Shown here: positions 1 to 64,000 of the stretch, one piece after another | Layout: the number at the start of each line of letters is the position of its first letter | Numbering within the stretch: the stretch's first letter is position 1 | From: Rosistilla oblonga | Lineage (GTDB): Bacteria > Planctomycetota > Planctomycetia > Pirellulales > Pirellulaceae | Direction: 5' to 3' | DNA: 64,000 nucleotides | Assembly (NCBI RefSeq): GCF_007751715.1 | Contig: NZ_CP036292.1 | Coordinates: forward strand, 1,054,001-1,118,000 | The notes under the pieces: model-generated | Told to the model about the DNA's origin: nothing | The model's input: the letters and a program-made list of their open reading frames with translations, nothing else | The model's database searches: none | Program-made: the position numbers and the translations under genes

Positions 1-929
1 GCGGTTTCGGCAGCTCGCATCTTGGGGTGGTTTGCAGTGTAAAGACTGCTCAACGAGGAAGCTGCCAGCTGGGCGTCGGTGTATCCGTCTTTCAGACGTT
101 TCAGTGTTGGTTGGCTGGCCAGCAGTTCGCCGCCCGAAACCAGTAACTGATCGGGATCGGCTTGCCCACGTTTGAGCAACGCCTCGAGTTCGCGGAGTTT
201 CTCGAGTTCCAGTTCGGCTTGCTGGGATTCCTTTTGCAGATCGGTAAGCACCCGCTGCGAATTGCCGCTACCGGCAAAGTTCTCAGTCAAAGAACGCAGT
301 TCTCCCAAGTCGCTACCGACGCTGGTTTCCAATGCTTGCAGTTTTTTGTTGGCCTCTTGGCGATGAGCCGCAGCGAGGTCGCGGGAGTGCGTGAGTTCTT
401 GGATTACGCCAGAAAAGCGGTCGGCGCGAATGTCGCGCATCGCATTGGTGAGCGCTTCGCGGACATAATTGCATAACTTTTCAGCCCGTTCCTGCGTGGT
501 TTCCCGTGTTTCTAAATAGATCACTTCGGTCGCGCCGAACTCGGAACCCTTGGGAGGTCGCACGATAATTCGGCTCCTGGCATCGGCGATAAAATCTTGT
601 GATGGCCCGTTTTCGAGCTCTGCCAGTTCGGGATCCAACCGCGTCAGCGCAGCCATCAGTACGTTGCGGTTGTTCGATAGTTCAAGCACCGTTTCCTGCG
701 CCGCCTTGAGATCGGTTTGGCTGGCGAAGCGCCCCAAAAGATCTTGTTCACCGTGGGCTTCGTTGCGGATCACCAGCGATTGGCTGGCCGAATACGTGTC
801 GACGCGAACGCGGGTGTACGCGTATCCCAGTCCAGCAAACAGGATCGTCGCGCCGGCCCATAGGGGCAGGTAGACACGAATGGTATGGAAAAGATGACGC
901 CACGCGATGGGGGCTGCGCTGCCGGACAT
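1..929 (-). CDS. Wzz/GumC-like polysaccharide chain-length determinant, C-terminus cut by window edge
   Basis: The reading frame is open from the ATG at 927-929 to the left edge, giving 309 codons without a stop. Residues about 17-40 form one membrane segment (LWAGATILFAGLGYAY), followed by the sequence that usually starts the periplasmic part of Wzz proteins (a TYSASQSLVIRNEA stretch). A long Glu/Gln/Leu-rich coiled coil follows, and near the edge comes a YTANHPKM motif like the end of the GNVR region in GumC/Wzc proteins. Family knowledge: these inner-membrane proteins set the length of exported polysaccharide. A C-terminal tyrosine kinase could lie beyond the edge. The SLBB export lipoprotein at 3091-4161 is a likely partner. 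The call is firm at family level; whether it is Wzz-only or Wzc-type cannot be seen. Confidence 0.82.
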   Translation of the reverse strand, partial: MSGSAAPIAWRHLFHTIRVYLPLWAGATILFAGLGYAYTRVRVDTYSASQSLVIRNEAHGEQDLLGRFASQTDLKAAQETVLELSNNRNVLMAALTRLDPELAELENGPSQDFIADARSRIIVRPPKGSEFGATEVIYLETRETTQERAEKLCNYVREALTNAMRDIRADRFSGVIQELTHSRDLAAAHRQEANKKLQALETSVGSDLGELRSLTENFAGSGNSQRVLTDLQKESQQAELELEKLRELEALLKRGQADPDQLLVSGGELLASQPTLKRLKDGYTDAQLAASSLSSLYTANHPKMRAAET

Positions 930-1061
930 GATTCTAACTCTTCTATTCGACACCCAAGATTCAAAACGAAGCTGTTTGCAATACAACTTCTGTGGTAAGC
1001 CTAGGTTACAAATAGCGACAGTTCACTTTATGCATCGGCGCTGCTAAAACACCATCTCACC

Positions 1062-1802
1062 ATGATGGTTCTTGTCGTGACCGTTGTGCGAATTATCCGA
1101 CCTTTCCGCAACAAGCCGTTTTCCAAAATGGATGATCCCGATCTCGATGACAATTTCGAACCGCCAGTTCTGGAGTCGTCGGACCGCTTTTTTATGGCAG
1201 CTGTCGGATTTGAAGTTGGCCTAGGGGTTGTCGCTGTTGTCGTGGGGAGTTTTTTGGGCCCGAGAGCCAATGAATTGGTCCCGCCGCTTTCCGATGTGTG
1301 GGCAATTTTGTGGGGAGTTGGATTGGGGGCACTGTTGGCGCTGCCGATGGTCGCCATGGTCCAGGGGCTGCAGAAGTTGAGAATTCCGCAGGTCGAAGAA
1401 ATCAATCGCTTGGGACGCGATCGGATGTTGCCCCTGATGGAGAATCTGTCCAACTGGGAGCTAGCGATTCTCTCGATTTGTGCCGGAGTCGGCGAGGAAA
1501 TGCTGTTTCGCGGCTGGCTGCAGACGTGGATCACCGGCAGTGAATCGGAGTGGAGCGTTACTTCGATGGCGATCGGTATTTTTGTGGCATCGCTGGTCTT
1601 CGGATTGGCGCACGCAATCACCAAACTTTATGTGATCGTTGTCTTCGCGATGGGGATTCTGTTCGGAATCATGTTGGTGGCGACCGGGAATTTATTGGTT
1701 CCCATCGCGGCCCACGCGGTGTTCGACTTTATCCAGTTGAAGCTTGCCGTGAGCGAGTTGAAAAAAGAAGCCGCCGGCGGCGAAGTCTCCGCGCCAAAAT
1801 AA
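1062..1802 (+). CDS. CPBP family intramembrane metalloprotease (CAAX/Rce1-like)
   Basis: A 246-residue multi-spanning membrane protein with the family motifs in order: EEMLFRG (Glu145-Glu146), FGLAHA (His184) and HAVFD (His218). In the Abi/CPBP family these residues form the catalytic site in the membrane. An acidic N-terminal stretch (DDPDLDDNF) precedes the first helix. The start is uncertain: ATG at 1062, 1065 or 1128 are all in frame and none has a convincing Shine-Dalgarno; the last would drop 22 residues. The gene converges on the phosphatase-like gene, with only 6 bases between stops. The substrate is unknown; relatives act in protein processing or bacteriocin self-protection. Confidence 0.87.
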   Translation: MMVLVVTVVRIIRPFRNKPFSKMDDPDLDDNFEPPVLESSDRFFMAAVGFEVGLGVVAVVVGSFLGPRANELVPPLSDVWAILWGVGLGALLALPMVAMVQGLQKLRIPQVEEINRLGRDRMLPLMENLSNWELAILSICAGVGEEMLFRGWLQTWITGSESEWSVTSMAIGIFVASLVFGLAHAITKLYVIVVFAMGILFGIMLVATGNLLVPIAAHAVFDFIQLKLAVSELKKEAAGGEVSAPK

Positions 1803-1808
1803 TCTCGG

Positions 1809-3086
1809 CTACGCCAGCAGCTGGTGAAGGTAGTTCTTCAATCCAGTCATTTGGTCGGGCGGAGAGCCGGGCCCCAAAATCATCGGCCCATCTTCGGCCG
1901 CCGGTCGCAATCCGTGACTGCCCCGAACAAGCGATGGATCCAGCGGGATCACATCCATTTTGTATCGCATCCCCATCTTCTTCTGCGCTAATCGCAATCC
2001 TGCTCGCGCTTTGGATGTGATAAATAATTCGCAAGGGTCGTAACCAGGTTTGCGATGGATGTCGACACACCGCGCGAAATCGGGAGCCTGGGAATCTTCC
2101 AGCCAATAATAATAGGCAAACCAGGCGTCGGGATCCGACATCGCGATCAATTCGCCGCTGCGCGGATGGTCCAACTGAAGATCGCCGGGGGGAACGACGC
2201 TGGCAATTCCATCGATCGATTCGAGAAGTTTGCGGGCTTCATCGAGGACCGATCGGTCGTTGACATATATATGAGCAAGTTGGTGGTCGACGACAGCAAA
2301 GGCTCGCGATTCACCGGGCATCAACATCTCGCCGAATGGCCCGTTCCGAACACTCAACATTCCCGCCCGCCGCAAATGTTGATTGATCATCACCGCTTTA
2401 TTGACGGGAACCAGCCCATATTCGGAAACGACAACTACCTGGGCACCGATATCTTCAGCTGCATCGATCACTTCCCCGGCGCAAGCGTCGACTTCGGCGA
2501 CTCGCTGCGGATCGTGATCGGGAAATCTTTGGTAGTCGTAGTCGAGGTGAGGTAGGTAGACCATCGAAAGTTGGGGCTTCTGCTTCCGCATCACCGCCGC
2601 GGTCGCTCGAGCGATCCACTGCGACGATGCCAGTCCAGCACCCGGACCCCAGAATGCGAAAAAGGGGAACGGTCCCAACTGATCAGTCAGTTTGCAGTCG
2701 GTGAAATCCAAAACGTCAAAGGCTTTGGATCCATCGCAACCGTAATGCGGTTTCGGTGTGCAGCTCCAGCGAACAGGGGCAGCTTGATTGAACCACCAAA
2801 ACATCTTGGCGGTTTCAACACCTTCGTAAAACTTCTCGCCTTGGATCAGTCCGTTGTGTTGCTGCCAAAAACGAATCTCGGCTGTGTCTCGAAAATACCA
2901 ACCGTTGCCAACGATACCGTGATCTCGTGGCGGCAGTCCGGTCAACATTGTCGCCTGCGAAGTGCAGGTGACCGCTGGAAATGGGCTCTGCCAAGGCAGA
3001 GCGGAGCCGAGTTGCGAAATCCGCGGCGCGTGAGCCGCCAGACGTGGGGTTAAGCCGACGACATTGATGAGACAGACGCGATTCAA
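1809..3086 (-). CDS. Alkaline phosphatase superfamily (NPP-like) protein with altered metal site
   Basis: 425 residues with the fold signature of nucleotide pyrophosphatase/phosphodiesterases: nucleophile region PAVTCTSQATMLTG with Thr40, then LPPRDHGIVGNGW, and near the C-terminus GSHGLRP and MILGPG. Several usual metal ligands look replaced. The first Asp (usually VDGL) is Val10 in NVVGLT; the DxxxH pair is Asp182 and Gln186; the late SDHG motif reads SEYG (Glu222-Tyr223). No signal peptide is seen, so it is probably cytoplasmic. It starts 4 bases after the stop of the SLBB lipoprotein gene, so the two are likely co-transcribed. Activity is uncertain; the fold is clear. Confidence 0.8.
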   Translation of the reverse strand: MNRVCLINVVGLTPRLAAHAPRISQLGSALPWQSPFPAVTCTSQATMLTGLPPRDHGIVGNGWYFRDTAEIRFWQQHNGLIQGEKFYEGVETAKMFWWFNQAAPVRWSCTPKPHYGCDGSKAFDVLDFTDCKLTDQLGPFPFFAFWGPGAGLASSQWIARATAAVMRKQKPQLSMVYLPHLDYDYQRFPDHDPQRVAEVDACAGEVIDAAEDIGAQVVVVSEYGLVPVNKAVMINQHLRRAGMLSVRNGPFGEMLMPGESRAFAVVDHQLAHIYVNDRSVLDEARKLLESIDGIASVVPPGDLQLDHPRSGELIAMSDPDAWFAYYYWLEDSQAPDFARCVDIHRKPGYDPCELFITSKARAGLRLAQKKMGMRYKMDVIPLDPSLVRGSHGLRPAAEDGPMILGPGSPPDQMTGLKNYLHQLLA

Positions 3087-3090
3087 TTTG

Positions 3091-4161
3091 CTAGATACCT
3101 GGGACTGCGGAACTGAAGCCGAACCGGATGAAGGTTTTGATGGTTCCCAAAGTATAGGTCAGCGGCGTCTCTTCAACACTCACCAAGTCGTTAGGAGCCA
3201 GTCGGAGGTTCGCGGGTCCCCCCTTCATGGCGTCACGGATCGAAGCTTCGATCACGACCTCCGAATCATCGGGACGCTTGCGAATGATTTTAACTTTGTC
3301 TGCCAGCGACTCGCTCAAACCGCCGGCTTGGCTGATCGCATCCATCAACCGCATATCCCCATCTTTGGGCATCTCGATCATGTCGGATTGGCGAACCAAT
3401 CCCGTCACGTTGATATAGCGTTCCGGTTTCTCGTAAATCATCACCACGCTACCGTCGACCAGTTGTCGATGGTTCTCGGGGACTTCGTCTAACCGCAACA
3501 GGTCGAGTTCGAACTGATCGGGAACCGGCGGTGGGACGGGGGCGTTGGGGTACGCCACCTGTTGGGTTTGGGCCATCGCAGCCAACCGGACGCCGGTCCC
3601 AGGTGGATGGCGGATCTGCGCGATCGTATTTGCGTTTTCGCTGAAACCTTCCGCCATGCTAATCGCGGTCATAAGATCGCTTCCGCCGGCGGGCAGTTCA
3701 TAAGTTTGTGGTTTGTTGACGGCTCCCAAGACCGTGACGTGGTGCGCACGGCGTTGTTCGATGCGCAGCGTGACGTTGGGCGAAACGTAAACCCCGCGTC
3801 GAACCGATTCAAACGCGAGCAGTTTTTCGGCATCGGTCAATCGCATCCCGGCGACGGCGACCGGGCCAACAAGCGGAACATTGAGTGAACCGTCTTCGGC
3901 GACACGGAGCGTCCATTCGGGTGGCTTCTCCTGTTCGATGCCGGTTGCCACGGTGAGGATCACCGCATCGCCGGGGGTAAGCCGGTCGGCGGGTTGAACC
4001 GTACCGGCGAGCGCCGTCATGTCGATCTTTTTGGCGTTAACCGTTTTCGGTGCTGCCAGCTGCTGGGGCAAGTTCGAAGCTTGGTAGTTCGCGGTCGAAC
4101 TACAGCCGATCAAGCCGGCCAGACCGAGCCAGACCGATAGAAAGAGAGCCAGAGATTTCAT
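3091..4161 (-). CDS. Wza-like polysaccharide export lipoprotein (SLBB domains)
   Basis: 356 residues from the ATG at 4161, chosen because it begins a standard lipoprotein signal (MKSLALFLSVWLGLAGLIGC, lipid-modified Cys20); an upstream in-frame ATG at 4215 would add 18 residues without a signal role. A poly-export domain follows (TPGDAVILTV ... GSLNVPLVGPVAVAGMRLTDAE), then two soluble-ligand-binding beta-grasp regions (VTVLGAVNKPQTYELP and INVTGLVRQSDMIEMP). Family knowledge: such proteins form the outer-membrane channel for capsule or exopolysaccharide and work with a Wzz/Wzc protein, here probably the truncated gene at the left edge. It is first in a two-gene operon with the phosphatase-like gene. 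Confidence 0.88.
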   Translation of the reverse strand: MKSLALFLSVWLGLAGLIGCSSTANYQASNLPQQLAAPKTVNAKKIDMTALAGTVQPADRLTPGDAVILTVATGIEQEKPPEWTLRVAEDGSLNVPLVGPVAVAGMRLTDAEKLLAFESVRRGVYVSPNVTLRIEQRRAHHVTVLGAVNKPQTYELPAGGSDLMTAISMAEGFSENANTIAQIRHPPGTGVRLAAMAQTQQVAYPNAPVPPPVPDQFELDLLRLDEVPENHRQLVDGSVVMIYEKPERYINVTGLVRQSDMIEMPKDGDMRLMDAISQAGGLSESLADKVKIIRKRPDDSEVVIEASIRDAMKGGPANLRLAPNDLVSVEETPLTYTLGTIKTFIRFGFSSAVPGI

Positions 4162-4430
4162 GAAAATGGAGTCCGTTCCATTGAAAGCCAATTCCTTGCG
4201 CAGATCAACTCGCAAGGTGGAATGTCGATCAACCTATATAGGTAGAAACGCTGGCTCAGCGAAACCCCGATCCCGTCAACCCCGAAAGGTTTTTCGCAAT
4301 AGAAGGGGTGGAACCCCGGAAGCGATTCGATGGCTGGCGGGACAAACGGCCGTGTGACTCAGAAATCGGAGCTCGCCCGGTAATGGGAGCCGTTCGGAGG
4401 CAAGATGGCAGAAGTCTGAAGTACAAACGA

Positions 4431-4472
4431 AAAAAAGCCTGCTGAGCAAATTAATGCTCAGCAGGCTTTTTA
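4431..4472 (-). terminator. Rho-independent terminator of the 23S-5S operon
   Basis: A perfect 17-bp inverted repeat (4432-4448 with 4455-4471) with a 6-base loop. The stem core is GCCTGCTGAGCA and both arms end in A/T runs, so on the minus strand a GC stem is followed by a T tract. It lies just after the 5S 3' end. The symmetric A and T runs would let it also work for plus-strand transcription. The rest of 4162-4430 shows no gene. Confidence 0.9.
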
Positions 4473-4477
4473 AATAA

Positions 4478-4586
<109 letters not shown>

Positions 4587-4705
4587 AAGATTTGCTGCAG
4601 GTATTTCACCACAGCAAACCTGAATTCTGGTAATTGGTAGAAGATCATCTAGATCCGTGTCGTTGACAGGATCCTAAAACGTTGTTGCGAGTGCAAGATA
4701 TCGAT

Positions 4706-7548
<2,843 letters not shown>

Positions 7549-7555
<7 letters not shown>

Positions 7556-7574
7556 ACCGAAATCTCGAACTCGC
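7549..7574 (-). other. 5' arm of the 23S processing stalk (3' arm at 4687-4712)
   Basis: The minus-strand sequence flanking the 23S 5' end (GCGAGT..AGAT..CG.TGGTCAAG) is complementary to the 3' flank (CTTGACCA.CG..ATCT...ACTCGC at 4687-4712) over four blocks: 8, 2, 4 and 6 pairs. The helix extends 23S helix 1 outward and is what RNase III normally cleaves to free pre-23S. It shows that the 23S is processed from its own precursor. Confidence 0.75.
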
Positions 7575-8082
7575 TAGACATCGCTCTCGGAAGAGTTTTG
7601 TTTTCGCAAACACAAGGCTTCAGGGTATCTACCAACGATAAATATTTGCTGCTCTTGTGATACCATGTTTGCAACGAGCTCTAACGTGAGGTTCGTTACT
7701 TGCAGTGGTATCAACGCTTCAGAAAAACATTGTCAGTGACTATGTTAACCAACTTAAAAGGATTTAAGTCAGCAACATAGAACTGTGGTGTTCTATTAGA
7801 TGCCTTCTACCAATCAACCAAAATGTCAAAGATCGGACGCACTTAAGTCTAGCAAATGCGTTTAATTGTTTCTGATTGCCATTCGAAGCTGACATTTGTC
7901 AGTGTTTCGTTTGGCGTGTCAGGTGAGTCGAAAGTTTACAGTTGGTGGCGTTTGTCGTCAACAGCTGTTTTAAGTTTTCAACAAGTTTGTTTTTTTCAAC
8001 GTTTGTTGTTTTGGCAACAACAAGTAGTTGAAAAGGTTATCAAGCGGCTGATGTTTTAGCAACAGTCGTTTGAAATTTCCAG
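7556..8082 (-). other. tRNA-Ala to 23S spacer (transcribed, AT-rich, structured)
   Basis: 527 bases with no gene. It corresponds to the second half of a normal 16S-23S spacer. Two hairpins stand out: TGATACCA/TGGTATCA (7658-7665 with 7706-7713), and a nested AT-rich one with outer arms TTTTCAAC/GTTGAAAA (7975-7982 with 8027-8034) and inner arms TTGTTGTT/AACAACAA (8003-8010 with 8016-8023). No box A-like antitermination site was recognised. The sequence is visibly richer in A and T than the coding regions. Confidence 0.6.
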
Positions 8083-8155
8083 TGGAGGTGAACGGACTTG
8101 AACCGATGACCCCCTGCGTGCAAAGCAGGTGCTCTCCCAACTGAGCTACACCCCC
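8083..8155 (-). tRNA. tRNA-Ala (anticodon TGC)
   Basis: 73 nt on the minus strand. Acceptor GGGGGTG pairs with CACCTCC, the D-arm reads TAGCTCAGTTGGGAGAGC, the anticodon loop CTTTGCACG gives TGC, and the T-arm contains GGTTCAAGTCC. Discriminator base is A. CCA is not encoded; the next bases are CTGG. It lies between tRNA-Ile and 23S, the normal rRNA-spacer order. Confidence 0.96.
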
Positions 8156-8275
8156 TGGATCTTTGCGAGGCGGAATTAGAATCGATGTCGCGGTTTAGTG
8201 CAAGGCCTGATTCAAATTTTTTCGTCTCGCTGAAGTTGTTTCGGCATTCGAGTGGTGAAAGCTTTAACAATTCAG

Positions 8276-8349
8276 TGGGTGTACCAAGATTCGAACTTGG
8301 GACCTCATCGTTATCAGCGATGCGCTCTAACCAACTGAGCTATACACCC
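8276..8349 (-). tRNA. tRNA-Ile (anticodon GAT)
   Basis: 74 nt on the minus strand. Acceptor GGGTGTA pairs with TACACCC, D-arm GCTCAGTTGGTTAGAGC, anticodon loop CTGATAA with GAT, T-arm with AGTTCGAATC. Discriminator base is A and CCA is not encoded. It is the first recognisable product of the rRNA operon, about 50 bases after the predicted transcription start. Confidence 0.96.
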
Positions 8350-8405
8350 TCGAAGCCGGACAAGCCGCCAATGTTTGGCTGCTCACCGTTGCTTCAACGA
8401 TCCAA

Positions 8406-8433
8406 AGTTTACGCAGTCGGAGGCCGCTGTCAA
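8406..8433 (-). promoter_or_regulatory. Candidate sigma70 promoter of the tRNA-Ile/tRNA-Ala/23S/5S operon
   Basis: Minus strand: a consensus -35 TTGACA (8433-8428), a 16-base spacer and a -10 TAAACT (8411-8406, 4 of 6 matches). Transcription would start near 8399, about 50 bases before tRNA-Ile. It sits in the 271-base gap between tRNA-Ile and the divergent TlpA-like gene; no 16S sequence is found there. Confidence 0.5.
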
Positions 8434-8620
8434 ACGGGCTTCGCATCAAATTTGAAAAATGGAACACAAGTTGCTTTGCGTTCGTCGTTCAAACTCGATG
8501 CTGTAACTATCGGACGGTTAGTGGCAGCAACTTGAATCGACATTCCCATGAAGTTGCATTTCTCGGTAAATTCAAGCGATGGAGTAACTGAAGTCACGCG
8601 CGACCAACAAAGGAATCGCT

Positions 8621-10543
8621 ATGTTTAAGAGTTGTTTTGAAAGGACGGCGGCATCGCTGATCGGCCTATGTTTTTTTGCCGGCAGCTCGGTTGCTGCGGA
8701 CCCGAGTGCAAAAGATGCCCTCAGCGATGCGATCTCCCCGGTGCAAAAGGATGTCGATTACGCTCGGGTGAAAGCCGATGAAATCGCCGATTGCCGGGTG
8801 CAGAGCACGAAAGAGTCCGGCTGGGCGGGATGGTATGTGTTGGGCCCCTCGGGCGAGAAGCTGCGTCGGTTCGCCGATACTAATAATGACAAACAGATCG
8901 ACCTGTGGTGCTATTACCTCGGTGGCGTCGAAGTCTATCGCGACATCGACTCGGATTTTAATGGCAAAGCCGACCAGTATCGCTGGCTCGGAACCGCCGG
9001 TTCGCGTTGGGGAATCGACAAAGACGAAGATGGCACTGTCGATTCGTGGAAATCGATCTCAGCCGAAGAGACGACGCAGGAGTTGATCCGCGCGATCGCG
9101 ACCAAAGACGCTCAGCGGTTTAACCGTCTAATGTTAAGTTCGGCCGAGCTGGACCAGATCGATCTGCCGAGCGAAATGTCGGGGCGACTGGAACGCAAGC
9201 TGGGCGACGCCAAGTCGGGATTCCAGACGCTTGTCAATAAACAGACCTCGATCGGTTCGGGAGCGAAGTGGCAGCACTTTATTGCTTCGCAGCCCGGCGC
9301 GGTGACTCAGGTGGTCAGCAACGACTCCGACCAGGATCTGCTGGTCTATGAAAATGTCGTCGCGATGTACGAAGGGGATACCGCTGGAAAAGCGGGCCAG
9401 TTGTTGGTTGGGACGCTGGTTCGCGTCGGCAACGCGTGGCGCGTGATCGATGTCCCTCAGTTGTTGGACAATAATGAAGGGGTTGCTCAGAACGGCGGCT
9501 TTTTCTTCTCGGCTCCTGGCGCGGCGCCTAATATGCCGGCCGAGAGCGTGGCTGGGAACGAGAGCATGCAAAAGTTGGTCGCTCAGATGGAGTCGATCGA
9601 GGAAAAGCTGCGATCGGCGAGTTCGGCCGCGGCCAAGTCGGCTCTCTATGACGACCAAGCCAAGGTTTTGGAGGCGTTGATCTCCAGCGCTCGCGATGCC
9701 AACGAATCGGGGATGTGGATTCGCCAGATGGCTGAAACGATCAGTGCGGCGATCCACGGTGGCGAATACGAAAACGGATTGGTCCGGCTGGATCGGCTGC
9801 GTCGTTCGATTCCCGCAGCCAATAAAGAGCTCGCTGCGTTTGTGACGTTTGAATACATCAACGCCGATTACGGCCTGAAGCTGCAGAAGCCCGATGCCGA
9901 CTTTGCCAAGATTCAGGAGGAGAAGATCAAAGCGTTGACCGATTTCGTCGCCGAATATCCAACCTCCGACGAATCGGCCAAAGCGATGATGGATCTGGCG
10001 CTCAGCAAAGAGTTCGAGAACGAAGACAAGGCTGCGGTCGCTTGGTATGGCAAGGTGATCGCAAACTTTGCTTCGTCCCCCGAAGCCGCCAAGGCGCAAG
10101 GTGCGATTCGCCGGCTCGATGCGATCGGCAATACGCTGCCCCTTAAAGGAACCACGATCGATGGCCGTGCTTTTGATCTGAGTCGCTACCGCGGTCGGCC
10201 GGTCGTGATCCATTACTGGGCCACGTGGTGCGAGACATGCAAGCAGGACATGAAATTGTTCCGCAAGTTGCAGGCTCAATACGCTAAGGAAAACGTCGAG
10301 TTCATCGGAATCAACGTCGATACGGTCAAATCGTCGGCGCAGGACTACCTTCGCGAAAACGCGTCGGTCGTGAACTGGCCGCAATTGTTCGACGAAGGAG
10401 GACTCGAATCGAGCCCGCTGGCGAACATTTTGGGCGTACAAACGTTGCCGACGACAATCGTGATCGACAAGCAGGGCAAAATTGCCAAAACAAATGTGAT
10501 CGCGACCGAATTGGAAGACGAAATCAAGAGTATCGTTCGCTGA
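8621..10543 (+). CDS. Secreted TlpA-like thioredoxin-fold protein
   Basis: 640 residues. An N-terminal signal peptide (LIGLCFFAGSSVAA) is followed by about 480 residues without a domain I can name. This middle part has two short Asp-rich blocks (DTNNDKQID and DIDSDFNGKAD) resembling calcium loops, then helical TPR-like sequence. The C-terminal 140 residues are a TlpA/ResA thioredoxin domain: GTTIDGRAFDL, then WATWCETCK with the redox pair Cys537-Cys540, and the cis-Pro region QTLPTTIVID. Probably a periplasmic thiol-disulfide reductase. The start has AAAGGA eight bases upstream. It is divergent from the rRNA operon and alone on its strand. Confidence 0.85.
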   Translation: MFKSCFERTAASLIGLCFFAGSSVAADPSAKDALSDAISPVQKDVDYARVKADEIADCRVQSTKESGWAGWYVLGPSGEKLRRFADTNNDKQIDLWCYYLGGVEVYRDIDSDFNGKADQYRWLGTAGSRWGIDKDEDGTVDSWKSISAEETTQELIRAIATKDAQRFNRLMLSSAELDQIDLPSEMSGRLERKLGDAKSGFQTLVNKQTSIGSGAKWQHFIASQPGAVTQVVSNDSDQDLLVYENVVAMYEGDTAGKAGQLLVGTLVRVGNAWRVIDVPQLLDNNEGVAQNGGFFFSAPGAAPNMPAESVAGNESMQKLVAQMESIEEKLRSASSAAAKSALYDDQAKVLEALISSARDANESGMWIRQMAETISAAIHGGEYENGLVRLDRLRRSIPAANKELAAFVTFEYINADYGLKLQKPDADFAKIQEEKIKALTDFVAEYPTSDESAKAMMDLALSKEFENEDKAAVAWYGKVIANFASSPEAAKAQGAIRRLDAIGNTLPLKGTTIDGRAFDLSRYRGRPVVIHYWATWCETCKQDMKLFRKLQAQYAKENVEFIGINVDTVKSSAQDYLRENASVVNWPQLFDEGGLESSPLANILGVQTLPTTIVIDKQGKIAKTNVIATELEDEIKSIVR

Positions 10544-10680
10544 TCGGATACTTGACCAGTAGCCCCAAGTTTTCTAGCTTAGTCGACCGAAGGAGTGCTT
10601 GGTGCCGAAGCGATCGACACCAAGCGACGCCCTTTGAGAAAGAGTTTGAGCTGCAGCCGATTTGCTGCGGCTCGATCAAC

Positions 10681-10752
10681 TGCCCGATGGTGTAATTGGC
10701 AACACAGTGGATTCTGGTTCCATCATTCTAGGTTCAAGTCCTAGTCGGGCAA
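10681..10752 (+). tRNA. tRNA-Gln (anticodon CTG)
   Basis: 72 nt. Acceptor TGCCCGA pairs with TCGGGCA, D-arm GTGTAATTGGCAACAC, anticodon stem GTGGA/TCCAT around loop TTCTGGT (CTG), T-arm CTAGG/CCTAG. The discriminator is A and CCA is not encoded. A U1-A72 end pair is normal for glutamine tRNAs. Confidence 0.95.
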
Positions 10753-10789
10753 CTTTGATTGGATGAGCCGCTTGCCGGCAAGCCCGAAT

Positions 10790-10817
10790 AACCTCAGCTT
10801 TTGCTGGGGTTTTTTTA
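10790..10817 (+). terminator. Rho-independent terminator after tRNA-Gln
   Basis: AACCTCAGC, TTTT loop, GCTGGGGTT, then a run of seven or more T. The 9-bp stem contains one G-T pair. It ends the tRNA-Gln transcript; the remaining bases to 10957 hold no gene. Confidence 0.85.
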
Positions 10818-10957
10818 TGCAGTTCCGCTCCGTGGCGCGTCGCACCATCGCTGCGGAAAGCGGCTCCCAGCTTCAGATTCTCCGTCGCAATCGCTTCCGT
10901 TTCGCGTGGGCACTCCCCTGCCCTGCGGCTTTTCGCGGTCGTCGCGCAGGCTGGCAG

Positions 10958-11821
10958 CTACTGCAGTGCGAGCTGCAGCCATTGGCGGGCCTGCTGCCGA
11001 TAGCGACTCTCTCGGTGCATCCAAAGGTCCATGTGTGGATGCAGATAGGGACCTTCGGGGATCGCGAACAATTGTTTGGTCGGCACGTCGAGGAACGTGA
11101 ACGCGGCCAGGTCGAGATGATCGATCAAGTAGTTGTCGCGGATCGCGCTGGCCCGCGTGCTGCTGACTAAAACGGGGCGGCCGCGGAGGCGGGCCAATCG
11201 CTGCAGCGCCGATTCGCGGTCGCTGTCGGGATAATTCCATTGCCGCTCGCCGTCAAAGTGGTCGTGGGTGAACATCCCTTTCCAAAAGCTGGCGATTTCA
11301 TCATCGGCGAGTCCGATGTAGCTAGCCGCGATCGCGCCGCGTGAGAATCCGCAGATGAACAGATTCTCGAGGTCGCCGCCGAATTCAGCGCACACGCGAG
11401 GCAGGTTCGTCTTGCAGTAGTCGACCGTCGCTTGGCGATCGCCCCACCAGGTCACCGCGTTCTCTTGCCCGCCAGCTGCGACGCAGGGCATGACTACCCA
11501 GATGAATCCTTCGCCACCGCTGATCCCATATCCGAGGTTCGCATCTTTCACTTGCCCGGTGGAATGCGACGGCGGGAATTTGTTGCCGGTGTATTCGACG
11601 ATCACCGGATATCGGCCGCCAGGCTTCCAATCGACGGGCAGGTACAAAGCGTGATGGACGTTTGTGCCAGCATATTCCGCAGCGACTTGGCGGACTCGTC
11701 TACCAGCCGCGGGTGAACCGTCTTCCATCGCAGGAGTGATCAGATCGCCGTTTGATCCCGCTGCCAAGCCGGCTCCGCAGACCGCGACGAGCCAAACGAT
11801 GGACGTAATCCGTGCACGCAA
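10958..11821 (-). CDS. Secreted alpha/beta hydrolase
   Basis: 287 residues with a signal peptide (SIVWLVAVCGAGLAAG). The middle has the nucleophile elbow GFSRGA, and YPVIVEYTGN looks like the strand before the oxyanion region; LHPHMD near the C-terminus can supply the catalytic His. The overall pattern is that of planctomycete carbohydrate-esterase or peptidase-like hydrolases acting outside the cytoplasm. Substrate unknown. It lies 87 bases downstream of the EF-hand gene on the same strand and may be co-transcribed with it. Confidence 0.75.
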   Translation of the reverse strand: MRARITSIVWLVAVCGAGLAAGSNGDLITPAMEDGSPAAGRRVRQVAAEYAGTNVHHALYLPVDWKPGGRYPVIVEYTGNKFPPSHSTGQVKDANLGYGISGGEGFIWVVMPCVAAGGQENAVTWWGDRQATVDYCKTNLPRVCAEFGGDLENLFICGFSRGAIAASYIGLADDEIASFWKGMFTHDHFDGERQWNYPDSDRESALQRLARLRGRPVLVSSTRASAIRDNYLIDHLDLAAFTFLDVPTKQLFAIPEGPYLHPHMDLWMHRESRYRQQARQWLQLALQ

Positions 11822-11908
11822 CTGAAAACTCCAAATTGCTCGGCGAATCGGTAGCTTAAACGCAGATCGACGGGGCGTCTCTTTGAGTAATACACCGCTT
11901 CGGCCGGC

Positions 11909-13243
11909 TTAACGCGTCGACTTCGCCTTCAACCAGCTGGCGTATTCTTCGACGGTGATCCGAGCGTCTTTGTTGGCGTCTGCGGGGGAGATGTCCAACA
12001 GCATGTCCTTCCATTCCGCCGCCGTCAGCACGCCGTCTTTGTTCTTGTCGCTGCGTTCGATGATCCGTTTGGCATAGCCAACATATTTGGGATCCAACGC
12101 GGCGCCGGAACCAGCGGCGGCAGGCGTTGCCGCGGCGGCCGGTTTGCTGGTGGTCGACGTCATCGCGGACTCCGAACGGGACGACGTGCTGGAACTGCTG
12201 GAGACGCTGCTTCCTGGCGACACTCCCGATTCGACGGCGCTGTAACATTCGCTGGCGGTGATCACGCCATCGGAATTGAGGTCGAATTTGAAGAAGTCGC
12301 TGATCAGATCGTCGTTCCAGACCGAAGCGTATTCGGCCATCATGACTTGCCCGTCGCGATTGCTATCGCGTTCATTGAACCAGCCGGGCAGGCCAGCATC
12401 GGATTCGGCAGCGATCCGGCGATAGGATTTCCGGCCGCCGAAGGGATCTTCGTCGCTGGCCGGTTTCTTTTCCGGTTCGCGCTTCGATTCCCTGCGACTA
12501 CGTTCCTCCTTCACCTCCTCTTCGGCCACGCGTCGGCGGGCGTAGCGGACGGCAAGTTCCGCGGGGGAAAGGCGGCCGTCGCCGTTGCGGTCGAAGTCCA
12601 GCGGATTGCCGAACCAGTTTCCGCTCATCTCCTCTTTGTCGAGGTAGCCGTTTTTGTTGCGGTCGTAGCGTCCCATCCGTTCGGCTGCGGTTCGTTCATC
12701 GCCGGGAGTCACGCGGACGGCAAATAATTCACCCACGCTACCAAATCCTGGCACGGGATCGGCGGGAGCTTCGGGTTCGAACCCCATCACCAGCTGATCG
12801 ACTTCCATCGCCTCATCGACTTCGCGGCGTTCTTGGTCGCGGTCTCTTCCGCGATCGCGATCGCTGCCACGGTCGCTGCCGCGCCCCGAATCACGCTGGC
12901 CGCGCATCTTTTCGAATCCCTGTTTCAACGCGTCCAACGAGATCGGTTTGGACGAATCGATCTTGGGATTCTCGCGAGCCATCCGGTCGATCATGTATTT
13001 CGCGGGGCCCTGCATTTCATCGGTATCGATCATACCGTTGCCGTTGCGATCGAGCCGGTCGATGAAGCTGGAGGGATCGCCTCCGCCTCGGCCACCACGC
13101 CCGCCGCGGTCACCACCTCGATCACCGCGGTCCCCACCACGATCGCCACCGCCTCGACCAAATGGCGGTTGAGACCATCCGTCGGAGGCGATGATGGCGA
13201 GCAGGCAAGCCAACGAACCGATGAGAGCTTGTCGAGAGAACAT
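11909..13243 (-). CDS. Secreted EF-hand protein with seven calcium loops
   Basis: 444 residues from the ATG at 13243, chosen because it begins a signal peptide (MFSRQALIGSLACLLAIIA). The open frame extends upstream to 13729, but that part lies over the PKS thioesterase gene and has no coding character. After the signal comes a low-complexity Gly/Arg/Asp stretch (GRGGGDRGGDRGDRGG). EF-hand loops follow: DRNGNGMIDTDE, DRNKNGYLDKEE, DRNGDGRLSPAE, DSNRDGQVMMAE, DLNSDGVITASE, DKNKDGVLTAAE and DANKDARITVEE. A charged RDRGRDRDQERRE segment separates the first loop from the rest. Such proteins are common in Planctomycetes and presumably bind calcium in the periplasm or envelope. It lies 116 bases downstream of the PKS genes. 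Confidence 0.88.
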   Translation of the reverse strand: MFSRQALIGSLACLLAIIASDGWSQPPFGRGGGDRGGDRGDRGGDRGGRGGRGGGDPSSFIDRLDRNGNGMIDTDEMQGPAKYMIDRMARENPKIDSSKPISLDALKQGFEKMRGQRDSGRGSDRGSDRDRGRDRDQERREVDEAMEVDQLVMGFEPEAPADPVPGFGSVGELFAVRVTPGDERTAAERMGRYDRNKNGYLDKEEMSGNWFGNPLDFDRNGDGRLSPAELAVRYARRRVAEEEVKEERSRRESKREPEKKPASDEDPFGGRKSYRRIAAESDAGLPGWFNERDSNRDGQVMMAEYASVWNDDLISDFFKFDLNSDGVITASECYSAVESGVSPGSSVSSSSSTSSRSESAMTSTTSKPAAAATPAAAGSGAALDPKYVGYAKRIIERSDKNKDGVLTAAEWKDMLLDISPADANKDARITVEEYASWLKAKSTR

Positions 13244-13359
13244 GCTGAAAATCCTAAGGGCAACAAAAAACTGGACGATCCCACAACCAAGGCGCAGGGC
13301 GCCACCGATTTTAACCCTGGTCGGGCCGCAGAGTTCCGAAATTGTGGCGGAGGAATTCG

Positions 13360-16300
13360 CTATTGCTGGCCGATGGCTGCATATTCGGGGGCGGGAGTGC
13401 TCTGCGGCGGTTGCAGCATCGCGAGCCCTTCGTCGATCGATTGCTCGATTTTCACTGCCAATTGCCGCACAAACGGATCGACCATCAGGCCGGCCGGGTA
13501 AGCTTCCATGCGGTGATATTCCGCTCCTTCGACAGCTTCCAGTTCCGCTCCGAGATGGCATTTGTAATCGCGGCGGGGCCGGAAATGGACGATCCGCCCC
13601 GGGTAGGGCTTGGGAACATACGCTTCGCAAATCGCGTCGTGCTGTCGCCACAGATCGGCCATGTTGACGGTCGCCCCGATCCGCCGCGGTTTCTTTTTCG
13701 AGAACAATCGCGCGATCGAACCCCGCCAAACCTTGGTGCGGACGCCCAGCGAGTGGAGCTTGGACGACAGGAACAGCCGTTTTTCCTGCGAGTTCAGCAG
13801 CAGGAAGTTCCGCAAATGGAATTCAACGCGTTGGCGGCCGTAGCTGAGTTTCGTCGCCGTGGTCGGATTGGTCGATGGAGCGGTCAGCCAGTTGTAGGTC
13901 TCGATCATTGCGAGCATCGCGACCTGTTCGCCAGCGGCGGTCAATTGTTGGGCGATCTCGAGCGCAACAGTGCCGCCGGAACAATAGCCGGCCAATAGAT
14001 AGGGGCCGTGCGGTTGGACTTCGCGAATTTCCCGCACCAATCCGGCGGCAAACTCTTCCAACGTATCGGCGATCGGCAGCCCCAAGACGCCGGGCGAATT
14101 TAAGCCATACAGCGGCTGGTCTTCTCCCAAATGATCGGCCAACGCGTGATAGATCATCGTCAATCCATCGGCGGCGGGAGTGCAGAACAGCGGCGTGCGA
14201 TCCCCTTCGGGCTGGATCTCGACGAGCGTCGAGATCCAAGAATCGCTGGCGGGCGAGCTGACCGCTGGTAAAGCGACGCTGCTAGCCTGCGTCGCTATCG
14301 ACTTTTTTTTTTCGTCGGACTCGCAAACGTCCGACGCGGCAACGGGATCGGGGAAGAAACCGCCGCGGCGGATCTCCAAGCAGCTCTCCTGAACCGCATT
14401 GATCACGTGCGCGATATCTTCATCGGAATGTTCGGTCGAGAGGAAACAGTTGTCTCCCCAGCCGCGAGTGAAGACGCCGCGATCCAACATGTGGAAATAC
14501 AACATGTCGGCGTATTCCAGATCGGGCGGGAACATGAATCGGAACTGCGAAGCGAATTGAGCGACGCGGATCGGGAACTGTTCGCGTTCAAAAAATGCGT
14601 TTAGCGTTTGGACCAGACGCGTCGTCTTGTCGGTCAGTTGTCGTTGCAGCGCGGGCCCTTCCTCTTTCAGCTTCATCAGCACTTGATGCGCCGCAGCCAA
14701 GCCCAGCGGGTGCCGGACAAATGTGCCGGCGAAGAAGGTCATGTCGGCTTCGGGTTCCGAATCGTCTTCGAACTTCCACGTGCCGCCATCCAGGGCATCC
14801 ATGTATTTTCGCGAACCGGCCAACGCGCCGATCGGCATTCCGCCGCCGAGGATCTTGCCGTAGGTCGACATGTCGGCCCAGACATCGAACCATTCTTGAG
14901 CTCCGCCTTGAGCGGCTCGGAATCCGGTGATCACTTCGTCCATGATCATCGCCATGTTCTTTTCGCGAGTGATCCGGCGAATCGCTTGCAGGAATTCCTT
15001 GGGCTGCAAAAACGGATCGGCACTCTGGACCGGTTCGATCAGCACCGCGGCGATCTCATCGGATCGCTGTTCGAGCACCTGCAGGGCTTCGGGCGTTCCG
15101 TAATCCAGCACGATCGCGTTGTCGGCAAACGTTTGAGGGACTCCGGGAGCGGCGGGGGAGGAGATGCGGCGGTCGCCGATCCGGCTGGATCGACACAAGA
15201 CTTGGTCGAAGTTGCCGTGGTAGTCCTTATTAAAGTAGACGAACTTCGATTTGCCGGTCACGGTGCGGGCCAATCGCAGCGCCGCCATGACAGCTTCGGA
15301 GCCGGTGCAGCAGAAGGTGGCGCGTTCTTTTCGCGAGAAGTCGCACAACAATTGAGCGACTTCGCCAGCGATCGCCGACTGCGGGCCAACTTCTACTCCG
15401 CGATCCAATTGTTCGTGCAACGCTTTGGTGACGAAGTCGGGTGATTGGCCGAACAGGTTCAATCCGAAGCCCATCGCGATGTCGACGTATTGGTTGCCGT
15501 CGATGTCCCACAGCTTGGAACCCTTGGAGCGTTCGACAGCGATCTGATAGACCATCGATTTCCAGATCCGGCGGTATCCCGCCACGCCGCGCGGATCGGC
15601 AAAGTGATCGCGGTGCGTTTGAGCGTGCTGACGCGATTTGGCGGTCCGCCGCGTGAAGCGGTCCATGAATTGATTCAGGTGCTGTTGCTGTTGGTCGGTC
15701 AAACCGTTGTTGGTCCCTTTGCGAACCGGTTTGTAGGGACCAAAGCGTTCGAATTTGTTGACAGGCTTGGGAGCCGGGGCGATCGCCGCGGGAGCGTCGC
15801 TAGCGCAAGCTTGCCCGTTGTTAGACGCGCAGCTTTGGCTGGCGCCGGCGTCGACGGCAGTTGGCGACGGGGCGGGGGCTGCCGGTGCGGCGGCGATCGG
15901 TTGTGATGCGGGCTGCGGCGCCGCGATGGGCTGCGGCGCGGGAATCGTTGCCGCCGGCATCACGGGGCTGGCGGGCATTGGTTGCCCGGTGAGCATCGCC
16001 AAATGAGAAGCCATCAATGCGTTGTGTTGCAGGATGATCTGTTCGACTCCGCTGACGCTGGCCACGGGGCCGCTGTAGGTGACCGGTGCGGCAGGGGCTG
16101 CGATCGGAGTGACGGGTGTCGCTGGCAACGGTTGCGGTGGCGTTGGGATCATCGCCGCGGCGGGTTGCGGCGGCGCTACCGCGGCAACCACAGGAGCCGT
16201 CGGCGCGGCTGGTTGTGCTTCGACCACCGGGGCTGCAGGTGTCGCCACAGGTTCCGGTTGTGGTGTTGGTTCCGCGACTGGTTCTGCGGCGGCAGGGTGG

Positions 16301-16599
16301 GTGACTGGTGCCGGCATTTCGGGAGCGGGAGCTGCTGCGGGGGCAGGCATTTGATCGACCAAGTGGGCGATCAACGCATCGACCGACGTGACCTCTTCGA
16401 TCAACTGGCGGAACGAGACCTTGACCGAAAACCGCTGCTTGATCTCTTGGCTCAATTGGATCAGGAACAACGAATCGAAGCCGAGTTCCATGAAGGTCGC
16501 GTCGCGATCGAGATCTGCGATTGCATAACCGGTCCGCTCGCGCAGCAGTGTCGAAAGCGTGTTTTCAACGTGGGTAAAACCGGGGTCAAGTCGATCCAT
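13360..16599 (-). CDS. ACP - class III aminotransferase - thioesterase megaprotein (PKS module, part 2)
   Basis: 1079 residues in four parts. (1) Acyl carrier domain, residues 8-83, phosphopantetheine site LGFDSL (Ser43). (2) An Ala/Pro-rich linker, about 84-285. (3) A PLP-dependent class III aminotransferase, about 340-750, with CTGSEAVMAALRLAR, MDEVITGFR and the PLP lysine in STYGKILGGG (Lys582); it resembles the AMT domain of iturin/mycosubtilin synthases, which aminates a beta-keto thioester. (4) A thioesterase, about 790-1070, with nucleophile motif GYCSGG: Cys873 replaces the usual Ser, with Glu900 (MIETYN) and His1029 (EYHRM) as the probable partners. The gene starts 25 bases after the KS-AT stop, and that protein lacks an ACP, so the two form one assembly line. 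Inferred product: a beta-amino acyl chain released by the thioesterase. Confidence 0.88.
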   Translation of the reverse strand: MDRLDPGFTHVENTLSTLLRERTGYAIADLDRDATFMELGFDSLFLIQLSQEIKQRFSVKVSFRQLIEEVTSVDALIAHLVDQMPAPAAAPAPEMPAPVTHPAAAEPVAEPTPQPEPVATPAAPVVEAQPAAPTAPVVAAVAPPQPAAAMIPTPPQPLPATPVTPIAAPAAPVTYSGPVASVSGVEQIILQHNALMASHLAMLTGQPMPASPVMPAATIPAPQPIAAPQPASQPIAAAPAAPAPSPTAVDAGASQSCASNNGQACASDAPAAIAPAPKPVNKFERFGPYKPVRKGTNNGLTDQQQQHLNQFMDRFTRRTAKSRQHAQTHRDHFADPRGVAGYRRIWKSMVYQIAVERSKGSKLWDIDGNQYVDIAMGFGLNLFGQSPDFVTKALHEQLDRGVEVGPQSAIAGEVAQLLCDFSRKERATFCCTGSEAVMAALRLARTVTGKSKFVYFNKDYHGNFDQVLCRSSRIGDRRISSPAAPGVPQTFADNAIVLDYGTPEALQVLEQRSDEIAAVLIEPVQSADPFLQPKEFLQAIRRITREKNMAMIMDEVITGFRAAQGGAQEWFDVWADMSTYGKILGGGMPIGALAGSRKYMDALDGGTWKFEDDSEPEADMTFFAGTFVRHPLGLAAAHQVLMKLKEEGPALQRQLTDKTTRLVQTLNAFFEREQFPIRVAQFASQFRFMFPPDLEYADMLYFHMLDRGVFTRGWGDNCFLSTEHSDEDIAHVINAVQESCLEIRRGGFFPDPVAASDVCESDEKKKSIATQASSVALPAVSSPASDSWISTLVEIQPEGDRTPLFCTPAADGLTMIYHALADHLGEDQPLYGLNSPGVLGLPIADTLEEFAAGLVREIREVQPHGPYLLAGYCSGGTVALEIAQQLTAAGEQVAMLAMIETYNWLTAPSTNPTTATKLSYGRQRVEFHLRNFLLLNSQEKRLFLSSKLHSLGVRTKVWRGSIARLFSKKKPRRIGATVNMADLWRQHDAICEAYVPKPYPGRIVHFRPRRDYKCHLGAELEAVEGAEYHRMEAYPAGLMVDPFVRQLAVKIEQSIDEGLAMLQPPQSTPAPEYAAIGQQ

Positions 16600-16624
16600 T
16601 GCTATTCTCGAGACAGTTCTTTGA

Positions 16625-19591
16625 TTAGGTGCGTCGTATTTGGTTTAGCAGCGTCATCTGTTGGTTCATCAACTGCATCTGCTGTTGGATCACCGTTTGG
16701 GCAACGCTGGTCGTGTGAGTTGGTAAAGGTTGTTGCGGAACCGTTGTGGCGGCCTGTTGGGCGACCGGCGGTTCGGCAGCCACTTCCACCGCCGGTTGCG
16801 GCGCCGGTTGTGGCTGTGGTTCGGGAGCCGATGTCGCTGGCTTTTCGGTCGACGCAGCAGGGTTCTGCTCGCGATCGGTTTTGCCACGCTGCAAGTCGGT
16901 TTCGAACGAATACCGTTGGCGTTCAAAGCGATACATAGGCAAGTGTAATCGCGACCTTAATTCGCCCGCGTAGACTTTTGTCCAATCGAGCGTTACGCCT
17001 TGTTGCCACAACCGTCCAATCGTTGTAACCGTAAACCTTGCGTCGGTTGCCGCCTGACTGACATGAGGCAACGACGAAAGCACATGTTGGCGGTTGGTGT
17101 CCAGCGGTTGCTGCCGCGCCAAGGTGCTCAAGGCTTGGTTGGGGCCAACTTCCAAGAGGACCAAGTCGCCCGAATGCTGTGCGATCAATGCGGCCAAGGC
17201 GTCGGAGAAGCGAACCGGTTCGCGAATCTGACGCGCCCAATAGACCGGATCGGTCGCGGTGGCGGCATCCATCGGCAGCGCTGTCACCGATGAAACGATC
17301 GGGATCGTCGGCGGATGCAACTCGATTTTTCGGACTTCCTGTTCGAACGGTTCGATCGCCGCGTCCATCATGCGGGAATGGAATGCGTGGGAGGTTCGCA
17401 GCGTGCGGCAGGCGATGCCTTCGCCGTGTCGGCCCGCTTCGATCTCGGCGGCGAAAGCCGTGACGGCTTCGCTTGGACCGGAGATGACACAGAACGCGGG
17501 GCCGTTGATCGCCGCAATCTCGAGCGATTCTGGCAGCAACGGCTGCAAACGCTCTTCTGACAATTGGACCGCCATCATCGAACCCGCTGGCAGCGACTGC
17601 ATCAACCGGCCGCGAAGGGCTACCAATCGAGCGGCATCTTCCATCGACATCACGCCGGCCAAGGCGGCGGCAGCGAATTCGCCAACGCTGTGCCCGATCA
17701 GCGTCGTCGGCTGGACGCCTAACGATTGCCACCATTTCCCCAACGCCCAAGAGATCATGAAGAGCGCCGGTTGGGCGATTTCAGTTTGATCCAAGCGATC
17801 GGTCGGCGGGGCGTCAGCGGCGGGAAAGACGAGAGTGCGAAGGTCGAGATCCAGATGCGGCGTCAAGCATTCTGCACAGGCATCGAGATGTTCAGCGAAG
17901 ACCGGTTCGGTTTCGTAGAGCGCGCGGGCCATGTCGATGTGCTGCGATCCCTGGCCGGGGAACAGGAACGCAATCGGTGTCGCGGTGGCGCGATTGTCGA
18001 CGGTCGGCGCCTGCTTGGGGCTGCGCGAGCGGAGCAATTCCACCGCTTCGGGCAGATCGCTGGCAACGACGACACGTTTGTGGCGGAACGTCTTGCGGCC
18101 AACTTGCAGCGTGTGGCTGACGTCGGCCAGATTCAGGTCGTTGTTGTCGGCAAGGTGTTGCGCCAAGTCGTCGCTCATTTGATCGAGCGCTGCCAGCGAG
18201 CGAGCCGATAGTCGGATCAGATGACAGGGACGCGGCGACGCCAGCGATTCGGAAGCGGGAGCTTCTTCGATCACCAAGTGGGCATTGGTTCCACCGACAC
18301 CAAAGGCGCTGACGCCGGCGCGGCGCGGCCCCGTCGGCGATTCCCAATCAGTCAGTTTGTCGTTGATGATGAAGGGGCTGTTGGCGAAATCGATCTTGGG
18401 GTTGGGCGATTTGAAATGCAGCATCGGCGGGATCTGGCGATGCCGCAGGGACAGACTGGTTTTGATCACGCTGCTGACGCCCGCCGCGACATCCAGGTGC
18501 CCGACGTTGGTTTTCAGCGATCCGATCCGACAGAACTGCTTCTTGTCGGTCGTCTCGCGAAACGCTTCGGTGAGCGCGTTGACTTCGATCGGATCGCCGA
18601 CCAGAGTGCCGGTGCCGTGAGCTTCGACGTAGCTGATCGTATCGGCGGTGATCCCCGCGCGGCGATGGGCCAGTTTGATCGCAGTCGATTGTCCGGAGAC
18701 GCTCGGTGCGGTGTAGCCCATTTTGTCGCCGCCGTCGTTGTTTACTCCCCAGCCGCGGATCACGGCATAGATGTCGTCGCGATCGGCGATCGCATCGCTC
18801 AACCGTTTCAGCACGACGGCGCCAACTCCGTCGCCAAAGATCGTCCCACAGGCGTCGGCGTCGAAGGTGCGGCACGATCCATCGGGTGAAAGGATCGAGT
18901 CTTCGGTGTGCAGATATCCCTGCTGCTGCGGAAACGTGACGGTCACTCCGCCGCTGATCGCCATGTCACACGAACGGGCCATCAAGTTTTCGCAAGCTTG
19001 CGAGATCGCCACCAGCGAAGTCGAACAAGCTGACTGAACGGCGACGCTTGGTCCACGTAGATTCAACTGGTAGGCGACTCGCGTGGCGAGATAGTCTTTG
19101 TCGTTGGAGATCTCCGCGGTCAAGCTGCCGCCGGGATACGAATCGGCCAGCGACTCGCGGAACTCCGCATCGGCAGCCAGCCGTGTGAAGATGTAGGTGT
19201 TCATGTGGCAGCCGGCAAAGACACCGACGCGGCCGGGAGCTGCATCGGGGACGTAGCCGGCGTTTTCCATCGCGTGCCAGGCCATCTCCAAGAACAAGCG
19301 ATGCTGCGGATCCATGTCGACAGCTTGCTTGGGATAGATGCCGAAGAACTGGGCGTCGAAGAAGTCAGCGTCTTTGACGACCGCGGCTCGCGGAACGTAA
19401 TTCGGATGCGACGGCAGGCTGCTGTTCGGGTTGTGCCCCTCCGGAACGTCGGTTACGCCGCTGAGTCCCGCCGCCAGATTTTTCCAGAACGTTGGGGCAT
19501 CGTCGGCGCCAGGAAACCGCCCGGCGAGACCGATGATGGCGACGCTGTCGGTTGTGGTGTCAGCGGATGTTGGTTCCGTGGCGTTGTTCAT
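16625..19591 (-). CDS. Type I polyketide synthase, ketosynthase - acyltransferase (PKS module, part 1)
   Basis: 988 residues from the ATG at 19591, which puts the KS start (VAIIGLAGRFPG) at residue 17; the open frame extends 59 codons further upstream without domain support. The ketosynthase (about 15-445) has the full catalytic set: Cys189 in ACSTSL, His325 in EAHGTGT, His365 in KTNVGH. The acyltransferase (about 538-850) has GHSVGE with Ser635 and HAFH at 735-738, the pattern usually linked to malonyl-CoA. The C-terminus is a Pro/Gln/Ala-rich tail ending in a Gln/Met-rich helix, a possible docking region. No KR, DH, ER or ACP domain is present. It would elongate an acyl starter once and pass the beta-keto chain to the ACP of the next gene. 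The starter-loading enzyme and PPTase are not in the window. Confidence 0.9.
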   Translation of the reverse strand: MNNATEPTSADTTTDSVAIIGLAGRFPGADDAPTFWKNLAAGLSGVTDVPEGHNPNSSLPSHPNYVPRAAVVKDADFFDAQFFGIYPKQAVDMDPQHRLFLEMAWHAMENAGYVPDAAPGRVGVFAGCHMNTYIFTRLAADAEFRESLADSYPGGSLTAEISNDKDYLATRVAYQLNLRGPSVAVQSACSTSLVAISQACENLMARSCDMAISGGVTVTFPQQQGYLHTEDSILSPDGSCRTFDADACGTIFGDGVGAVVLKRLSDAIADRDDIYAVIRGWGVNNDGGDKMGYTAPSVSGQSTAIKLAHRRAGITADTISYVEAHGTGTLVGDPIEVNALTEAFRETTDKKQFCRIGSLKTNVGHLDVAAGVSSVIKTSLSLRHRQIPPMLHFKSPNPKIDFANSPFIINDKLTDWESPTGPRRAGVSAFGVGGTNAHLVIEEAPASESLASPRPCHLIRLSARSLAALDQMSDDLAQHLADNNDLNLADVSHTLQVGRKTFRHKRVVVASDLPEAVELLRSRSPKQAPTVDNRATATPIAFLFPGQGSQHIDMARALYETEPVFAEHLDACAECLTPHLDLDLRTLVFPAADAPPTDRLDQTEIAQPALFMISWALGKWWQSLGVQPTTLIGHSVGEFAAAALAGVMSMEDAARLVALRGRLMQSLPAGSMMAVQLSEERLQPLLPESLEIAAINGPAFCVISGPSEAVTAFAAEIEAGRHGEGIACRTLRTSHAFHSRMMDAAIEPFEQEVRKIELHPPTIPIVSSVTALPMDAATATDPVYWARQIREPVRFSDALAALIAQHSGDLVLLEVGPNQALSTLARQQPLDTNRQHVLSSLPHVSQAATDARFTVTTIGRLWQQGVTLDWTKVYAGELRSRLHLPMYRFERQRYSFETDLQRGKTDREQNPAASTEKPATSAPEPQPQPAPQPAVEVAAEPPVAQQAATTVPQQPLPTHTTSVAQTVIQQQMQLMNQQMTLLNQIRRT

Positions 19592-20092
19592 GGGTGGTTG
19601 TGGATCCTTACGCAATCGTGGGGGCGAATCGACCGCCACTAAACCGGTTCGCGGAGCGTGCGGATTAAGAGTGGTCGGCTGCGTTCTAGAATCCTCTGCT
19701 CGATCTGCGATGTGTTCACTTGGGGACTCCGGCGATGGTAATCCTGGAAAAACAGAAGGGATCGCCACGCTTTTTCGGAATAAGCGGGTGATTCCGGTTT
19801 TGTTGGTACTCCATTGAGGGGGTGGTTCGCTGGCGGCCTGGGCTCTTCAGCCGTGAACTAGGTGATGCGTTGGGGCACCATGGTGGGTAGATGTTGAGAA
19901 ATCGCAACCTCATCTGTTGCGTGGGCGCATCGGCCAATTTCTTTGCCAAACGCTGGTGCTTTTTCGTAAGTCGTGACAGGATCGGTGTTTAAGCATCTTG
20001 ATCCGCTCTGTTCCCGTCGTCTGGCATCCAGCGTGCTTTTGTCACCCTGCGTCCCACACACGATCCAACGCACCGGGAGAGAGGAAAACACC
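19592..20092. other. Divergent intergenic region between the PKS operon and rpoD
   Basis: 501 bases without a supported gene; it must hold the promoters of both divergent units. An imperfect dyad CGGAAT(N9)ATTCCG lies at 19776-19796, about 190 bases upstream of the KS-AT start, and could be an operator. No clear -35/-10 pair was found. The short open frames here lack coding character. Confidence 0.4.
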
Positions 20093-21655
20093 ATGGCGAA
20101 GAAAAGCACCCGCAGCCGAAACGACAATTTGGAATTCATCGACGAGAGCGATGAGTTCACCAGCCGCGTCGAATCGGACGACTTGAGCGAAGAGAACGAA
20201 GATCGCGACGACAGCGGCGATCTGGTTGCGGAAGTCGAAACCGATACGATCGACGATCCGGTGCGAATGTACCTGATGCAAATGGGGCAGATCCCGTTGC
20301 TGACTCGCGATGAAGAAGTCGAGGCGGCGATCAACATCGAATCGACTCGCGAACGCTATCGCCACTGGATGTTGGCTACCGATTTTGTTCTGCAGGGTGC
20401 TTGCAAGTTGTTGGAACAGGTTCGCGACGGCCAATTGCGACTCGACCGAACGATCGAAGTCAGCGTGACCAACGCGGTTGGCAAGCGAAACATCTTGCGT
20501 CGCATCGGCCCGAACGTGCAAACGATCCGCCATCTGTTGTCGCTCAATCGAGCCGACTTCTATACCGCGATCAGTCTCCGCAACAGCGAAGAGGTCCGTC
20601 GGGCGGCTTGGAAGAAACTGGTTCAACGCCGCAACAAGATCGTGCGTTTGGTCGAAGAGATGGATCTTCGCACCAACCGTCTGCAACCGGTGTTCGACAA
20701 ATTGGCGGAGATCAATTCGCGGATGCAAGAGATTCAAGCTCAATTGTTGCAGCCTTCGGTGGAAGACACCCCCGGCGTTCGATCGCACGCTGAACTTCGC
20801 AAGGAACTGCATTATTTGATGCGGATGACGTTCGAGAGCTCGGCGACGCTAAATCGTCGCGTGGAGCGAACCGAAATGCACCGCGGAACCTACGATGCAG
20901 CAAAGCGAGTGTTGTCGGCGGGCAACTTGCGTCTGGTGGTTTCGATCGCCAAGAAGTATCGCAACCGTGGACTCAGCTTCTTGGACCTGATCCAAGAGGG
21001 GAACACCGGTTTGATGCGAGCTGTCGACAAGTTTGAACACGCTCGTGGATACAAGTTCAGCACGTATGCGACGTGGTGGATCCGCCAAGCGATCACACGA
21101 GCGATCGCGGATCAGAGCCGTACGATCCGCGTGCCGGTTCATATGATCGACACGATGAACAAAGTCCGTCAGATCACTCGCGATCTGGTGCAGGAATTCG
21201 GTCGCGAACCGATGGCCGAAGAGATCGCCGATCGAGCAGGATTGTCGTTGGACGATGCTCGCGTGATCTTGAAGATGAGCCGTCAGCCGCTCTCGTTGGA
21301 TCAACCGTTGGGCGATCACGAGGACAGTGCGTTTGGTGAGTTCTTGGAAGATTATCGCGACGATGATCCGTTGCACGAAACCAATCGCGAAGCGTTGAAG
21401 GAACAGATCGAACAAGCGATGGAGACGTTGAACTATCGCGAACGCGAAATCTTGCGTCTGCGATACGGTTTGGCCGACGGTTACACTTACACCTTGGAAG
21501 AGGTCGGCAAGATCTTCCAAGTCACTCGCGAACGCGTGCGTCAGATCGAAAGCAAAGCGGTTCGCAAGCTGCAACAACCGTATCGCTCCAGTTCGCTAAT
21601 CAGCTTTGTCGATGGCATCGATCCGATCCTGGTCGAGCAATCGGCGTCGAAGTAA
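20093..21655 (+). CDS. rpoD: Primary RNA polymerase sigma factor (RpoD/SigA)
   Basis: 520 residues. The ATG at 20093 was chosen because GGGAGAGAGG lies just upstream and the preceding 40 codons of the open frame are not sigma-like. An acidic N-terminus replaces a long region 1.1. Region 1.2 reads [22 protein letters not shown]. Region 2 has [24 protein letters not shown] and [14 protein letters not shown]. Region 3 follows from [11 protein letters not shown]. Region 4 has [20 protein letters not shown] and the helix-turn-helix [13 protein letters not shown]. This recognises -10/-35 promoters of housekeeping genes. A strong terminator follows at 21734-21786. Confidence 0.95.
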
Positions 21656-21733
21656 GGAGTGGAGTAACAACGAGAATCGGTAAGGTGGGTTCAACCTGAC
21701 ACGTCCTCTCGCCAACTCTCCTTTCCCGGATCG

Positions 21734-21786
21734 TGGCCACGTCTGCTTGTGGGACAACATCGCAGACGTGGCCGCTTTCTTTTTCT
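21734..21786 (+). terminator. Rho-independent terminator of rpoD
   Basis: GGCCACGTCTGC (21735-21746) pairs with GCAGACGTGGCC (21762-21773), a perfect 12-bp stem followed by CTTTCTTTTT. It lies about 80 bases after the rpoD stop. Confidence 0.85.
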
Positions 21787-21933
21787 ACTGTCTTGGATTG
21801 CCAGGTTCCATCCATCACAATGGTCTTCACGTCGTTCGCGCCGAGGTTGTTGAGTTGCGACTCGGAAGCTTCTGCAAACGCGGGCGACGCATCGACCGCC
21901 CTTAAATTTCCTCAACACAAGAGTATTTCCATC

Positions 21934-22611
21934 ATGCGAAAACTGTTCACCTCCGCCTTCCTCTTGATGCTTGCCGCCTGCAGCGTTGCTCCTTCGACCG
22001 CCACCGCTGATGACGGTTGGGTATCGTTGTTCGATGGCAAGTCGCTGGTCGGTTGGACCCAGAAAAATGGGACGGCAACCTATGCTGTCGAAGATGGCAC
22101 GATCGTCGGCCGAACCGCTGTCGGCAGCCCCAATTCGTTTTTGTGCACCGACAAAGACTACGGCAACTTTGAACTCGAGTTCGAAGTGAAGGTCGACAAG
22201 GGGTTGAACTCCGGAGTGCAAATTCGTTCCCAAACGAAGGAACAAGCGGACAATAAAAAGGGTTTCGGTCGGGTCAACGGACCGCAAGTTGAAATCGAAA
22301 GCGGACCGGCCGAAGCAGGTTACGTCTATGGTGAAGCAACCGGCCGCGGTTGGTTGACTCCAGCGGAACGACTGAAGCCACACGACCACTTCGACAACGA
22401 TGGTTGGAACAAATACCGAATCGTCGCTAACGGACCACGGATCCAAACTTGGATCAACGGCGAGATGATCGAAGACCTTACCGACGAACCGATCTTTGAA
22501 ACGCATTCCAACGGTTTCATCGGTCTGCAAGTTCACGGGATTGGCAAAGACAAAGGTCCCTACCAAGTTGCATGGCGGAATATCCGCATCAAAGAACTCG
22601 CGGGCAAATAG
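21934..22611 (+). CDS. DUF1080 (3-keto-disaccharide hydrolase fold) lipoprotein
   Basis: 225 residues from the ATG at 21934, which begins a lipoprotein signal (FLLMLAAC, Cys16). The rest is one DUF1080 domain: GWVSLFDGKSLVGWTQ, YAVEDGTIVGRT, SFLCTDKDYGNFELEFE, SGVQIRS and the final GFIGLQVHGIG and WRNIRIKEL. This is a concanavalin-like jelly roll; some members hydrolyse 3-keto-glycosides, others probably only bind sugars. Two related genes occur at 52668 and 58174. The open frame runs upstream to 21733 but that part overlaps the rpoD terminator. Confidence 0.88.
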   Translation: MRKLFTSAFLLMLAACSVAPSTATADDGWVSLFDGKSLVGWTQKNGTATYAVEDGTIVGRTAVGSPNSFLCTDKDYGNFELEFEVKVDKGLNSGVQIRSQTKEQADNKKGFGRVNGPQVEIESGPAEAGYVYGEATGRGWLTPAERLKPHDHFDNDGWNKYRIVANGPRIQTWINGEMIEDLTDEPIFETHSNGFIGLQVHGIGKDKGPYQVAWRNIRIKELAGK

Positions 22612-22638
22612 TCGCGCCGCGTTGCGATCGCTCGATAG

Positions 22639-22668
22639 GCCGCTGTCTTTGACGGCGGCATTTTTTTT
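22639..22668 (+). terminator. Rho-independent terminator of the DUF1080 lipoprotein gene
   Basis: GCCGCTGTC, TTT loop, GACGGCGGC, then A and eight T. The stem is 9 bp with one G-T pair. It sits 27 bases after the stop and 28 bases before the convergent tyrosine kinase gene. Confidence 0.85.
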
Positions 22669-22695
22669 GCGCCGTCTCCGCGCGGGCCGGTCGAC

Positions 22696-25068
22696 TCACA
22701 CGCTGCTCGACGCGACGGGGCGTTCGCTTGGCTTGGACGCATACGATCGGGTGTATTGCGTCGCGTAGCCATATTCATACGGTTTGACGTATTCACCGTA
22801 GCCAAAGTGTTTGTCGGCTCGTTCGCCACCGTTGACGATAACGCCCGCAACTTTGACTTTGTTGGAAGCGAGCAGTTCGCGCGATCGCTCGACCGGTCGA
22901 CGACCATTTTTTTGGACTCGGACGACTAAGAGAACGGAGTCGACGAGAGAGGCGATGATTAATGGGTCGGCAACGGCCAACAGCGGTGGTGAGTCGATGA
23001 ACACAAAGTCGTACTCTTGTCGGGCTTCGGCGATCAACCGTTCCAATGCAAACGACTCGAGCAGTTCCGCCGGTTCGCTGGCGTGGTGCCCGTGCGAGAT
23101 GAAGTCGAGTCGTTCGATCTCCGATGGGACTGCAACTTCGTCGAGCCCCGCGTCTCCCATCAAATATTCGGCGAGACCATTTGCGTTTTGGGTACCAAGC
23201 AACTTGTAGAGCGTGGGGCGGCGAAGGTCGGCGTCGATCAACAACACGCGTTTGCCCGCCTTGGCGATTGCCGCGGCGAGATTGACTGTCATCGTCGACT
23301 TGCCATCGCCGGGCATCGGGCTGGTGACTTGAATTACGTTGTCGTTGGTTTGCCCGGCATGGACAAACAGACTGGTCCGCGCCATCGTCAAGACTTCCGA
23401 TTCGACGCTATGGGGTGCGAAGACCGTGCGGCACAGCGGGCTGATCGCAGATTGTTTGGCTGCCTTCTTCTCTTTGCGGGTCACCACGAAACGTGGAACA
23501 TGTGCGATCACGGAGGCATTGAGCGAATGCTGTAGGTCGGAGGGATCGCGAAAAGTCTGGTCGGCATGTTCGGCCCAGAAGGCAAGCAGGCCGCCAACCA
23601 ACAGCCCCGCCAAGCCACCATTTAGCAATATCTTCGCCAGCACAGGCCAGACCAAGCTGCCAAGTCCCGGTGGGGAAAGTAGGTCGATCGTGTAGCCCGC
23701 ATAGTCGGATGTGAGTTCCAGTTCCTGCAGCCGCTCCATGACAACGTCGTATCGCTGTTGAGCACGCGTCATCTTGGCCTTTAACGCGGTCCCTTCGAGA
23801 TATTCCGATTCGACTTCCTTGGCGGCAACGCGAACCGCTTTGGCTTCCTCGGTCAGTTGAGCCAGTTGTTTCGTGAGTTCTTTGACATCGTTTTTCAGTA
23901 AAGTCGAAAATGCGTCGAGGATTTCGGTGGGGGATAAATTGGACGCGACCAGTTCTTCGATACCCTCAGGAGCTTTTTCACGGATGTATTGGCGGACCGA
24001 AGCGAGTTCGTCGCGGACGCGTTGAACGAGCGGATGGTCGTCGCCATAGTCGGCGGTTAATGCTTGTTCGCGGAGCATCAAGCCGAGAACTTTGGTGTGT
24101 TCCAGATTGAGCGCCGCCGTTCGCTGTGGATCATCGCGCAACGCCCCCGATCCGCTGGGATCTCCGCTGGCGACATCCATGAAAAATCGCAAACGCTCGG
24201 TATCGCGTGGGTTCAACAACGCCAAGCGTTCGATATCGGTGCGCTGGTGTTCGACGTCTTCGGCTTGGATTTCGGCGATCGTTTCGAGTTTCGACTTTGC
24301 ATACGTCAGCTGCGAACGCACGTTGGCCAGCTCTTGTTCGATCGACTGAAGTCGATTGTGGGACACACTTTGCAATTGGTCGCCGTCGAACATGCCGACC
24401 GAAGTCGAAAGGAAGTTGGTGTAAGCTTGGGTCGCCTGTTGTAGCTCTTGCTCATTGGTCAATTGAGCCTGATTGATCAACGTCGCCGCTTCTTGACCCA
24501 CATTTTGTGTCCGTGATTCGACGTGATGGCAGTAACGCTCGTAGATCACCTCGAGAACGTGCTGAGCATCTTCGGGGTCGGCACTTTGGAAAGAGACTTG
24601 CAACACGCTCGCCCCTTCAGCGTCCCCCGATCCGCCTCGGCTGATATTCAGATCTTGTTTCAGCAAGCCGAGAGCCGAGATGCCTTCGCGACGGGCGGCG
24701 ACAAATGAATCGAGGTCCGAAAGGTTGCCCGATTCGATGGCGTCGTTGAGGATCATTGGGCTTTCGAGCAACGCGATATGGGTCGCCAGCAAATCGGCTT
24801 GGACGACGTTGGCGTCGAAGCTGCGGCCGTCGGGACCCGAGCTGGTCATCAGTTCGGTGGCGCGTTGGGAAACCAAGATCTCCATGCTCGATTCGAACAC
24901 ATCTTTGGCGTTCTGATGATAGGCAAACGCGATCCCAAGTCCGACGACCAAACCAAACATCAGCAATGGCCAGCGGCGACGCAAGATCCGCGTCATGTCG
25001 CCGGGTTGCGAATCGGTAATGCCTTCGGCGGGAAGTGTCATTTCATTCATAGGGTGATTCGTCTGCAT
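22696..25068 (-). CDS. Wzc-type polysaccharide co-polymerase / bacterial tyrosine autokinase
   Basis: 790 residues. An N-terminal membrane helix (PLLMFGLVVGLGIAFAYH) starts a Wzz domain with a long coiled coil (about 200-500), then a second helix (LAKILLNGGLAGLLVGGLLAF). The C-terminal third is a BY-kinase domain: Walker A PMPGDGKST (about 585-592), Walker A' VLLIDADLRRP, Walker B FVFIDSPP, and a tyrosine cluster (seven Tyr in the last 35 residues, such as GYGEYVKPYEYGY). In this family the phosphorylated tail controls polymer length and export. Partners in the locus are the Wzy-like gene at 25369 and the Wza-like gene at 30545. MNEMTL, six codons in, is an alternative start. Confidence 0.92.
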   Translation of the reverse strand: MQTNHPMNEMTLPAEGITDSQPGDMTRILRRRWPLLMFGLVVGLGIAFAYHQNAKDVFESSMEILVSQRATELMTSSGPDGRSFDANVVQADLLATHIALLESPMILNDAIESGNLSDLDSFVAARREGISALGLLKQDLNISRGGSGDAEGASVLQVSFQSADPEDAQHVLEVIYERYCHHVESRTQNVGQEAATLINQAQLTNEQELQQATQAYTNFLSTSVGMFDGDQLQSVSHNRLQSIEQELANVRSQLTYAKSKLETIAEIQAEDVEHQRTDIERLALLNPRDTERLRFFMDVASGDPSGSGALRDDPQRTAALNLEHTKVLGLMLREQALTADYGDDHPLVQRVRDELASVRQYIREKAPEGIEELVASNLSPTEILDAFSTLLKNDVKELTKQLAQLTEEAKAVRVAAKEVESEYLEGTALKAKMTRAQQRYDVVMERLQELELTSDYAGYTIDLLSPPGLGSLVWPVLAKILLNGGLAGLLVGGLLAFWAEHADQTFRDPSDLQHSLNASVIAHVPRFVVTRKEKKAAKQSAISPLCRTVFAPHSVESEVLTMARTSLFVHAGQTNDNVIQVTSPMPGDGKSTMTVNLAAAIAKAGKRVLLIDADLRRPTLYKLLGTQNANGLAEYLMGDAGLDEVAVPSEIERLDFISHGHHASEPAELLESFALERLIAEARQEYDFVFIDSPPLLAVADPLIIASLVDSVLLVVRVQKNGRRPVERSRELLASNKVKVAGVIVNGGERADKHFGYGEYVKPYEYGYATQYTRSYASKPSERPVASSSV

Positions 25069-25368
25069 AGAGCGATCGTTTCGATAGTTGTGGCGCGCCG
25101 TGTGTCCATTGATCCGGCAGTGGTACGATGCCGTCGTGTGTGGAGGGGGGCATTGCGTTGCGGTTCGTTTGTTATGTTAACCTTGGTGTGTGCGTTGGCA
25201 AGCGTTAAAAGCTGTCTGCGGCGGGAATAATCGATTGATTGTTAGAAGTCCGAGTGAGTTCAATGCAAGTTGAAGTCTAGACGCGGTGAGTTGAAGGTCA
25301 CATCAATCTGCCGGTCCGGACAAAGCTCTCGATGAGAAGTCTGGTCGGCCATTCAACGGCAGTATGTT
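25069..25368. other. 300-base gap between the Wzy-like and Wzc-like genes
   Basis: No gene or RNA seen. It probably carries the promoter of the tyrosine kinase gene, since both flanking genes run on the minus strand. No convincing -35/-10 pair or hairpin was recognised. Confidence 0.4.
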
Positions 25369-28155
25369 CTATCGCGGTGGTTTTCCATCGCCGGACGTCG
25401 AACGGGTGCGCTGGACTTGGATCTTTGCGATCAGTGAATCGATTTGTTGACCGTTGCCGCCGAGAGCTTTGGCAACGTACGCTTGTTTTTGTGCTGAGCG
25501 AGTGTCGCCTAGATGCAGCAACAAGGAGGCTAAGCGGAGTCGGTAGTCGATGTTTTTAGGAGCGGCTTGAGTTGCGTTTTCCCAGTGTTCGGCTGCCTGT
25601 TGTGGTTGAGAATCGAGCTGAGCCAGTTGGGCGTAACTGGCGTGGCGTTCGGCTGGCGAGAGATCTGGATCCGATTCGATTACCTGCAGGCAGCGGTTTC
25701 GGCACAGCGTTGTCAGTTCGGCAAGCGATTCATCACGCATCGTCTGGCCCGTGATCGCAAGCAACAATTGCGGGGTGGCGGGTAGCAACCGGTTGGCAAT
25801 CGTCGGTAGATCCCATTGCTGTAATGCGAGTTGCATGATCGTATCGCGCCGCGGCGAAGCGATCGCTAGATAACGTCGCCACGCCTCGATCGCTGGGGCT
25901 TGTTCGCCCGCCATATAGTTCAGCAGGCCGGCCAAATAGAGTTGTTCGGGATTGCTGGGAGCCAGTCGCGTCAGACGTGCGGCGTGGGGCTGCCAGGCTT
26001 CGCCGATCCAAGGAGCCAACGTGGCGCGACTTAAATGCACCTGTGGGATCAATGGATTGGCGACGTTGGCTCGCTGAAGCGATTCCGACGCGGAACGCAG
26101 CATGCGGAGCTCGGCTTCCGATGGAGCCAAGCGATCGCGGAGCAAAGCTTGCTGTTGCGGAGCGGATGCAATCAGCGTCTCGAACCATCCCAGCGGGGAC
26201 TGGATGATCCATTGCTGATGCGTTGGGATGACGCCCGAAGACAGATCGCGATTTGCCGCTTCGCGGGCGAGGTTGTGAAGTCGTAGTTCAGCGGATTGCC
26301 ACCAAGCGTAATGCTCCCACGCCACCGCATGATCGGGCATTTCGGCGGTCAGTTGTTGCAACTGCCGACTGTTTTTGAGGCATTCGGATCTTGTTGGTAT
26401 GACCGTTTCACCGGGAGGCGTTGTGGCAACCAATATCCGGTCGGCGTGGAGTTCGCGGCCGAGAATATATTGGCTGTGCAGCAGCGGAATGGTCAGTAGC
26501 AAAAGCCAGGCGAGAGGGCTTGTCGCTGCGGGGCTGGCCAACAGGGAGGTTTTGTTGGGGGCCACCGCAGCGACGTCGAACCGACTCATGGAACGACGCG
26601 GTTCACAACCGCAAACGGCGCCTAGAAGGAGGCCTGCCGCCATCATGTTCGCGGGATACGTGATCACAAAATCGACAGCCCCCTGCCCCGCAACTGCGAT
26701 CAAAGTAATGCAGCCCGCCGCGCCGATGCCGATCTTGCTGGGATCCTTGCTTTGCGTGAAAGTCTTCCAGGAACGACGCCCCAACAGAACGATTCCCGCC
26801 GCGACGATCGCGATTCCAATCACGCCACTTTCGGTAATCACCTCGAGATATTGGTTGTGGGCATTTTCATACCACGAACGCGTATCGCGATGCTTGAAGG
26901 GAAGGTGAGCAAAGCCATAGGTGCCGATTCCCGATCCGGTAGGCAGATAGTGCCAGGCCGCATCCAACCCCGCCCAGAAGTGCGAAAACCGATCGTCGGC
27001 AGTGATGTGTCCCACCGCGAGATCGGATGAACGGTCTTCGATCCGTTGGTTCTGAGCGACCCAGAACGTAGCTGCGGTGATCAGGAGCAAAGTGCAAACC
27101 GAGAGTGCCGCGATCGCTCGCCAGCCAACCGATCGCAAGCCGGTGGCGGCAATAAATAGGAGTCCGATCGAGCCGCAGATCCACGCGCCCCGGGATAAGG
27201 AGAGGAGGACGGCAAGGCAAATCAACAGCGACAAGGCGATCGAACCGACGACGGGCAGGTCGGTCCAGTAGCCGCTGCGATTATAGGATGATGAGCTGCT
27301 AGATGATTTGGAGCTACCAAAATTCCAGAGCTGTTTTTCGGCGAGGTTCCAGATCAAGATGCCGATCGCCGCAGCCAAGCCGATCAGCAGGTAAGCCGCT
27401 CCAGCGTTGCGATAGTGAAACGTCGAAAACGCATCGTTGAAGATCTCCTGTTCAATCCCCGGGACCACCTGCGACGATCCCGTGGCGCGTTGCATGACCG
27501 ACCAGATTGCAATCGCTCCCGCATTGGCGGCGATCCCAGTCAGCAGAATCAATCGCCCCTGCTTGGTCACAAACAAAGTGCTGCCAAGAACCAGCGATGC
27601 GATCCCCAGTCCGGTCACGCTCCAATGGAGTCGGCTGGCCGCTGGAACAATGCTGATCGTTCGCTTGCGCTGCGAAGAATCTTCGCTGGCCAAGGCAGTT
27701 GAAACATCGCTAGGTTCGGGAGTGGGCGAGAACTCCGTCCGCGTTTCCGCTGCACCGGGGGAGACCGCATCGGCGATCGCCACCGGCAGCGGAAACGTTT
27801 GGATCCAGCCCCACAGCAGCCAGAGAAAGCAGAGACCGCACAATCCGGCGCGTGGCCGTGGGATCGTTTCACGCGATTCGGCGACGGTCAATCCAAACCC
27901 CGCTGCGATACTCAGTCCAACGGCAAGCTGCCACTGGACTGGCAATTCCGCACCGCCGTATCGCCAAGCCGAATAGCCCAGCAACCCCAAGATCGCGACT
28001 TGGCAGATCGGGCTGCCAATCTCTGCCCAAGACTTGCTGCGGTTGCCGTTGCTTGTTCGGCTTGCCAAGCTTGAACGATTGGATCGCGACATTGAACGGT
28101 TGTGTGGGAGAGTAAAAGAGGGAACAGATCGAAGTGACGTTTGAAGTGCAGCCAT
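25369..28155 (-). CDS. O-antigen ligase/polymerase family membrane protein (Wzy/WaaL-like) with TPR-like tail
   Basis: 928 residues. The first 560 or so carry about a dozen hydrophobic helices. A long periplasmic loop shows the family signature WYENAHNQYLEVITESGVIG, where the His is usually essential for sugar transfer; LSLSRGAWICGSIG lies in an earlier helix. After the last helix (SPLAWLLLLTIPLLHSQYILG) about 350 residues are alpha-helical with repeating 34-residue units such as DHAVAWEHYAWWQSAELRLHNLAREA and NIDYRLRLASLLLHLGD, typical of TPRs. The likely role is polymerisation or ligation of the exported glycan made by this locus. Confidence 0.85.
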   Translation of the reverse strand: MAALQTSLRSVPSFTLPHNRSMSRSNRSSLASRTSNGNRSKSWAEIGSPICQVAILGLLGYSAWRYGGAELPVQWQLAVGLSIAAGFGLTVAESRETIPRPRAGLCGLCFLWLLWGWIQTFPLPVAIADAVSPGAAETRTEFSPTPEPSDVSTALASEDSSQRKRTISIVPAASRLHWSVTGLGIASLVLGSTLFVTKQGRLILLTGIAANAGAIAIWSVMQRATGSSQVVPGIEQEIFNDAFSTFHYRNAGAAYLLIGLAAAIGILIWNLAEKQLWNFGSSKSSSSSSSYNRSGYWTDLPVVGSIALSLLICLAVLLSLSRGAWICGSIGLLFIAATGLRSVGWRAIAALSVCTLLLITAATFWVAQNQRIEDRSSDLAVGHITADDRFSHFWAGLDAAWHYLPTGSGIGTYGFAHLPFKHRDTRSWYENAHNQYLEVITESGVIGIAIVAAGIVLLGRRSWKTFTQSKDPSKIGIGAAGCITLIAVAGQGAVDFVITYPANMMAAGLLLGAVCGCEPRRSMSRFDVAAVAPNKTSLLASPAATSPLAWLLLLTIPLLHSQYILGRELHADRILVATTPPGETVIPTRSECLKNSRQLQQLTAEMPDHAVAWEHYAWWQSAELRLHNLAREAANRDLSSGVIPTHQQWIIQSPLGWFETLIASAPQQQALLRDRLAPSEAELRMLRSASESLQRANVANPLIPQVHLSRATLAPWIGEAWQPHAARLTRLAPSNPEQLYLAGLLNYMAGEQAPAIEAWRRYLAIASPRRDTIMQLALQQWDLPTIANRLLPATPQLLLAITGQTMRDESLAELTTLCRNRCLQVIESDPDLSPAERHASYAQLAQLDSQPQQAAEHWENATQAAPKNIDYRLRLASLLLHLGDTRSAQKQAYVAKALGGNGQQIDSLIAKIQVQRTRSTSGDGKPPR

Positions 28156-28272
28156 CGCTGCGCGACTAACAAGTCAATACGCGGTTAACAAGTGCAACGA
28201 CCGCGGCAAGCAGTGCCGCCGATCGCGCACTTTTGAGAGAACGATGTCTCGTGTTGGCGTGACGAGCATCTA

Positions 28273-28929
28273 CTAGTAGCCGTAGCTGCCGTATCCGTAG
28301 CCATACCCATAGCGTTTGGAAATGACATTGCCGTTGGGTTTGCCACGATTTTTGGAGCCCGAGTCGCCGCTGCCGATCGCGGCCAGGCCTGCCAAGCCGG
28401 CTAGGCCGGCGAGCCCACCGCCACCAAACCCGCCACCGCCTCCGCCGCCGCCACAACATCCGCTGCCGCCGATCGGTGCGCCACCCAAGGTCGGTTGGCA
28501 ACATCCGTCGACAAACTCTTCCTCGATGAGGATCTCTTCTTCGCTGATGATGATCTCTTCACCGGCACAAGGTAGTTGCCCGCGGATGGCGTTGGAATCG
28601 ACGATCAATTGCTCGTATTGCACTTGATGCGGTTCGGGAACAACCAGACTAGTTAGGCTGGTTTGCAATTCATCGAGCCGCGACAGGAGGTCATCGCACG
28701 GCTGATCGTCGTTTTCGATGTCGGTCTGCAGCTGCAGAATCGCAGCGGCAAGCCCTTCTAAATCAGCTGGCTCATTCGGCTCAAGCTGGTCTTCCATAAG
28801 AACGGCTGGTTCCCCGTCGGGGAGCGGTGGGGCGTCGTCTTGGTGCAGCTGGGATCCAACCACTCCAAAAGCTTGATGCGTGGAAAAGGCAATCACTAAC
28901 AGCCCCGTGCATAACTTTCTGCGTTTCAT
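28273..28929 (-). CDS. Secreted acidic, Gly-rich protein with Tyr-rich C-terminus, unknown function
   Basis: 218 residues from the ATG at 28929 (28938 adds three). A signal peptide (KLCTGLLVIAFSTHQAFG) is followed by an acidic helical half, a EEIIISEEEILIEEEF block, Cys pairs (DGCCQP and GSGCCGG), a glycine tract, LAGLAGLAGLA repeats and a tail of alternating Gly and Tyr (RYGYGYGYG). No family was recognised. It starts the group of minus-strand polysaccharide genes, 117 bases before the Wzy-like gene, and is divergent from the lipoprotein and Wza genes. An envelope or matrix role is inferred from composition and position only. Confidence 0.72.
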   Translation of the reverse strand: MKRRKLCTGLLVIAFSTHQAFGVVGSQLHQDDAPPLPDGEPAVLMEDQLEPNEPADLEGLAAAILQLQTDIENDDQPCDDLLSRLDELQTSLTSLVVPEPHQVQYEQLIVDSNAIRGQLPCAGEEIIISEEEILIEEEFVDGCCQPTLGGAPIGGSGCCGGGGGGGGFGGGGLAGLAGLAGLAAIGSGDSGSKNRGKPNGNVISKRYGYGYGYGSYGY

Positions 28930-29374
28930 CTGACTCAATCCTCACTGATACGGTCGAAGGTGAAGAAACTGGATGCATAGAAAACGCAAGTGTATGGTCT
29001 GCGCAGATGACGATCAATAGGCAAGCTTGGTATTTGTTCTAGTATTCCTAGCTTGCCGTGGCAAAGCCAAACCGGGCGATGATTGGAAGGCTGGGGATCT
29101 TTTGCGTTCTAGGGGCTGCATGGCGATCGTTCCGGAAATCCTTGCAGGCAAAGAAAACGTAGGCAAATGGACTCTTTGTATCGAAGATAGTCCCTAAGCC
29201 GAAGCTGTTCCGTGTTTTGGGTGGAAGCCTATTCCGCACGGGTGGTGTCCGCGGAGGACTCGGCGCCCCGATCGCACTGAAATTTTTTGCGATCTCGACG
29301 GTTCCCGTTTGTTGCGGGACCGACGCACGATCTCGCGCTATCGGCGATACGACGGAGTTCTCAAGGAGGAAGCA
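28930..29374. other. Divergent promoter region inside the exopolysaccharide locus
   Basis: 445 bases between the start of the Gly/Tyr-rich protein gene and the lipoprotein gene. A 172-codon open frame on the minus strand crosses it and runs into the lipoprotein gene; it looks like a shadow. A short dyad GGACT(N13-15)AGTCC occurs near 29170. Promoters for both directions must lie here but none is clear. Confidence 0.4.
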
Positions 29375-30478
29375 ATGAATGGTATAGATGACAGTGGTTG
29401 GGATCACCCGGCCGATCACCGCCCGAGGATTCGCACTGGCTCCCGGATCATGTGGTGCCACTGGTTTGTTGTCGGTGTGCTTCTGCTGACGAGTTCGCTG
29501 AGCGGTTGTGCAAGTTTTCAGGGAGTGTTTTCTTCCTGCGATTGTTCGATCAACGAGAGCTTGCATCTGACCCGGGCGCGGATGATGGCTCGGCGGGTAT
29601 GGAGCAAAGAGTACGCCAGTTGCTACTCACAACATTGCAACACGCTCGCGGTTCGACGCGGATTTATCGACGGTTTCGTCGATGTCGCTTCGGGGAAAGA
29701 TGGATGTCCACCCGTCTTTCCACCACGCAACACAAATTGCTTGACCGGGGCCTTTCGCTCCCCTGACTCAGCTTGCCGCGATCAAGCTTGGTTCGAAGGC
29801 TATCCGCAAGGCGCTGCAGCGGCCGAGCAACAGGGATGTCATCTGTGGTGGCGAGCGAGCGTTCCGGCGCATCTGATGGCCCAGTACCATCATGTCGATC
29901 ATCTGGCTTCGACAGCTGCATGTTGTGGCGCGACCGAGATGGCAGCCGAGCCTGGGCAGAGCGAAGCGACAGCGGTCCTGCCGGCTGAGCTTGTTCCCGA
30001 GCCGCAGTCGCAGCCCGCTTCCAAGCGTCGGGCCCACAACAGCGTGCTTGAATCATATTCGATCGAAGCGGCTTCGCACGAAACGGTAAGCGAGGTGATG
30101 CCGATGCTGGTCCGAGAAGTCCAGCCGCCAAAGCATCCAACCGTCTCCACGCCATCGGTCCAGCAAGCCACATCCCGAAAAGCTTCTTCGACAACTTTTC
30201 GTGCGGCGCAGCCGCCGGTCTCGCGTCAGAACGCTGACCGTGTGGCGGTTTATCCCGTTGTTGTTGCGGTGCCTCCGGCGATGTCTGCCGCTTCTGCAAT
30301 GCCTGCTGCTTCCGCAGCGCCCACGACGGCGCAACGAACCTCGATTCAATACCATCGCAACGACGGTGCGCAGGATTCCGAGGGGATGATTCTGACACGT
30401 ACGCTGGAGGAATCGCCGTTGTCGCAAGTCATCCGTACGTCGGCCCGCTGGAGCGAGGCCGCGAACACATCGAAATAA
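29375..30478 (+). CDS. Planctomycete-type lipoprotein of unknown function
   Basis: 367 residues from the ATG at 29375, selected by a strong Shine-Dalgarno (AAGGAGGAAGCA) and because 22 upstream codons lack support. A lipobox LSGC gives Cys45 after a long N-region. The conserved-looking core is RRGFIDGFVDVASGKDGCPPVFPPR, then WFEGYPQGAAAAEQQG; I recall this pattern from planctomycete lipoproteins encoded beside export genes, but no function is known. The C-terminal 170 residues are Ala/Ser/Pro-rich and probably disordered. It is followed after 66 bases by the Wza-like gene on the same strand. Confidence 0.72.
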   Translation: MNGIDDSGWDHPADHRPRIRTGSRIMWCHWFVVGVLLLTSSLSGCASFQGVFSSCDCSINESLHLTRARMMARRVWSKEYASCYSQHCNTLAVRRGFIDGFVDVASGKDGCPPVFPPRNTNCLTGAFRSPDSACRDQAWFEGYPQGAAAAEQQGCHLWWRASVPAHLMAQYHHVDHLASTAACCGATEMAAEPGQSEATAVLPAELVPEPQSQPASKRRAHNSVLESYSIEAASHETVSEVMPMLVREVQPPKHPTVSTPSVQQATSRKASSTTFRAAQPPVSRQNADRVAVYPVVVAVPPAMSAASAMPAASAAPTTAQRTSIQYHRNDGAQDSEGMILTRTLEESPLSQVIRTSARWSEAANTSK

Positions 30479-30544
30479 GCCCCCAAATTTGGTTGTGGCG
30501 TCGTATGGAAACGACCCGCCAACTGTTCACCCACACACCGCGCA

Positions 30545-31975
30545 ATGGATTGTAGTCATATGTGTGTCCTAACAAAAAATCGAAGTTCGATTGTCCTATC
30601 TCGTTGGAACTGGCTTGCCGCCACGAGCCTGCTGGTTCTGTCGGCAACCGGTTGTACCTCGATCATGTCGCCCATTTCGGGAACTCCCGTTGGGCATTTG
30701 CCCCCCGAGATGCGAGGGCAAAGTCGTAACAATTTAGTCCCTGTGCCGCTCTCGATTCTGCGGCAACAAGCGCCTCCGCACTATCTGTTGGACGAAGGCG
30801 ATATCCTGGGGATCTACATCGAAGGAATCATGCCGCCCAAAGCGGGCGCGGATCAAACCGAAGCCGCTCCGCCGGTCCACTTTCCCGAAGCTGGCAGCGA
30901 TCTGCCGCCGGCGGTTGGATATCCGATTCCGATTCGCGACGACGGCACGTTGCCGTTGCCACTGGTCGATCCGATCCAGGTGCGTGGTATGACGTTGACG
31001 GAGGTCGAGGCGGCGATCCGCAAGGCGTATGTCGTCGACCGGAACATCTTAAAAGAGGGACGCGATCGGATCTTGGTCTCGCTGATGCGTGAACGCACCT
31101 ACCGCGTGATCGTGATTCGCGAAGACGAAGACGATTCGTTGGCGCTGCCCGGCGGTGGCCGTGGTGGTAGCGGCAGCCAAGGCAGCATCGTCGGTGGTGC
31201 TTCGCGCTCGGGATCGGGCTACACCTTGGACCTGCCCGCCTACAAGAACGACGTGATGCATGCTCTGGCGCAAACCGGCGGTCTGCCGGGACTGAACGCC
31301 AAAAACGAAGTCAAGATTCTCAAGGCGAACCGCGTCGGACAGCTCGACGCCAATGGGATGCCGATGATGGTGATGCCCGGGATGATGGGAGCCGATGGGA
31401 TGGTTGCTGGCGACTGCTACGGCGGCTGCATGCCTCACGATCCTTGTTATTCCGGTTTTAACCCGAACGAAGACTACGACCCCACGGCGATTCGCATCCC
31501 GTTGCGAGTCGCCCCGGGCCAGATGCCTCATCTGCAACCGGCCGACATCATCCTCGAAGAGGGCGACATCGTCGTCGTCGAAGCTCGCGATACCGAAGTC
31601 TTCTACACCGGCGGGCTGCTGCCCGGAGGCCAGTTCCCAATTCCTCGCGACTACGATTTGGACGTCGTGGGTGCGATGGCGATCGCCGGCCAAGGGCTTG
31701 GTAGTTCGGGACCGTCGCAAGGAGGCGGAGGCTTTTTGGGCGGCGGATTTGCAGGTGCCTCGCCGACCCAGTTGTACGTGATGCGAACAACTCCCTACGG
31801 CGACCAGTTCAACATCTCGGTCGACCTGAACAAGGCGCTTAACGACAAGTCGGAACGGCTGATGATCCAGCCGGGCGATACGCTGATCCTGCGATATAAA
31901 CCATGCGAGGAACTGGTCAACTTCAGCCTCGTGACCTTCTTCACCTATGGTATTCGCGAACTGTTCAGCAACTAG
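30545..31975 (+). CDS. Wza-type polysaccharide export lipoprotein
   Basis: 476 residues with a lipoprotein signal (LAATSLLVLSATGC, Cys37). The poly-export domain begins at about residue 80 (YLLDEGDILGIYIEG), with IRDDGTLPLPLVDPIQVRGMTLTEVEAAI, followed by SLBB-like units (LPAYKNDVMHALAQTGGLPG and FYTGGLLPGGQFPIP). Two Gly-rich insertions occur (GGGRGGSGSQ and GQGLGSSGPSQGGGG), longer than in classical Wza. It should form the outer-membrane exit channel for the polymer handled by the Wzc and Wzy proteins across the divergent promoter region. After its stop, 31976-32243 shows no gene. Confidence 0.9.
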   Translation: MDCSHMCVLTKNRSSIVLSRWNWLAATSLLVLSATGCTSIMSPISGTPVGHLPPEMRGQSRNNLVPVPLSILRQQAPPHYLLDEGDILGIYIEGIMPPKAGADQTEAAPPVHFPEAGSDLPPAVGYPIPIRDDGTLPLPLVDPIQVRGMTLTEVEAAIRKAYVVDRNILKEGRDRILVSLMRERTYRVIVIREDEDDSLALPGGGRGGSGSQGSIVGGASRSGSGYTLDLPAYKNDVMHALAQTGGLPGLNAKNEVKILKANRVGQLDANGMPMMVMPGMMGADGMVAGDCYGGCMPHDPCYSGFNPNEDYDPTAIRIPLRVAPGQMPHLQPADIILEEGDIVVVEARDTEVFYTGGLLPGGQFPIPRDYDLDVVGAMAIAGQGLGSSGPSQGGGGFLGGGFAGASPTQLYVMRTTPYGDQFNISVDLNKALNDKSERLMIQPGDTLILRYKPCEELVNFSLVTFFTYGIRELFSN

Positions 31976-32243
31976 GTCGCTAGTTGTTGAGGAAGCCAAA
32001 GCCGTCGGCAGCAGCTTCCCACAGAAGACGAAAGCGGCCGTGAGTCGCTCGCCTCGAGCATCTATTCAATCTGCCGTCTGGCGATCGCTTGGGTTCCCCA
32101 CCCCAACCACTGTCCAAGGGGAAACTACAAGCGGTCGTCAGGCGGGCGGGATCATCGTGCGGCGGTGCCAGCCGAACGAACTTTGGTTAGCGAAGTTTGA
32201 ATGACCGAGATTTCTAAGCTCGGATTCGTTGCCGATAGACAGA

Positions 32244-32666
32244 TTAGATGTAGAACATCGCACCGTCGGCTTGCGAACAATCGTTGGCCAGATCTTCTAG
32301 ACGGATCGATGCGAGGACGTCGCGAAACGCCTTGCTCGCCGCACGCCAAGTGGCGCCGAGAACTTGAGCTTCCGCGGTCGTGTCGGCGTTTTCCGGTGTT
32401 TGTTCCGCCTCGCCACATCCGATCGCATCGCAGATGTCCAACAGCGAGATCGCTGTCGCATCGACCGACAATCGATAGCCACCTTGGCTGCCACGCGTGC
32501 TTGTCACGTAGCCGGCGACCTTCAATTGTTGCAAGATTTGCACCAAGAAGGGCTGCGGGATGCTGTGCCGCGCGGTGATCTCACGCAACGCCACAGGGCG
32601 ATCTTCGTCGTGACGAAGCGCTAATTCCAGCATCGCCAGACAGGCGTAGTGCGCCTTGGCGGACAT
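32244..32666 (-). CDS. Rrf2 family transcriptional regulator
   Basis: 140 residues from the ATG at 32666 (a GTG four codons upstream is also possible). The N-terminal winged helix-turn-helix is typical: MSAKAHYACLAMLELA, ALREITARHSIPQPFLVQILQQL and GYVTSTRGSQGGYRL. The three-Cys cluster that binds Fe-S in IscR is absent; only CDAIGCGE has two cysteines. This suggests a CymR-like regulator of sulfur metabolism rather than an iron-sulfur sensor. It starts 21 bases after the cysH stop and is probably co-transcribed, giving autoregulation through the palindrome at the cysH promoter. Confidence 0.88.
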   Translation of the reverse strand: MSAKAHYACLAMLELALRHDEDRPVALREITARHSIPQPFLVQILQQLKVAGYVTSTRGSQGGYRLSVDATAISLLDICDAIGCGEAEQTPENADTTAEAQVLGATWRAASKAFRDVLASIRLEDLANDCSQADGAMFYI

Positions 32667-32687
32667 CGAGAAACTCACAACGTCACC

Positions 32688-33512
32688 TCAGTCGCTGCTG
32701 TGCAAACCACATTCGGTTTTGGCCGAACCGCTCCAGCGACCCGCTCGTTCGTCTTCGCCCAGGGCGATCGAACGCGTGCAAGGCCAGCAACCGACACTTG
32801 GGTACCCTTGGTCGTGCAGCGGGTTGTAAGGGATGTCGTTCTTGGAGATGAAGCCCCAGACATCCTTCTTCGTCCAGTTCGCTAGCGGGCTGATTTTGAC
32901 GAGCTGGAATTTCTTGTCCCAACCGACGATCGGATGCTCCGCCCGGTCGGGAGACTGGTCGCGGCGAATCGCGCTCGACCAAGCGTGCATTCCGCGAGCC
33001 GCTTGGTGCAAGACCTTGATCTTGCGATCGAAGCAGCAGCGATTGGTATCGGTCTTGTAGACCGGCCCGCCGTTGGCAGCTTCGTATTCCTCGACCGTCT
33101 GGTCCGGATATTTGTATTCGATTGTGATTCCGTACCGCTCGCGAACCTGTTCCCGCAGCGCCAGCGTCTCTTTGAACTGGTACCCGGTCTCCAAATTGAA
33201 GATCGGTGTCTGGGGAGCGATTTCGGAAAACATGTGGATCAGGCACATCCCCTCGGGGCCAAAGGCAGTCGCCATCGTGAACCGCGGCGCGTAATGCTCG
33301 ACCGCCCAGGCAAGGATCTCCTGCGGCGTCGCTGTCTCCAGCCGTTGGCTGTGCGCGGCCAATTCCCCGAACAGATCATCCCCGGGGATCAAAGGCGGAT
33401 CGGCCGCCAACGCCCCCTGTGGCTCTGCGGGAGCGGACGCGGGGGACTCGTCGGGACGAAGCACCTTCAATGTGGGGCGCTCCGAAGGTTCCGCTAGCTT
33501 GTGTTCTGACAT
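32688..33512 (-). CDS. cysH: Phosphoadenylyl/adenylyl-sulfate reductase (assimilatory, 4Fe-4S type)
   Basis: 274 residues. After a variable 45-residue N-terminus comes the PP-loop reductase fold: FTMATAFGPEGMCLIHM, FNLETGYQF, and YKTDTNRCCFDRK. The catalytic Cys is in the C-terminal TECGLH (Cys268). The pairs Cys159-Cys160 and Cys242/Cys245 (CWPC) are the ligands of the 4Fe-4S cluster found in APS-using bacterial and plant enzymes, so APS is the likelier substrate. It reduces activated sulfate to sulfite for cysteine synthesis with thioredoxin. It is first in an operon with the Rrf2 regulator. Confidence 0.92.
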   Translation of the reverse strand: MSEHKLAEPSERPTLKVLRPDESPASAPAEPQGALAADPPLIPGDDLFGELAAHSQRLETATPQEILAWAVEHYAPRFTMATAFGPEGMCLIHMFSEIAPQTPIFNLETGYQFKETLALREQVRERYGITIEYKYPDQTVEEYEAANGGPVYKTDTNRCCFDRKIKVLHQAARGMHAWSSAIRRDQSPDRAEHPIVGWDKKFQLVKISPLANWTKKDVWGFISKNDIPYNPLHDQGYPSVGCWPCTRSIALGEDERAGRWSGSAKTECGLHSSD

Positions 33513-33567
33513 GAGTATTTGACGGTATGCGTGGACTTAAACGGCGTTTGCCTCGCCTGGTTTCTCA

Positions 33568-33595
33568 ATAGTATATACTTTATCAAGATAGTCAA
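33568..33595 (-). promoter_or_regulatory. cysH-rrf2 promoter with overlapping palindrome
   Basis: Minus strand: -35 TTGACT (33595-33590), 16-base spacer, -10 TACTAT (33573-33568), about 55 bases upstream of the cysH ATG. A perfect 10-bp palindrome AGTATATACT (33570-33579) covers most of the -10 box, a position where a bound repressor would block transcription. The Rrf2 protein of the same operon is the obvious candidate. The remaining bases to 33931 show no gene. Confidence 0.6.
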
Positions 33596-33931
33596 GTATT
33601 GCTTGGATCGGTGCATTTTCCTCGCGGGTTGAAACTTTGTCGGAATTCGGCCGGAGTTTCTTGACGCTTGCAAAGGGGCGTCGATCTGCCGTTGGCTCTT
33701 AAACTACTGCGGCCCCGCTGGCAGTCGCCATCGCGTGGCGAGAGCGATTCGCAGCGGCCAGTGCGGAGAAAGAAGAGCCGCCAAAGAATGCCGCACAATC
33801 GGCAGAATCGTTAAAGTCGGCGAGCCACAACCGACGATAGATACGGCTGATGCTGGAATTTGGCTCTTGGCATCGAGGGCCGAATTCGGGTAGACCTCCC
33901 CGACGGCAAGACATGGATCAAAGGAAGCTTG

Positions 33932-34156
33932 ATGGATAAGAATACGCTTAAGTTGTTTGCACCTCGACGAGAATCGCTCCCATCGGCGCCAGCCGTCACA
34001 GTCTCGGTAGGCGATTTGGTCCCGTTGCTGGTCGACGCTTGGGAGACCGATCGCAACTGGCTTCGCGATTTCTGCAAGGACGAGGTCTCGGTATCCGAAG
34101 ACCTATACGAAGTCCTGCTGGCGTATCATCAGATCCGTCGCTGCGAAGCCGCCTGA
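33932..34156 (+). CDS. Small conserved planctomycete protein, unknown function
   Basis: 74 residues from the ATG at 33932, chosen for the AAAGGA eight bases upstream; a longer version from a TTG at 33860 has no such site. The sequence has an ordered core VTVSVGDLVPLLVDAW and a C-terminal DFCKDEVSVSEDLYEVLLAYHQIRR. I recall similar DLYEVLLAY proteins in other planctomycetes, without a known function. It is a cytoplasmic, acidic, helical protein with no signal. It converges on the TPR gene with 46 bases between them. Confidence 0.62.
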   Translation: MDKNTLKLFAPRRESLPSAPAVTVSVGDLVPLLVDAWETDRNWLRDFCKDEVSVSEDLYEVLLAYHQIRRCEAA

Positions 34157-34202
34157 TCGGGCTTCGCTGGCGGGCACGACCTTCGGGAAGGCCCCGCGAG
34201 TT

Positions 34203-34541
34203 TTATTGATTGGCTTGAATCGCGTGGGCCTGAGCCATCGCGTCTTCGGCCATCTGGATGTACTTCTGATCTTGGGTCCCGGCCCATGCGCGTTGGCAAG
34301 TCACGCTTTTCGCGGTGTAATTGAACGCTTCGTTGGGTTCCAGTTCGCACGCGCGGTCGGCGTGAGCGATCGCTTGCACGTGGTCGCCGGTTCGCGTCAA
34401 AACGCGCGACAGCGCCAGGTGAGCTAGCACAAAGCCTTCGTCTTCGGCCAGGATCTCGTTGAGTCCCGCGACCGCTTCGACATCTTGGCCGGCGTCCATC
34501 AGTTTTTCGACTTCGTTGTAGCGTGCGTGCAGATCTGCCAT
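34203..34541 (-). CDS. Small TPR-repeat protein
   Basis: 112 residues from the ATG at 34541; the open frame extends to a TTG at 34574. Helical repeats follow the TPR pattern: ARYNEVEKLMDAGQDVEAVAGLNEILAEDEG, FVLAHLALSRVLTRTGDHVQAIAHADRACELEP, and a third partial unit. No signal peptide or other domain is present. Probably a cytoplasmic protein-protein interaction module. The neighbours do not point to a partner. Confidence 0.75.
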   Translation of the reverse strand: MADLHARYNEVEKLMDAGQDVEAVAGLNEILAEDEGFVLAHLALSRVLTRTGDHVQAIAHADRACELEPNEAFNYTAKSVTCQRAWAGTQDQKYIQMAEDAMAQAHAIQANQ

Positions 34542-34788
34542 CTCTATAGATTCCGGGTCGTGATCGAGGTTCAATGGAAAGGCCGCGCGGCCGTTGCCGC
34601 TGGCGAAACCTTCCGCTGTGGCCGCCGTGGAGCCGACATCTGGTGGGCTCAGCGCTTTGCGGCGGTTGTCTGAATCCTAGCCGAATTTCCGGCGGTGGAA
34701 AGCCTGGGAGCGGGATTCCTTATACTGTAAGATGCCCTGGACCACCCTCGGTGTCCCACGACGATTTGCCCGAATTCTGTGAGCATCC

Positions 34789-35808
34789 ATGAACGATTCG
34801 ACCGCGCCGCTGTTGGCTGTAGAGAATTTGAAGGTTCATTTTCCCTTTCGCCGCGGCACGTTATTCGCCCCCGAACATGGATTGATCCGCGCCGTCGATG
34901 GTGTCTCTTTCGAGATTCGCGAAGGGGAAACGTTGGGCTTGGTCGGTGAATCGGGCTGCGGGAAATCGACGACCGCCCGCGCTATCGCTCGGCTGAATGA
35001 ACCGACTTCCGGATCGATCAAGATCGAGGGACACGAAATCTGTGGGCTCAGCGAATCGGCGATGATGCCTTTTCGGCGGACCGTGCAGATGGTCTTTCAA
35101 GATCCCTTCGCCTCGCTGAATCCACGCATGACCGTCGGTGCGATTATCAGCGAACCGCTGCAGATTCACGGCGTGCTGAGCAACGCCGATCGCCGCTTGG
35201 AAGTTCTGCGTCTGATGGATTTGGTGGGACTCAATCCCCGCTTCCTAAATCGCTACCCGCACGAATTCTCCGGCGGTCAACGCCAGCGGATCGGTATCGC
35301 TCGAGCCTTGGCGGTCCGCCCCAAGTTGATCTTGTGCGATGAACCGGTCAGCGCTTTGGACGTTTCGATCCAAGCCCAAGTCATCAATCTGATGATGGAT
35401 CTGCAGCAAAAGCTGGGGCTCGCCTATCTCTTCATCGCGCACGATCTGGGGATCGTCCGACATATCGCGACCCGCGTCGGTGTGATGTATCTGGGACGGA
35501 TCGTCGAATCGGCCAACGCCGATGAACTCTACAACGATCCAACCCATCCCTACACGCGGGCTCTGTTGTCCGCCGTTCCGGTTCCCGATCCGAAAGTCGA
35601 AGCCCAGCGAGAGCGAATCGTTTTGACCGGCGAAGTCCCTTCGCCCGACAAATCGTACCCTGGATGTCCGTTTGTCGATCGATGTCCCGATGCTCAGTCG
35701 GAATGTCGCGAGATCGTGCCGCGGTTGCCGGCGAGTTCTCACGCGACAGCCTGCATCGTGCACGATGCCCAGTGCCGAACCGCGTCGCAGCCCGCTGCGG
35801 CAACTTGA
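34789..35808 (+). CDS. Oligopeptide/dipeptide-type ABC transporter ATP-binding protein (OppF/DppF-like)
   Basis: 339 residues with all ABC ATPase elements: Walker A GESGCGKST (53-61), Q-loop QMVFQDPFASLNP, signature FSGGQRQR (160-167), Walker B LILCDEP (180-186), H-loop FIAHDLG. The C-terminal extension with HPYTRALLSAVPVPDP and CPFVDRCPDAQSEC is specific to the OppD/OppF group. It would power import of peptides together with OppB, C, D and a binding protein, but none of these is adjacent, so it is an orphan subunit here. The ATG follows GTGAGCATCC, with no strong Shine-Dalgarno. Confidence 0.92.
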   Translation: MNDSTAPLLAVENLKVHFPFRRGTLFAPEHGLIRAVDGVSFEIREGETLGLVGESGCGKSTTARAIARLNEPTSGSIKIEGHEICGLSESAMMPFRRTVQMVFQDPFASLNPRMTVGAIISEPLQIHGVLSNADRRLEVLRLMDLVGLNPRFLNRYPHEFSGGQRQRIGIARALAVRPKLILCDEPVSALDVSIQAQVINLMMDLQQKLGLAYLFIAHDLGIVRHIATRVGVMYLGRIVESANADELYNDPTHPYTRALLSAVPVPDPKVEAQRERIVLTGEVPSPDKSYPGCPFVDRCPDAQSECREIVPRLPASSHATACIVHDAQCRTASQPAAAT

Positions 35809-35843
35809 TCGCTACGGGCTGCCGGATCAGGATTCGCCGCCGA

Positions 35844-36791
35844 TCAACGAATCACGTTGGCGTCGGCGTCTAGAATGATCGAATTGGAAACATCGTTCCC
35901 CAGCGTCTTGAAGTCGTGGACTTTCCACAGCACTTCCTGGCCGCGATTGATTTCGATCAGCTGAGGATTCTCCGGTCCGGCGTGGCAGTTGCCAAATACG
36001 ATGTTGCCGTTGGGATGGTATTCGAGCGTTGTCACCCACGCCAACGTGATCCCTGGTAGATCGTGCTGCTGCAGTTTCCAGACGATCTCTTTTTCGGGCG
36101 TCACTTCCAAGATGCTGTGCCCGTTGCCGGTGCCAATCAGCGTGTTGCCGTTGGGCAGTCGCAAAGCGCTGAAGACCGAATTGCCAAACGCTTCGGGACC
36201 GTGCCCGCCGCGTGCCTTGCGACCAAACATCGGCACATCGTATTGCCAGACGATCTTGCCATCGCGATCGTATTCGCAGACCTTGCCGTCTCCTTCCTGA
36301 GCGACCAGATAGTTTCCGTTCTCCAAACGACGAACCAGTCGCGTGTCGCGATGGGGATGCGGATGCGTGCGTTGCAGCGTGATCGAATGTTGTAGTGTCC
36401 CGTCGCGATCAACTTCCAACAACTTCCCTTCGCCGCTCAACGCGATCATGATCCGATCGCCGGGAATCGCCCGCACGCTGTGCACTTCAACTCGGTCGAC
36501 GGTCGCGAACTTCTTCGCATCCAGCGACCAAACGATCTCGCTGCTGCGGGGATCGATCTCGATGATCTCGGTGTTCTGATGCGTCAAGATGTTGCCGTTG
36601 TCGAGCAACTGCAAATCGTGAGGCGATCCGCTGAGCATCATCTGCCACTGCGGCTTCCCCTCGGCATCGATGATCACCAACTTGTTCTGTTGATTGGCGA
36701 GGAAGCGATGTTGAGCGATCGCGGAGAGATTCGTGAGGATCAGAAAGGCAAACGCCAGTGGAAAAGCAAGTCGCATGTTGATGGAATCCAT
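35844..36791 (-). CDS. Secreted beta-propeller (PQQ/arylsulfotransferase-like) protein
   Basis: 315 residues from the ATG at 36791 (36776 also possible). A signal peptide (LAFPLAFAFLILTNLSAIA) is followed by repeating propeller blades with a DxxGxxxW pattern: IIDAEGKPQWQM, IDPRSSEIVWSLD, YDRDGKIVWQYDVP, TPEKEIVWKL and INRGQEVLWKV, each preceded by NGN turns (LDNGNILTH, LENGNYLVA, LPNGNTLIG and HPNGNIVFG). No catalytic residues can be assigned. The role is probably binding or scaffolding in the periplasm. Alone on its strand, with a palindromic element upstream. Confidence 0.75.
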   Translation of the reverse strand: MDSINMRLAFPLAFAFLILTNLSAIAQHRFLANQQNKLVIIDAEGKPQWQMMLSGSPHDLQLLDNGNILTHQNTEIIEIDPRSSEIVWSLDAKKFATVDRVEVHSVRAIPGDRIMIALSGEGKLLEVDRDGTLQHSITLQRTHPHPHRDTRLVRRLENGNYLVAQEGDGKVCEYDRDGKIVWQYDVPMFGRKARGGHGPEAFGNSVFSALRLPNGNTLIGTGNGHSILEVTPEKEIVWKLQQHDLPGITLAWVTTLEYHPNGNIVFGNCHAGPENPQLIEINRGQEVLWKVHDFKTLGNDVSNSIILDADANVIR

Positions 36792-36829
36792 GTGTTGAGT
36801 TGAGGGATGCGGCGCTATAGATCGTCGCC

Positions 36830-36878
36830 TTTCGCTCCGCGAAAACGCGTTAGCCAGCCGCACTTTCGCGGAGCGAAA
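36830..36878. repeat. REP-like inverted repeat
   Basis: Perfect 15-bp arms TTTCGCTCCGCGAAA (36830-36844) and TTTCGCGGAGCGAAA (36864-36878) separated by 19 bases. Each arm is itself a small hairpin (TTTCGC/GCGAAA). The spacer begins ACGCGTTAGC, a sequence also found in the repeat at 54376. It lies between two minus-strand genes. Confidence 0.7.
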
Positions 36879-36963
36879 CGCGACACACTCGCCGGCCGCA
36901 CAGCGTGCTCCGCCGATATCATAACTTCAATCGAAGCTTTCGATCGCTTCGGTCGCCAGGAAA

Positions 36964-39390
36964 TTATGGCACGATGCGAAAGCGAATTGGGTGCGACGTG
37001 GAGCGGGATGTCGACGAGGGTTCCAGCCAGGCGGCTTGGCCTCGCGTCGGAGCGTTGTATTGCGAATCGGTTTCATGCAGTCGCATGTTTTCGAACCGGT
37101 TCTCCGTTTCGAAGGAGAAGTAAAACATTCGTTCGCCGTTTGCCAGGCGACGGACATGGTGGAACCTGGACGTGTCCAACCAACTGAAGCCTTCGAGCGT
37201 GTACGGCAACCGGCAATCCTCGCTGATCATCTGGGTTTCAAACGTGCCGTCATCGCGGAGGATCGCTTTGTGCATTTGAATCGCCTGCATCGCGCCGCGC
37301 TGCCGCGTCAGGTAGCGGAAGGTTTTTCCGTCGAGCGTTGCAAATCCGATCACTTCGTTGCCGATCCCACAATCTTCACTTAACAGCGTCGAATCGAAAG
37401 TCCCGCGCGAGCTCAACCTGCTCTTCATCAACGCAACCGTCCCCGACGGATTGTGATGCAGATGATAAAACGTCTTCCCGTCGGCGGTTGCGATATCGAT
37501 CACGTCGCGGCGGATCAGACAGTCCTCGGCCAGCAATGTCGATTCGAGTCTTGCCCCTGCCACTACGCGCTCTCGCAGCAGTGAAATCTTGCCATCGGCC
37601 TGTTGTTCCAGCCGTGCGGTCCAGATCGGCGTCTCATCGCTCGCGGTGACTTCGATCTCGTAGATCCCATCGCCGTCGGCGTCAGCTGGCATCGCGTCGC
37701 GCATCTTGCGATCGAAGACAAAAACTCCTTGCGTCGTCATCTTGACCAGATCGCGATCGGCGCCTCCGGTGACCGTCAGGCACAAACCATCGTACAGCCG
37801 ATCGGAGTCGTCGCTGACGTCGATCGCCCACGCGCCGGCTAACTGCTGACGCGACAGGACGATCGTTTGGCCATCGGGTTCGAAGATGAATTCGTCGAAT
37901 TGCGGCGGTTCGTTTTCGTTGCCAACTCTAACCACCATCGGCTGATCGGCGATGCGGAGCGAATAGAGATTGTCCATGTTCCGATCCAGCGGGACTTCGT
38001 AGTCGGGAGTCTGCCGGAATCGCAGCTGCCGCGTCGCGGGATCGATCTGGAAGCATTTGGCATCGTCACCGCTGAGCGTCGTCTGGCTGAGATCGCCATA
38101 TCGCTCGGGGACCAGCCCGACCGAATCGCTTCCCTCGAGAACGTTCAAGACGATTTGGTCGCTGCGATTGACGATCATGTTGGCTGCGACCGGTTTCATG
38201 CTGGTCGTCAGGCTATCGTCGGTGGCGCTTGCGACAAACAGCCCGGCGATCGCCAGCAACAGCGCAGTGGTCGTCGCCGCCACGGTCCGCGACGAAGCGT
38301 GGCTCGATTGAGGGCTGTGCTTTTTCGCTAACGCATTGAGGTCATCCGCCATTTCCGCGGCGGTCTGATAACGGTCCTCGGGCTCGCTGGCGACAGCTTT
38401 TAAAACGATCCGTTCCAGTTCGACAGGCAGCTTGGGATTTGTGTTCCGCAGAAAACCTGGCTTGGCAACGGCGAGCGCGTCGCGGGTCGCCGAGTTCATT
38501 TTCTCAAGCGTGACCAGTTCGCAAAGGGTCAGTCCTAACGAAAAGGTATCGCTGCGCTCGTCGGAGATTCCTCGCAGTTGTTCGGGAGCCATGTAGCGAG
38601 GTGTGCCCACGGCGTGATACATGCTTGTCAGGCTGTTGTCGTCGAGCGTCCGCTTGGCCAGCCCAAAGTCGGTGACCCACAGTTTGTTCGTTGAGTCGAT
38701 CAACAGATTGGCTGGCTTCACGTCGCGGTGCAGGATCTGTTTCGCGTGGGCATGGGCCAGCGCGGCAGCGGCTTGGCTGCCCAGTTGAGCGATCAGGTGC
38801 CAGTTGTCGCGCAACTGCTGCAGCAAACCAAAGGCTGCGATGTCGGTGACGCTGCTGTCGGCGTGCGACCCCGCGTGCTCTTCGTTGGCGACCCGCACGA
38901 CGTCGGCCAGATTAGGACCGTCGATCAACCGCATCGTATAGAAATGGTGTTCCGCCGATTCGCCAAACTCATAGATCGGCACGATGTTCGTGTGGTGCAA
39001 ACTGGCGACCGCACGCGCTTCGTGCTTGAAACGCTGGATCCCTTTTTCGTCCAATCGCTCCGACGAGATCACTTTGATTGCGACGCGTTCGCGGAGCGTG
39101 TCGCACTGCGCTTCGTAGACCAACCCCATCCCGCCGACGCCGATCTGACGGACGATCGGGTAGCCCCCGATGCGATCGGGAATCTGCTGCATCGTCGGCA
39201 GTTCGCCCGACGTGTTGGCGTATTCGTCCAGTTCCATCATCAACGGAAAGACACGCAATATGTCCGCCGCCTGCTCCGGAAACTGCTTCGAAAATTCGGC
39301 AACACTCAGATCGTCAGCATCGACCCGCTGCTCTTTGAAGCGGGCCCAAAGCTGTTCGATTTCGTGCAGCTGAAGGTCGGAGGCGTTCAC
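36964..39390 (-). CDS. Membrane Ser/Thr protein kinase with large extracytoplasmic domain
   Basis: 808 residues from a GTG at 39390. This start is preferred because the preceding gene ends in TGA overlapping it (GTGA, 39387-39390) and the longer open frame to 39594 only overlaps that gene. Kinase domain about 76-350: IGVGGMGLVYEA, Lys106 in VAIKV, catalytic HRDVKPANLL (Asp223), DFGLA (Asp241) and GTPRYMAPEQL. A single membrane helix at about 370-389 leads to some 415 residues outside the membrane. These begin with a cadherin-like stretch (LRFRQTPDYEVPLDRNMDNLYSLRI), then tandem units of the form ...LL(S/A)EDC... (LLAEDCLI, LLSEDCGI, MISEDCRL). It probably senses an envelope signal with its coupled LEPR protein. 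Confidence 0.88.
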   Translation of the reverse strand: MNASDLQLHEIEQLWARFKEQRVDADDLSVAEFSKQFPEQAADILRVFPLMMELDEYANTSGELPTMQQIPDRIGGYPIVRQIGVGGMGLVYEAQCDTLRERVAIKVISSERLDEKGIQRFKHEARAVASLHHTNIVPIYEFGESAEHHFYTMRLIDGPNLADVVRVANEEHAGSHADSSVTDIAAFGLLQQLRDNWHLIAQLGSQAAAALAHAHAKQILHRDVKPANLLIDSTNKLWVTDFGLAKRTLDDNSLTSMYHAVGTPRYMAPEQLRGISDERSDTFSLGLTLCELVTLEKMNSATRDALAVAKPGFLRNTNPKLPVELERIVLKAVASEPEDRYQTAAEMADDLNALAKKHSPQSSHASSRTVAATTTALLLAIAGLFVASATDDSLTTSMKPVAANMIVNRSDQIVLNVLEGSDSVGLVPERYGDLSQTTLSGDDAKCFQIDPATRQLRFRQTPDYEVPLDRNMDNLYSLRIADQPMVVRVGNENEPPQFDEFIFEPDGQTIVLSRQQLAGAWAIDVSDDSDRLYDGLCLTVTGGADRDLVKMTTQGVFVFDRKMRDAMPADADGDGIYEIEVTASDETPIWTARLEQQADGKISLLRERVVAGARLESTLLAEDCLIRRDVIDIATADGKTFYHLHHNPSGTVALMKSRLSSRGTFDSTLLSEDCGIGNEVIGFATLDGKTFRYLTRQRGAMQAIQMHKAILRDDGTFETQMISEDCRLPYTLEGFSWLDTSRFHHVRRLANGERMFYFSFETENRFENMRLHETDSQYNAPTRGQAAWLEPSSTSRSTSHPIRFRIVP

Positions 39391-42300
39391 GATTTCTCTT
39401 CCCGTCGAATCTTCGACGCTTTTGGTGGCCTGCTTGTTTGTTGTCGGATGCGTTTTAATGCGGGAGTGAAAATTCCTAAGACGACAGCTGTCGTCATTGG
39501 GGTTTCCGTTGGTGGGTGGATCGGAAGCGGAGTGCTCACCGGATGGAATGGGATGACTTCCGACGGGCCGCGTTCGGCTTCCGCAGGAATCCAATCGGTT
39601 CGCGTCGCGTCGGGAGTCTCCTCGGACTGATTGGAGTCGTTCCGCTGGTGGAGCGTTTTGTTGTGCGCGTACAGCCCCGCTGCATCACCGGTATCCATCG
39701 GATGCCCGCTGGCGTTCCGCGGTTCCGGTTCGCTTTCCGTATGCCACGACGTATGGTCCGACTTGGCGACGCTGGAAGCGTCCAGATGCTGAATCGAGAA
39801 ACTGATCTTTTGGTGAGCAGTCGCACCGGCAGTACCAAGCACGCCGGGCAGCAGGTCCTGTGCGTTTGAGGCTGCCATCGATGGTGAGTCTTCAAGCAGC
39901 GGCTCACCCACCGCACCGATCGACGATTCGAAGCGGTGTTCCTCCACCTCTTCCGAAAACGCCGCGAAGGTGGGCGGCAGGTTGAGGTTGGCAGCGACGG
40001 AGCCAGTTGTTGCAGAGTGGGGCAACAGATTCGCTGGGTCGATCGAACCGCGGAACTGCTGATTCAGATCGGTTGTCGAAACGACAGGCTCCGCAGCGGG
40101 CGGAGGATCTGCGGATTCGTTGGTTTCGGATGCCGTGTGGTAATGGACGACAGTTGGGAACGCCGCGGCAACCTCTACGCTCGTCGCCGGTGCAACCGTT
40201 CGCTCGATCGGCGCGGGAGCTGCGTCCCAGGTCGACAGTGCCTGCGTTTCTGCGGCTGCTGGAGCGCGGCTGGCTGCGGGGGCCGTTACGCTAGCGATTG
40301 CCGGGCTGCTCACGTCAGTTGACGCCCACTCGATCGAAACCGTTGGGGCAACGGAAACCTTCGCGGTCGCGGGGGTCATGATTTTTGCGGATGCTGCCAC
40401 TTCCGCTGCCGCAACTTCCGTGGCCAGCGACGAATCTGCTGAAACGATTGGGGAGGTTGGCGTTTGCATTGCTTCGCTGGCAGACTGACTTGCCAAGGCG
40501 AACGGCGCTGATGATGCTGCGACTGTTTCGTTCGATTGAGTCGTCGCACTTGTTGTGCTCTCTGGCGGTGCGACGCGGAGTTGTGGGGATGCGGCTGGTG
40601 CGGCGGTGACGTGGGAGTGATCGGTTGTGCTAACGGCGACCGCAACGTCGGCTGCCGTTTGGGCAGCATGGATGGTCATTGTGTCGAGAGTTGTCACGAC
40701 GTGAGACTTCATCGCGCTAGCGGTCGCGGCGATGAAATCCAGTGCCGCAGTCACTTCCGACGCTACCGTCATTTCCACCGTCGAATCCACAGTTGGATCG
40801 TTGGCGGCGACAGTTGAGGTGAGCTTCGGAGTTGCGGCGGCGTCCGGCTTAGCTGCGACGCCAGTGGGTGTGTCTGCGATAGAATGCGTTGTTGATGCGG
40901 TGCCGCTGTCGGCCAACCGGTCCGCTGTCGTGGCTGTGTCGCTCGGAGCGTTGAATGCTGCGAGGTTGTCGGCCAAGATAGCTTCCGATTGGGACGTCGG
41001 CTTTGCAGCGACCGCGTTGTCGAGCTGTGGCTGAACGGTATTTGTGCGAATTTCGTTACCAATCGCTGCCGAATCCGATGGAGGATTGGCGGCTGAGTTT
41101 GTTGCCTTGCTGGTTTGCAATTTGGCAACGTCCACTGGCGTGGGCGCTTCGTTCGCGGCTGCCGCGACGCTGTCGATAGCTGCTGCGTTGGTTGGGCTAG
41201 GCAGCTCGCCATCGCTGGTCGATGTCGTCGCTTGCTCGTTTGGCGTTGCGGGTGCGGGGACGGAGTCGACCAATTGCGCCGGAGCTTCGGGAAGCGATCG
41301 AGCGAGCGAAGCGTCGATGCTGAGGGTCAGCGGAGTTTGAACGAGTTGAATTTCGGCGTCGGCTTGCACTGTCAGAACGTCGTTCGTCGAAGCAGTCGCG
41401 GGCGGAGTTGGTGATGCATCGCCCAGCTGTGTTTGCGACGTCGATTCTCGCTGCGGCGACGCTTCGGTTCGCGCGACCTCGGTCACCAGCGAGACTCCGA
41501 CGATCGTTTGCGGATGTGACGCCGCGGCGACGGGTGCGGTTTGCTCGAGACCGACATCGGCTGAGACTACAGCCGTCGCTGCCTCTGAATCCGCGGCCGG
41601 TCGTTGGGCGGCTACCAGTTGCACATCGGCAATCTGAAGACTTTGCGAATCGGCGGCCTGGGAAGTTGATGCGTCTGCGAGCTGCTGGAGATCGGTTGTT
41701 TCAGAGACGGGAACGCTGCCCGTGTCAGCGGTCCGTGTGTTGGATAGGTCGGCGACAGCCAGCGATTCGTTTGGGATCGGCTCTGCGATCGTCGAGGCAG
41801 TCGGCAGCGAATCGCTCTCGGTTCGTTTCGCCAAACCGTTGGGCAGAGACTCCTGTTTTGCCAGCCCCGCCGGCAATTCGTCGCGTTTCGCCAAGCCGGC
41901 TGGCAGGTTCGGATCGACCGCTCGCGGCGATTCCTCCAGCACCATCATCGATGCAGGTGTGTTGGATGCAGGTGCGGACGTCAGGTTATCGAATGTTTCG
42001 ACGTCAGCCGATGAGAGTGGCGGCAGCGAATCGTCGACCGACGTGTTGTTGACGAATTCGACTTCGCTGAACGCGGCCAGTTCGTCGTCGACATGCAGAT
42101 CGTCGATCTGCGGGGCGGCTTCGACGCGGGCCGTCAGCACTTCTCTTTCGGCCTGTTCCGACGGTGCAACATTTGTGCTCGTCGTGTTCACAAGCCGAGT
42201 TTCCGCGGTCGCCATCGGAGCCGGAGCCTGAGCCGGAGCCTGCTGCGACACATCGTCTGTTGCCGTTGCGACATTGTTTGGTGCTGGCGCGGTTGTGCTC

Positions 42301-43073
42301 GGTGCCCTCTCGGACGCTGCGGGTGTTGCAACGGCTGGTGGACTGGTCACAACCGACGCATCCTTGGGCTCCGCCGCGTCAGCGACGTCGCGTTCATCGC
42401 CACGATCCGCTTCGCTTGCGACGGCTGTTCCGACAGGCTCGATTTCCGCCTTGGCTGTTTCGATCGACTGGCGATTGTTTTCCGAGGCTTCGGTTTCGCT
42501 GGCGACCGCTATCTGTGGCGAGGAAGCGATGTTGGTTTCGGCGGCTGTGCTGCTGCTTGGATTGGCGGTTTGGGGTGACGGTGCTGCAGAGCTGCCTAAG
42601 GGAAGAAGGCCGACGACGGTTTGTCCCAGCGAAGCGACGGTGGAGACCGCCTTGTTCGCCGTGTTGGTAGCGAGTTCGACAGTCGTTTGCGCAACATCGG
42701 TTACGCTTTGGACAACCGATGGTGTTTCGGATCCTGCGGTTTCGGACTCGGTTGTCGAGGCTTCGGTGCTGCTGTTTGCGGCAGCTGCCGAGCTGGGGGC
42801 TGCTGCTGCGGTTCCGGTTGCTGGCGTTTGGGGACTGTTTTCAGTCGAGCTTGCGGGACTGGAGGCGTCGCTTGCAGGAACCTGTTGCGGCGTGGAGGAG
42901 CTGGCGGGGTTGGAGGCCGACTCCGCAATCGAAGGCTGCGATGTAGAGCTGGCGTCGGACGCGACAACAGGGGCTGCGGCGGTAAGTGGCGTGCCAGCGA
43001 GCAGTTGCCGAGGTTCGAGCGGTTCAGCAAACGACACGTCGCGCAGTCGATTTTGTCGTTTACGAAAAAGCAT
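39387..43073 (-). CDS. Giant Ser/Ala/Thr-rich LEPR-motif surface protein
   Basis: 1228 residues. The N-terminus has LEPRQLLAG at about 19-27, the LEPR-x-LL motif that marks many planctomycete surface proteins and is thought to be a sorting signal. The rest is low complexity, dominated by Ala, Ser, Thr, Pro and Val, without a recognisable folded domain. An exception is a short tandem block LPAGLAKR.DELPAGLAKQ.ESLPNGLAKR (coded near 41820-41910). A hydrophobic stretch with basic residues (TAVVLGIFTPALKRIR) lies near the C-terminus and could anchor it. The stop overlaps the GTG of the kinase gene, so the two proteins are made together. It is probably exported and may be glycosylated; that is inference. 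Confidence 0.75.
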   Translation of the reverse strand: MLFRKRQNRLRDVSFAEPLEPRQLLAGTPLTAAAPVVASDASSTSQPSIAESASNPASSSTPQQVPASDASSPASSTENSPQTPATGTAAAAPSSAAAANSSTEASTTESETAGSETPSVVQSVTDVAQTTVELATNTANKAVSTVASLGQTVVGLLPLGSSAAPSPQTANPSSSTAAETNIASSPQIAVASETEASENNRQSIETAKAEIEPVGTAVASEADRGDERDVADAAEPKDASVVTSPPAVATPAASERAPSTTAPAPNNVATATDDVSQQAPAQAPAPMATAETRLVNTTSTNVAPSEQAEREVLTARVEAAPQIDDLHVDDELAAFSEVEFVNNTSVDDSLPPLSSADVETFDNLTSAPASNTPASMMVLEESPRAVDPNLPAGLAKRDELPAGLAKQESLPNGLAKRTESDSLPTASTIAEPIPNESLAVADLSNTRTADTGSVPVSETTDLQQLADASTSQAADSQSLQIADVQLVAAQRPAADSEAATAVVSADVGLEQTAPVAAASHPQTIVGVSLVTEVARTEASPQRESTSQTQLGDASPTPPATASTNDVLTVQADAEIQLVQTPLTLSIDASLARSLPEAPAQLVDSVPAPATPNEQATTSTSDGELPSPTNAAAIDSVAAAANEAPTPVDVAKLQTSKATNSAANPPSDSAAIGNEIRTNTVQPQLDNAVAAKPTSQSEAILADNLAAFNAPSDTATTADRLADSGTASTTHSIADTPTGVAAKPDAAATPKLTSTVAANDPTVDSTVEMTVASEVTAALDFIAATASAMKSHVVTTLDTMTIHAAQTAADVAVAVSTTDHSHVTAAPAASPQLRVAPPESTTSATTQSNETVAASSAPFALASQSASEAMQTPTSPIVSADSSLATEVAAAEVAASAKIMTPATAKVSVAPTVSIEWASTDVSSPAIASVTAPAASRAPAAAETQALSTWDAAPAPIERTVAPATSVEVAAAFPTVVHYHTASETNESADPPPAAEPVVSTTDLNQQFRGSIDPANLLPHSATTGSVAANLNLPPTFAAFSEEVEEHRFESSIGAVGEPLLEDSPSMAASNAQDLLPGVLGTAGATAHQKISFSIQHLDASSVAKSDHTSWHTESEPEPRNASGHPMDTGDAAGLYAHNKTLHQRNDSNQSEETPDATRTDWIPAEAERGPSEVIPFHPVSTPLPIHPPTETPMTTAVVLGIFTPALKRIRQQTSRPPKASKIRREEKS

Positions 43074-43214
43074 AGCGAGCGTAATCTAGAGTTGAACCGA
43101 AGCAAGCCTGGGACTCTAGGATAGTTGCACAGTTAGCTTTGGGGTGCCAGCGGCACCAAAAATAGCGACATTTCTAGCTTTGTAGCTCGCCGCCCTTCTC
43201 CAAATAAGAATTCC

Positions 43215-43610
43215 ATGAACGCAGGACCTGCCGACCAACGCGGCCCCGGAATCTCCCGCTGGAAGCTGGTTGGTGCTTGCTGCGCGTTGGGGGCGTTTTT
43301 CGTCCCCTTGCCCGCTGGTTCGCAACGCCTTGACCAGCTCTACAACTTCTCGCATCTACTGGTGTTCGGCGGACTTGCGTTCATGATGATGCAGGTCTTC
43401 GTCGGCTGGGGATTTTGGCGAAGGGTTGCCTTTACGCTCAGCAGCGTGCTGGCGCTCGGCGTTGCGATCGAACTGATTCAGCCGTTTTTTGGCCGCCGGG
43501 CGAGCCTTCATGACGTCATTAACGATCTGATCGGTGGCGTCGTGGGAATTTCGATCGCCGCAGCGTTTCGCTGGGCGACGCTGATGTACAGACCTTCGGA
43601 TCAATCCTGA
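43215..43610 (+). CDS. VanZ-like membrane protein
   Basis: 131 residues with four predicted helices. Features match the VanZ family: YNFSHLLVFGGLAF after the first helix, then ALGVAIELIQPFFGRRASLHDVINDLIGGVVG, where the E.IQ.F...R....D...N..G pattern is diagnostic. VanZ confers teicoplanin resistance by an unknown mechanism; most family members have no assigned function. The last 10 bases overlap the end of the convergent kinase gene. Confidence 0.85.
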   Translation: MNAGPADQRGPGISRWKLVGACCALGAFFVPLPAGSQRLDQLYNFSHLLVFGGLAFMMMQVFVGWGFWRRVAFTLSSVLALGVAIELIQPFFGRRASLHDVINDLIGGVVGISIAAAFRWATLMYRPSDQS

Positions 43611-45826
43611 AGCGAAATCGTTTCCTGCATCGCAACCGGAAGCGTCGATTCTGAGTCGGTATCGTCGTGCGCTGCCGATGAATTCGCTCTCCGGACCAGG
43701 TACCACATCGCTCCATTGACCATCATGATCGCCAACGCTGCGATGATCCCCTCGGCGATCAATTTGTTCGTCAGGCTCTCGACCCGCGCGATCGTCTTGC
43801 TCAAGCGGAACTGGACCAACACGATCCAGTCGGTTTGGCCGCCGTTTCCTTCTCCCGATTTCGGTAGATGCACAGGTTGAACCGCAGCGATCCAGTTGCC
43901 TTTAAAGCCCTCGCCATCGTGTGCCGCGGCGATCGGATCGTGGTAGTTGATGTCCCCGCCAGCCAGCAGTTCGTCGAGGACCGCATTGCCAACTTGGAAC
44001 CGCTCATCCTGATGTCCTTGATGCCGCGATTGATGGTTTTGCATCCAGGGATGCTGAAGAATCGTTCCTCGCAGCGGCCCCGGCCGGGCGTCGACTAAAA
44101 CTCCGATCACGTCGTATTCATCGTCTTCGCGAACCCGAAACTGTTCGAAGTCGCCGAAGTTGGTGGTGGCCACCAAGACGCCGTCGATCTGGTCGTCGCG
44201 GCTGCTGGAGTCGTCCAGGTTGGGCAACCGGATCGGCGTGCTGACAGCGACCTTCCAGACTCCCGTCGCCGTGCTCTGAAACGCCGTCGATAGATGTGTC
44301 TGCTGGATGATCTGGTCGATCTCTGCGGGAGGCGTTCCCTTGGGAAGGTCTTCCTTGAGGCCAGTGAAGTAGGTCCGGAAGGCGTAGTTGCGGCCCCGGC
44401 TGTTGGTTCTGCGAGTAATCGGCGCCGAGTGAGCAAATCCGATCATCGTTCCTTGGCTGTCGGTGACAAACATCGTCGCCAACTTGGGAACGCCCGGATG
44501 CGTTTCGGCCAGCTGGTTGTAGTGGTCCAACCGTTCCGTTAGATGATCTTCCAGCGGTTGGCCCAGTTTCTGATCCAGGATTTCGTCGCGCGCCGCCTCG
44601 GGCTGCTGCTGCGCCGCGATCTGCCGGCGCAGCTCCTTCAGCCTCGGCTGCTGCAATGCATCGGTCAGCGTTTCGGCAAGCTCGGGGCTGGAAGCTTCCA
44701 GCGACACGAGATCGAAATAAGAACGCAGTTCGATCTCCAACGCGCGGGCTTTTTCGCCGGCCACGCTCAGGTTCGTCTTGCTGCGTTCTTCGCGCATCGC
44801 CGTTGTAAATTGTTTCCCCGTTTCGCGGATGCTACGGATCGCGTACAGCCCCATCGCGGTCAGCAGTAGCAGCGGCCCGACAAGCCCCAACAGGATCAAT
44901 GGCCGGCGAGCCTTCGACGCGTTCCGCTCGTCGATCGCTTCGACCAATTGCTGGACGTTCGCGTACCGATGCTCAGGATCGGGAGCCAAGCAGCGTTGCA
45001 GGATCTGTCCCAGTCGGCGATCGACTCCCGCAACTTTTTCGTGCCCCGTTGGCGGCCCAGATTGGCAAATTACATCGCGATATTTTTCGAGCCGCTTGTT
45101 CAGCGAACCGGCGGTGTCGATCTGATCCAGCAGCGCTCCTTCGCGATGCGGCGCCGTGCCGGTCAACATCCGGTACAAGATCGCCCCCAGACCGTAGACG
45201 TCCCAGCGGACATCGGGGGACGCGTCGAGGTCGGCTTGTTCGGGAGCCATATAAAACAGCGTCCCCAGCGCCGGCGACTGTTCGTGCGACAGTCGGCTCT
45301 GACCGAAATCGGCCAGCCGCGGGCGAAGCTCTTCATCCAACAGGACGTTGGCCGGTTTCAAATCGCAGTGCAGGATCCCCTTGCCGTGGGTATGGTTCAT
45401 GCCGATGCAGATCTCGCGGAACAACTGCACCGCTCGTTCGACCGGCAATCGGCCGCGCTTGTGCAACAGATCTTCCAACGATCCGTTTTCGATCAGCTCC
45501 ATCACATAATAGGGCGGCTCGCTGTCCCAACCGACTTCCAAGACTTGCACGATGTAGCTGTCGGCACTCAGCGCCACCAGATTCTTGACCTCACGACTCA
45601 ACAGCGACCAATTGACCCCACCGCGATGCAGATAGAATTTGATCGCCACGGGGCGACCCGTATTGAGGTCCCGCGCCACCCAAACCTGACCAAACGCACC
45701 GGCACCAAGGAATCGCTCGATGCGATATCCTGGTACTTCGGCTGGTGGCGTCGTCGTTTGCAAGCTCAGCTTCAGAGCATCCTGCTGCTCGCCCGTCGAC
45801 TGTTGCTCGGTATAATCATCTGCCAT
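43601..45826 (-). CDS. Receptor-type Ser/Thr kinase with HCD catalytic loop and Cache-like sensor
   Basis: 741 residues. Kinase domain about 33-300: GAGAFGQVWVA, Lys63 in PVAIKFYL, catalytic loop HCDLKPANVLL (Asp155, Cys instead of the usual Arg), DFGQSR, GTLFYMAPEQ. Helix 1 at about 309-330 (LILLGLVGPLLLLTAMGLYAI) and helix 2 near 690-712 (GIIAALAIMMVNGAMWYLV) enclose about 360 residues outside the membrane. Their pattern resembles a double-Cache ligand sensor (MFVTDSQGTMIGFAHS, YFTGLKEDLP, WKVAVSTPIRL). A non-RD kinase is usually not controlled by activation-loop phosphorylation. The gene converges on vanZ-like with a 10-base overlap. Confidence 0.88.
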   Translation of the reverse strand: MADDYTEQQSTGEQQDALKLSLQTTTPPAEVPGYRIERFLGAGAFGQVWVARDLNTGRPVAIKFYLHRGGVNWSLLSREVKNLVALSADSYIVQVLEVGWDSEPPYYVMELIENGSLEDLLHKRGRLPVERAVQLFREICIGMNHTHGKGILHCDLKPANVLLDEELRPRLADFGQSRLSHEQSPALGTLFYMAPEQADLDASPDVRWDVYGLGAILYRMLTGTAPHREGALLDQIDTAGSLNKRLEKYRDVICQSGPPTGHEKVAGVDRRLGQILQRCLAPDPEHRYANVQQLVEAIDERNASKARRPLILLGLVGPLLLLTAMGLYAIRSIRETGKQFTTAMREERSKTNLSVAGEKARALEIELRSYFDLVSLEASSPELAETLTDALQQPRLKELRRQIAAQQQPEAARDEILDQKLGQPLEDHLTERLDHYNQLAETHPGVPKLATMFVTDSQGTMIGFAHSAPITRRTNSRGRNYAFRTYFTGLKEDLPKGTPPAEIDQIIQQTHLSTAFQSTATGVWKVAVSTPIRLPNLDDSSSRDDQIDGVLVATTNFGDFEQFRVREDDEYDVIGVLVDARPGPLRGTILQHPWMQNHQSRHQGHQDERFQVGNAVLDELLAGGDINYHDPIAAAHDGEGFKGNWIAAVQPVHLPKSGEGNGGQTDWIVLVQFRLSKTIARVESLTNKLIAEGIIAALAIMMVNGAMWYLVRRANSSAAHDDTDSESTLPVAMQETISLQD

Positions 45827-45860
45827 TTACAGTGCAATTCCTTTGAATCCGTGGATCACA

Positions 45861-47093
45861 ATGTCTCTGGCTCGCATTCTATCACTTTGTTGCGCGATCG
45901 GCTTGACCACCGTTTGGTGGGTCGGCCTGGTCGATGCTCAACAACCTGCAACAACTCCCGTCGAAATCGATTCGCCCCAGGAACAGCTTTTGATGCCGTT
46001 GGATGGCCGCGACGGACGCGAGCTACTGTTGCGGAACTTCCGTCCGAAATCGCGGCTCCGCGTTCCCGAAAATCCTCGCGACGCAGCCAAGTTCCCTGTC
46101 GTCGATGTCCACACGCATCTCTCCTATCGTTTGAAAGATGATCCCGAGGCGCTCGACGCGTTTGTCGAATTGATGGACCGCAACAACATCGCCGTCTGTT
46201 GCAGTCTCGACGGCCGCTTGGGCGATAAATTGCAGCAGCACATGCGTTATCTATGGACCAAATATCGCGATCGCTTTGTGATCTATGCCAACGTCGATTG
46301 GCAGGGCTCCGGGGATGCGGACGATCCGGCGACATGGGCCTGCAACCAGCCGGGGTTTGTCCGCCAGACGGTGATGCTGTTGGAGGCGGCGGTCGAACAG
46401 GGCGTCAGCGGTCTGAAGATCTTCAAGGGCTTTGGGTTGGGATACCGCGGCGAGGATCGCAATCTGTTGGCGATCGACGATCTGCGGTGGGATCCGATCT
46501 GGGAGGCGTGCGGCCGACTGGGGCTGCCGATCATCATGCACGTCGCCGACCCAGCCGCCTTCTTCGATCCGATCGACCCGCAGAACGAGCGTTGGGAAGA
46601 ACTCAGCCGCCATCCCGACTGGAGCTTCCACGGCGATGACTTCCCGTCGCGCGAGGCGTTGCTGGAGGCGAGAAACCGCGTGATTGAGCGGCATCCGAAA
46701 ACGAAGTTTATCGGCGCCCACGTGGCGAACAACGCAGAGGATCTGGAGACCGTAGCCGCGTGGTTGGATCGCTATCCGAACCTATCAGTTGAATTCGCTT
46801 CGCGGATCGGTGAACTTGGACGCCAGCCCTATTCAGCCCGCGACTTCATCATCAAGTACGCCGATCGTGTGATGTTTGGAACCGATGGTCCCTGGCCCGA
46901 GACGCGGATCCGGCTGTACTGGCGGTTTCTGGAGACCCGCGACCAATACTTCCCGTATTCGGAAAAAGAGTTTCCGCCGCAGGGGCTGTGGCAGATCTAT
47001 GGGCTCTATCTACCCGACGACGTGCTGCGGAAAGTCTATTCGGAAAACGCAGCCCGGCTGATTCCAGGAGTCCGTCAGCGACTCGGTTCGTAA
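45861..47093 (+). CDS. Secreted amidohydrolase family 2 protein
   Basis: 410 residues from the ATG at 45861; the open frame starts at a TTG 18 bases earlier. A signal peptide (LSLCCAIGLTTVWWVGLVDA) is followed by a metal-dependent TIM-barrel hydrolase: DVHTHLSY (first metal His pair), LKIFKGFGLGY, IIMHVADP, FIGAHVAN, and FGTDGPWP with the last metal Asp. The amidohydrolase-2 group includes decarboxylases and lactonases; the substrate cannot be read from the sequence. It is divergent from the kinase gene, with a 34-base gap. Confidence 0.85.
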   Translation: MSLARILSLCCAIGLTTVWWVGLVDAQQPATTPVEIDSPQEQLLMPLDGRDGRELLLRNFRPKSRLRVPENPRDAAKFPVVDVHTHLSYRLKDDPEALDAFVELMDRNNIAVCCSLDGRLGDKLQQHMRYLWTKYRDRFVIYANVDWQGSGDADDPATWACNQPGFVRQTVMLLEAAVEQGVSGLKIFKGFGLGYRGEDRNLLAIDDLRWDPIWEACGRLGLPIIMHVADPAAFFDPIDPQNERWEELSRHPDWSFHGDDFPSREALLEARNRVIERHPKTKFIGAHVANNAEDLETVAAWLDRYPNLSVEFASRIGELGRQPYSARDFIIKYADRVMFGTDGPWPETRIRLYWRFLETRDQYFPYSEKEFPPQGLWQIYGLYLPDDVLRKVYSENAARLIPGVRQRLGS

Positions 47094-47139
47094 CGCACGA
47101 ACTCCCTTCCCCTCGAACTTCGCTTCGCTTGTTCTCCGT

Positions 47140-48714
47140 TTATTCCGCTTCATTGTCGGCGCCGGAAAATTTGAAACTAAAGACATCTGCGTCTTGGAGT
47201 TCGAATCGCAATCGGATCGGTTTGCCCGCCAGGGACGACACGTCTTGCGTCTTGTTCCAGGTGACGGTTCTTGCGATGGTGTCTCCGAAGATTTCAGGGC
47301 AATCTTGCATTGCGAAGCCGTCGATCGGCTTTCCTGCTTCGTCTTGAATCTCGATTCGAACCGTGCCTGCGGCTGAGGTTGCGAAGTTGAGTTCCAACCG
47401 CGTTCCTTCGAAGGTAAAAGGCCTAGTCAAGAGCGAGCCGCCCGTCCAACCAGCCCGCGCCGATACAAATCCGTCTTGCCGCAAGGTGTAGCGGCGGACC
47501 GATGTGGAATCGCCTTGCCAATAGCCTTCGGTGGCGTAGAGCGAGATGTCGTCGGGGGCGCCGTCGAGGTCCGATTGCGTTTGCAGCATGCCCCAAAAGA
47601 TGAAGTTGTCGCCGTAGACCCAAGAGTCAATTGAGGAAGGGCCGGGCTGGATGAAGGCTTCACCCCAACGGGAAAAGCTCTCACCATCGCGACTGGTCAT
47701 AAACGCTGCATCGGTCACCGTGGTGCCGTAACGAGGATGTTGCTTGGCACGATACTCACGCTCTTCAAGCCCCGGCAACTGTTTCATCGATGGCGACCAA
47801 CCGCGGTCGACATAACGCATTGGAAAGCCCATGAAGATATGCGGCGCTCGGTAATAGGGCTGGATCTGATTCGTATACAACGCCTGTTCGGGGGCGCCGG
47901 GGTATTCGAGCCATTGCGGTTCGGGGAAACGACTCGGATCGGTCGATGTCGCCGTCATGATGCCCCGCACGCCCTCGTCGAATTGACGGTGGTACTCGCG
48001 ATAAACCTTCCCCACCGAATCCCAAAACATGAGGTTCTGGGAATCGAAGGCACCAACGGTGGTAAAGGGTTTCTTGCTCTTTAAACGAAAACGGACACCA
48101 TCGGCAGAGACCATCAGGTACAGCCCCCTAGGTTTCGTTCCAAAGATCACGATCTTATATCGTTCCTCCTCGGGGCAATCGGGATTGGTGTCTTTGAAAG
48201 TGGCTGTGTGGGCGGGGCTGCCACCGATCTCAGCGACCATCTTGGCGTCGAGGATCAAGTTGTTCTTCGTCGATCCTTCAAACTCGACGATGTCCAGTTC
48301 GGGCCGCGTCCAGTGGATGCCGTCGTGACTCTCGGCCAGACACAGCGTCTCCCACGAGTTCTTCTGTTTCTCGTAGGCTTTCGATGCAGTGTGGTGACCG
48401 CCGCGGTAGTACATTCGAAAACGGTCGCCATCGCGGAAGACGCTCTGGTAGGCACTTCCGTTTCCCTCCCATGGCGCGTCGGTGCGAAAGACGATCTCTC
48501 GCCGCTGGGGGCGGTTCAATTCGAGCCGGACGCCGTCGAGTCGGTCAATCAGATAATCATCGACGAACAGTTCACGTCGCGAACCAATATCGATCGGATT
48601 CGATTTAGCGTTCCCCGGTTCGTCAGCGCCCGCCGTCGGCCCCACTCCCGCGTGACCGGTCGCTGCGATGCCCAATACTGCCGCCGTCTTCATCCAATCG
48701 CGTCGCGTATGCAT
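47140..48714 (-). CDS. Tat-exported beta-propeller protein, glycosidase-like, unknown substrate
   Basis: 524 residues from the ATG at 48714, which begins a Tat-type signal (RRDWMKTAAVLG). The main part starts with IGSRRELFVDDYLIDRL and contains repeated five-bladed-propeller features such as FRMYYRGG, LAESHDGIHWTRPEL, VSADGVRFRL and MTSRDGESFSRWGEAF, which resemble the blades of GH43/GH32/GH130-like enzymes. The C-terminal 100 residues form a beta-sandwich-like region (GTVRIEIQDEAGKPIDGF). I recall this as a common planctomycete 'glycosyl hydrolase family-like' secreted protein; no catalytic residue can be named with certainty. Confidence 0.7.
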   Translation of the reverse strand: MHTRRDWMKTAAVLGIAATGHAGVGPTAGADEPGNAKSNPIDIGSRRELFVDDYLIDRLDGVRLELNRPQRREIVFRTDAPWEGNGSAYQSVFRDGDRFRMYYRGGHHTASKAYEKQKNSWETLCLAESHDGIHWTRPELDIVEFEGSTKNNLILDAKMVAEIGGSPAHTATFKDTNPDCPEEERYKIVIFGTKPRGLYLMVSADGVRFRLKSKKPFTTVGAFDSQNLMFWDSVGKVYREYHRQFDEGVRGIMTATSTDPSRFPEPQWLEYPGAPEQALYTNQIQPYYRAPHIFMGFPMRYVDRGWSPSMKQLPGLEEREYRAKQHPRYGTTVTDAAFMTSRDGESFSRWGEAFIQPGPSSIDSWVYGDNFIFWGMLQTQSDLDGAPDDISLYATEGYWQGDSTSVRRYTLRQDGFVSARAGWTGGSLLTRPFTFEGTRLELNFATSAAGTVRIEIQDEAGKPIDGFAMQDCPEIFGDTIARTVTWNKTQDVSSLAGKPIRLRFELQDADVFSFKFSGADNEAE

Positions 48715-48844
48715 TTTGGTTTTTCCATTCAAAGGGTGCGGAAGTCGATGTGAACTAACGTTCGTCCGGGCGTCGATCGCTCGATTATACAAGTCCCGGG
48801 AGGGGAATGCGTGACTTGCCATCTTCTGTCGGCGTCACTGCCAT

Positions 48845-49681
48845 TTAAAGGTTTTGCAGAGCCTTAAACACAAACTCAAGAGCCTGCTTTGTGTCGTCGT
48901 AGGTGGTGCTGTGGCCTCCATCGGCACGATGAAGGCTGAGGACGTGACAATTCGTATGTTGTACTTTTTCAACCAGTCGCAGCACGCTGTCAGCCGGCAC
49001 GATCTCGTCGCCGCCGCCGGTTGTTGCTGCCAGCGGCATCGTGAATCGGTCGGGAGCAAATTCAGCGCTACGGCGACGGTATTCGTCGGGGACCTGCTGT
49101 TTTGTGCCGCCATAAGATTCCGCGATCGCATCGAGGAACCGCTCGTATTCGACAAGGTTTGCTGTTCCGTTCAGGGAGACAACGGCATCGATCAGGTCGG
49201 GATGCAAGGCCGTAAACGTTAACGCTCCCGTTCCTCCCATCGAACCACCGCACAGGATCACACGCCCGATACGAAATTCACCTTTCATCGATTCGATGAT
49301 CTGCACCACATCCGCTTCGGCCTTCGGTCCCATCCAAGAAGTCTTGGCTCGATAGTCGGGCGAGACTAGCAACGCACCGCGGGTTGCTGCTACGTCGCGG
49401 ACCGCTCGGCACTCGCCGCGATCCTGCCGAACGAACTGCCAGCGATCGGAACCGTGACCATGCAAAGCAATGATTAAGTCGACACGTTGATCGGAGCTGA
49501 ACGCGTCGGGCGTGACGAGGACGTATCGCTGTTCGGAGCCATCACATGTGGCGATGAACGTGTGGTCTTCAACCGTCGCCGCGCTGAGGTTGCCCAACGC
49601 CAGAATGGAGATAAACGCGGTGCAACACCCAACGATCACTGATCGCGACACAAGACCGTTCAGTAGAAATCGCGTCAGCAT
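48845..49681 (-). CDS. Secreted alpha/beta hydrolase (esterase/peptidase S9-like)
   Basis: 278 residues from the ATG at 49681, which starts a signal peptide (SRSVIVGCCTAFISILALGNLSA); the open frame runs to a TTG at 49798. The hydrolase fold shows LIIALHGHGSDRW (oxyanion region), the nucleophile elbow GGSMGG, and a C-terminal DGGHSTTY with the catalytic His; an Asp is available in GGGDEIVPADS. Similar secreted esterases remove acyl groups from plant or algal polysaccharides. Neighbouring genes also encode secreted glycan-related proteins. Confidence 0.8.
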   Translation of the reverse strand: MLTRFLLNGLVSRSVIVGCCTAFISILALGNLSAATVEDHTFIATCDGSEQRYVLVTPDAFSSDQRVDLIIALHGHGSDRWQFVRQDRGECRAVRDVAATRGALLVSPDYRAKTSWMGPKAEADVVQIIESMKGEFRIGRVILCGGSMGGTGALTFTALHPDLIDAVVSLNGTANLVEYERFLDAIAESYGGTKQQVPDEYRRRSAEFAPDRFTMPLAATTGGGDEIVPADSVLRLVEKVQHTNCHVLSLHRADGGHSTTYDDTKQALEFVFKALQNL

Positions 49682-49900
49682 GGTGGGATGTGCGGGAGGC
49701 GGGGCGGGAGCAAGCACTTCGAAGTAGAGAATGTACGCGGACTCTTTTACGAATGCAATGAATTTCTCTACGGTGGACAGAGTTGTTGGCTTTTCCAAAG
49801 TGGATCGTCACGGGAATTGGTGACTCGAAGTTGAATGGCTGGTCGCAGCGGTCTACGATGATTTGGCACTAACCCTCCACTCAATTTGGAATCCCACCTC

Positions 49901-51298
49901 ATGTCCAATCGCTTCGATAGTAAGAACCATCCGGTCGGGAGTTGTCGACTTTCGCGGCGAAAATTCGTAGCCGCTGCAGGAACCGCAGTTGCTGCACCGA
50001 CGATCGTGTCGAGCTCGGTCTTGGGTGCGAATCCACCGAGCAACCGCATCAACGTCGCTCTGATCGGGTGTGGGAATCAGAGCCGAGTGGATTTGCCGAG
50101 CATGCTGCGACAGCCCGATGCACAGGTCGTCGCGGTGTGTGATGTTAATCGAGGCAGTAGCGGCTATGCCCGTCCGGAACATTTCTTGGGACGCGAACCG
50201 GCGCAGAAAAAGGTCAACGACTACTACGCCCAAAAAACACGGTCGGGTGAGTACAGTGGTTGCGACGCCTACAGCGACTTCCGCGATGTGCTGGCCCGTG
50301 ACGATGTTGACGCGGTTATGATCGTGCTGCCCGATCACTGGCACGCATTGGCTACTATCAAAGCCTGTGAAGCCGGCAAGGATGTGTATTGCCAGAAACC
50401 AATGTCGCTGACGGTTCATGACGGACAGCAGATGGTCAAAGCGGTTCGCCAACACGGACGTATACTGCAAACCGGAAGCCAGTATCGTTCCAACGCGGTC
50501 GTTCGCCGAATGTGTGAACTGGTTCGCAACGGTCGAATTGGCGAAGTGAAGCGAGCTGTCGCCATCATCAACGGCAGCGGTGCCGGACCAGGACCGGGGT
50601 GGCAGGAAATGCCCGTGCCCGATGGATTTGATTATGACATGTGGCTGGGGCCAGCACCCGATGCCCCTTACCATGCCGACCGCTGCCTTTACCGATTCCG
50701 TTTCCTGCAGGAGTATTCAGGCGGTCAGGTCACCAACACGGGCGCGCACTCGATCGACATTGTCCAGTGGGCGTTGGGTAACGACGGCACGGGGCCCGTT
50801 GAATTTGAAGATCAAGATGGAATCGTCTGGCCACCAGCGGGACATCTCTACACGACCGCGATGAAGTCACATTTCCGGGCACGTTACGCCAATGGCGTTG
50901 AATTTGTCTGCCGGACCCAGGCTCCCGGTTTCGGTGCCCGGATTGAAGGTACCGAAGGTTGGGTGCAGTTCTCTGTCAACAATATGAAAGAGGTCGAAGC
51001 CTCGAGTGAGGCGATCAAGAATTCGGTTATTGGTCCCGATGAAATCCGTCTACCCGTTAGCGGGAATCACTACCGCAACTTCCTCGATTCGGTCAAGTCG
51101 CGACAGGAGCCCATTGAACCGGTCGAAGCGGGGCATCGCACAGCCACGATCTGCCACGCGGGTAACATCGCCATGCAACTCAAACGAAAGCTGCAATGGG
51201 ATCCCGAGCAAGAGATGTTTGTCAACGACGACGAAGCCAATCAGATGCTGCGCCGGCCGTATCGTAAGCCTTGGCAGATTGATGGAATTGAAAGTTAG
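49901..51298 (+). CDS. Tat-exported Gfo/Idh/MocA family oxidoreductase
   Basis: 465 residues from the ATG at 49901 (the open frame begins at a TTG five codons earlier). A Tat signal (SRRKFVAAAGTAVAAPTIVSSS) is followed by the NAD(P)-binding fold INVALIGCGNQSRVDLP, VVAVCDVN, DAVMIVLPDHWHA, and a CQKPMS motif carrying the catalytic-site Lys of the family EKP motif. The C-terminal domain has NTGAHSIDIVQWALG with the conserved His. These enzymes oxidise or reduce sugar hydroxyls; exported versions keep cofactor bound. Together with DUF1080 proteins, which act on 3-keto-sugars, a keto-sugar pathway is plausible. Confidence 0.9.
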   Translation: MSNRFDSKNHPVGSCRLSRRKFVAAAGTAVAAPTIVSSSVLGANPPSNRINVALIGCGNQSRVDLPSMLRQPDAQVVAVCDVNRGSSGYARPEHFLGREPAQKKVNDYYAQKTRSGEYSGCDAYSDFRDVLARDDVDAVMIVLPDHWHALATIKACEAGKDVYCQKPMSLTVHDGQQMVKAVRQHGRILQTGSQYRSNAVVRRMCELVRNGRIGEVKRAVAIINGSGAGPGPGWQEMPVPDGFDYDMWLGPAPDAPYHADRCLYRFRFLQEYSGGQVTNTGAHSIDIVQWALGNDGTGPVEFEDQDGIVWPPAGHLYTTAMKSHFRARYANGVEFVCRTQAPGFGARIEGTEGWVQFSVNNMKEVEASSEAIKNSVIGPDEIRLPVSGNHYRNFLDSVKSRQEPIEPVEAGHRTATICHAGNIAMQLKRKLQWDPEQEMFVNDDEANQMLRRPYRKPWQIDGIES

Positions 51299-51466
51299 GG
51301 TGTCGCAAAATTCTTATGCAACGTTGAACCCAACGTCGACTGCCGAGATCGGTTGAAGATCTCGGCAGCGCAAGTGACCCTAAATGTCTGAACCTGCATC
51401 GGAAAGTCATACGCGACTTTCGTGATGCCTGGGCAGCAGCCCAGGCCGGAGATTCATGCTGCGGCG

Positions 51467-52654
51467 CTACTTCGAAGATTCAGCCGTCTCATACAACCAG
51501 GTCACTGGGAAACGAGTGATCTGGAAAGAATTCAACTTGGGGAATTCACAGTGCCCAAGCACCACGTGATCACCCACAAATTCCATGGCTGTGTAACAGT
51601 ACCATCCGTCGGGATCGGTGCCGATATTCTTGACGTTCTTCCAAGTCGCACCGTCGTCGCTGGAGATCGCTGCGGTGAATGGTCGACGACCGGTCGGTTT
51701 GATTTTTGCCAGCGGATCGTCTCCGTTGTTCCAAACCAGCAACAGGTCGCCTGTCGAAGGAATGCGTTCGATGGTTGCAGGAGACGCCGACGGTTGCGGG
51801 ATATTGGATTTTTCCAATGGAGTCCATGTTTCGCCGCCATCGGACGAATAGGTCACTAGTTGGCAATCTCGGCTGCGGCAGAACATCATGATTCGGCCAT
51901 CTTTGAGTTCGACGACTCCAGGTTCCTGAGCCAGCAGTTTGGATTCCAATGTGCTTTTAGAAGTCCGCCAAGTCTTCCCCAGATCGTCCGACAGATAACA
52001 ATGAATCTGTGCGGAGTTTCGCCATCCGGGCCAGCCGGGTAGATAGTGAGTTGCGACAGGAGCAACCAGACGCCCGCTTTTCAGCTGGATCACGCGATCG
52101 TTGTTCAGCACGCGGTAGGCGGGTTCATCCGCTGGAGAAACATGAACGGGCTCCGACCACGTTTTTGCTTCGTCATCACTCGTCTGCATCAAGATCGAAT
52201 CCAGAAATGGATACTTCGCATTCGCTGGGCTCTTGTACTTTCGGACATAGAACAACGCGATCCGCCCATCCTGCAACCTGAGCAGCGACACCGACATCAA
52301 GTTGGCATCGTCTTCGCCGCGTGCGATGGCGGATTCATCATCTTGAGTCCATGTCTTCCCCTCATCGTCCGAATAGCGGGCAACCAGTTCGGCTTCCGCG
52401 TGGTCGCTGCGACCGACGAACTTTGTGTAGATCAACATCAGCCTGCCGTCCTTCAGGCGGATGAAGTCTCCTTCGCTGTTTCGATCGTTGCCCGGACGGG
52501 GAGAAATTCGCATCGGTTTCTCAACCCCCGCGGCAACTCCCTGCGGCACGGGGGCGTCCGCTTGGGCCAGTAAAGATTCACAGCAGGTAAGCGAGATTGC
52601 ACTCCAGGCAAACATCGCTACCGACTTCTTAAACAGAACTTGTATTACTCGCAT
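51467..52654 (-). CDS. Secreted sialidase-fold protein (exo-alpha-sialidase family)
   Basis: 395 residues with a signal peptide (VAMFAWSAISLTCCESLLA). Five Asp-box repeats mark the six-bladed sialidase propeller: SDDEGKTW, SDDEAKTW, SDDLGKTW, SSDGGETW and SSDDGATW. Near the N-terminus RPGNDRNSEGDFIRLKDGRLML fits the first blade, and DDANLMSVSLLRLQDGRI the second. True sialidases use an arginine triad, Tyr and Asp; I cannot assign all of them, so activity on another sugar is possible. It starts 13 bases after the DUF1080-esterase gene, so they form an operon. Confidence 0.83.
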   Translation of the reverse strand: MRVIQVLFKKSVAMFAWSAISLTCCESLLAQADAPVPQGVAAGVEKPMRISPRPGNDRNSEGDFIRLKDGRLMLIYTKFVGRSDHAEAELVARYSDDEGKTWTQDDESAIARGEDDANLMSVSLLRLQDGRIALFYVRKYKSPANAKYPFLDSILMQTSDDEAKTWSEPVHVSPADEPAYRVLNNDRVIQLKSGRLVAPVATHYLPGWPGWRNSAQIHCYLSDDLGKTWRTSKSTLESKLLAQEPGVVELKDGRIMMFCRSRDCQLVTYSSDGGETWTPLEKSNIPQPSASPATIERIPSTGDLLLVWNNGDDPLAKIKPTGRRPFTAAISSDDGATWKNVKNIGTDPDGWYCYTAMEFVGDHVVLGHCEFPKLNSFQITRFPVTWLYETAESSK

Positions 52655-52667
52655 CTCGGTTTTCCAG

Positions 52668-54293
52668 TTATGAGTTAGGACGTTTTAGTTTCCAAATTAG
52701 ATAGTCTGTCGTCGTCGGATGTTGAACATCCGCGGCACCGGGGTAGACCAGTTCGCAATCGACGCCCGCTTGTTCGCAGTGCTCTTGCAATTTCACGCCA
52801 AAGTTGGCGGTGTGTGTAGGATCTTTTTGCTTCTTGCCCAGTGCTGGGGCAGAGGAGTAGCTGAGATAGACCGGGGGATCATCGGAACTGACCAATGCAT
52901 AGGGCGAATACTCAGCAATCCACGGCAAGATCGTGTCCCGTTTCGCTAGAAACTCATCGAACGCGGACAACTTCTTTTCCGAGTCACCGCGGAAACCAAA
53001 CGCATGCCCGCCATAGCGACTGTTGGGAGTCCATTCTTTCATCTGTTTCGGATCCAACGTGGTTTGAGCACCGGTGACGGCGGCACACCACAACCGAGTC
53101 GATTCGCGCGCGACGGGATCCTTGCTGTCGGGGTCCGCCATGTCGGGGTGAAACGCTAACCATAGACTCGAGCACGCGCCGGCGGATCCCCCCGATGCAC
53201 CGATCCGCTGTTTGTCGAGATTCCAATCGGCAGCCTTGCTGCGGACGAACTGCAACGCGCGAGCGACGTCCTCAAGCGGCCCTTTCACCGGTGGCACCAC
53301 GCCATCGGCAGTCGCTTCTCCGATAAATCGATACTCCACCGAGACGACCGAAATGCCTTCTTTCAGCATGGTTGGCAACATCCCCGACAATCCGCTTAAG
53401 CGTCCACCGTTTGTCCATCCGCCGCCATGGATGAAAAACAAAACGGGAGACGGTTTGTCCGATTCGGCTTGCCAGAAATGGAGCACCTGTTTTAGATGCG
53501 GGCCATAGGAGACGTCGTACTGCGTCGGCTGAGGCAGAGGGCGGTGCGATGCCAGGATTTTTTTACTCTCTTGCTCGCCAATCTCGCGAACGAAAATGTT
53601 ACGCCAGCGAATCTCGCCGCCGTGCGTTTGCAACATGATCGGCCCCTTGGCGGGCAATGGTTGCGAGCGATCCCAGAAGTTCTCCATCACCGCGCCTTGG
53701 ACCACGGCTCGCGAGTTGAGCCAGACCCAAGTTCGGTCGCCGACTTGGCGAATCCGCAGATGGTTCCATTGGCCAAACGGTTTGTCGGCACGCATGATCG
53801 GATCGCGTCCCAAGGTGCCCGGCGTGTTGTTGAACAATCCGCCCGAACCTTGATGAGGTTTTCGGTCCGGTCGCTTCAAGTTGTAGGGTTGGTTCCAATC
53901 CCAAATCTGAACTTGCGGCGTGCCTCGCAAATAGATGCCGCTATCGGCTTTCGGGACTGTTTTGTACTCGAGCTGCAAATCGATGTTGCCAAACTCTTCT
54001 TCGGTCGTTGCGTAAGGGCCGTGACCGTCGTTCACCAATTCGCCGTTTTCAACGGTCCAGTGCTCGGGGAACTCAGCCCGCTGCTTGCGTAGATTTTCGG
54101 CCTTCTTGTCGCCGGTCAGCTTCACCGATGCGTGTGGATTCCACCCGTACCATCCCGTTAGATCTTCACCGTTCAAGATCGCCCGGTAGCCCTTGGGTGG
54201 CTTGGGTTCCACTGCGTCGCTAGGTTGTGCAACCGACAGACAGATCAAGGCAGTCAACGAAGGTGCCAAGGATTTCAAAACATGCAGCATCAT
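52668..54293 (-). CDS. DUF1080 domain fused to alpha/beta hydrolase (carbohydrate esterase-like)
   Basis: 541 residues with a signal peptide (LAPSLTALICLSVAQPSDA). Residues about 35-240 are a DUF1080 jelly roll (YRAILNGEDLTGWYGW, HWTVENGELVNDG, EFGNIDLQLEYK, SGIYLRGTPQVQIWD, RWRNIFVREI). Residues about 260-541 are an HGGG-type esterase: VLFFIHGGGWTNGG (oxyanion hole), VVSVEYRF, nucleophile elbow GASGGSAGA, and DVQHPTTT with the probable catalytic His. The fusion suggests a glycan-binding or keto-glycoside-cleaving part joined to a deacylase. It is first in an operon with the sialidase-like gene. Confidence 0.85.
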   Translation of the reverse strand: MMLHVLKSLAPSLTALICLSVAQPSDAVEPKPPKGYRAILNGEDLTGWYGWNPHASVKLTGDKKAENLRKQRAEFPEHWTVENGELVNDGHGPYATTEEEFGNIDLQLEYKTVPKADSGIYLRGTPQVQIWDWNQPYNLKRPDRKPHQGSGGLFNNTPGTLGRDPIMRADKPFGQWNHLRIRQVGDRTWVWLNSRAVVQGAVMENFWDRSQPLPAKGPIMLQTHGGEIRWRNIFVREIGEQESKKILASHRPLPQPTQYDVSYGPHLKQVLHFWQAESDKPSPVLFFIHGGGWTNGGRLSGLSGMLPTMLKEGISVVSVEYRFIGEATADGVVPPVKGPLEDVARALQFVRSKAADWNLDKQRIGASGGSAGACSSLWLAFHPDMADPDSKDPVARESTRLWCAAVTGAQTTLDPKQMKEWTPNSRYGGHAFGFRGDSEKKLSAFDEFLAKRDTILPWIAEYSPYALVSSDDPPVYLSYSSAPALGKKQKDPTHTANFGVKLQEHCEQAGVDCELVYPGAADVQHPTTTDYLIWKLKRPNS

Positions 54294-54375
54294 ACGCTTC
54301 CAAGGTGGGATAGGATTCGAGTTCGTAGTCGGAGTTGCGGGGCTGTTCAGTTTATTTAACGAGATACCAATCGGT

Positions 54376-54419
54376 ACGCGTTAGCGCCAGGCTAACTGGA
54401 GAACCAGACGCTAACGCGT
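54376..54419. repeat. Palindromic element in the 426-base gap 54294-54719
   Basis: Perfect 11-bp arms ACGCGTTAGCG (54376-54386) and CGCTAACGCGT (54409-54419). An inner pair CTGG/CCAG sits near the loop. The ACGCGTTAGC core also occurs in the repeat at 36830-36878. The gap separates divergent genes and otherwise shows no gene; the upstream plus-strand gene has its own Shine-Dalgarno at 54705-54715. Confidence 0.65.
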
Positions 54420-54719
54420 GTCGGCTGATTGTCGCTGACACAAAAACTGACTAGCCGTGGCGGGAGTTGGCATTCTCCAAACGCAAGGCGGGCCCATCAA
54501 TATAGTCCCTCGCATGCTCGGAAGACACATCCGTTTCGGTCATTGCTGTTTTTGGTCAATCCAGGGACCAACGAAACACTGGAAGATTGAAACTTGAGGG
54601 TTGTTGAATGCATTCATGCCCGACACAATCGTAGTTGTCGCCGCGGCTGAGTCGAACGAAAGCAAAGGCGGCGCCCTCCCCTTCTCCCGCCAAACCGTCA
54701 CATCTGACGAGGACAATCG

Positions 54720-57700
54720 ATGACTTCATTGCCCCACCGCGTCGTGTTTCGAATCCTGTTTTCCCTTGTTGCGACTGGCAGCCTGAACGCCTCGGCGTTG
54801 CTTGCACAGGAAGCGGCAGTGCGTTGGTGGGAACCGTATACCGATGCCAGCGGCCCGGAAGTCATTGGGCTTTGGAAGTTTGATGGTGACGCGGCTTCGT
54901 TCACAAGCGACTCGTCGTCTCACAAACACGCGGCGACTCTGCGAGGCGCGAAGCAGAGTTCTGATGGCCGCTTTGATGGCTGCTTGGAAACGTCAGCCGG
55001 CTACCCGGTCGAAGATAAAAGTCACAGCCTGCATGTTGCGAAGTCGCCGGTGCTGTCGCCCAGCGGAGCGTTCACCGTAGAGATGTGGTTGCGAGCGAAA
55101 GAGGGTGAAGAGTTTCCCGCAAAATACGCTGCCGTTCTGCTGGACATGAAATACGTGCCGGACAATCACACGGGGTTCATGTTCTCGTTGTCGCCGGGCC
55201 GCGCGACCGGAACACGATTGCTGCATCTGGAAATCGGCGGCGGCCAAGATTCGACGCATTGGTATTCGTTGCCGTTTCCGATGGAAGCGGGAGACTGGCG
55301 GCATGTTGCGTTCACGTACGATGGTATTGGCACCGCGGAGTTTTTTGTCGATGGCTCAACCGTCGGTCGATCAACAAATGCAACCGCCGGGCCAATGGCC
55401 GCCGCGATTCGTCCGTTGTCGATTGGCGACCGGATCGGTTCGCTGTATCGCGGCTTCCCCGGGTTCATCGACGAAGTGCGGATCACGTCGGGCGTGCGGG
55501 AGTTTCAGCCAGTCGGTTTTGTTCCCGAGACCGAGCGATTCGTGTTCCAACGCATGTCGGAGAACGCGTTCCTGACGGCGCAGTTGACCAACCGGACTGG
55601 CGAATCGTTGTCCGGTGCGATCGTCACGGCGCTGCTGCCCGACGGCTCGACGCAGCGGGTGAACGTGCCGGACCTTGGCGACGGAGCGTCGCATCAGTTG
55701 AAGCTGAAGATCGACACGGCATTGAAGCCGGGCGAGTACTTTGTGGAACTTTCGGCGACGGTGCCGAACTGGGGTGGTACCGATGCCGGTTATCAATCGA
55801 CATCGCGAATTCCCGTCGTGATCGTGAAACGACCGCTGCCGGATCGGATGCCGGTCGTGATGTGGGGTGTTGGTGGAACGGATGGAGTTGTTAAAGAGAT
55901 ACCACGTTTGAAGCAGATCGGATTCACGCATTGCCTGGGGTTGCGATCGGAGTTCCAACGGATCTGGGACGGCGGTGCCGACGCGATCCCCGACTCTGCC
56001 GAAGATATTCGCGAAGGTCGCAACATGCTGAACGCGGCACTCGAAAACGATCTGCAAATCGTGGCGTCGCTCTCGCCAGGTCGATGGCTGAGGACTGCGG
56101 CCGTGGGTAAATCGTTTCGTCGCATCGATCGCAACGGAGACAACTACGACCGTCAAGACATTAGCGGATTGTTTCCGGCGGTGCAGGATTTTGCGTTCAA
56201 CAGCGGAGCTGCGATGGGGCGTGCTTACGGCGATCATCCGGCGTTCAGTTCTGCTCTGCTGCACACCGAGGTGCGAGGCGAAACACAGGTTTCGTTTCTG
56301 CCGATAGAAATCGAAGCGTACCGAAAAGCAACGGGCAAAGAAATTCCCGCGGAAGTTACGATCAAAAATGGCGTTCAGTGGCAGAAGCTCGCCGACTTTC
56401 CGAAGAATCGAGTGATCGCTGACGACCATCCCATCCTGCAATATCTGACCTGGTTTTGGAAGACGGGCGACGGCTGGAATGAACTGAACACGCAGCTGCA
56501 TGAGGGACTGAAGCAGCACACCCACGAGGACTTCTGGAGTTTCTATGATCCGGCGGTTCGTGCGCCAAGCATCGGCGGCAGTGGCGGCCGAGCCAATGTG
56601 CTGTCGCACTGGACGTACAGTTATCCCGATCCGATCCGCATCGGTTTGTGTACCGATGAGTTGTTTGAACTGGCTCGCGCCAACGGCCACGATCAGGATG
56701 TGATGAAGATGACCCAGTTGATCTGGTATCGGTCACAGACTGCCCCGAAGAAAAAGGCAACCGATGTCGCCGCGTCGCCGTGGGTCGATCAGGATCCCGA
56801 TGCGGATTACATCAGCATCGCACCGATGCATCTGCGAGAAGCCTTCTGGTGGAAACTTTCGCGACCGATTACGGGAATCATGTATCACGGTTGGCAATCG
56901 CTTGTTGAAACCGAATCGCCTGGCGCGTACCGCTACACAAATCCGAACACGCAACACGAACTTCAACGATTGATTCATGACGTCGTGCAGCCATTGGGCC
57001 CGACGTTGATGCAGATTCCCGATCCACCGTCGGACGTGGTCTTCCTGGAGAGCTTCACCTCGCAAATGTTTGCTCGCCGAGGAACCTACGGTTGGAATCG
57101 TTCGTGGGCCGGCGACATGTATCACATCCTGATGTACGCGCAATTGCAGCCGCGAGTCCTCTACGAAGAATCGCTGTTGTCGGGCGGACTCAAGGGAGCG
57201 AAAGTCCTGGTCATGGCCGATTGCGATGTGTTGACCGAATCGGTCGTGCGCTCGATTCAGGAGTTTCAAAGCAATGGTGGATTGGTTGTCGGCGATGGCG
57301 AAGTCTGTCCGGCGATTAAGCCCGATCTGGTGATTCCTCGATTTGCGCGAACCAAGCAGGCGGACAAAGACCGCATCGCGTTGCAGGACGCTGTGAAGCG
57401 ATTGCGGACATGGCTCGATCCGCAGTATTCGCGTGCTGTCGATTCGTCGAATCCCGACGTTGTCACTCGGCGTCGCGTTTTCGGCTCGACCGACTACGTC
57501 TTTGCTGTCAACGATCATCGCGAATTTGGGACCTACGTCGGCGGCTATGGAATGGTCATGGAAGACGGACTCCCTTCCGAAACGACGCTCCACATCGATC
57601 GTAAATCCGGATACGTATACGATCTCGTCGCGGGGCGGGAGATCGACACGGATCGCGTCGATGGTTCGATCGACGTTCCGATGCAACTTGGTCCTTGTCA

Positions 57701-58037
57701 GGGACGTGTGCTGATGGTGACTCAGCGTCCGATCCGCGAGCTGACGGTCACCGCGCCAAAAGAGTCGGCTCCTTCACAATCGATAACGATCGATGTCGCC
57801 GTCACCGACGGGAGCCAGCCGGTCGACGCTGTGGTGCCGGTGGAGGTTGAGATCATTTCACCCGAAGGACGCCGTGCAGAATTCAGCGGTCATTATGCTG
57901 CCAAAGCTGGCAAATTGACGATTCGTTTCGACTTCGCTGCCAACGACCGACTCCGCGTTTGGGAAGTGCAAGCGAAAGAATTGGCATCCGGGAAATCCGC
58001 GACCGCATACGTGCGATTGACTGAATCGGGCGAATGA
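54720..58037 (+). CDS. Large secreted LamG-domain protein, probable glycan-active
   Basis: 1105 residues; the ATG at 54720 has GACGAGGA just upstream. Signal peptide (ILFSLVATGSLNASALLA), then a LamG/concanavalin-like domain at about 45-265 (VIGLWKFDGDAASF, FTVEMWLRAKEGEE, WRHVAFTYDGIGTAEFFVDG, GFIDEVRITSGV). A beta-sandwich part follows, then from about residue 380 a region that looks like a TIM barrel (PVVMWGVGGTDGVVKEIPRLKQIGFTHCLGL ... ITGIMYHGWQSLVETE). A Rossmann-like segment comes next (GAKVLVMADCDVLTESVV), as in GH42-type glycosidases with a trimerisation domain. The catalytic acids are not identified, so a glycosidase role is inference. Confidence 0.72.
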   Translation: MTSLPHRVVFRILFSLVATGSLNASALLAQEAAVRWWEPYTDASGPEVIGLWKFDGDAASFTSDSSSHKHAATLRGAKQSSDGRFDGCLETSAGYPVEDKSHSLHVAKSPVLSPSGAFTVEMWLRAKEGEEFPAKYAAVLLDMKYVPDNHTGFMFSLSPGRATGTRLLHLEIGGGQDSTHWYSLPFPMEAGDWRHVAFTYDGIGTAEFFVDGSTVGRSTNATAGPMAAAIRPLSIGDRIGSLYRGFPGFIDEVRITSGVREFQPVGFVPETERFVFQRMSENAFLTAQLTNRTGESLSGAIVTALLPDGSTQRVNVPDLGDGASHQLKLKIDTALKPGEYFVELSATVPNWGGTDAGYQSTSRIPVVIVKRPLPDRMPVVMWGVGGTDGVVKEIPRLKQIGFTHCLGLRSEFQRIWDGGADAIPDSAEDIREGRNMLNAALENDLQIVASLSPGRWLRTAAVGKSFRRIDRNGDNYDRQDISGLFPAVQDFAFNSGAAMGRAYGDHPAFSSALLHTEVRGETQVSFLPIEIEAYRKATGKEIPAEVTIKNGVQWQKLADFPKNRVIADDHPILQYLTWFWKTGDGWNELNTQLHEGLKQHTHEDFWSFYDPAVRAPSIGGSGGRANVLSHWTYSYPDPIRIGLCTDELFELARANGHDQDVMKMTQLIWYRSQTAPKKKATDVAASPWVDQDPDADYISIAPMHLREAFWWKLSRPITGIMYHGWQSLVETESPGAYRYTNPNTQHELQRLIHDVVQPLGPTLMQIPDPPSDVVFLESFTSQMFARRGTYGWNRSWAGDMYHILMYAQLQPRVLYEESLLSGGLKGAKVLVMADCDVLTESVVRSIQEFQSNGGLVVGDGEVCPAIKPDLVIPRFARTKQADKDRIALQDAVKRLRTWLDPQYSRAVDSSNPDVVTRRRVFGSTDYVFAVNDHREFGTYVGGYGMVMEDGLPSETTLHIDRKSGYVYDLVAGREIDTDRVDGSIDVPMQLGPCQGRVLMVTQRPIRELTVTAPKESAPSQSITIDVAVTDGSQPVDAVVPVEVEIISPEGRRAEFSGHYAAKAGKLTIRFDFAANDRLRVWEVQAKELASGKSATAYVRLTESGE

Positions 58038-58061
58038 TAGAGAGCTGGCCTGATGCAGTTT

Positions 58062-58134
58062 CGTTTAACCGCGTGCCCCACGGGCCGCGCGTTTTTCAGA
58101 CCGACGCGCGGGGCGTTGCCACCGCGGTTAAACG
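58062..58134. repeat. Nested palindromic REP-like element between convergent genes
   Basis: Outer perfect 12-bp arms CGTTTAACCGCG (58062-58073) and CGCGGTTAAACG (58123-58134). Inner 7-bp arms CCGCGCG (58085-58091) and CGCGCGG (58105-58111) around a TTTTTCAGACCGA loop. It lies between the stops of the LamG gene and the double-DUF1080 gene, where it could act as a bidirectional terminator. I recall similar TTTAACCGCG elements from related genomes, but could not check this. Confidence 0.75.
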
Positions 58135-58173
58135 ATTTGTGCAGGCGGAGCTGCTATCGGCAGAGACCGCGAC

Positions 58174-59463
58174 TTACTTGCGTTCGATCAGCTTCTTCAT
58201 GTCGTCGGTGATCGGCATGACTTCGAAGTCCTTGAAGTACATTTCGCAATCGGTGCCACCGTGCATCTGAAGTCCCAACTTGCCGGTCTTCTCAGACGCT
58301 TCGTCGATGAAATCCGAAGTGCAGAATCCGTTCAACGTCTGGACCAAGCGGTCGCCAAACGCAGCGGTGCAGGTCGTGTTCCACTGGTCGTCTTTGTTGC
58401 GAACCTTTTCGATGAACTCATCGTTTGTAGCGACCCAGCCGCGTCCCGGAATCATCTTGCCGTCGACGATGCCTGCGGTGTGCCAGAGAGCGGAGTCTTT
58501 GCTGTTGTTGGCAATTTCATTTTGGAATCCGCGTAGGACCCACGGGGCGCTCGTCTCCTCGGCGCGGAAATAGAGGGCGCTGTTGCCGCCGTGCATCCGG
58601 TAGGTGACGCGAGCAATGAAGTTGTCGTAGTTCTTGTTGGAGATCACGAGCCCGTCCTTGCCTTGGCTCTTGGAGTGGACGCCGTGCAAAACACCCTCTT
58701 CGGTGAACGACCATTCTTCGGGAAGAACGAACTTGGCGTCCGCAAGCTGATATTTGCCGTCGTCGGATTGGACGAAAAACGGTTCCCACTGGCTCTGTCC
58801 CAGATCCTTCACGCGGATATTTTTCCAAGCGACCGAGCCAGCCTTGCCGGAGTGAATCTGCAGTCCGAAAAAGCCCTTCATCGAAAAACTGTCGAACATG
58901 TCGACGACAAGCTTGCCGTTCAACCAAGTCTTGATCGATGGTCCAACGCACTGAATTTCCAGATGGTTCCATTCATCTTTCTTGTAGCTCGCTTGAGCTG
59001 CGGCGAGACGATCTTCGGGCGTGTAGGCATCGAGCCAGATGATGCCGTGCTTGTGGCCGCGCCGTCCTTCGTCATAGATGCGCCCCGTCGTGTTACCACC
59101 GGTGCTGATTTCGTACTGATATCCGTAGACACGCTCGCGATCCCCTTCCTCGCGTGCGGCGGAGCGGAATTGGACCCCGGAATTTCCGGCTTCGATGACT
59201 TTGTATTGCAGCTTCAAGATGAAGTTGCCAAATTCTTTTTCCGAGCACAGGAACGTATTGCCCGGCGTATTGGGCACACATTTCCCGACGATCGCTCCGT
59301 TCTCGACGTGGTATTCAGCCGACCCGCCACGCTTGACCCAGCCGGTCATGTCGGTGCCGTTGAAGAGGGAGGTGTAGCCCTGTTCGACATCAGCCGCCGA
59401 CACGGTCATACCGCAGGGCATCAACAGCCCGATCGCCATCGCGGCTACAAAAAATCTTCTCAT
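58174..59463 (-). CDS. Secreted protein with two tandem DUF1080 domains
   Basis: 429 residues; ATG at 59463 with AGGAGAG seven bases upstream and a signal peptide (FFVAAMAIGLLMPCGMTVSA). Domain 1 at about 28-220: YTSLFNGTDMTGWVKRG, YHVENGAIVGKC, FLCSEKEFGNFILKLQYK, SGVQFRS, FFGLQIHSG. Domain 2 at about 225-420: WSFTEEGVLHGV, NYDNFIARVTYR, SALYFRAEE, KLGLQMHGGTDCEMYFKDFEV. Duplicated keto-glycoside-hydrolase-like folds are frequent in Planctomycetes. It may bind or cleave glycans in the periplasm. Confidence 0.88.
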   Translation of the reverse strand: MRRFFVAAMAIGLLMPCGMTVSAADVEQGYTSLFNGTDMTGWVKRGGSAEYHVENGAIVGKCVPNTPGNTFLCSEKEFGNFILKLQYKVIEAGNSGVQFRSAAREEGDRERVYGYQYEISTGGNTTGRIYDEGRRGHKHGIIWLDAYTPEDRLAAAQASYKKDEWNHLEIQCVGPSIKTWLNGKLVVDMFDSFSMKGFFGLQIHSGKAGSVAWKNIRVKDLGQSQWEPFFVQSDDGKYQLADAKFVLPEEWSFTEEGVLHGVHSKSQGKDGLVISNKNYDNFIARVTYRMHGGNSALYFRAEETSAPWVLRGFQNEIANNSKDSALWHTAGIVDGKMIPGRGWVATNDEFIEKVRNKDDQWNTTCTAAFGDRLVQTLNGFCTSDFIDEASEKTGKLGLQMHGGTDCEMYFKDFEVMPITDDMKKLIERK

Positions 59464-59677
59464 CGTTGTCTCTCCTGGGGGTGGTATCAGTGAATGCTGA
59501 GCCGCTTTTCAGCCCAACAGGTTTTCGGCTCGCAAAAGAACGCGCCAAATGTCGCAGACAATATATCTGGTGCGCGACAGATTCGCCTCTATGCATTTGC
59601 GGAGTTAGCCTCCAAGGCCTGACTGATTGTCGTCGCGTCGTTCCCTCCGTGAAGCACTCTGGAGCCTCGTCCACTGC

Positions 59678-60082
59678 CTACGGCGTGATCAGTGTGACCT
59701 TCGGAAAGTACGTCTGATAACGGGCTACGTCTCTTGTCACCAGCGTTAGCCCGCTGAACTCTGCGTGCGCACCGATATAAAAATCGGGTAGCGGCGACGT
59801 TCGCGTGCCATGACTGCGGCGATATTTGATAAATGCTGACGCTGCCAGCCAGCCTGCTTCAAACGGAAGAGCGATTCGCTGAAATAGCGTCGGATCAAGC
59901 CACCGGTCGAGATCGGATTGAGAAGCAAATGCTGGGGCGATCTCGGCATAAATCAGCGGATTGATCAACACCGGACCAACACTTGACGCGGCTTGAAACT
60001 GACGCTGTGACCAAGCTAGCCAATTTGCATCCGCAGTCGCAATGTCGAGCAACACGTTCGAGTCGAAAAGTAGACCGCTCAT
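59678..60082 (-). CDS. PIN-domain toxin (VapC-like)
   Basis: 134 residues. The PIN nuclease fold has its acidic site in order: Asp7 (LLFDSNVLLD), Glu47 (YAEI), Asp100 (PLPDFYIGAHA) and Asp118 (LVTRDVARY). YQTYFPKVTLI is the usual C-terminal end. VapC toxins cut tRNA or rRNA when the antitoxin is lost. The ATG overlaps the antitoxin stop by four bases (ATGA), the standard arrangement. Confidence 0.92.
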   Translation of the reverse strand: MSGLLFDSNVLLDIATADANWLAWSQRQFQAASSVGPVLINPLIYAEIAPAFASQSDLDRWLDPTLFQRIALPFEAGWLAASAFIKYRRSHGTRTSPLPDFYIGAHAEFSGLTLVTRDVARYQTYFPKVTLITP

Positions 60083-60282
60083 TCATCGCCACGCGTCAAA
60101 GCCATCAGTTCTGCGGTCGTAATCCCCGGCTTCGCAGCGCCAACCGATCGCTTGAGCCATTGGTCTACAGGCGTCGGCGATTGCTGCGTAGATCGAAATG
60201 CTTCGAGCCAACGAGCAAGCTCTTCAATCTGCGACGGTGGCAGGTGCGAAATCGCTTTTTCAATCTCATTTATCGTGGTCAT
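60079..60282 (-). CDS. Antitoxin partner of the PIN toxin
   Basis: 67 residues. The N-terminus is helical (TTINEIEKAISHLPPSQIEELARWLEAF), a pattern seen in small antitoxins paired with PIN toxins; the C-terminal half (PVDQWLKRSVGAAKPGITTAELMAL) would wrap the toxin. There is no obvious AbrB or ribbon-helix-helix DNA-binding domain, so autoregulation is uncertain. It is translated just ahead of the toxin with a 4-base overlap. Confidence 0.87.
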   Translation of the reverse strand: MTTINEIEKAISHLPPSQIEELARWLEAFRSTQQSPTPVDQWLKRSVGAAKPGITTAELMALTRGDE

Positions 60283-60453
60283 CGAAAATCAATTCACTCG
60301 AGAAGCACCGAAACAGTTAATCAGTGTGGCTGCGTTTGCAGCGATCGAAGCACCGCCCTCTATCGTAACCTCGAATTCTGTTCGAAGAAACATCCGCGAT
60401 AGGCTACGATCAATCAAATCGACGGAGCGGTATCGAGGGCCGTTTGTCGAAAC

Positions 60454-61530
60454 TTACTGCAGCCATTTGCTTAGATGTTCACGGACAAATGCGTCGTCGT
60501 TCAGATGGGGATAGGCGGCGAGGACTCGGTCGATCTCTTCCGACTGGCCGGGCGAGAGAACTTCGTTGGGGTCCAAGCACCAGGTCCCCGGCAGCAGGCC
60601 TTGGCGACGCAGTACCTCATGAATTCCAGGGATGCAGCCGGCGAAGTTGTTTGCGGCATCGAAGAAGGCTGCGTTGCAATCGGTGACTTCGATGTTGCGG
60701 CTCAACAATTCCGAGGGGATGTCGTCATCGCCGCGGTCGATCATCCGATGGATTTCGTCGAGCAGGCTGGTGGCCGCGCGAGTCCATACGCACCAATGTC
60801 CAAGCAGTCCGCCACGGATCCGAACCGACTTCACGCCTCGTTCGGTGACCATCCGGTACGGTGTGATCAGGTCGGCGATGATGTTGTCGTCGTTGCCGGT
60901 GTAGAGTGTGATCGCATCCTCGCGACCGGCATCGCAAACCGCCCGAACGACATCAAGTGTTTGGTAGCGGTTGAAGGGAGCCAGCTTGATCGCGATGACG
61001 TTTTCGATCTCGGCAAACTCACGCCAGAAGCGATACGGCAACACGCGGCCACCCACGGCGGGCTGTAAATAAAAGCCGATCACCGGCATGATTTCGGCGA
61101 CTTCACGGCAATGATCTAACAAGTCGTCGATGCTGCTTTCGGCAAGTGCCGCCAAGCTCAACAGACAGGCGTGATACCGCTGCGATACGGCGAACTGGGC
61201 TTCGGCGACTGCTTGCGGCGTCTCCCCGCAAACTCCCGCGACTTTAAACAGTTCGCGTCCCTGATCGCCCGCGTATTGGTCGATGACTTCCGACGCCAGG
61301 CTCAGCACCGGTTTGAATAATCCAATCGACGGATCGCGGATTGCAAACTGTGTCGAATGGACGCCAACGGCGATGCCGCCGGCCCCCGCGTCGATGTAGT
61401 ACCGCGTTAGAGCGGTTTGGCAGCGGGGAGCGAATTTTCGTTGGGCGTCCAATGCCAGAGGCTGAGCCGGGATGACGGTTCCTCGGCGTACGTTCTCGCG
61501 GACGGCGGCGGGTAGGTCTTGGATCTTCAT
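60454..61530 (-). CDS. Dihydrodipicolinate synthase (DapA/NanA) family aldolase
   Basis: 358 residues from the ATG at 61530; the open frame begins at a TTG ten codons earlier, inside the upstream gene. TIM-barrel class I aldolase features: GAGGIAVGVHSTQF near the N-terminus, GFYLQPAVGG with Tyr154, and Schiff-base Lys182 in IAIKLAPFNRYQT. The family splits or joins pyruvate with an aldehyde. The protein is longer than DapA (about 292) and lacks the GGTTGE motif, so lysine synthesis is unlikely. Start is 4 bases after the SDR stop: a two-gene operon. Confidence 0.85.
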   Translation of the reverse strand: MKIQDLPAAVRENVRRGTVIPAQPLALDAQRKFAPRCQTALTRYYIDAGAGGIAVGVHSTQFAIRDPSIGLFKPVLSLASEVIDQYAGDQGRELFKVAGVCGETPQAVAEAQFAVSQRYHACLLSLAALAESSIDDLLDHCREVAEIMPVIGFYLQPAVGGRVLPYRFWREFAEIENVIAIKLAPFNRYQTLDVVRAVCDAGREDAITLYTGNDDNIIADLITPYRMVTERGVKSVRIRGGLLGHWCVWTRAATSLLDEIHRMIDRGDDDIPSELLSRNIEVTDCNAAFFDAANNFAGCIPGIHEVLRRQGLLPGTWCLDPNEVLSPGQSEEIDRVLAAYPHLNDDAFVREHLSKWLQ

Positions 61531-61534
61531 CGAA

Positions 61535-62560
61535 TCAATACGCTCCGTCGCTGATTTCAAAGTGTGTTGGTTTGCCCAGCGAGCGGCCGCCGGTCTTGAT
61601 CCAATGTGCCTGCCAACGGATCAGTTGCTCGGCGGCGACCGATGGCGGGCCAAACAGCTTCGTCGCTTGATTACTATCGCTCAGATAACAACCATCGCCC
61701 GGCGTGGATGTGAATTGAACAGGTTTCTCGAGCAGCTCGCCAAACTGCCTCGCAACCGCTTCGGTCTCAAGCGTTTCGGGGCCGGTGACATTCAGAATGT
61801 TGGCTGGCGACGAACAGCGCCCCAGGCAGAGCAACGCTTGCCGATTCGCATCCCCCTGCCAAATCACATTAAATGCTTCCGCCGAGTTATCGACTGGTTG
61901 CCCGTGCCAGATCTTCGTAGCGATGTCGTGCAACACTCCGTAGCGAAGGTCGATCGCGTAATTCAGCCGATACAGACAAACCGGCGTTCCCCAGCGGTTG
62001 CTGCCGTATTCGAACATCCGTTCGCGGCCCAGACACGACTGAGCGTATTCGCCGATCGGATCGGGGGGCGTCGTCTCGTCGGGTTGGCTGTCGACGCGAG
62101 CCAGCGGGTAAACGCAGCCAGTTGAAAAGGCGACGATCCTGGAATCGCGAAAATGATCGGCGACGTTTGCCGGGACCAACGTGTTCATTGCCCAAGTCAG
62201 CGGTTCCTCGCCGCCGGTTCCAAACTTGCGGCCTGCCATGAATAGGACGTTAGGCGATTGAGGGAGCTTTGCCACAGCGGTTCGGTCGAGCAAATCGCAC
62301 TGGATCGTCCGGACACCTGCGGCTTCCAAACGACCGCGGGCGTCGGCGTCGGAAAACCTCGCGACCCCGTAGACGTTCTTTTCAACGCCCGCCTTCTCGA
62401 TCGCCGCGACAGCCAACTGCCCGAGACTAACTCCCATCTTCCCGGCGATCCCCAGGATGATCAGGTCCCCTTCCAGTTGACGCATGAAATCGATCAACCG
62501 ATCGTCGGGCTGAGCAAGCATCGCGTCGAGTTGTGCTTCGGATTCGATGAGGTCAGGCAA
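61535..62560 (-). CDS. NAD-dependent epimerase/dehydratase-like SDR protein
   Basis: 341 residues from a TTG at 62560, supported by AGAGAGG eight bases upstream; the first ATG is 13 codons later. The Rossmann fold starts at ILGIAGKMGVS (Gly37, Gly40, Gly43). The active-site region reads FSTGCVYP (Ser146/Thr147) and EYAQSCLGRE, so the catalytic YxxxK has Cys176 in place of Lys. LNYAIDLRYGVLHDI is the substrate-loop strand typical of extended SDRs. It pairs with the DapA-like aldolase in an operon, suggesting a sugar-acid or keto-acid pathway. Confidence 0.83.
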   Translation of the reverse strand: MPDLIESEAQLDAMLAQPDDRLIDFMRQLEGDLIILGIAGKMGVSLGQLAVAAIEKAGVEKNVYGVARFSDADARGRLEAAGVRTIQCDLLDRTAVAKLPQSPNVLFMAGRKFGTGGEEPLTWAMNTLVPANVADHFRDSRIVAFSTGCVYPLARVDSQPDETTPPDPIGEYAQSCLGRERMFEYGSNRWGTPVCLYRLNYAIDLRYGVLHDIATKIWHGQPVDNSAEAFNVIWQGDANRQALLCLGRCSSPANILNVTGPETLETEAVARQFGELLEKPVQFTSTPGDGCYLSDSNQATKLFGPPSVAAEQLIRWQAHWIKTGGRSLGKPTHFEISDGAY

Positions 62561-62730
62561 GGTGAGAGCCTCTCTGTAATTGAATATTCAAGCGCTCGCG
62601 GGGGAAGGGAGCGATCGACGGGAAGGGACCAGCGGCCGGATTGCGATCAAGCAAGTTATCCAACATTTTAACGGTCTTCGATCTCGTCCGTTAGTGGAAG
62701 CATCGCTTCCCAGCCGCGAATGCGGCGATC

Positions 62731-62883
62731 GCATAAAGCCTGCGGTGCAAACCGCAGGGGCACAATTCCCAATCGATCCCAAGCCCCGGCGAGGGCGACA
62801 GCAATCGGGTCTGACGCCCCTGTCCGGGGCTCGTGTGAATCGTCTTCATCCCGGACCTGCGGCTCGCGCCGCAGGCTTTATGC
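62731..62883. repeat. Long nested inverted repeat in the 515-base gap 62561-63075
   Basis: Outer perfect 15-bp arms GCATAAAGCCTGCGG (62731-62745) and CCGCAGGCTTTATGC (62869-62883). Inner arms AGCCCCGG (62782-62789) and CCGGGGCT (62824-62831). The same spacing of short GC-rich complementary blocks suggests a folded element of about 150 bases, like a MITE or large REP. The rest of the gap shows no gene; the short open frames covering it are shadows. Confidence 0.7.
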
Positions 62884-63075
62884 GGCCGCCGCCACCGCGG
62901 CTTCGTTCCGGTCGGATTGCAGCGGGCGTATTGCCCAGGCCTTAACCAGCCCGACGCTAAATCTGAAGGCGGCGTAAGTCGCCGGAATCCGGTTAGCCTT
63001 CCAACCTGCCACGGTAGGTCTTGTTGGATGCGGTACAATTTGAAATGATCGACTGTACCACGGGGAGTTAAAACC

Positions 63076-63390
63076 ATGCCTGCGACAATCTCGAAGCCAA
63101 TCCAACAGCGTTTTCAGTCGCTACGTGACGACTGGAAATCGAAGACTCGCCATTTGTCCAACACCGGGCAGATATCGTTGGTGTTTTCTTATCAGAGCAT
63201 CATTGGAATGGGACCTGCCGCGGTGCCGCTGATCTTGGCGGAGTTGCAGCAAGAACCCGATCACTGGTTTTGGGCGTTGGAAGCGATCACTGCCGAAAAC
63301 CCCGTCCGCGAAGAAGATGCCGGCAATATGCAGGCATCTACTGAGGCTTGGCTGCAATGGGGCAGAGAAAATGGTTTTCTCGAGCGATGA
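63076..63390 (+). CDS. Small protein of unknown function, first of an overlapping pair
   Basis: 104 residues; ATG at 63076 preceded by GGGGAG. The sequence is basic at the start (ISKPIQQRFQSLRDDWKSKTRH), then has GMGPAAVPLILAELQQEPDHWFWALEAIT, which looks like one HEAT-type helical hairpin, and ends ASTEAWLQWGRENGFLER. No signal peptide. Its TGA overlaps the ATG of the next gene (ATGA, 63387-63390), so the two are translationally coupled. Function unknown; a regulator, chaperone or immunity protein of the partner would fit. Confidence 0.72.
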   Translation: MPATISKPIQQRFQSLRDDWKSKTRHLSNTGQISLVFSYQSIIGMGPAAVPLILAELQQEPDHWFWALEAITAENPVREEDAGNMQASTEAWLQWGRENGFLER

Positions 63391-63803
63391 ATCTGTTTGA
63401 TTTGTTCCCCAATCTGACAGCTGACAATCACGAGGTCACCAGTCAGAAGACGATCAAATACAACTGCATTGCCTGGGCAGCACGCAATGTCGATCGTTGG
63501 TGGCAACCGGGAGTATTCTGGCCGATCCAGTCGTCACGCGAAGACATTGGTATCGGGAATCTCGTTGCAGCATTCAAGGCACTTGGATACGAAGAATGCG
63601 ATGACGGCACGCTCGACGATGGATTCGAAAAACTGGCGATCTACGGATCGGGGTTGATGTATACTCACGCGGCACGCCAGCTACCCGACGGAAGATGGAC
63701 CAGCAAGCTTGGGCAGCTCGAAGATATCACACACTGGACGACCGAAGCAATCGAAGGTGGCGACTACGGCGAGGTGGTTCAGTTCATGAAACGTCCGACC
63801 TAA
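63387..63803 (+). CDS. Small protein with papain/NlpC-like Cys-His pattern
   Basis: 138 residues from the ATG at 63387, chosen for the ATGA overlap; the frame opens 13 codons earlier inside the upstream gene. Key blocks: YNCIAWAA (Cys27), LVAAFKALGYEEC, YTHAARQLPDGRW (His94), TSKLGQLEDITH (His116). A Cys at the start of a helix followed by His in a strand (THAARQL) is the arrangement of papain-like CHAP and NlpC/P60 hydrolases. I recall unnamed bacterial proteins with the same HAARQL..G.W.SKLG order, but no assigned function. No signal peptide. Confidence 0.72.
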   Translation: MNLFDLFPNLTADNHEVTSQKTIKYNCIAWAARNVDRWWQPGVFWPIQSSREDIGIGNLVAAFKALGYEECDDGTLDDGFEKLAIYGSGLMYTHAARQLPDGRWTSKLGQLEDITHWTTEAIEGGDYGEVVQFMKRPT

Positions 63804-63809
63804 CAATTC

Positions 63810-63895
63810 TTGAGTTCTAATGAAAGAACCGGTTCTCGTTCAATAAAGTTCTCTGTTCCAGTCGCGGTTTGGGATGAAAGAATCCTAGAACTCAA
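63810..63895. repeat. Inverted repeat after the last gene
   Basis: TTGAGTTCTA (63810-63819) pairs with TAGAACTCAA (63886-63895) across 66 bases. Within the loop there are a short palindrome GAACCGGTTC and two copies of ATGAAAGAA. It may be a terminator-like or mobile-element end; the window stops too soon to tell. The last 100 bases hold no gene that I can support. Confidence 0.45.
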
Positions 63896-64000
63896 TTCGT
63901 AAATCGAGTCCGTGCACCGTCACTCAAGCCGGGGTTTGTTCTCCCGCTATCGACATCTCATCCAGCCCTATTGAAAAGCATCCGCCTGCGGATCGCCGCT

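What the first reader, a model, noticed from the sequence alone, without database searches (positions are those of the whole stretch)
13360..19591. Two-gene KS-AT / ACP-aminotransferase-thioesterase line predicted to make a beta-amino acid or derived amide
Seen: one ketosynthase, one malonyl-type acyltransferase (HAFH), one ACP, one class III aminotransferase and one thioesterase, in an operon with a 25-base gap and no reductive domain. Known: in iturin/mycosubtilin synthases an AMT domain after KS-AT-ACP aminates the beta-keto thioester, giving a beta-amino fatty acyl chain that goes on to an NRPS. Inference: here there is no condensation domain, so the beta-amino acyl chain is released directly. 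A free-standing compact beta-amino acid synthase like this is not one I recognise as characterised.
Basis: partly seen in the sequence, partly recalled or inferred. Interest (0 to 1): 0.8.

Follow-up and report, generated by a model that had tools for sequence, protein, structure and literature searches.

The report
Beta-amino acyl synthase near polysaccharide genes
Two adjacent genes encode a compact enzyme line that very probably builds a small beta-amino acid unit; close relatives of the line sit inside polysaccharide-building gene sets, so the unit may decorate a cell-surface sugar polymer instead of being a free lipopeptide-like product.

Summary
In detail: KS-AT and ACP-AMT-TE in a two-gene operon with a 25-base gap. 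The aminotransferase is of the iturin/mycosubtilin AMT type (47% identical to bacillomycin BamA; cleanly split from glutamate-1-semialdehyde mutases), so beta-amination is well supported. Three points change the picture. (1) The line is the shortest form of a Pirellulaceae family whose loading modules vary (FkbH-ACP, adenylation-PCP, none) and whose ends vary (TE, or C-A-T-TE). The window's KS groups with FkbH-loaded KSs, not with fatty-acyl (FAAL)-loaded iturin KSs, so a beta-amino fatty acid is unlikely; the starter is unknown. (2) The TE has a Cys nucleophile in 14 of 14 lines of the clade and Pro for the catalytic His, yet is under purifying selection: simple hydrolytic release is doubtful. 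(3) In relatives the pair lies in polysaccharide loci: a single-copy deacetylase gene lies within 1.2 kb in 6 of 14 genomes, but far off in the window's genus. Best reading: a compact synthase of a short beta-amino acyl group for transfer, perhaps onto an exopolysaccharide. AMT chemistry is strongly supported; polymer transfer is inferred.

The parts
13360..16599 (-). ACP-AMT-TE protein (1079 aa)
   Evidence: Pfam domains; related proteins in the 13 other genomes of the clade, (in five of them with C-A-T between AMT and TE)
16360..16560 (-). acyl carrier protein domain (residues 14-80, Ser in GFDSL)
   Evidence: PF00550 46.5 bits
14344..15708 (-). AMT: class III aminotransferase of the mycosubtilin type (residues 298-752)
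   Evidence: phmmer 467 bits to 6kfm/6kfu; tree
13435..14244 (-). thioesterase-like domain (residues 786-1055) with Cys nucleophile and no His at the catalytic place
   Evidence: PF00975; alignments; fold model and search
13981..13983 (-). codon of Cys873, nucleophile position of the TE (GYCSGG)
13495..13497 (-). codon of Pro1035, in the place of the catalytic His of other TEs
   Evidence: numbered from Arg1030
16625..19591 (-). KS-AT protein (ATG start at 19591; a GTG start at 19768 is possible)
   Evidence: Pfam domains; in G006 the open frame begins 26 residues before the KS match
18254..19549 (-). ketosynthase domain (residues 74-505)
   Evidence: PF00109/PF02801; KS trees
17024..17968 (-). 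malonyl-type acyltransferase domain (HAFH)
   Evidence: PF00698; HAFH rule recalled
22696..25068 (-). Wzz/Wzc-type tyrosine autokinase, neighbouring polysaccharide gene
   Evidence: Pfam/NCBIfam
25369..28155 (-). O-antigen ligase/Wzy_C protein, neighbouring polysaccharide gene
   Evidence: PF04932
30545..31975 (+). polysaccharide export protein (Wza-like)
   Evidence: PF02563

Best explanation
The pair is a minimal one-extension polyketide line that makes a short beta-amino acyl thioester. An acyl group of unknown source (no loading domain remains; acetyl from malonyl, or an acyl group handed over in trans) is extended once with malonyl by KS-AT on the ACP, and the AMT replaces the beta-keto oxygen by an amino group. 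The TE-like domain, with a Cys nucleophile and no His at the catalytic place, takes the beta-amino acyl group and passes it to an amine or closes it on itself, and does not simply hydrolyse it. The likeliest acceptor is an amino sugar or other amine of an exopolysaccharide made by the Wzx/Wzy-type loci with which the line is linked in relatives. Shown here: domain make-up, AMT family, KS grouping, missing His, selection, gene linkage in relatives. Inferred: starter, transfer chemistry, acceptor.
For: AMT: 467 bits to mycosubtilin AMT vs 189 to the best GSAM; 56 AMT rows incl. bacillomycin BamA split from 19 GSAM-like rows at SH-aLRT 100. Starter side: FkbH found in 7 of 16 genomes searched, in none of the six (G000, G006, G072, G028, G108, G096) whose KS-AT lacks a loading module; the KSs of these six form one clade (100/99), together in one clade with six FkbH-loaded KSs (100/99.9); five FAAL-loaded KSs form another. 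TE: GYC[SL]GG in 14 of 14 lines of the clade; Pro in the His place in 13 of 13 after near-copies were dropped, against His in 9 of 10 and Asn in 1 of 10 other TEs. Selection: omega within the genus 0.01-0.05 for TE, 0.00-0.01 for AMT. Polymer link: deacetylase gene matched once in each of 14 genomes (E 1e-30); gap to the pair 209-1195 bp in 6 of 14 and 22 kb in 1; in G028, G108 and G096 Wzc-like, Wzy_C, DegT, MocA-type, AsnB and GT genes lie in the same 20-30 kb as the pair.
Against: In the window's own genus the deacetylase is 0.45-1.08 Mb from the pair, in G072 its match holds a stop, the sigma-factor gene lies between the pair and Wzc/Wzy, and no copy-number control was made for Wzc/Wzy. 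In 4 of 14 genomes (G051, G063, G025, G132) no gene of the 12 kinds sought was found in the stretches held, and the deacetylase is on another contig. The starter and the acceptor are not identified. Cys with no His could also mean a weak or non-catalytic domain.
Confidence: 0.42

Rival explanations
1. One reading: an iturin-like line that makes a free beta-amino (fatty) acid, cut off by ordinary TE hydrolysis.
For: AMT of the MycA/BamA type and a C-terminal TE; the own genome has 16 AMP-binding matches, among which a fatty acyl ligase acting in trans could be.
Against: KS not in the FAAL-loaded clade, p-AU 0.036 (test chosen after a first tree); none of the 16 AMP-binding matches of the genome lies in the window and no free ACP was found near the pair; TE without the catalytic His.
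Confidence: 0.17
2. A small diffusible product formed by ring closure: the Cys-TE turns the beta-amino acyl chain into a beta-lactam or other lactam, as the Cys-TE of SulM does for sulfazecin.
For: Cys nucleophile and a beta-amino thioester, as in SulM; SulM and ObiF pair Cys nucleophiles with small products (passages of PMC11298585).
Against: SulM and ObiF keep a Cys-His-Asp triad with Asp moved to the loop after beta7; here His is replaced by Pro. SulM and ObiF were not among the 50 of 1732 Foldseek rows shown.
Confidence: 0.13
3. A decaying line that lost its loading module, with a dead TE.
For: Loading domain missing in six genomes whose sister KSs have it; TE triad altered; KS-AT in two overlapping frames in G096 and in G132.
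Against: Low dN/dS in every catalytic domain and AMT 100% and 99.8% identical inside the genus; the Cys and Pro are shared by lines that keep the loading module and C-A-T.
Confidence: 0.08
4. The line makes a beta-amino acid building block used by an NRPS elsewhere in the genome.
For: Sister lines pass the chain to a C-A-T-TE module; the own genome has open frames of 1775-2929 aa with AMP-binding matches.
Against: The compact lines have TE in place of C-A-T-TE, and no AMP-binding match of the genome lies in the window.
Confidence: 0.12

Closest known systems
Mycosubtilin/iturin/bacillomycin D synthases (MycA, ItuA, BamA)
   Same: KS-AT-ACP followed by an AMT of the same family (47% identity to the BamA AMT; 467 bits to the MycA AMT)
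   Different: no FAAL-ACP loading, no C-A-T; TE fused to the AMT; KS in another clade
Adenylation-loaded A-T-KS-AT-ACP-AMT lines (Pedobacter, Rhizobium, Pirellulaceae; A-CP-KS-AT-CP-PLP1 of Pedobacter in Table 2 of PMC3870968)
   Same: same KS-AT-ACP-AMT core; KS mostly 47-54% identical to the window's, FAAL-loaded KSs 38-43%
   Different: have an adenylation-type loading module and further adenylation domains downstream (BLAST only for all but one)
FkbH-loaded Pirellulaceae lines (G051, G063, G140, G087, G111; G132 and G025 each over two contigs)
   Same: same AMT clade and same Cys/Pro TE; G051 (and by its two pieces G132) share the ACP-AMT-TE protein
   Different: keep an N-terminal FkbH-ACP, expected to load a glyceryl-type unit from 1,3-bisphosphoglycerate; G063, G140, G087, G111 and G025 end in C-A-T-TE
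Cys-nucleophile TEs SulM and ObiF
   Same: Cys nucleophile in a type I TE fold acting on a small product
   Different: they keep the catalytic His and an Asp in position II (PMC11298585, passages); here Pro for His and Glu for the usual Asp

Membership tests
MycA-type AMT domain family | AMT closer to embedded PKS AMTs than to GSAM/omega-transaminases | tested here: met
MycA-type AMT domain family | AMT after a PKS ACP in the same protein, with PLP lysine | tested here: met
   YGK aligned with 6kfu (role of the Lys recalled)
MycA-type AMT domain family | amination of a beta-keto acyl-ACP in vitro | not testable with these tools
   needs an enzyme assay
Iturin-type lipopeptide synthase | FAAL-ACP loading module | tested here: not met
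   FAAL-loaded KS clade excludes the window KS
Iturin-type lipopeptide synthase | NRPS module after the AMT | tested here: not met
Canonical type I thioesterase | Ser/Cys-Asp-His triad | tested here: not met
   Cys and Glu present, His replaced by Pro in sequence alignments
Canonical type I thioesterase | alpha/beta hydrolase TE fold | tested here: met
   PF00975; model pLDDT 72.5, Foldseek best match a TE, 7crn E 1.4e-18
Beta-lactam/lactone-forming Cys-TE (SulM/ObiF) | Cys nucleophile with His and Asp at position II | tested here: not met
   Cys present but no His at the conserved place; position-II acid not tested
Exopolysaccharide-locus member | linkage to polysaccharide genes beyond chance | tested here: inconclusive
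   strong in relatives (within 1.2 kb of a single-copy deacetylase gene in 6 of 14), weak in the window itself

The most novel reading that the evidence does not exclude
Polyketide-type lines with an aminotransferase serve as acyl donors for an exopolysaccharide: beta-amino acyl groups (in FkbH-loaded relatives 3-amino-4,5-dihydroxypentanoyl, in the window an unknown short acyl) are transferred by a His-less Cys-TE onto an amino sugar made by the DegT/MocA-type genes of the same loci.
Probability: 0.3. Interest if true: 0.82.

Novelty: new variant of a known kind. Interest (0 to 1): 0.6.

Why it matters
If right, polyketide machinery would not only make diffusible metabolites but also custom substituents for surface polymers in planctomycetes, and the natural series (FkbH-loaded, adenylation-loaded, unloaded; with and without C-A-T) is a ready test bed for how loading and release parts are swapped around one KS-AT-ACP-AMT core. 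Even in the plain reading, it is a compact two-protein system for making beta-amino acids that can be reconstituted.

Tried and rejected
Considered and rejected: AMT as a GSAM or omega-transaminase; FAAL-loaded fatty-acyl line; a separate FkbH elsewhere in the genome (no match; the same search finds it in 7 relatives); a free-standing ACP near the pair (only the ACP of the pair itself was found at E 0.05 in 16 loci); an upstream gene between sigma factor and KS-AT as a missing loading enzyme (in G006 and G072 the open frame there is a low-complexity acidic protein without Pfam match).

Led nowhere: the phylum-wide and order-wide searches gave no usable answer, so the spread of the compact layout outside the family is not measured. 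Literature: (FkbH with aminotransferase domain and beta-amino; exosortase with polyketide synthase and exopolysaccharide; beta-amino acid with AMT domain; FkbH with planctomycete) returned no paper; one unrelated paper; four papers, of which I saw passages of two; one search listed 20 of 22 planctomycete papers, of which I saw passages of one.

Weak points of my own work: my non-overlap ORF filter hid the deacetylase of G108 behind an antisense frame (searches show it). 'XrtA/PEP-CTERM' names of neighbours rest on NCBIfam matches below the curated cut-offs. The AU test was chosen after the tree had been seen. Three AMT rows with stop signs were dropped (L039, L048, L050), six near-copies, and 12 of 50 KS rows. 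In the KS tree the group 'adenylation-loaded or other' holds L034, whose locus has both a FAAL-type and an adenylation-type ligase.

Full report
What is there. The window is part of a 7.25 Mb single-contig genome (G000, 1054001-1118000). On the minus strand one gene encodes KS-AT and, 25 bases further, a second encodes ACP-AMT-TE. Pfam shows no reductive, condensation or adenylation domain in either.

The AMT. phmmer against the PDB gives 467 bits to the AMT of mycosubtilin synthase (6kfm, 6kfu) and 189 bits to the best glutamate-1-semialdehyde mutase. In NCBIfam the best of 71 matches (25 shown) is a GSAM model well below its cut-off (265.9 against 398 bits), which could mislead an annotation. 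In a tree of 75 rows (81 less 6 near-copies; three rows with stop signs dropped before) 56 AMT rows, including BamA of bacillomycin D and a Planktothrix line with FAAL, form one side of a branch against 19 GSAM-like rows, SH-aLRT 100; two AMT rows, L030 and L034, are long branches. AMTs outside the window's clade are 39-53% identical to it, BamA 47%. Amination of a beta-keto thioester is then the expected reaction, from what is described for MycA (passages of PMC3870968 and PMC4219810).

The family. With the ACP-AMT-TE protein as query, 25 of 149 genomes drawn from the same family, the own one included, have a match at E 1e-80 or better. I fetched the surroundings of 19 of the 24 others. The AMTs of 13 of these and of the window form one clade of 14 (SH-aLRT 100). 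Layouts: KS-AT | ACP-AMT-TE in G000, G006, G072, G028, G108 and G096 (there KS-AT in two frames); FkbH-ACP-KS-AT | ACP-AMT-TE in G051 and, by pieces on two contigs and with KS-AT in two frames, G132; adenylation-type loading with ACP-AMT-TE in G037; FkbH-ACP-KS-AT | ACP-AMT-C-A-T-TE in G063, G140, G087 and G111 and, by pieces on two contigs, G025. FkbH is by NCBIfam TIGR01686 at 309 and 316 bits in L117 and L119, cut-off 146.65; it is found in 7 of 16 genomes searched and not in the own genome. Pfam was run on the PKS proteins of the window, L112, L117, L119 and L127 only; the other layouts rest on BLAST. The six other fetched genomes (of the 11 outside the clade) have A-T-KS-AT-ACP-AMT in one protein with C-A-T in the next.

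The starter. The KS tree follows the loading module: in a tree of 38 rows (12 of 50 left out as near-copies or a long branch) the six FkbH-loaded, the six unloaded and the five FAAL-loaded KSs are each one clade (100/99), and FkbH-loaded plus unloaded are together one clade (100/99.9). Holding unloaded and FAAL-loaded KSs together costs 20.6 log-likelihood units, p-AU 0.036; I chose this test after seeing the tree, which weakens the p-value. The adenylation-loaded KS of G037 lies outside that joint clade although its AMT is inside the AMT clade, so cores and loading parts have probably been recombined. This speaks for a small or at least non-fatty starter, but the unloaded group has gone its own way, so glyceryl is not implied for the window. 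FkbH-like proteins are described as loading glyceryl from 1,3-bisphosphoglycerate on ACPs (passages of PMC7489565). No free ACP was found near the pair in 16 loci. The own genome has 16 AMP-binding matches, none in the window, so a ligase in trans is possible. Acetyl from malonyl decarboxylation, giving 3-aminobutyryl-ACP, is another option (inference).

The release domain. In 14 of 14 lines of the clade the TE reads GYCSGG or GYCLGG, Cys in the place of Ser. In the alignment, after near-copies were dropped, 13 of 13 have Pro where 9 of 10 other TEs from the loci have His and one has Asn; that one also has Cys. The eight TEs fused directly to the AMT also have Glu for the Asp that the five C-A-T-TE lines and all ten others keep. 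His928 is kept in all 13 but also in five of ten others; His818 and His987 are kept in the eight compact ones; I cannot place them. The TE is under purifying selection: omega 0.01-0.05 among the three same-genus genomes, 0.13 to G028, 0.23 between G028 and G108; AMT 0.00-0.01, 0.08 and 0.10. The model (9 sequences, mean pLDDT 72.5, lid poor) matches TEs, best 7crn. In SulM and ObiF a Cys nucleophile goes with ring closure of small products, but those keep His (passages of PMC11298585). So hydrolytic release is doubtful and transfer or cyclisation is possible; both are inferences.

The surroundings. In the window a Wzc-type kinase, a Wzy_C protein and a Wza-like protein lie about 3-12 kb upstream, behind a sigma factor on the other strand. 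In G028, G108 and G096 the pair shares 20-30 kb with glycosyltransferases, two AsnB-like amidotransferases, a DegT-type aminotransferase, a Wzc-like protein, a Gfo/Idh/MocA oxidoreductase, a Wzy_C protein or its homologue and a NodB-like deacetylase (by one PDB match, E 2.5e-9, and recalled motifs); a clear Wzx homologue is in G028 and G108, a weak one in G096; FemAB-like proteins are in G108 and G096. The deacetylase is matched once in each of 14 genomes at E 1e-30, several of them drafts, with partial matches in G063 and G025 and a stop inside the match of G072. Its gap to the pair is 237, 1195, 335, 426, 853 and 209 bp in G028, G108, G111, G087, G140 and G037, and 22 kb in G096; it is 0.45-1.08 Mb away in G000, G006 and G072 and on another contig in G051, G063, G025 and G132. 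By my own arithmetic (no shuffle was run) a single gene falls that near in a 7 Mb genome with a chance of about 0.05%; common descent reduces the six to perhaps two or three events. In a search with 12 such proteins, six adenylation-loaded lines had no match, in stretches of 12-20 kb, while the clade's stretches were 14-64 kb; two hydrolases beside one adenylation-loaded line (L127) do match exosortase-A-associated hydrolase models below cut-off, so that group may not be free of polymer links either. MocA plus DegT is a known pair for 3-amino sugars (recalled), which would offer an amine for acylation.

Verdict. A compact beta-amino acyl synthase: AMT chemistry likely (about 0.85), non-fatty starter likely (about 0.65), non-hydrolytic TE about even, service to a surface polysaccharide about 0.4. 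Among the 15 Aminotran_3 layouts of the 2013 survey none is CP-PLP1-TE; three have an alpha/beta hydrolase before the PLP domain (section 7 of PMC3870968 read whole). The review of planctomycete metabolites names a type III PKS cluster as the only targeted BGC study (passages of PMC12078418). That the layout is undescribed is only as good as searches, of which most hits were seen as listings, in a library that lacks most subscription papers.

Noticed in passing
L119:3253-14664, L120:2592-13871, L121:2380-13591, L122:5771-18541: FkbH-ACP-KS-AT / ACP-AMT-C-A-T-TE lines: an FkbH loading module with a beta-aminating AMT, expected to give an amino-dihydroxypentanoyl unit joined to an amino acid.
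   Followed up: partly
L112:4221-5843, L113:14137-15537: In the two same-genus genomes a low-complexity acidic protein with an LEPRTLLSA stretch near its N-terminus lies between the sigma factor and KS-AT; the window has only about 200 bases between GTG start and sigma-factor start.
   Followed up: partly
L116:11913-14862 and L124:2091-7192: KS-AT of G096 and of G132 is open in two overlapping frames (frameshift or assembly error).
   Followed up: no
plasmid hits; loci L011, L012, L015, L026-L029, L031, L033, L035: AMT-bearing lines are common in rhizobia: 28 of 50 plasmid records with a match are from Agrobacterium, Rhizobium or Sinorhizobium, and the ten rhizobial genome loci form one AMT clade.
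   Followed up: no
L025:18522-19421: The only other Cys-nucleophile TE among ten outside TEs also lacks the catalytic His (Asn instead).
   Followed up: no
L127:14002-15770: Two alpha/beta hydrolases beside an adenylation-loaded AMT line match the exosortase-A-associated hydrolase models below cut-off.
   Followed up: no
window 36964-45826: Two protein-kinase-domain ORFs flank a 1228-aa ORF (39387-43073, minus) without Pfam match.
   Followed up: no
window 10958-13729: An EF-hand repeat ORF (11909-13729, overlapping the end of the ACP-AMT-TE gene as listed) and the next ORF (10958-11821, no Pfam match) follow the pair and are kept in G072.
   Followed up: no
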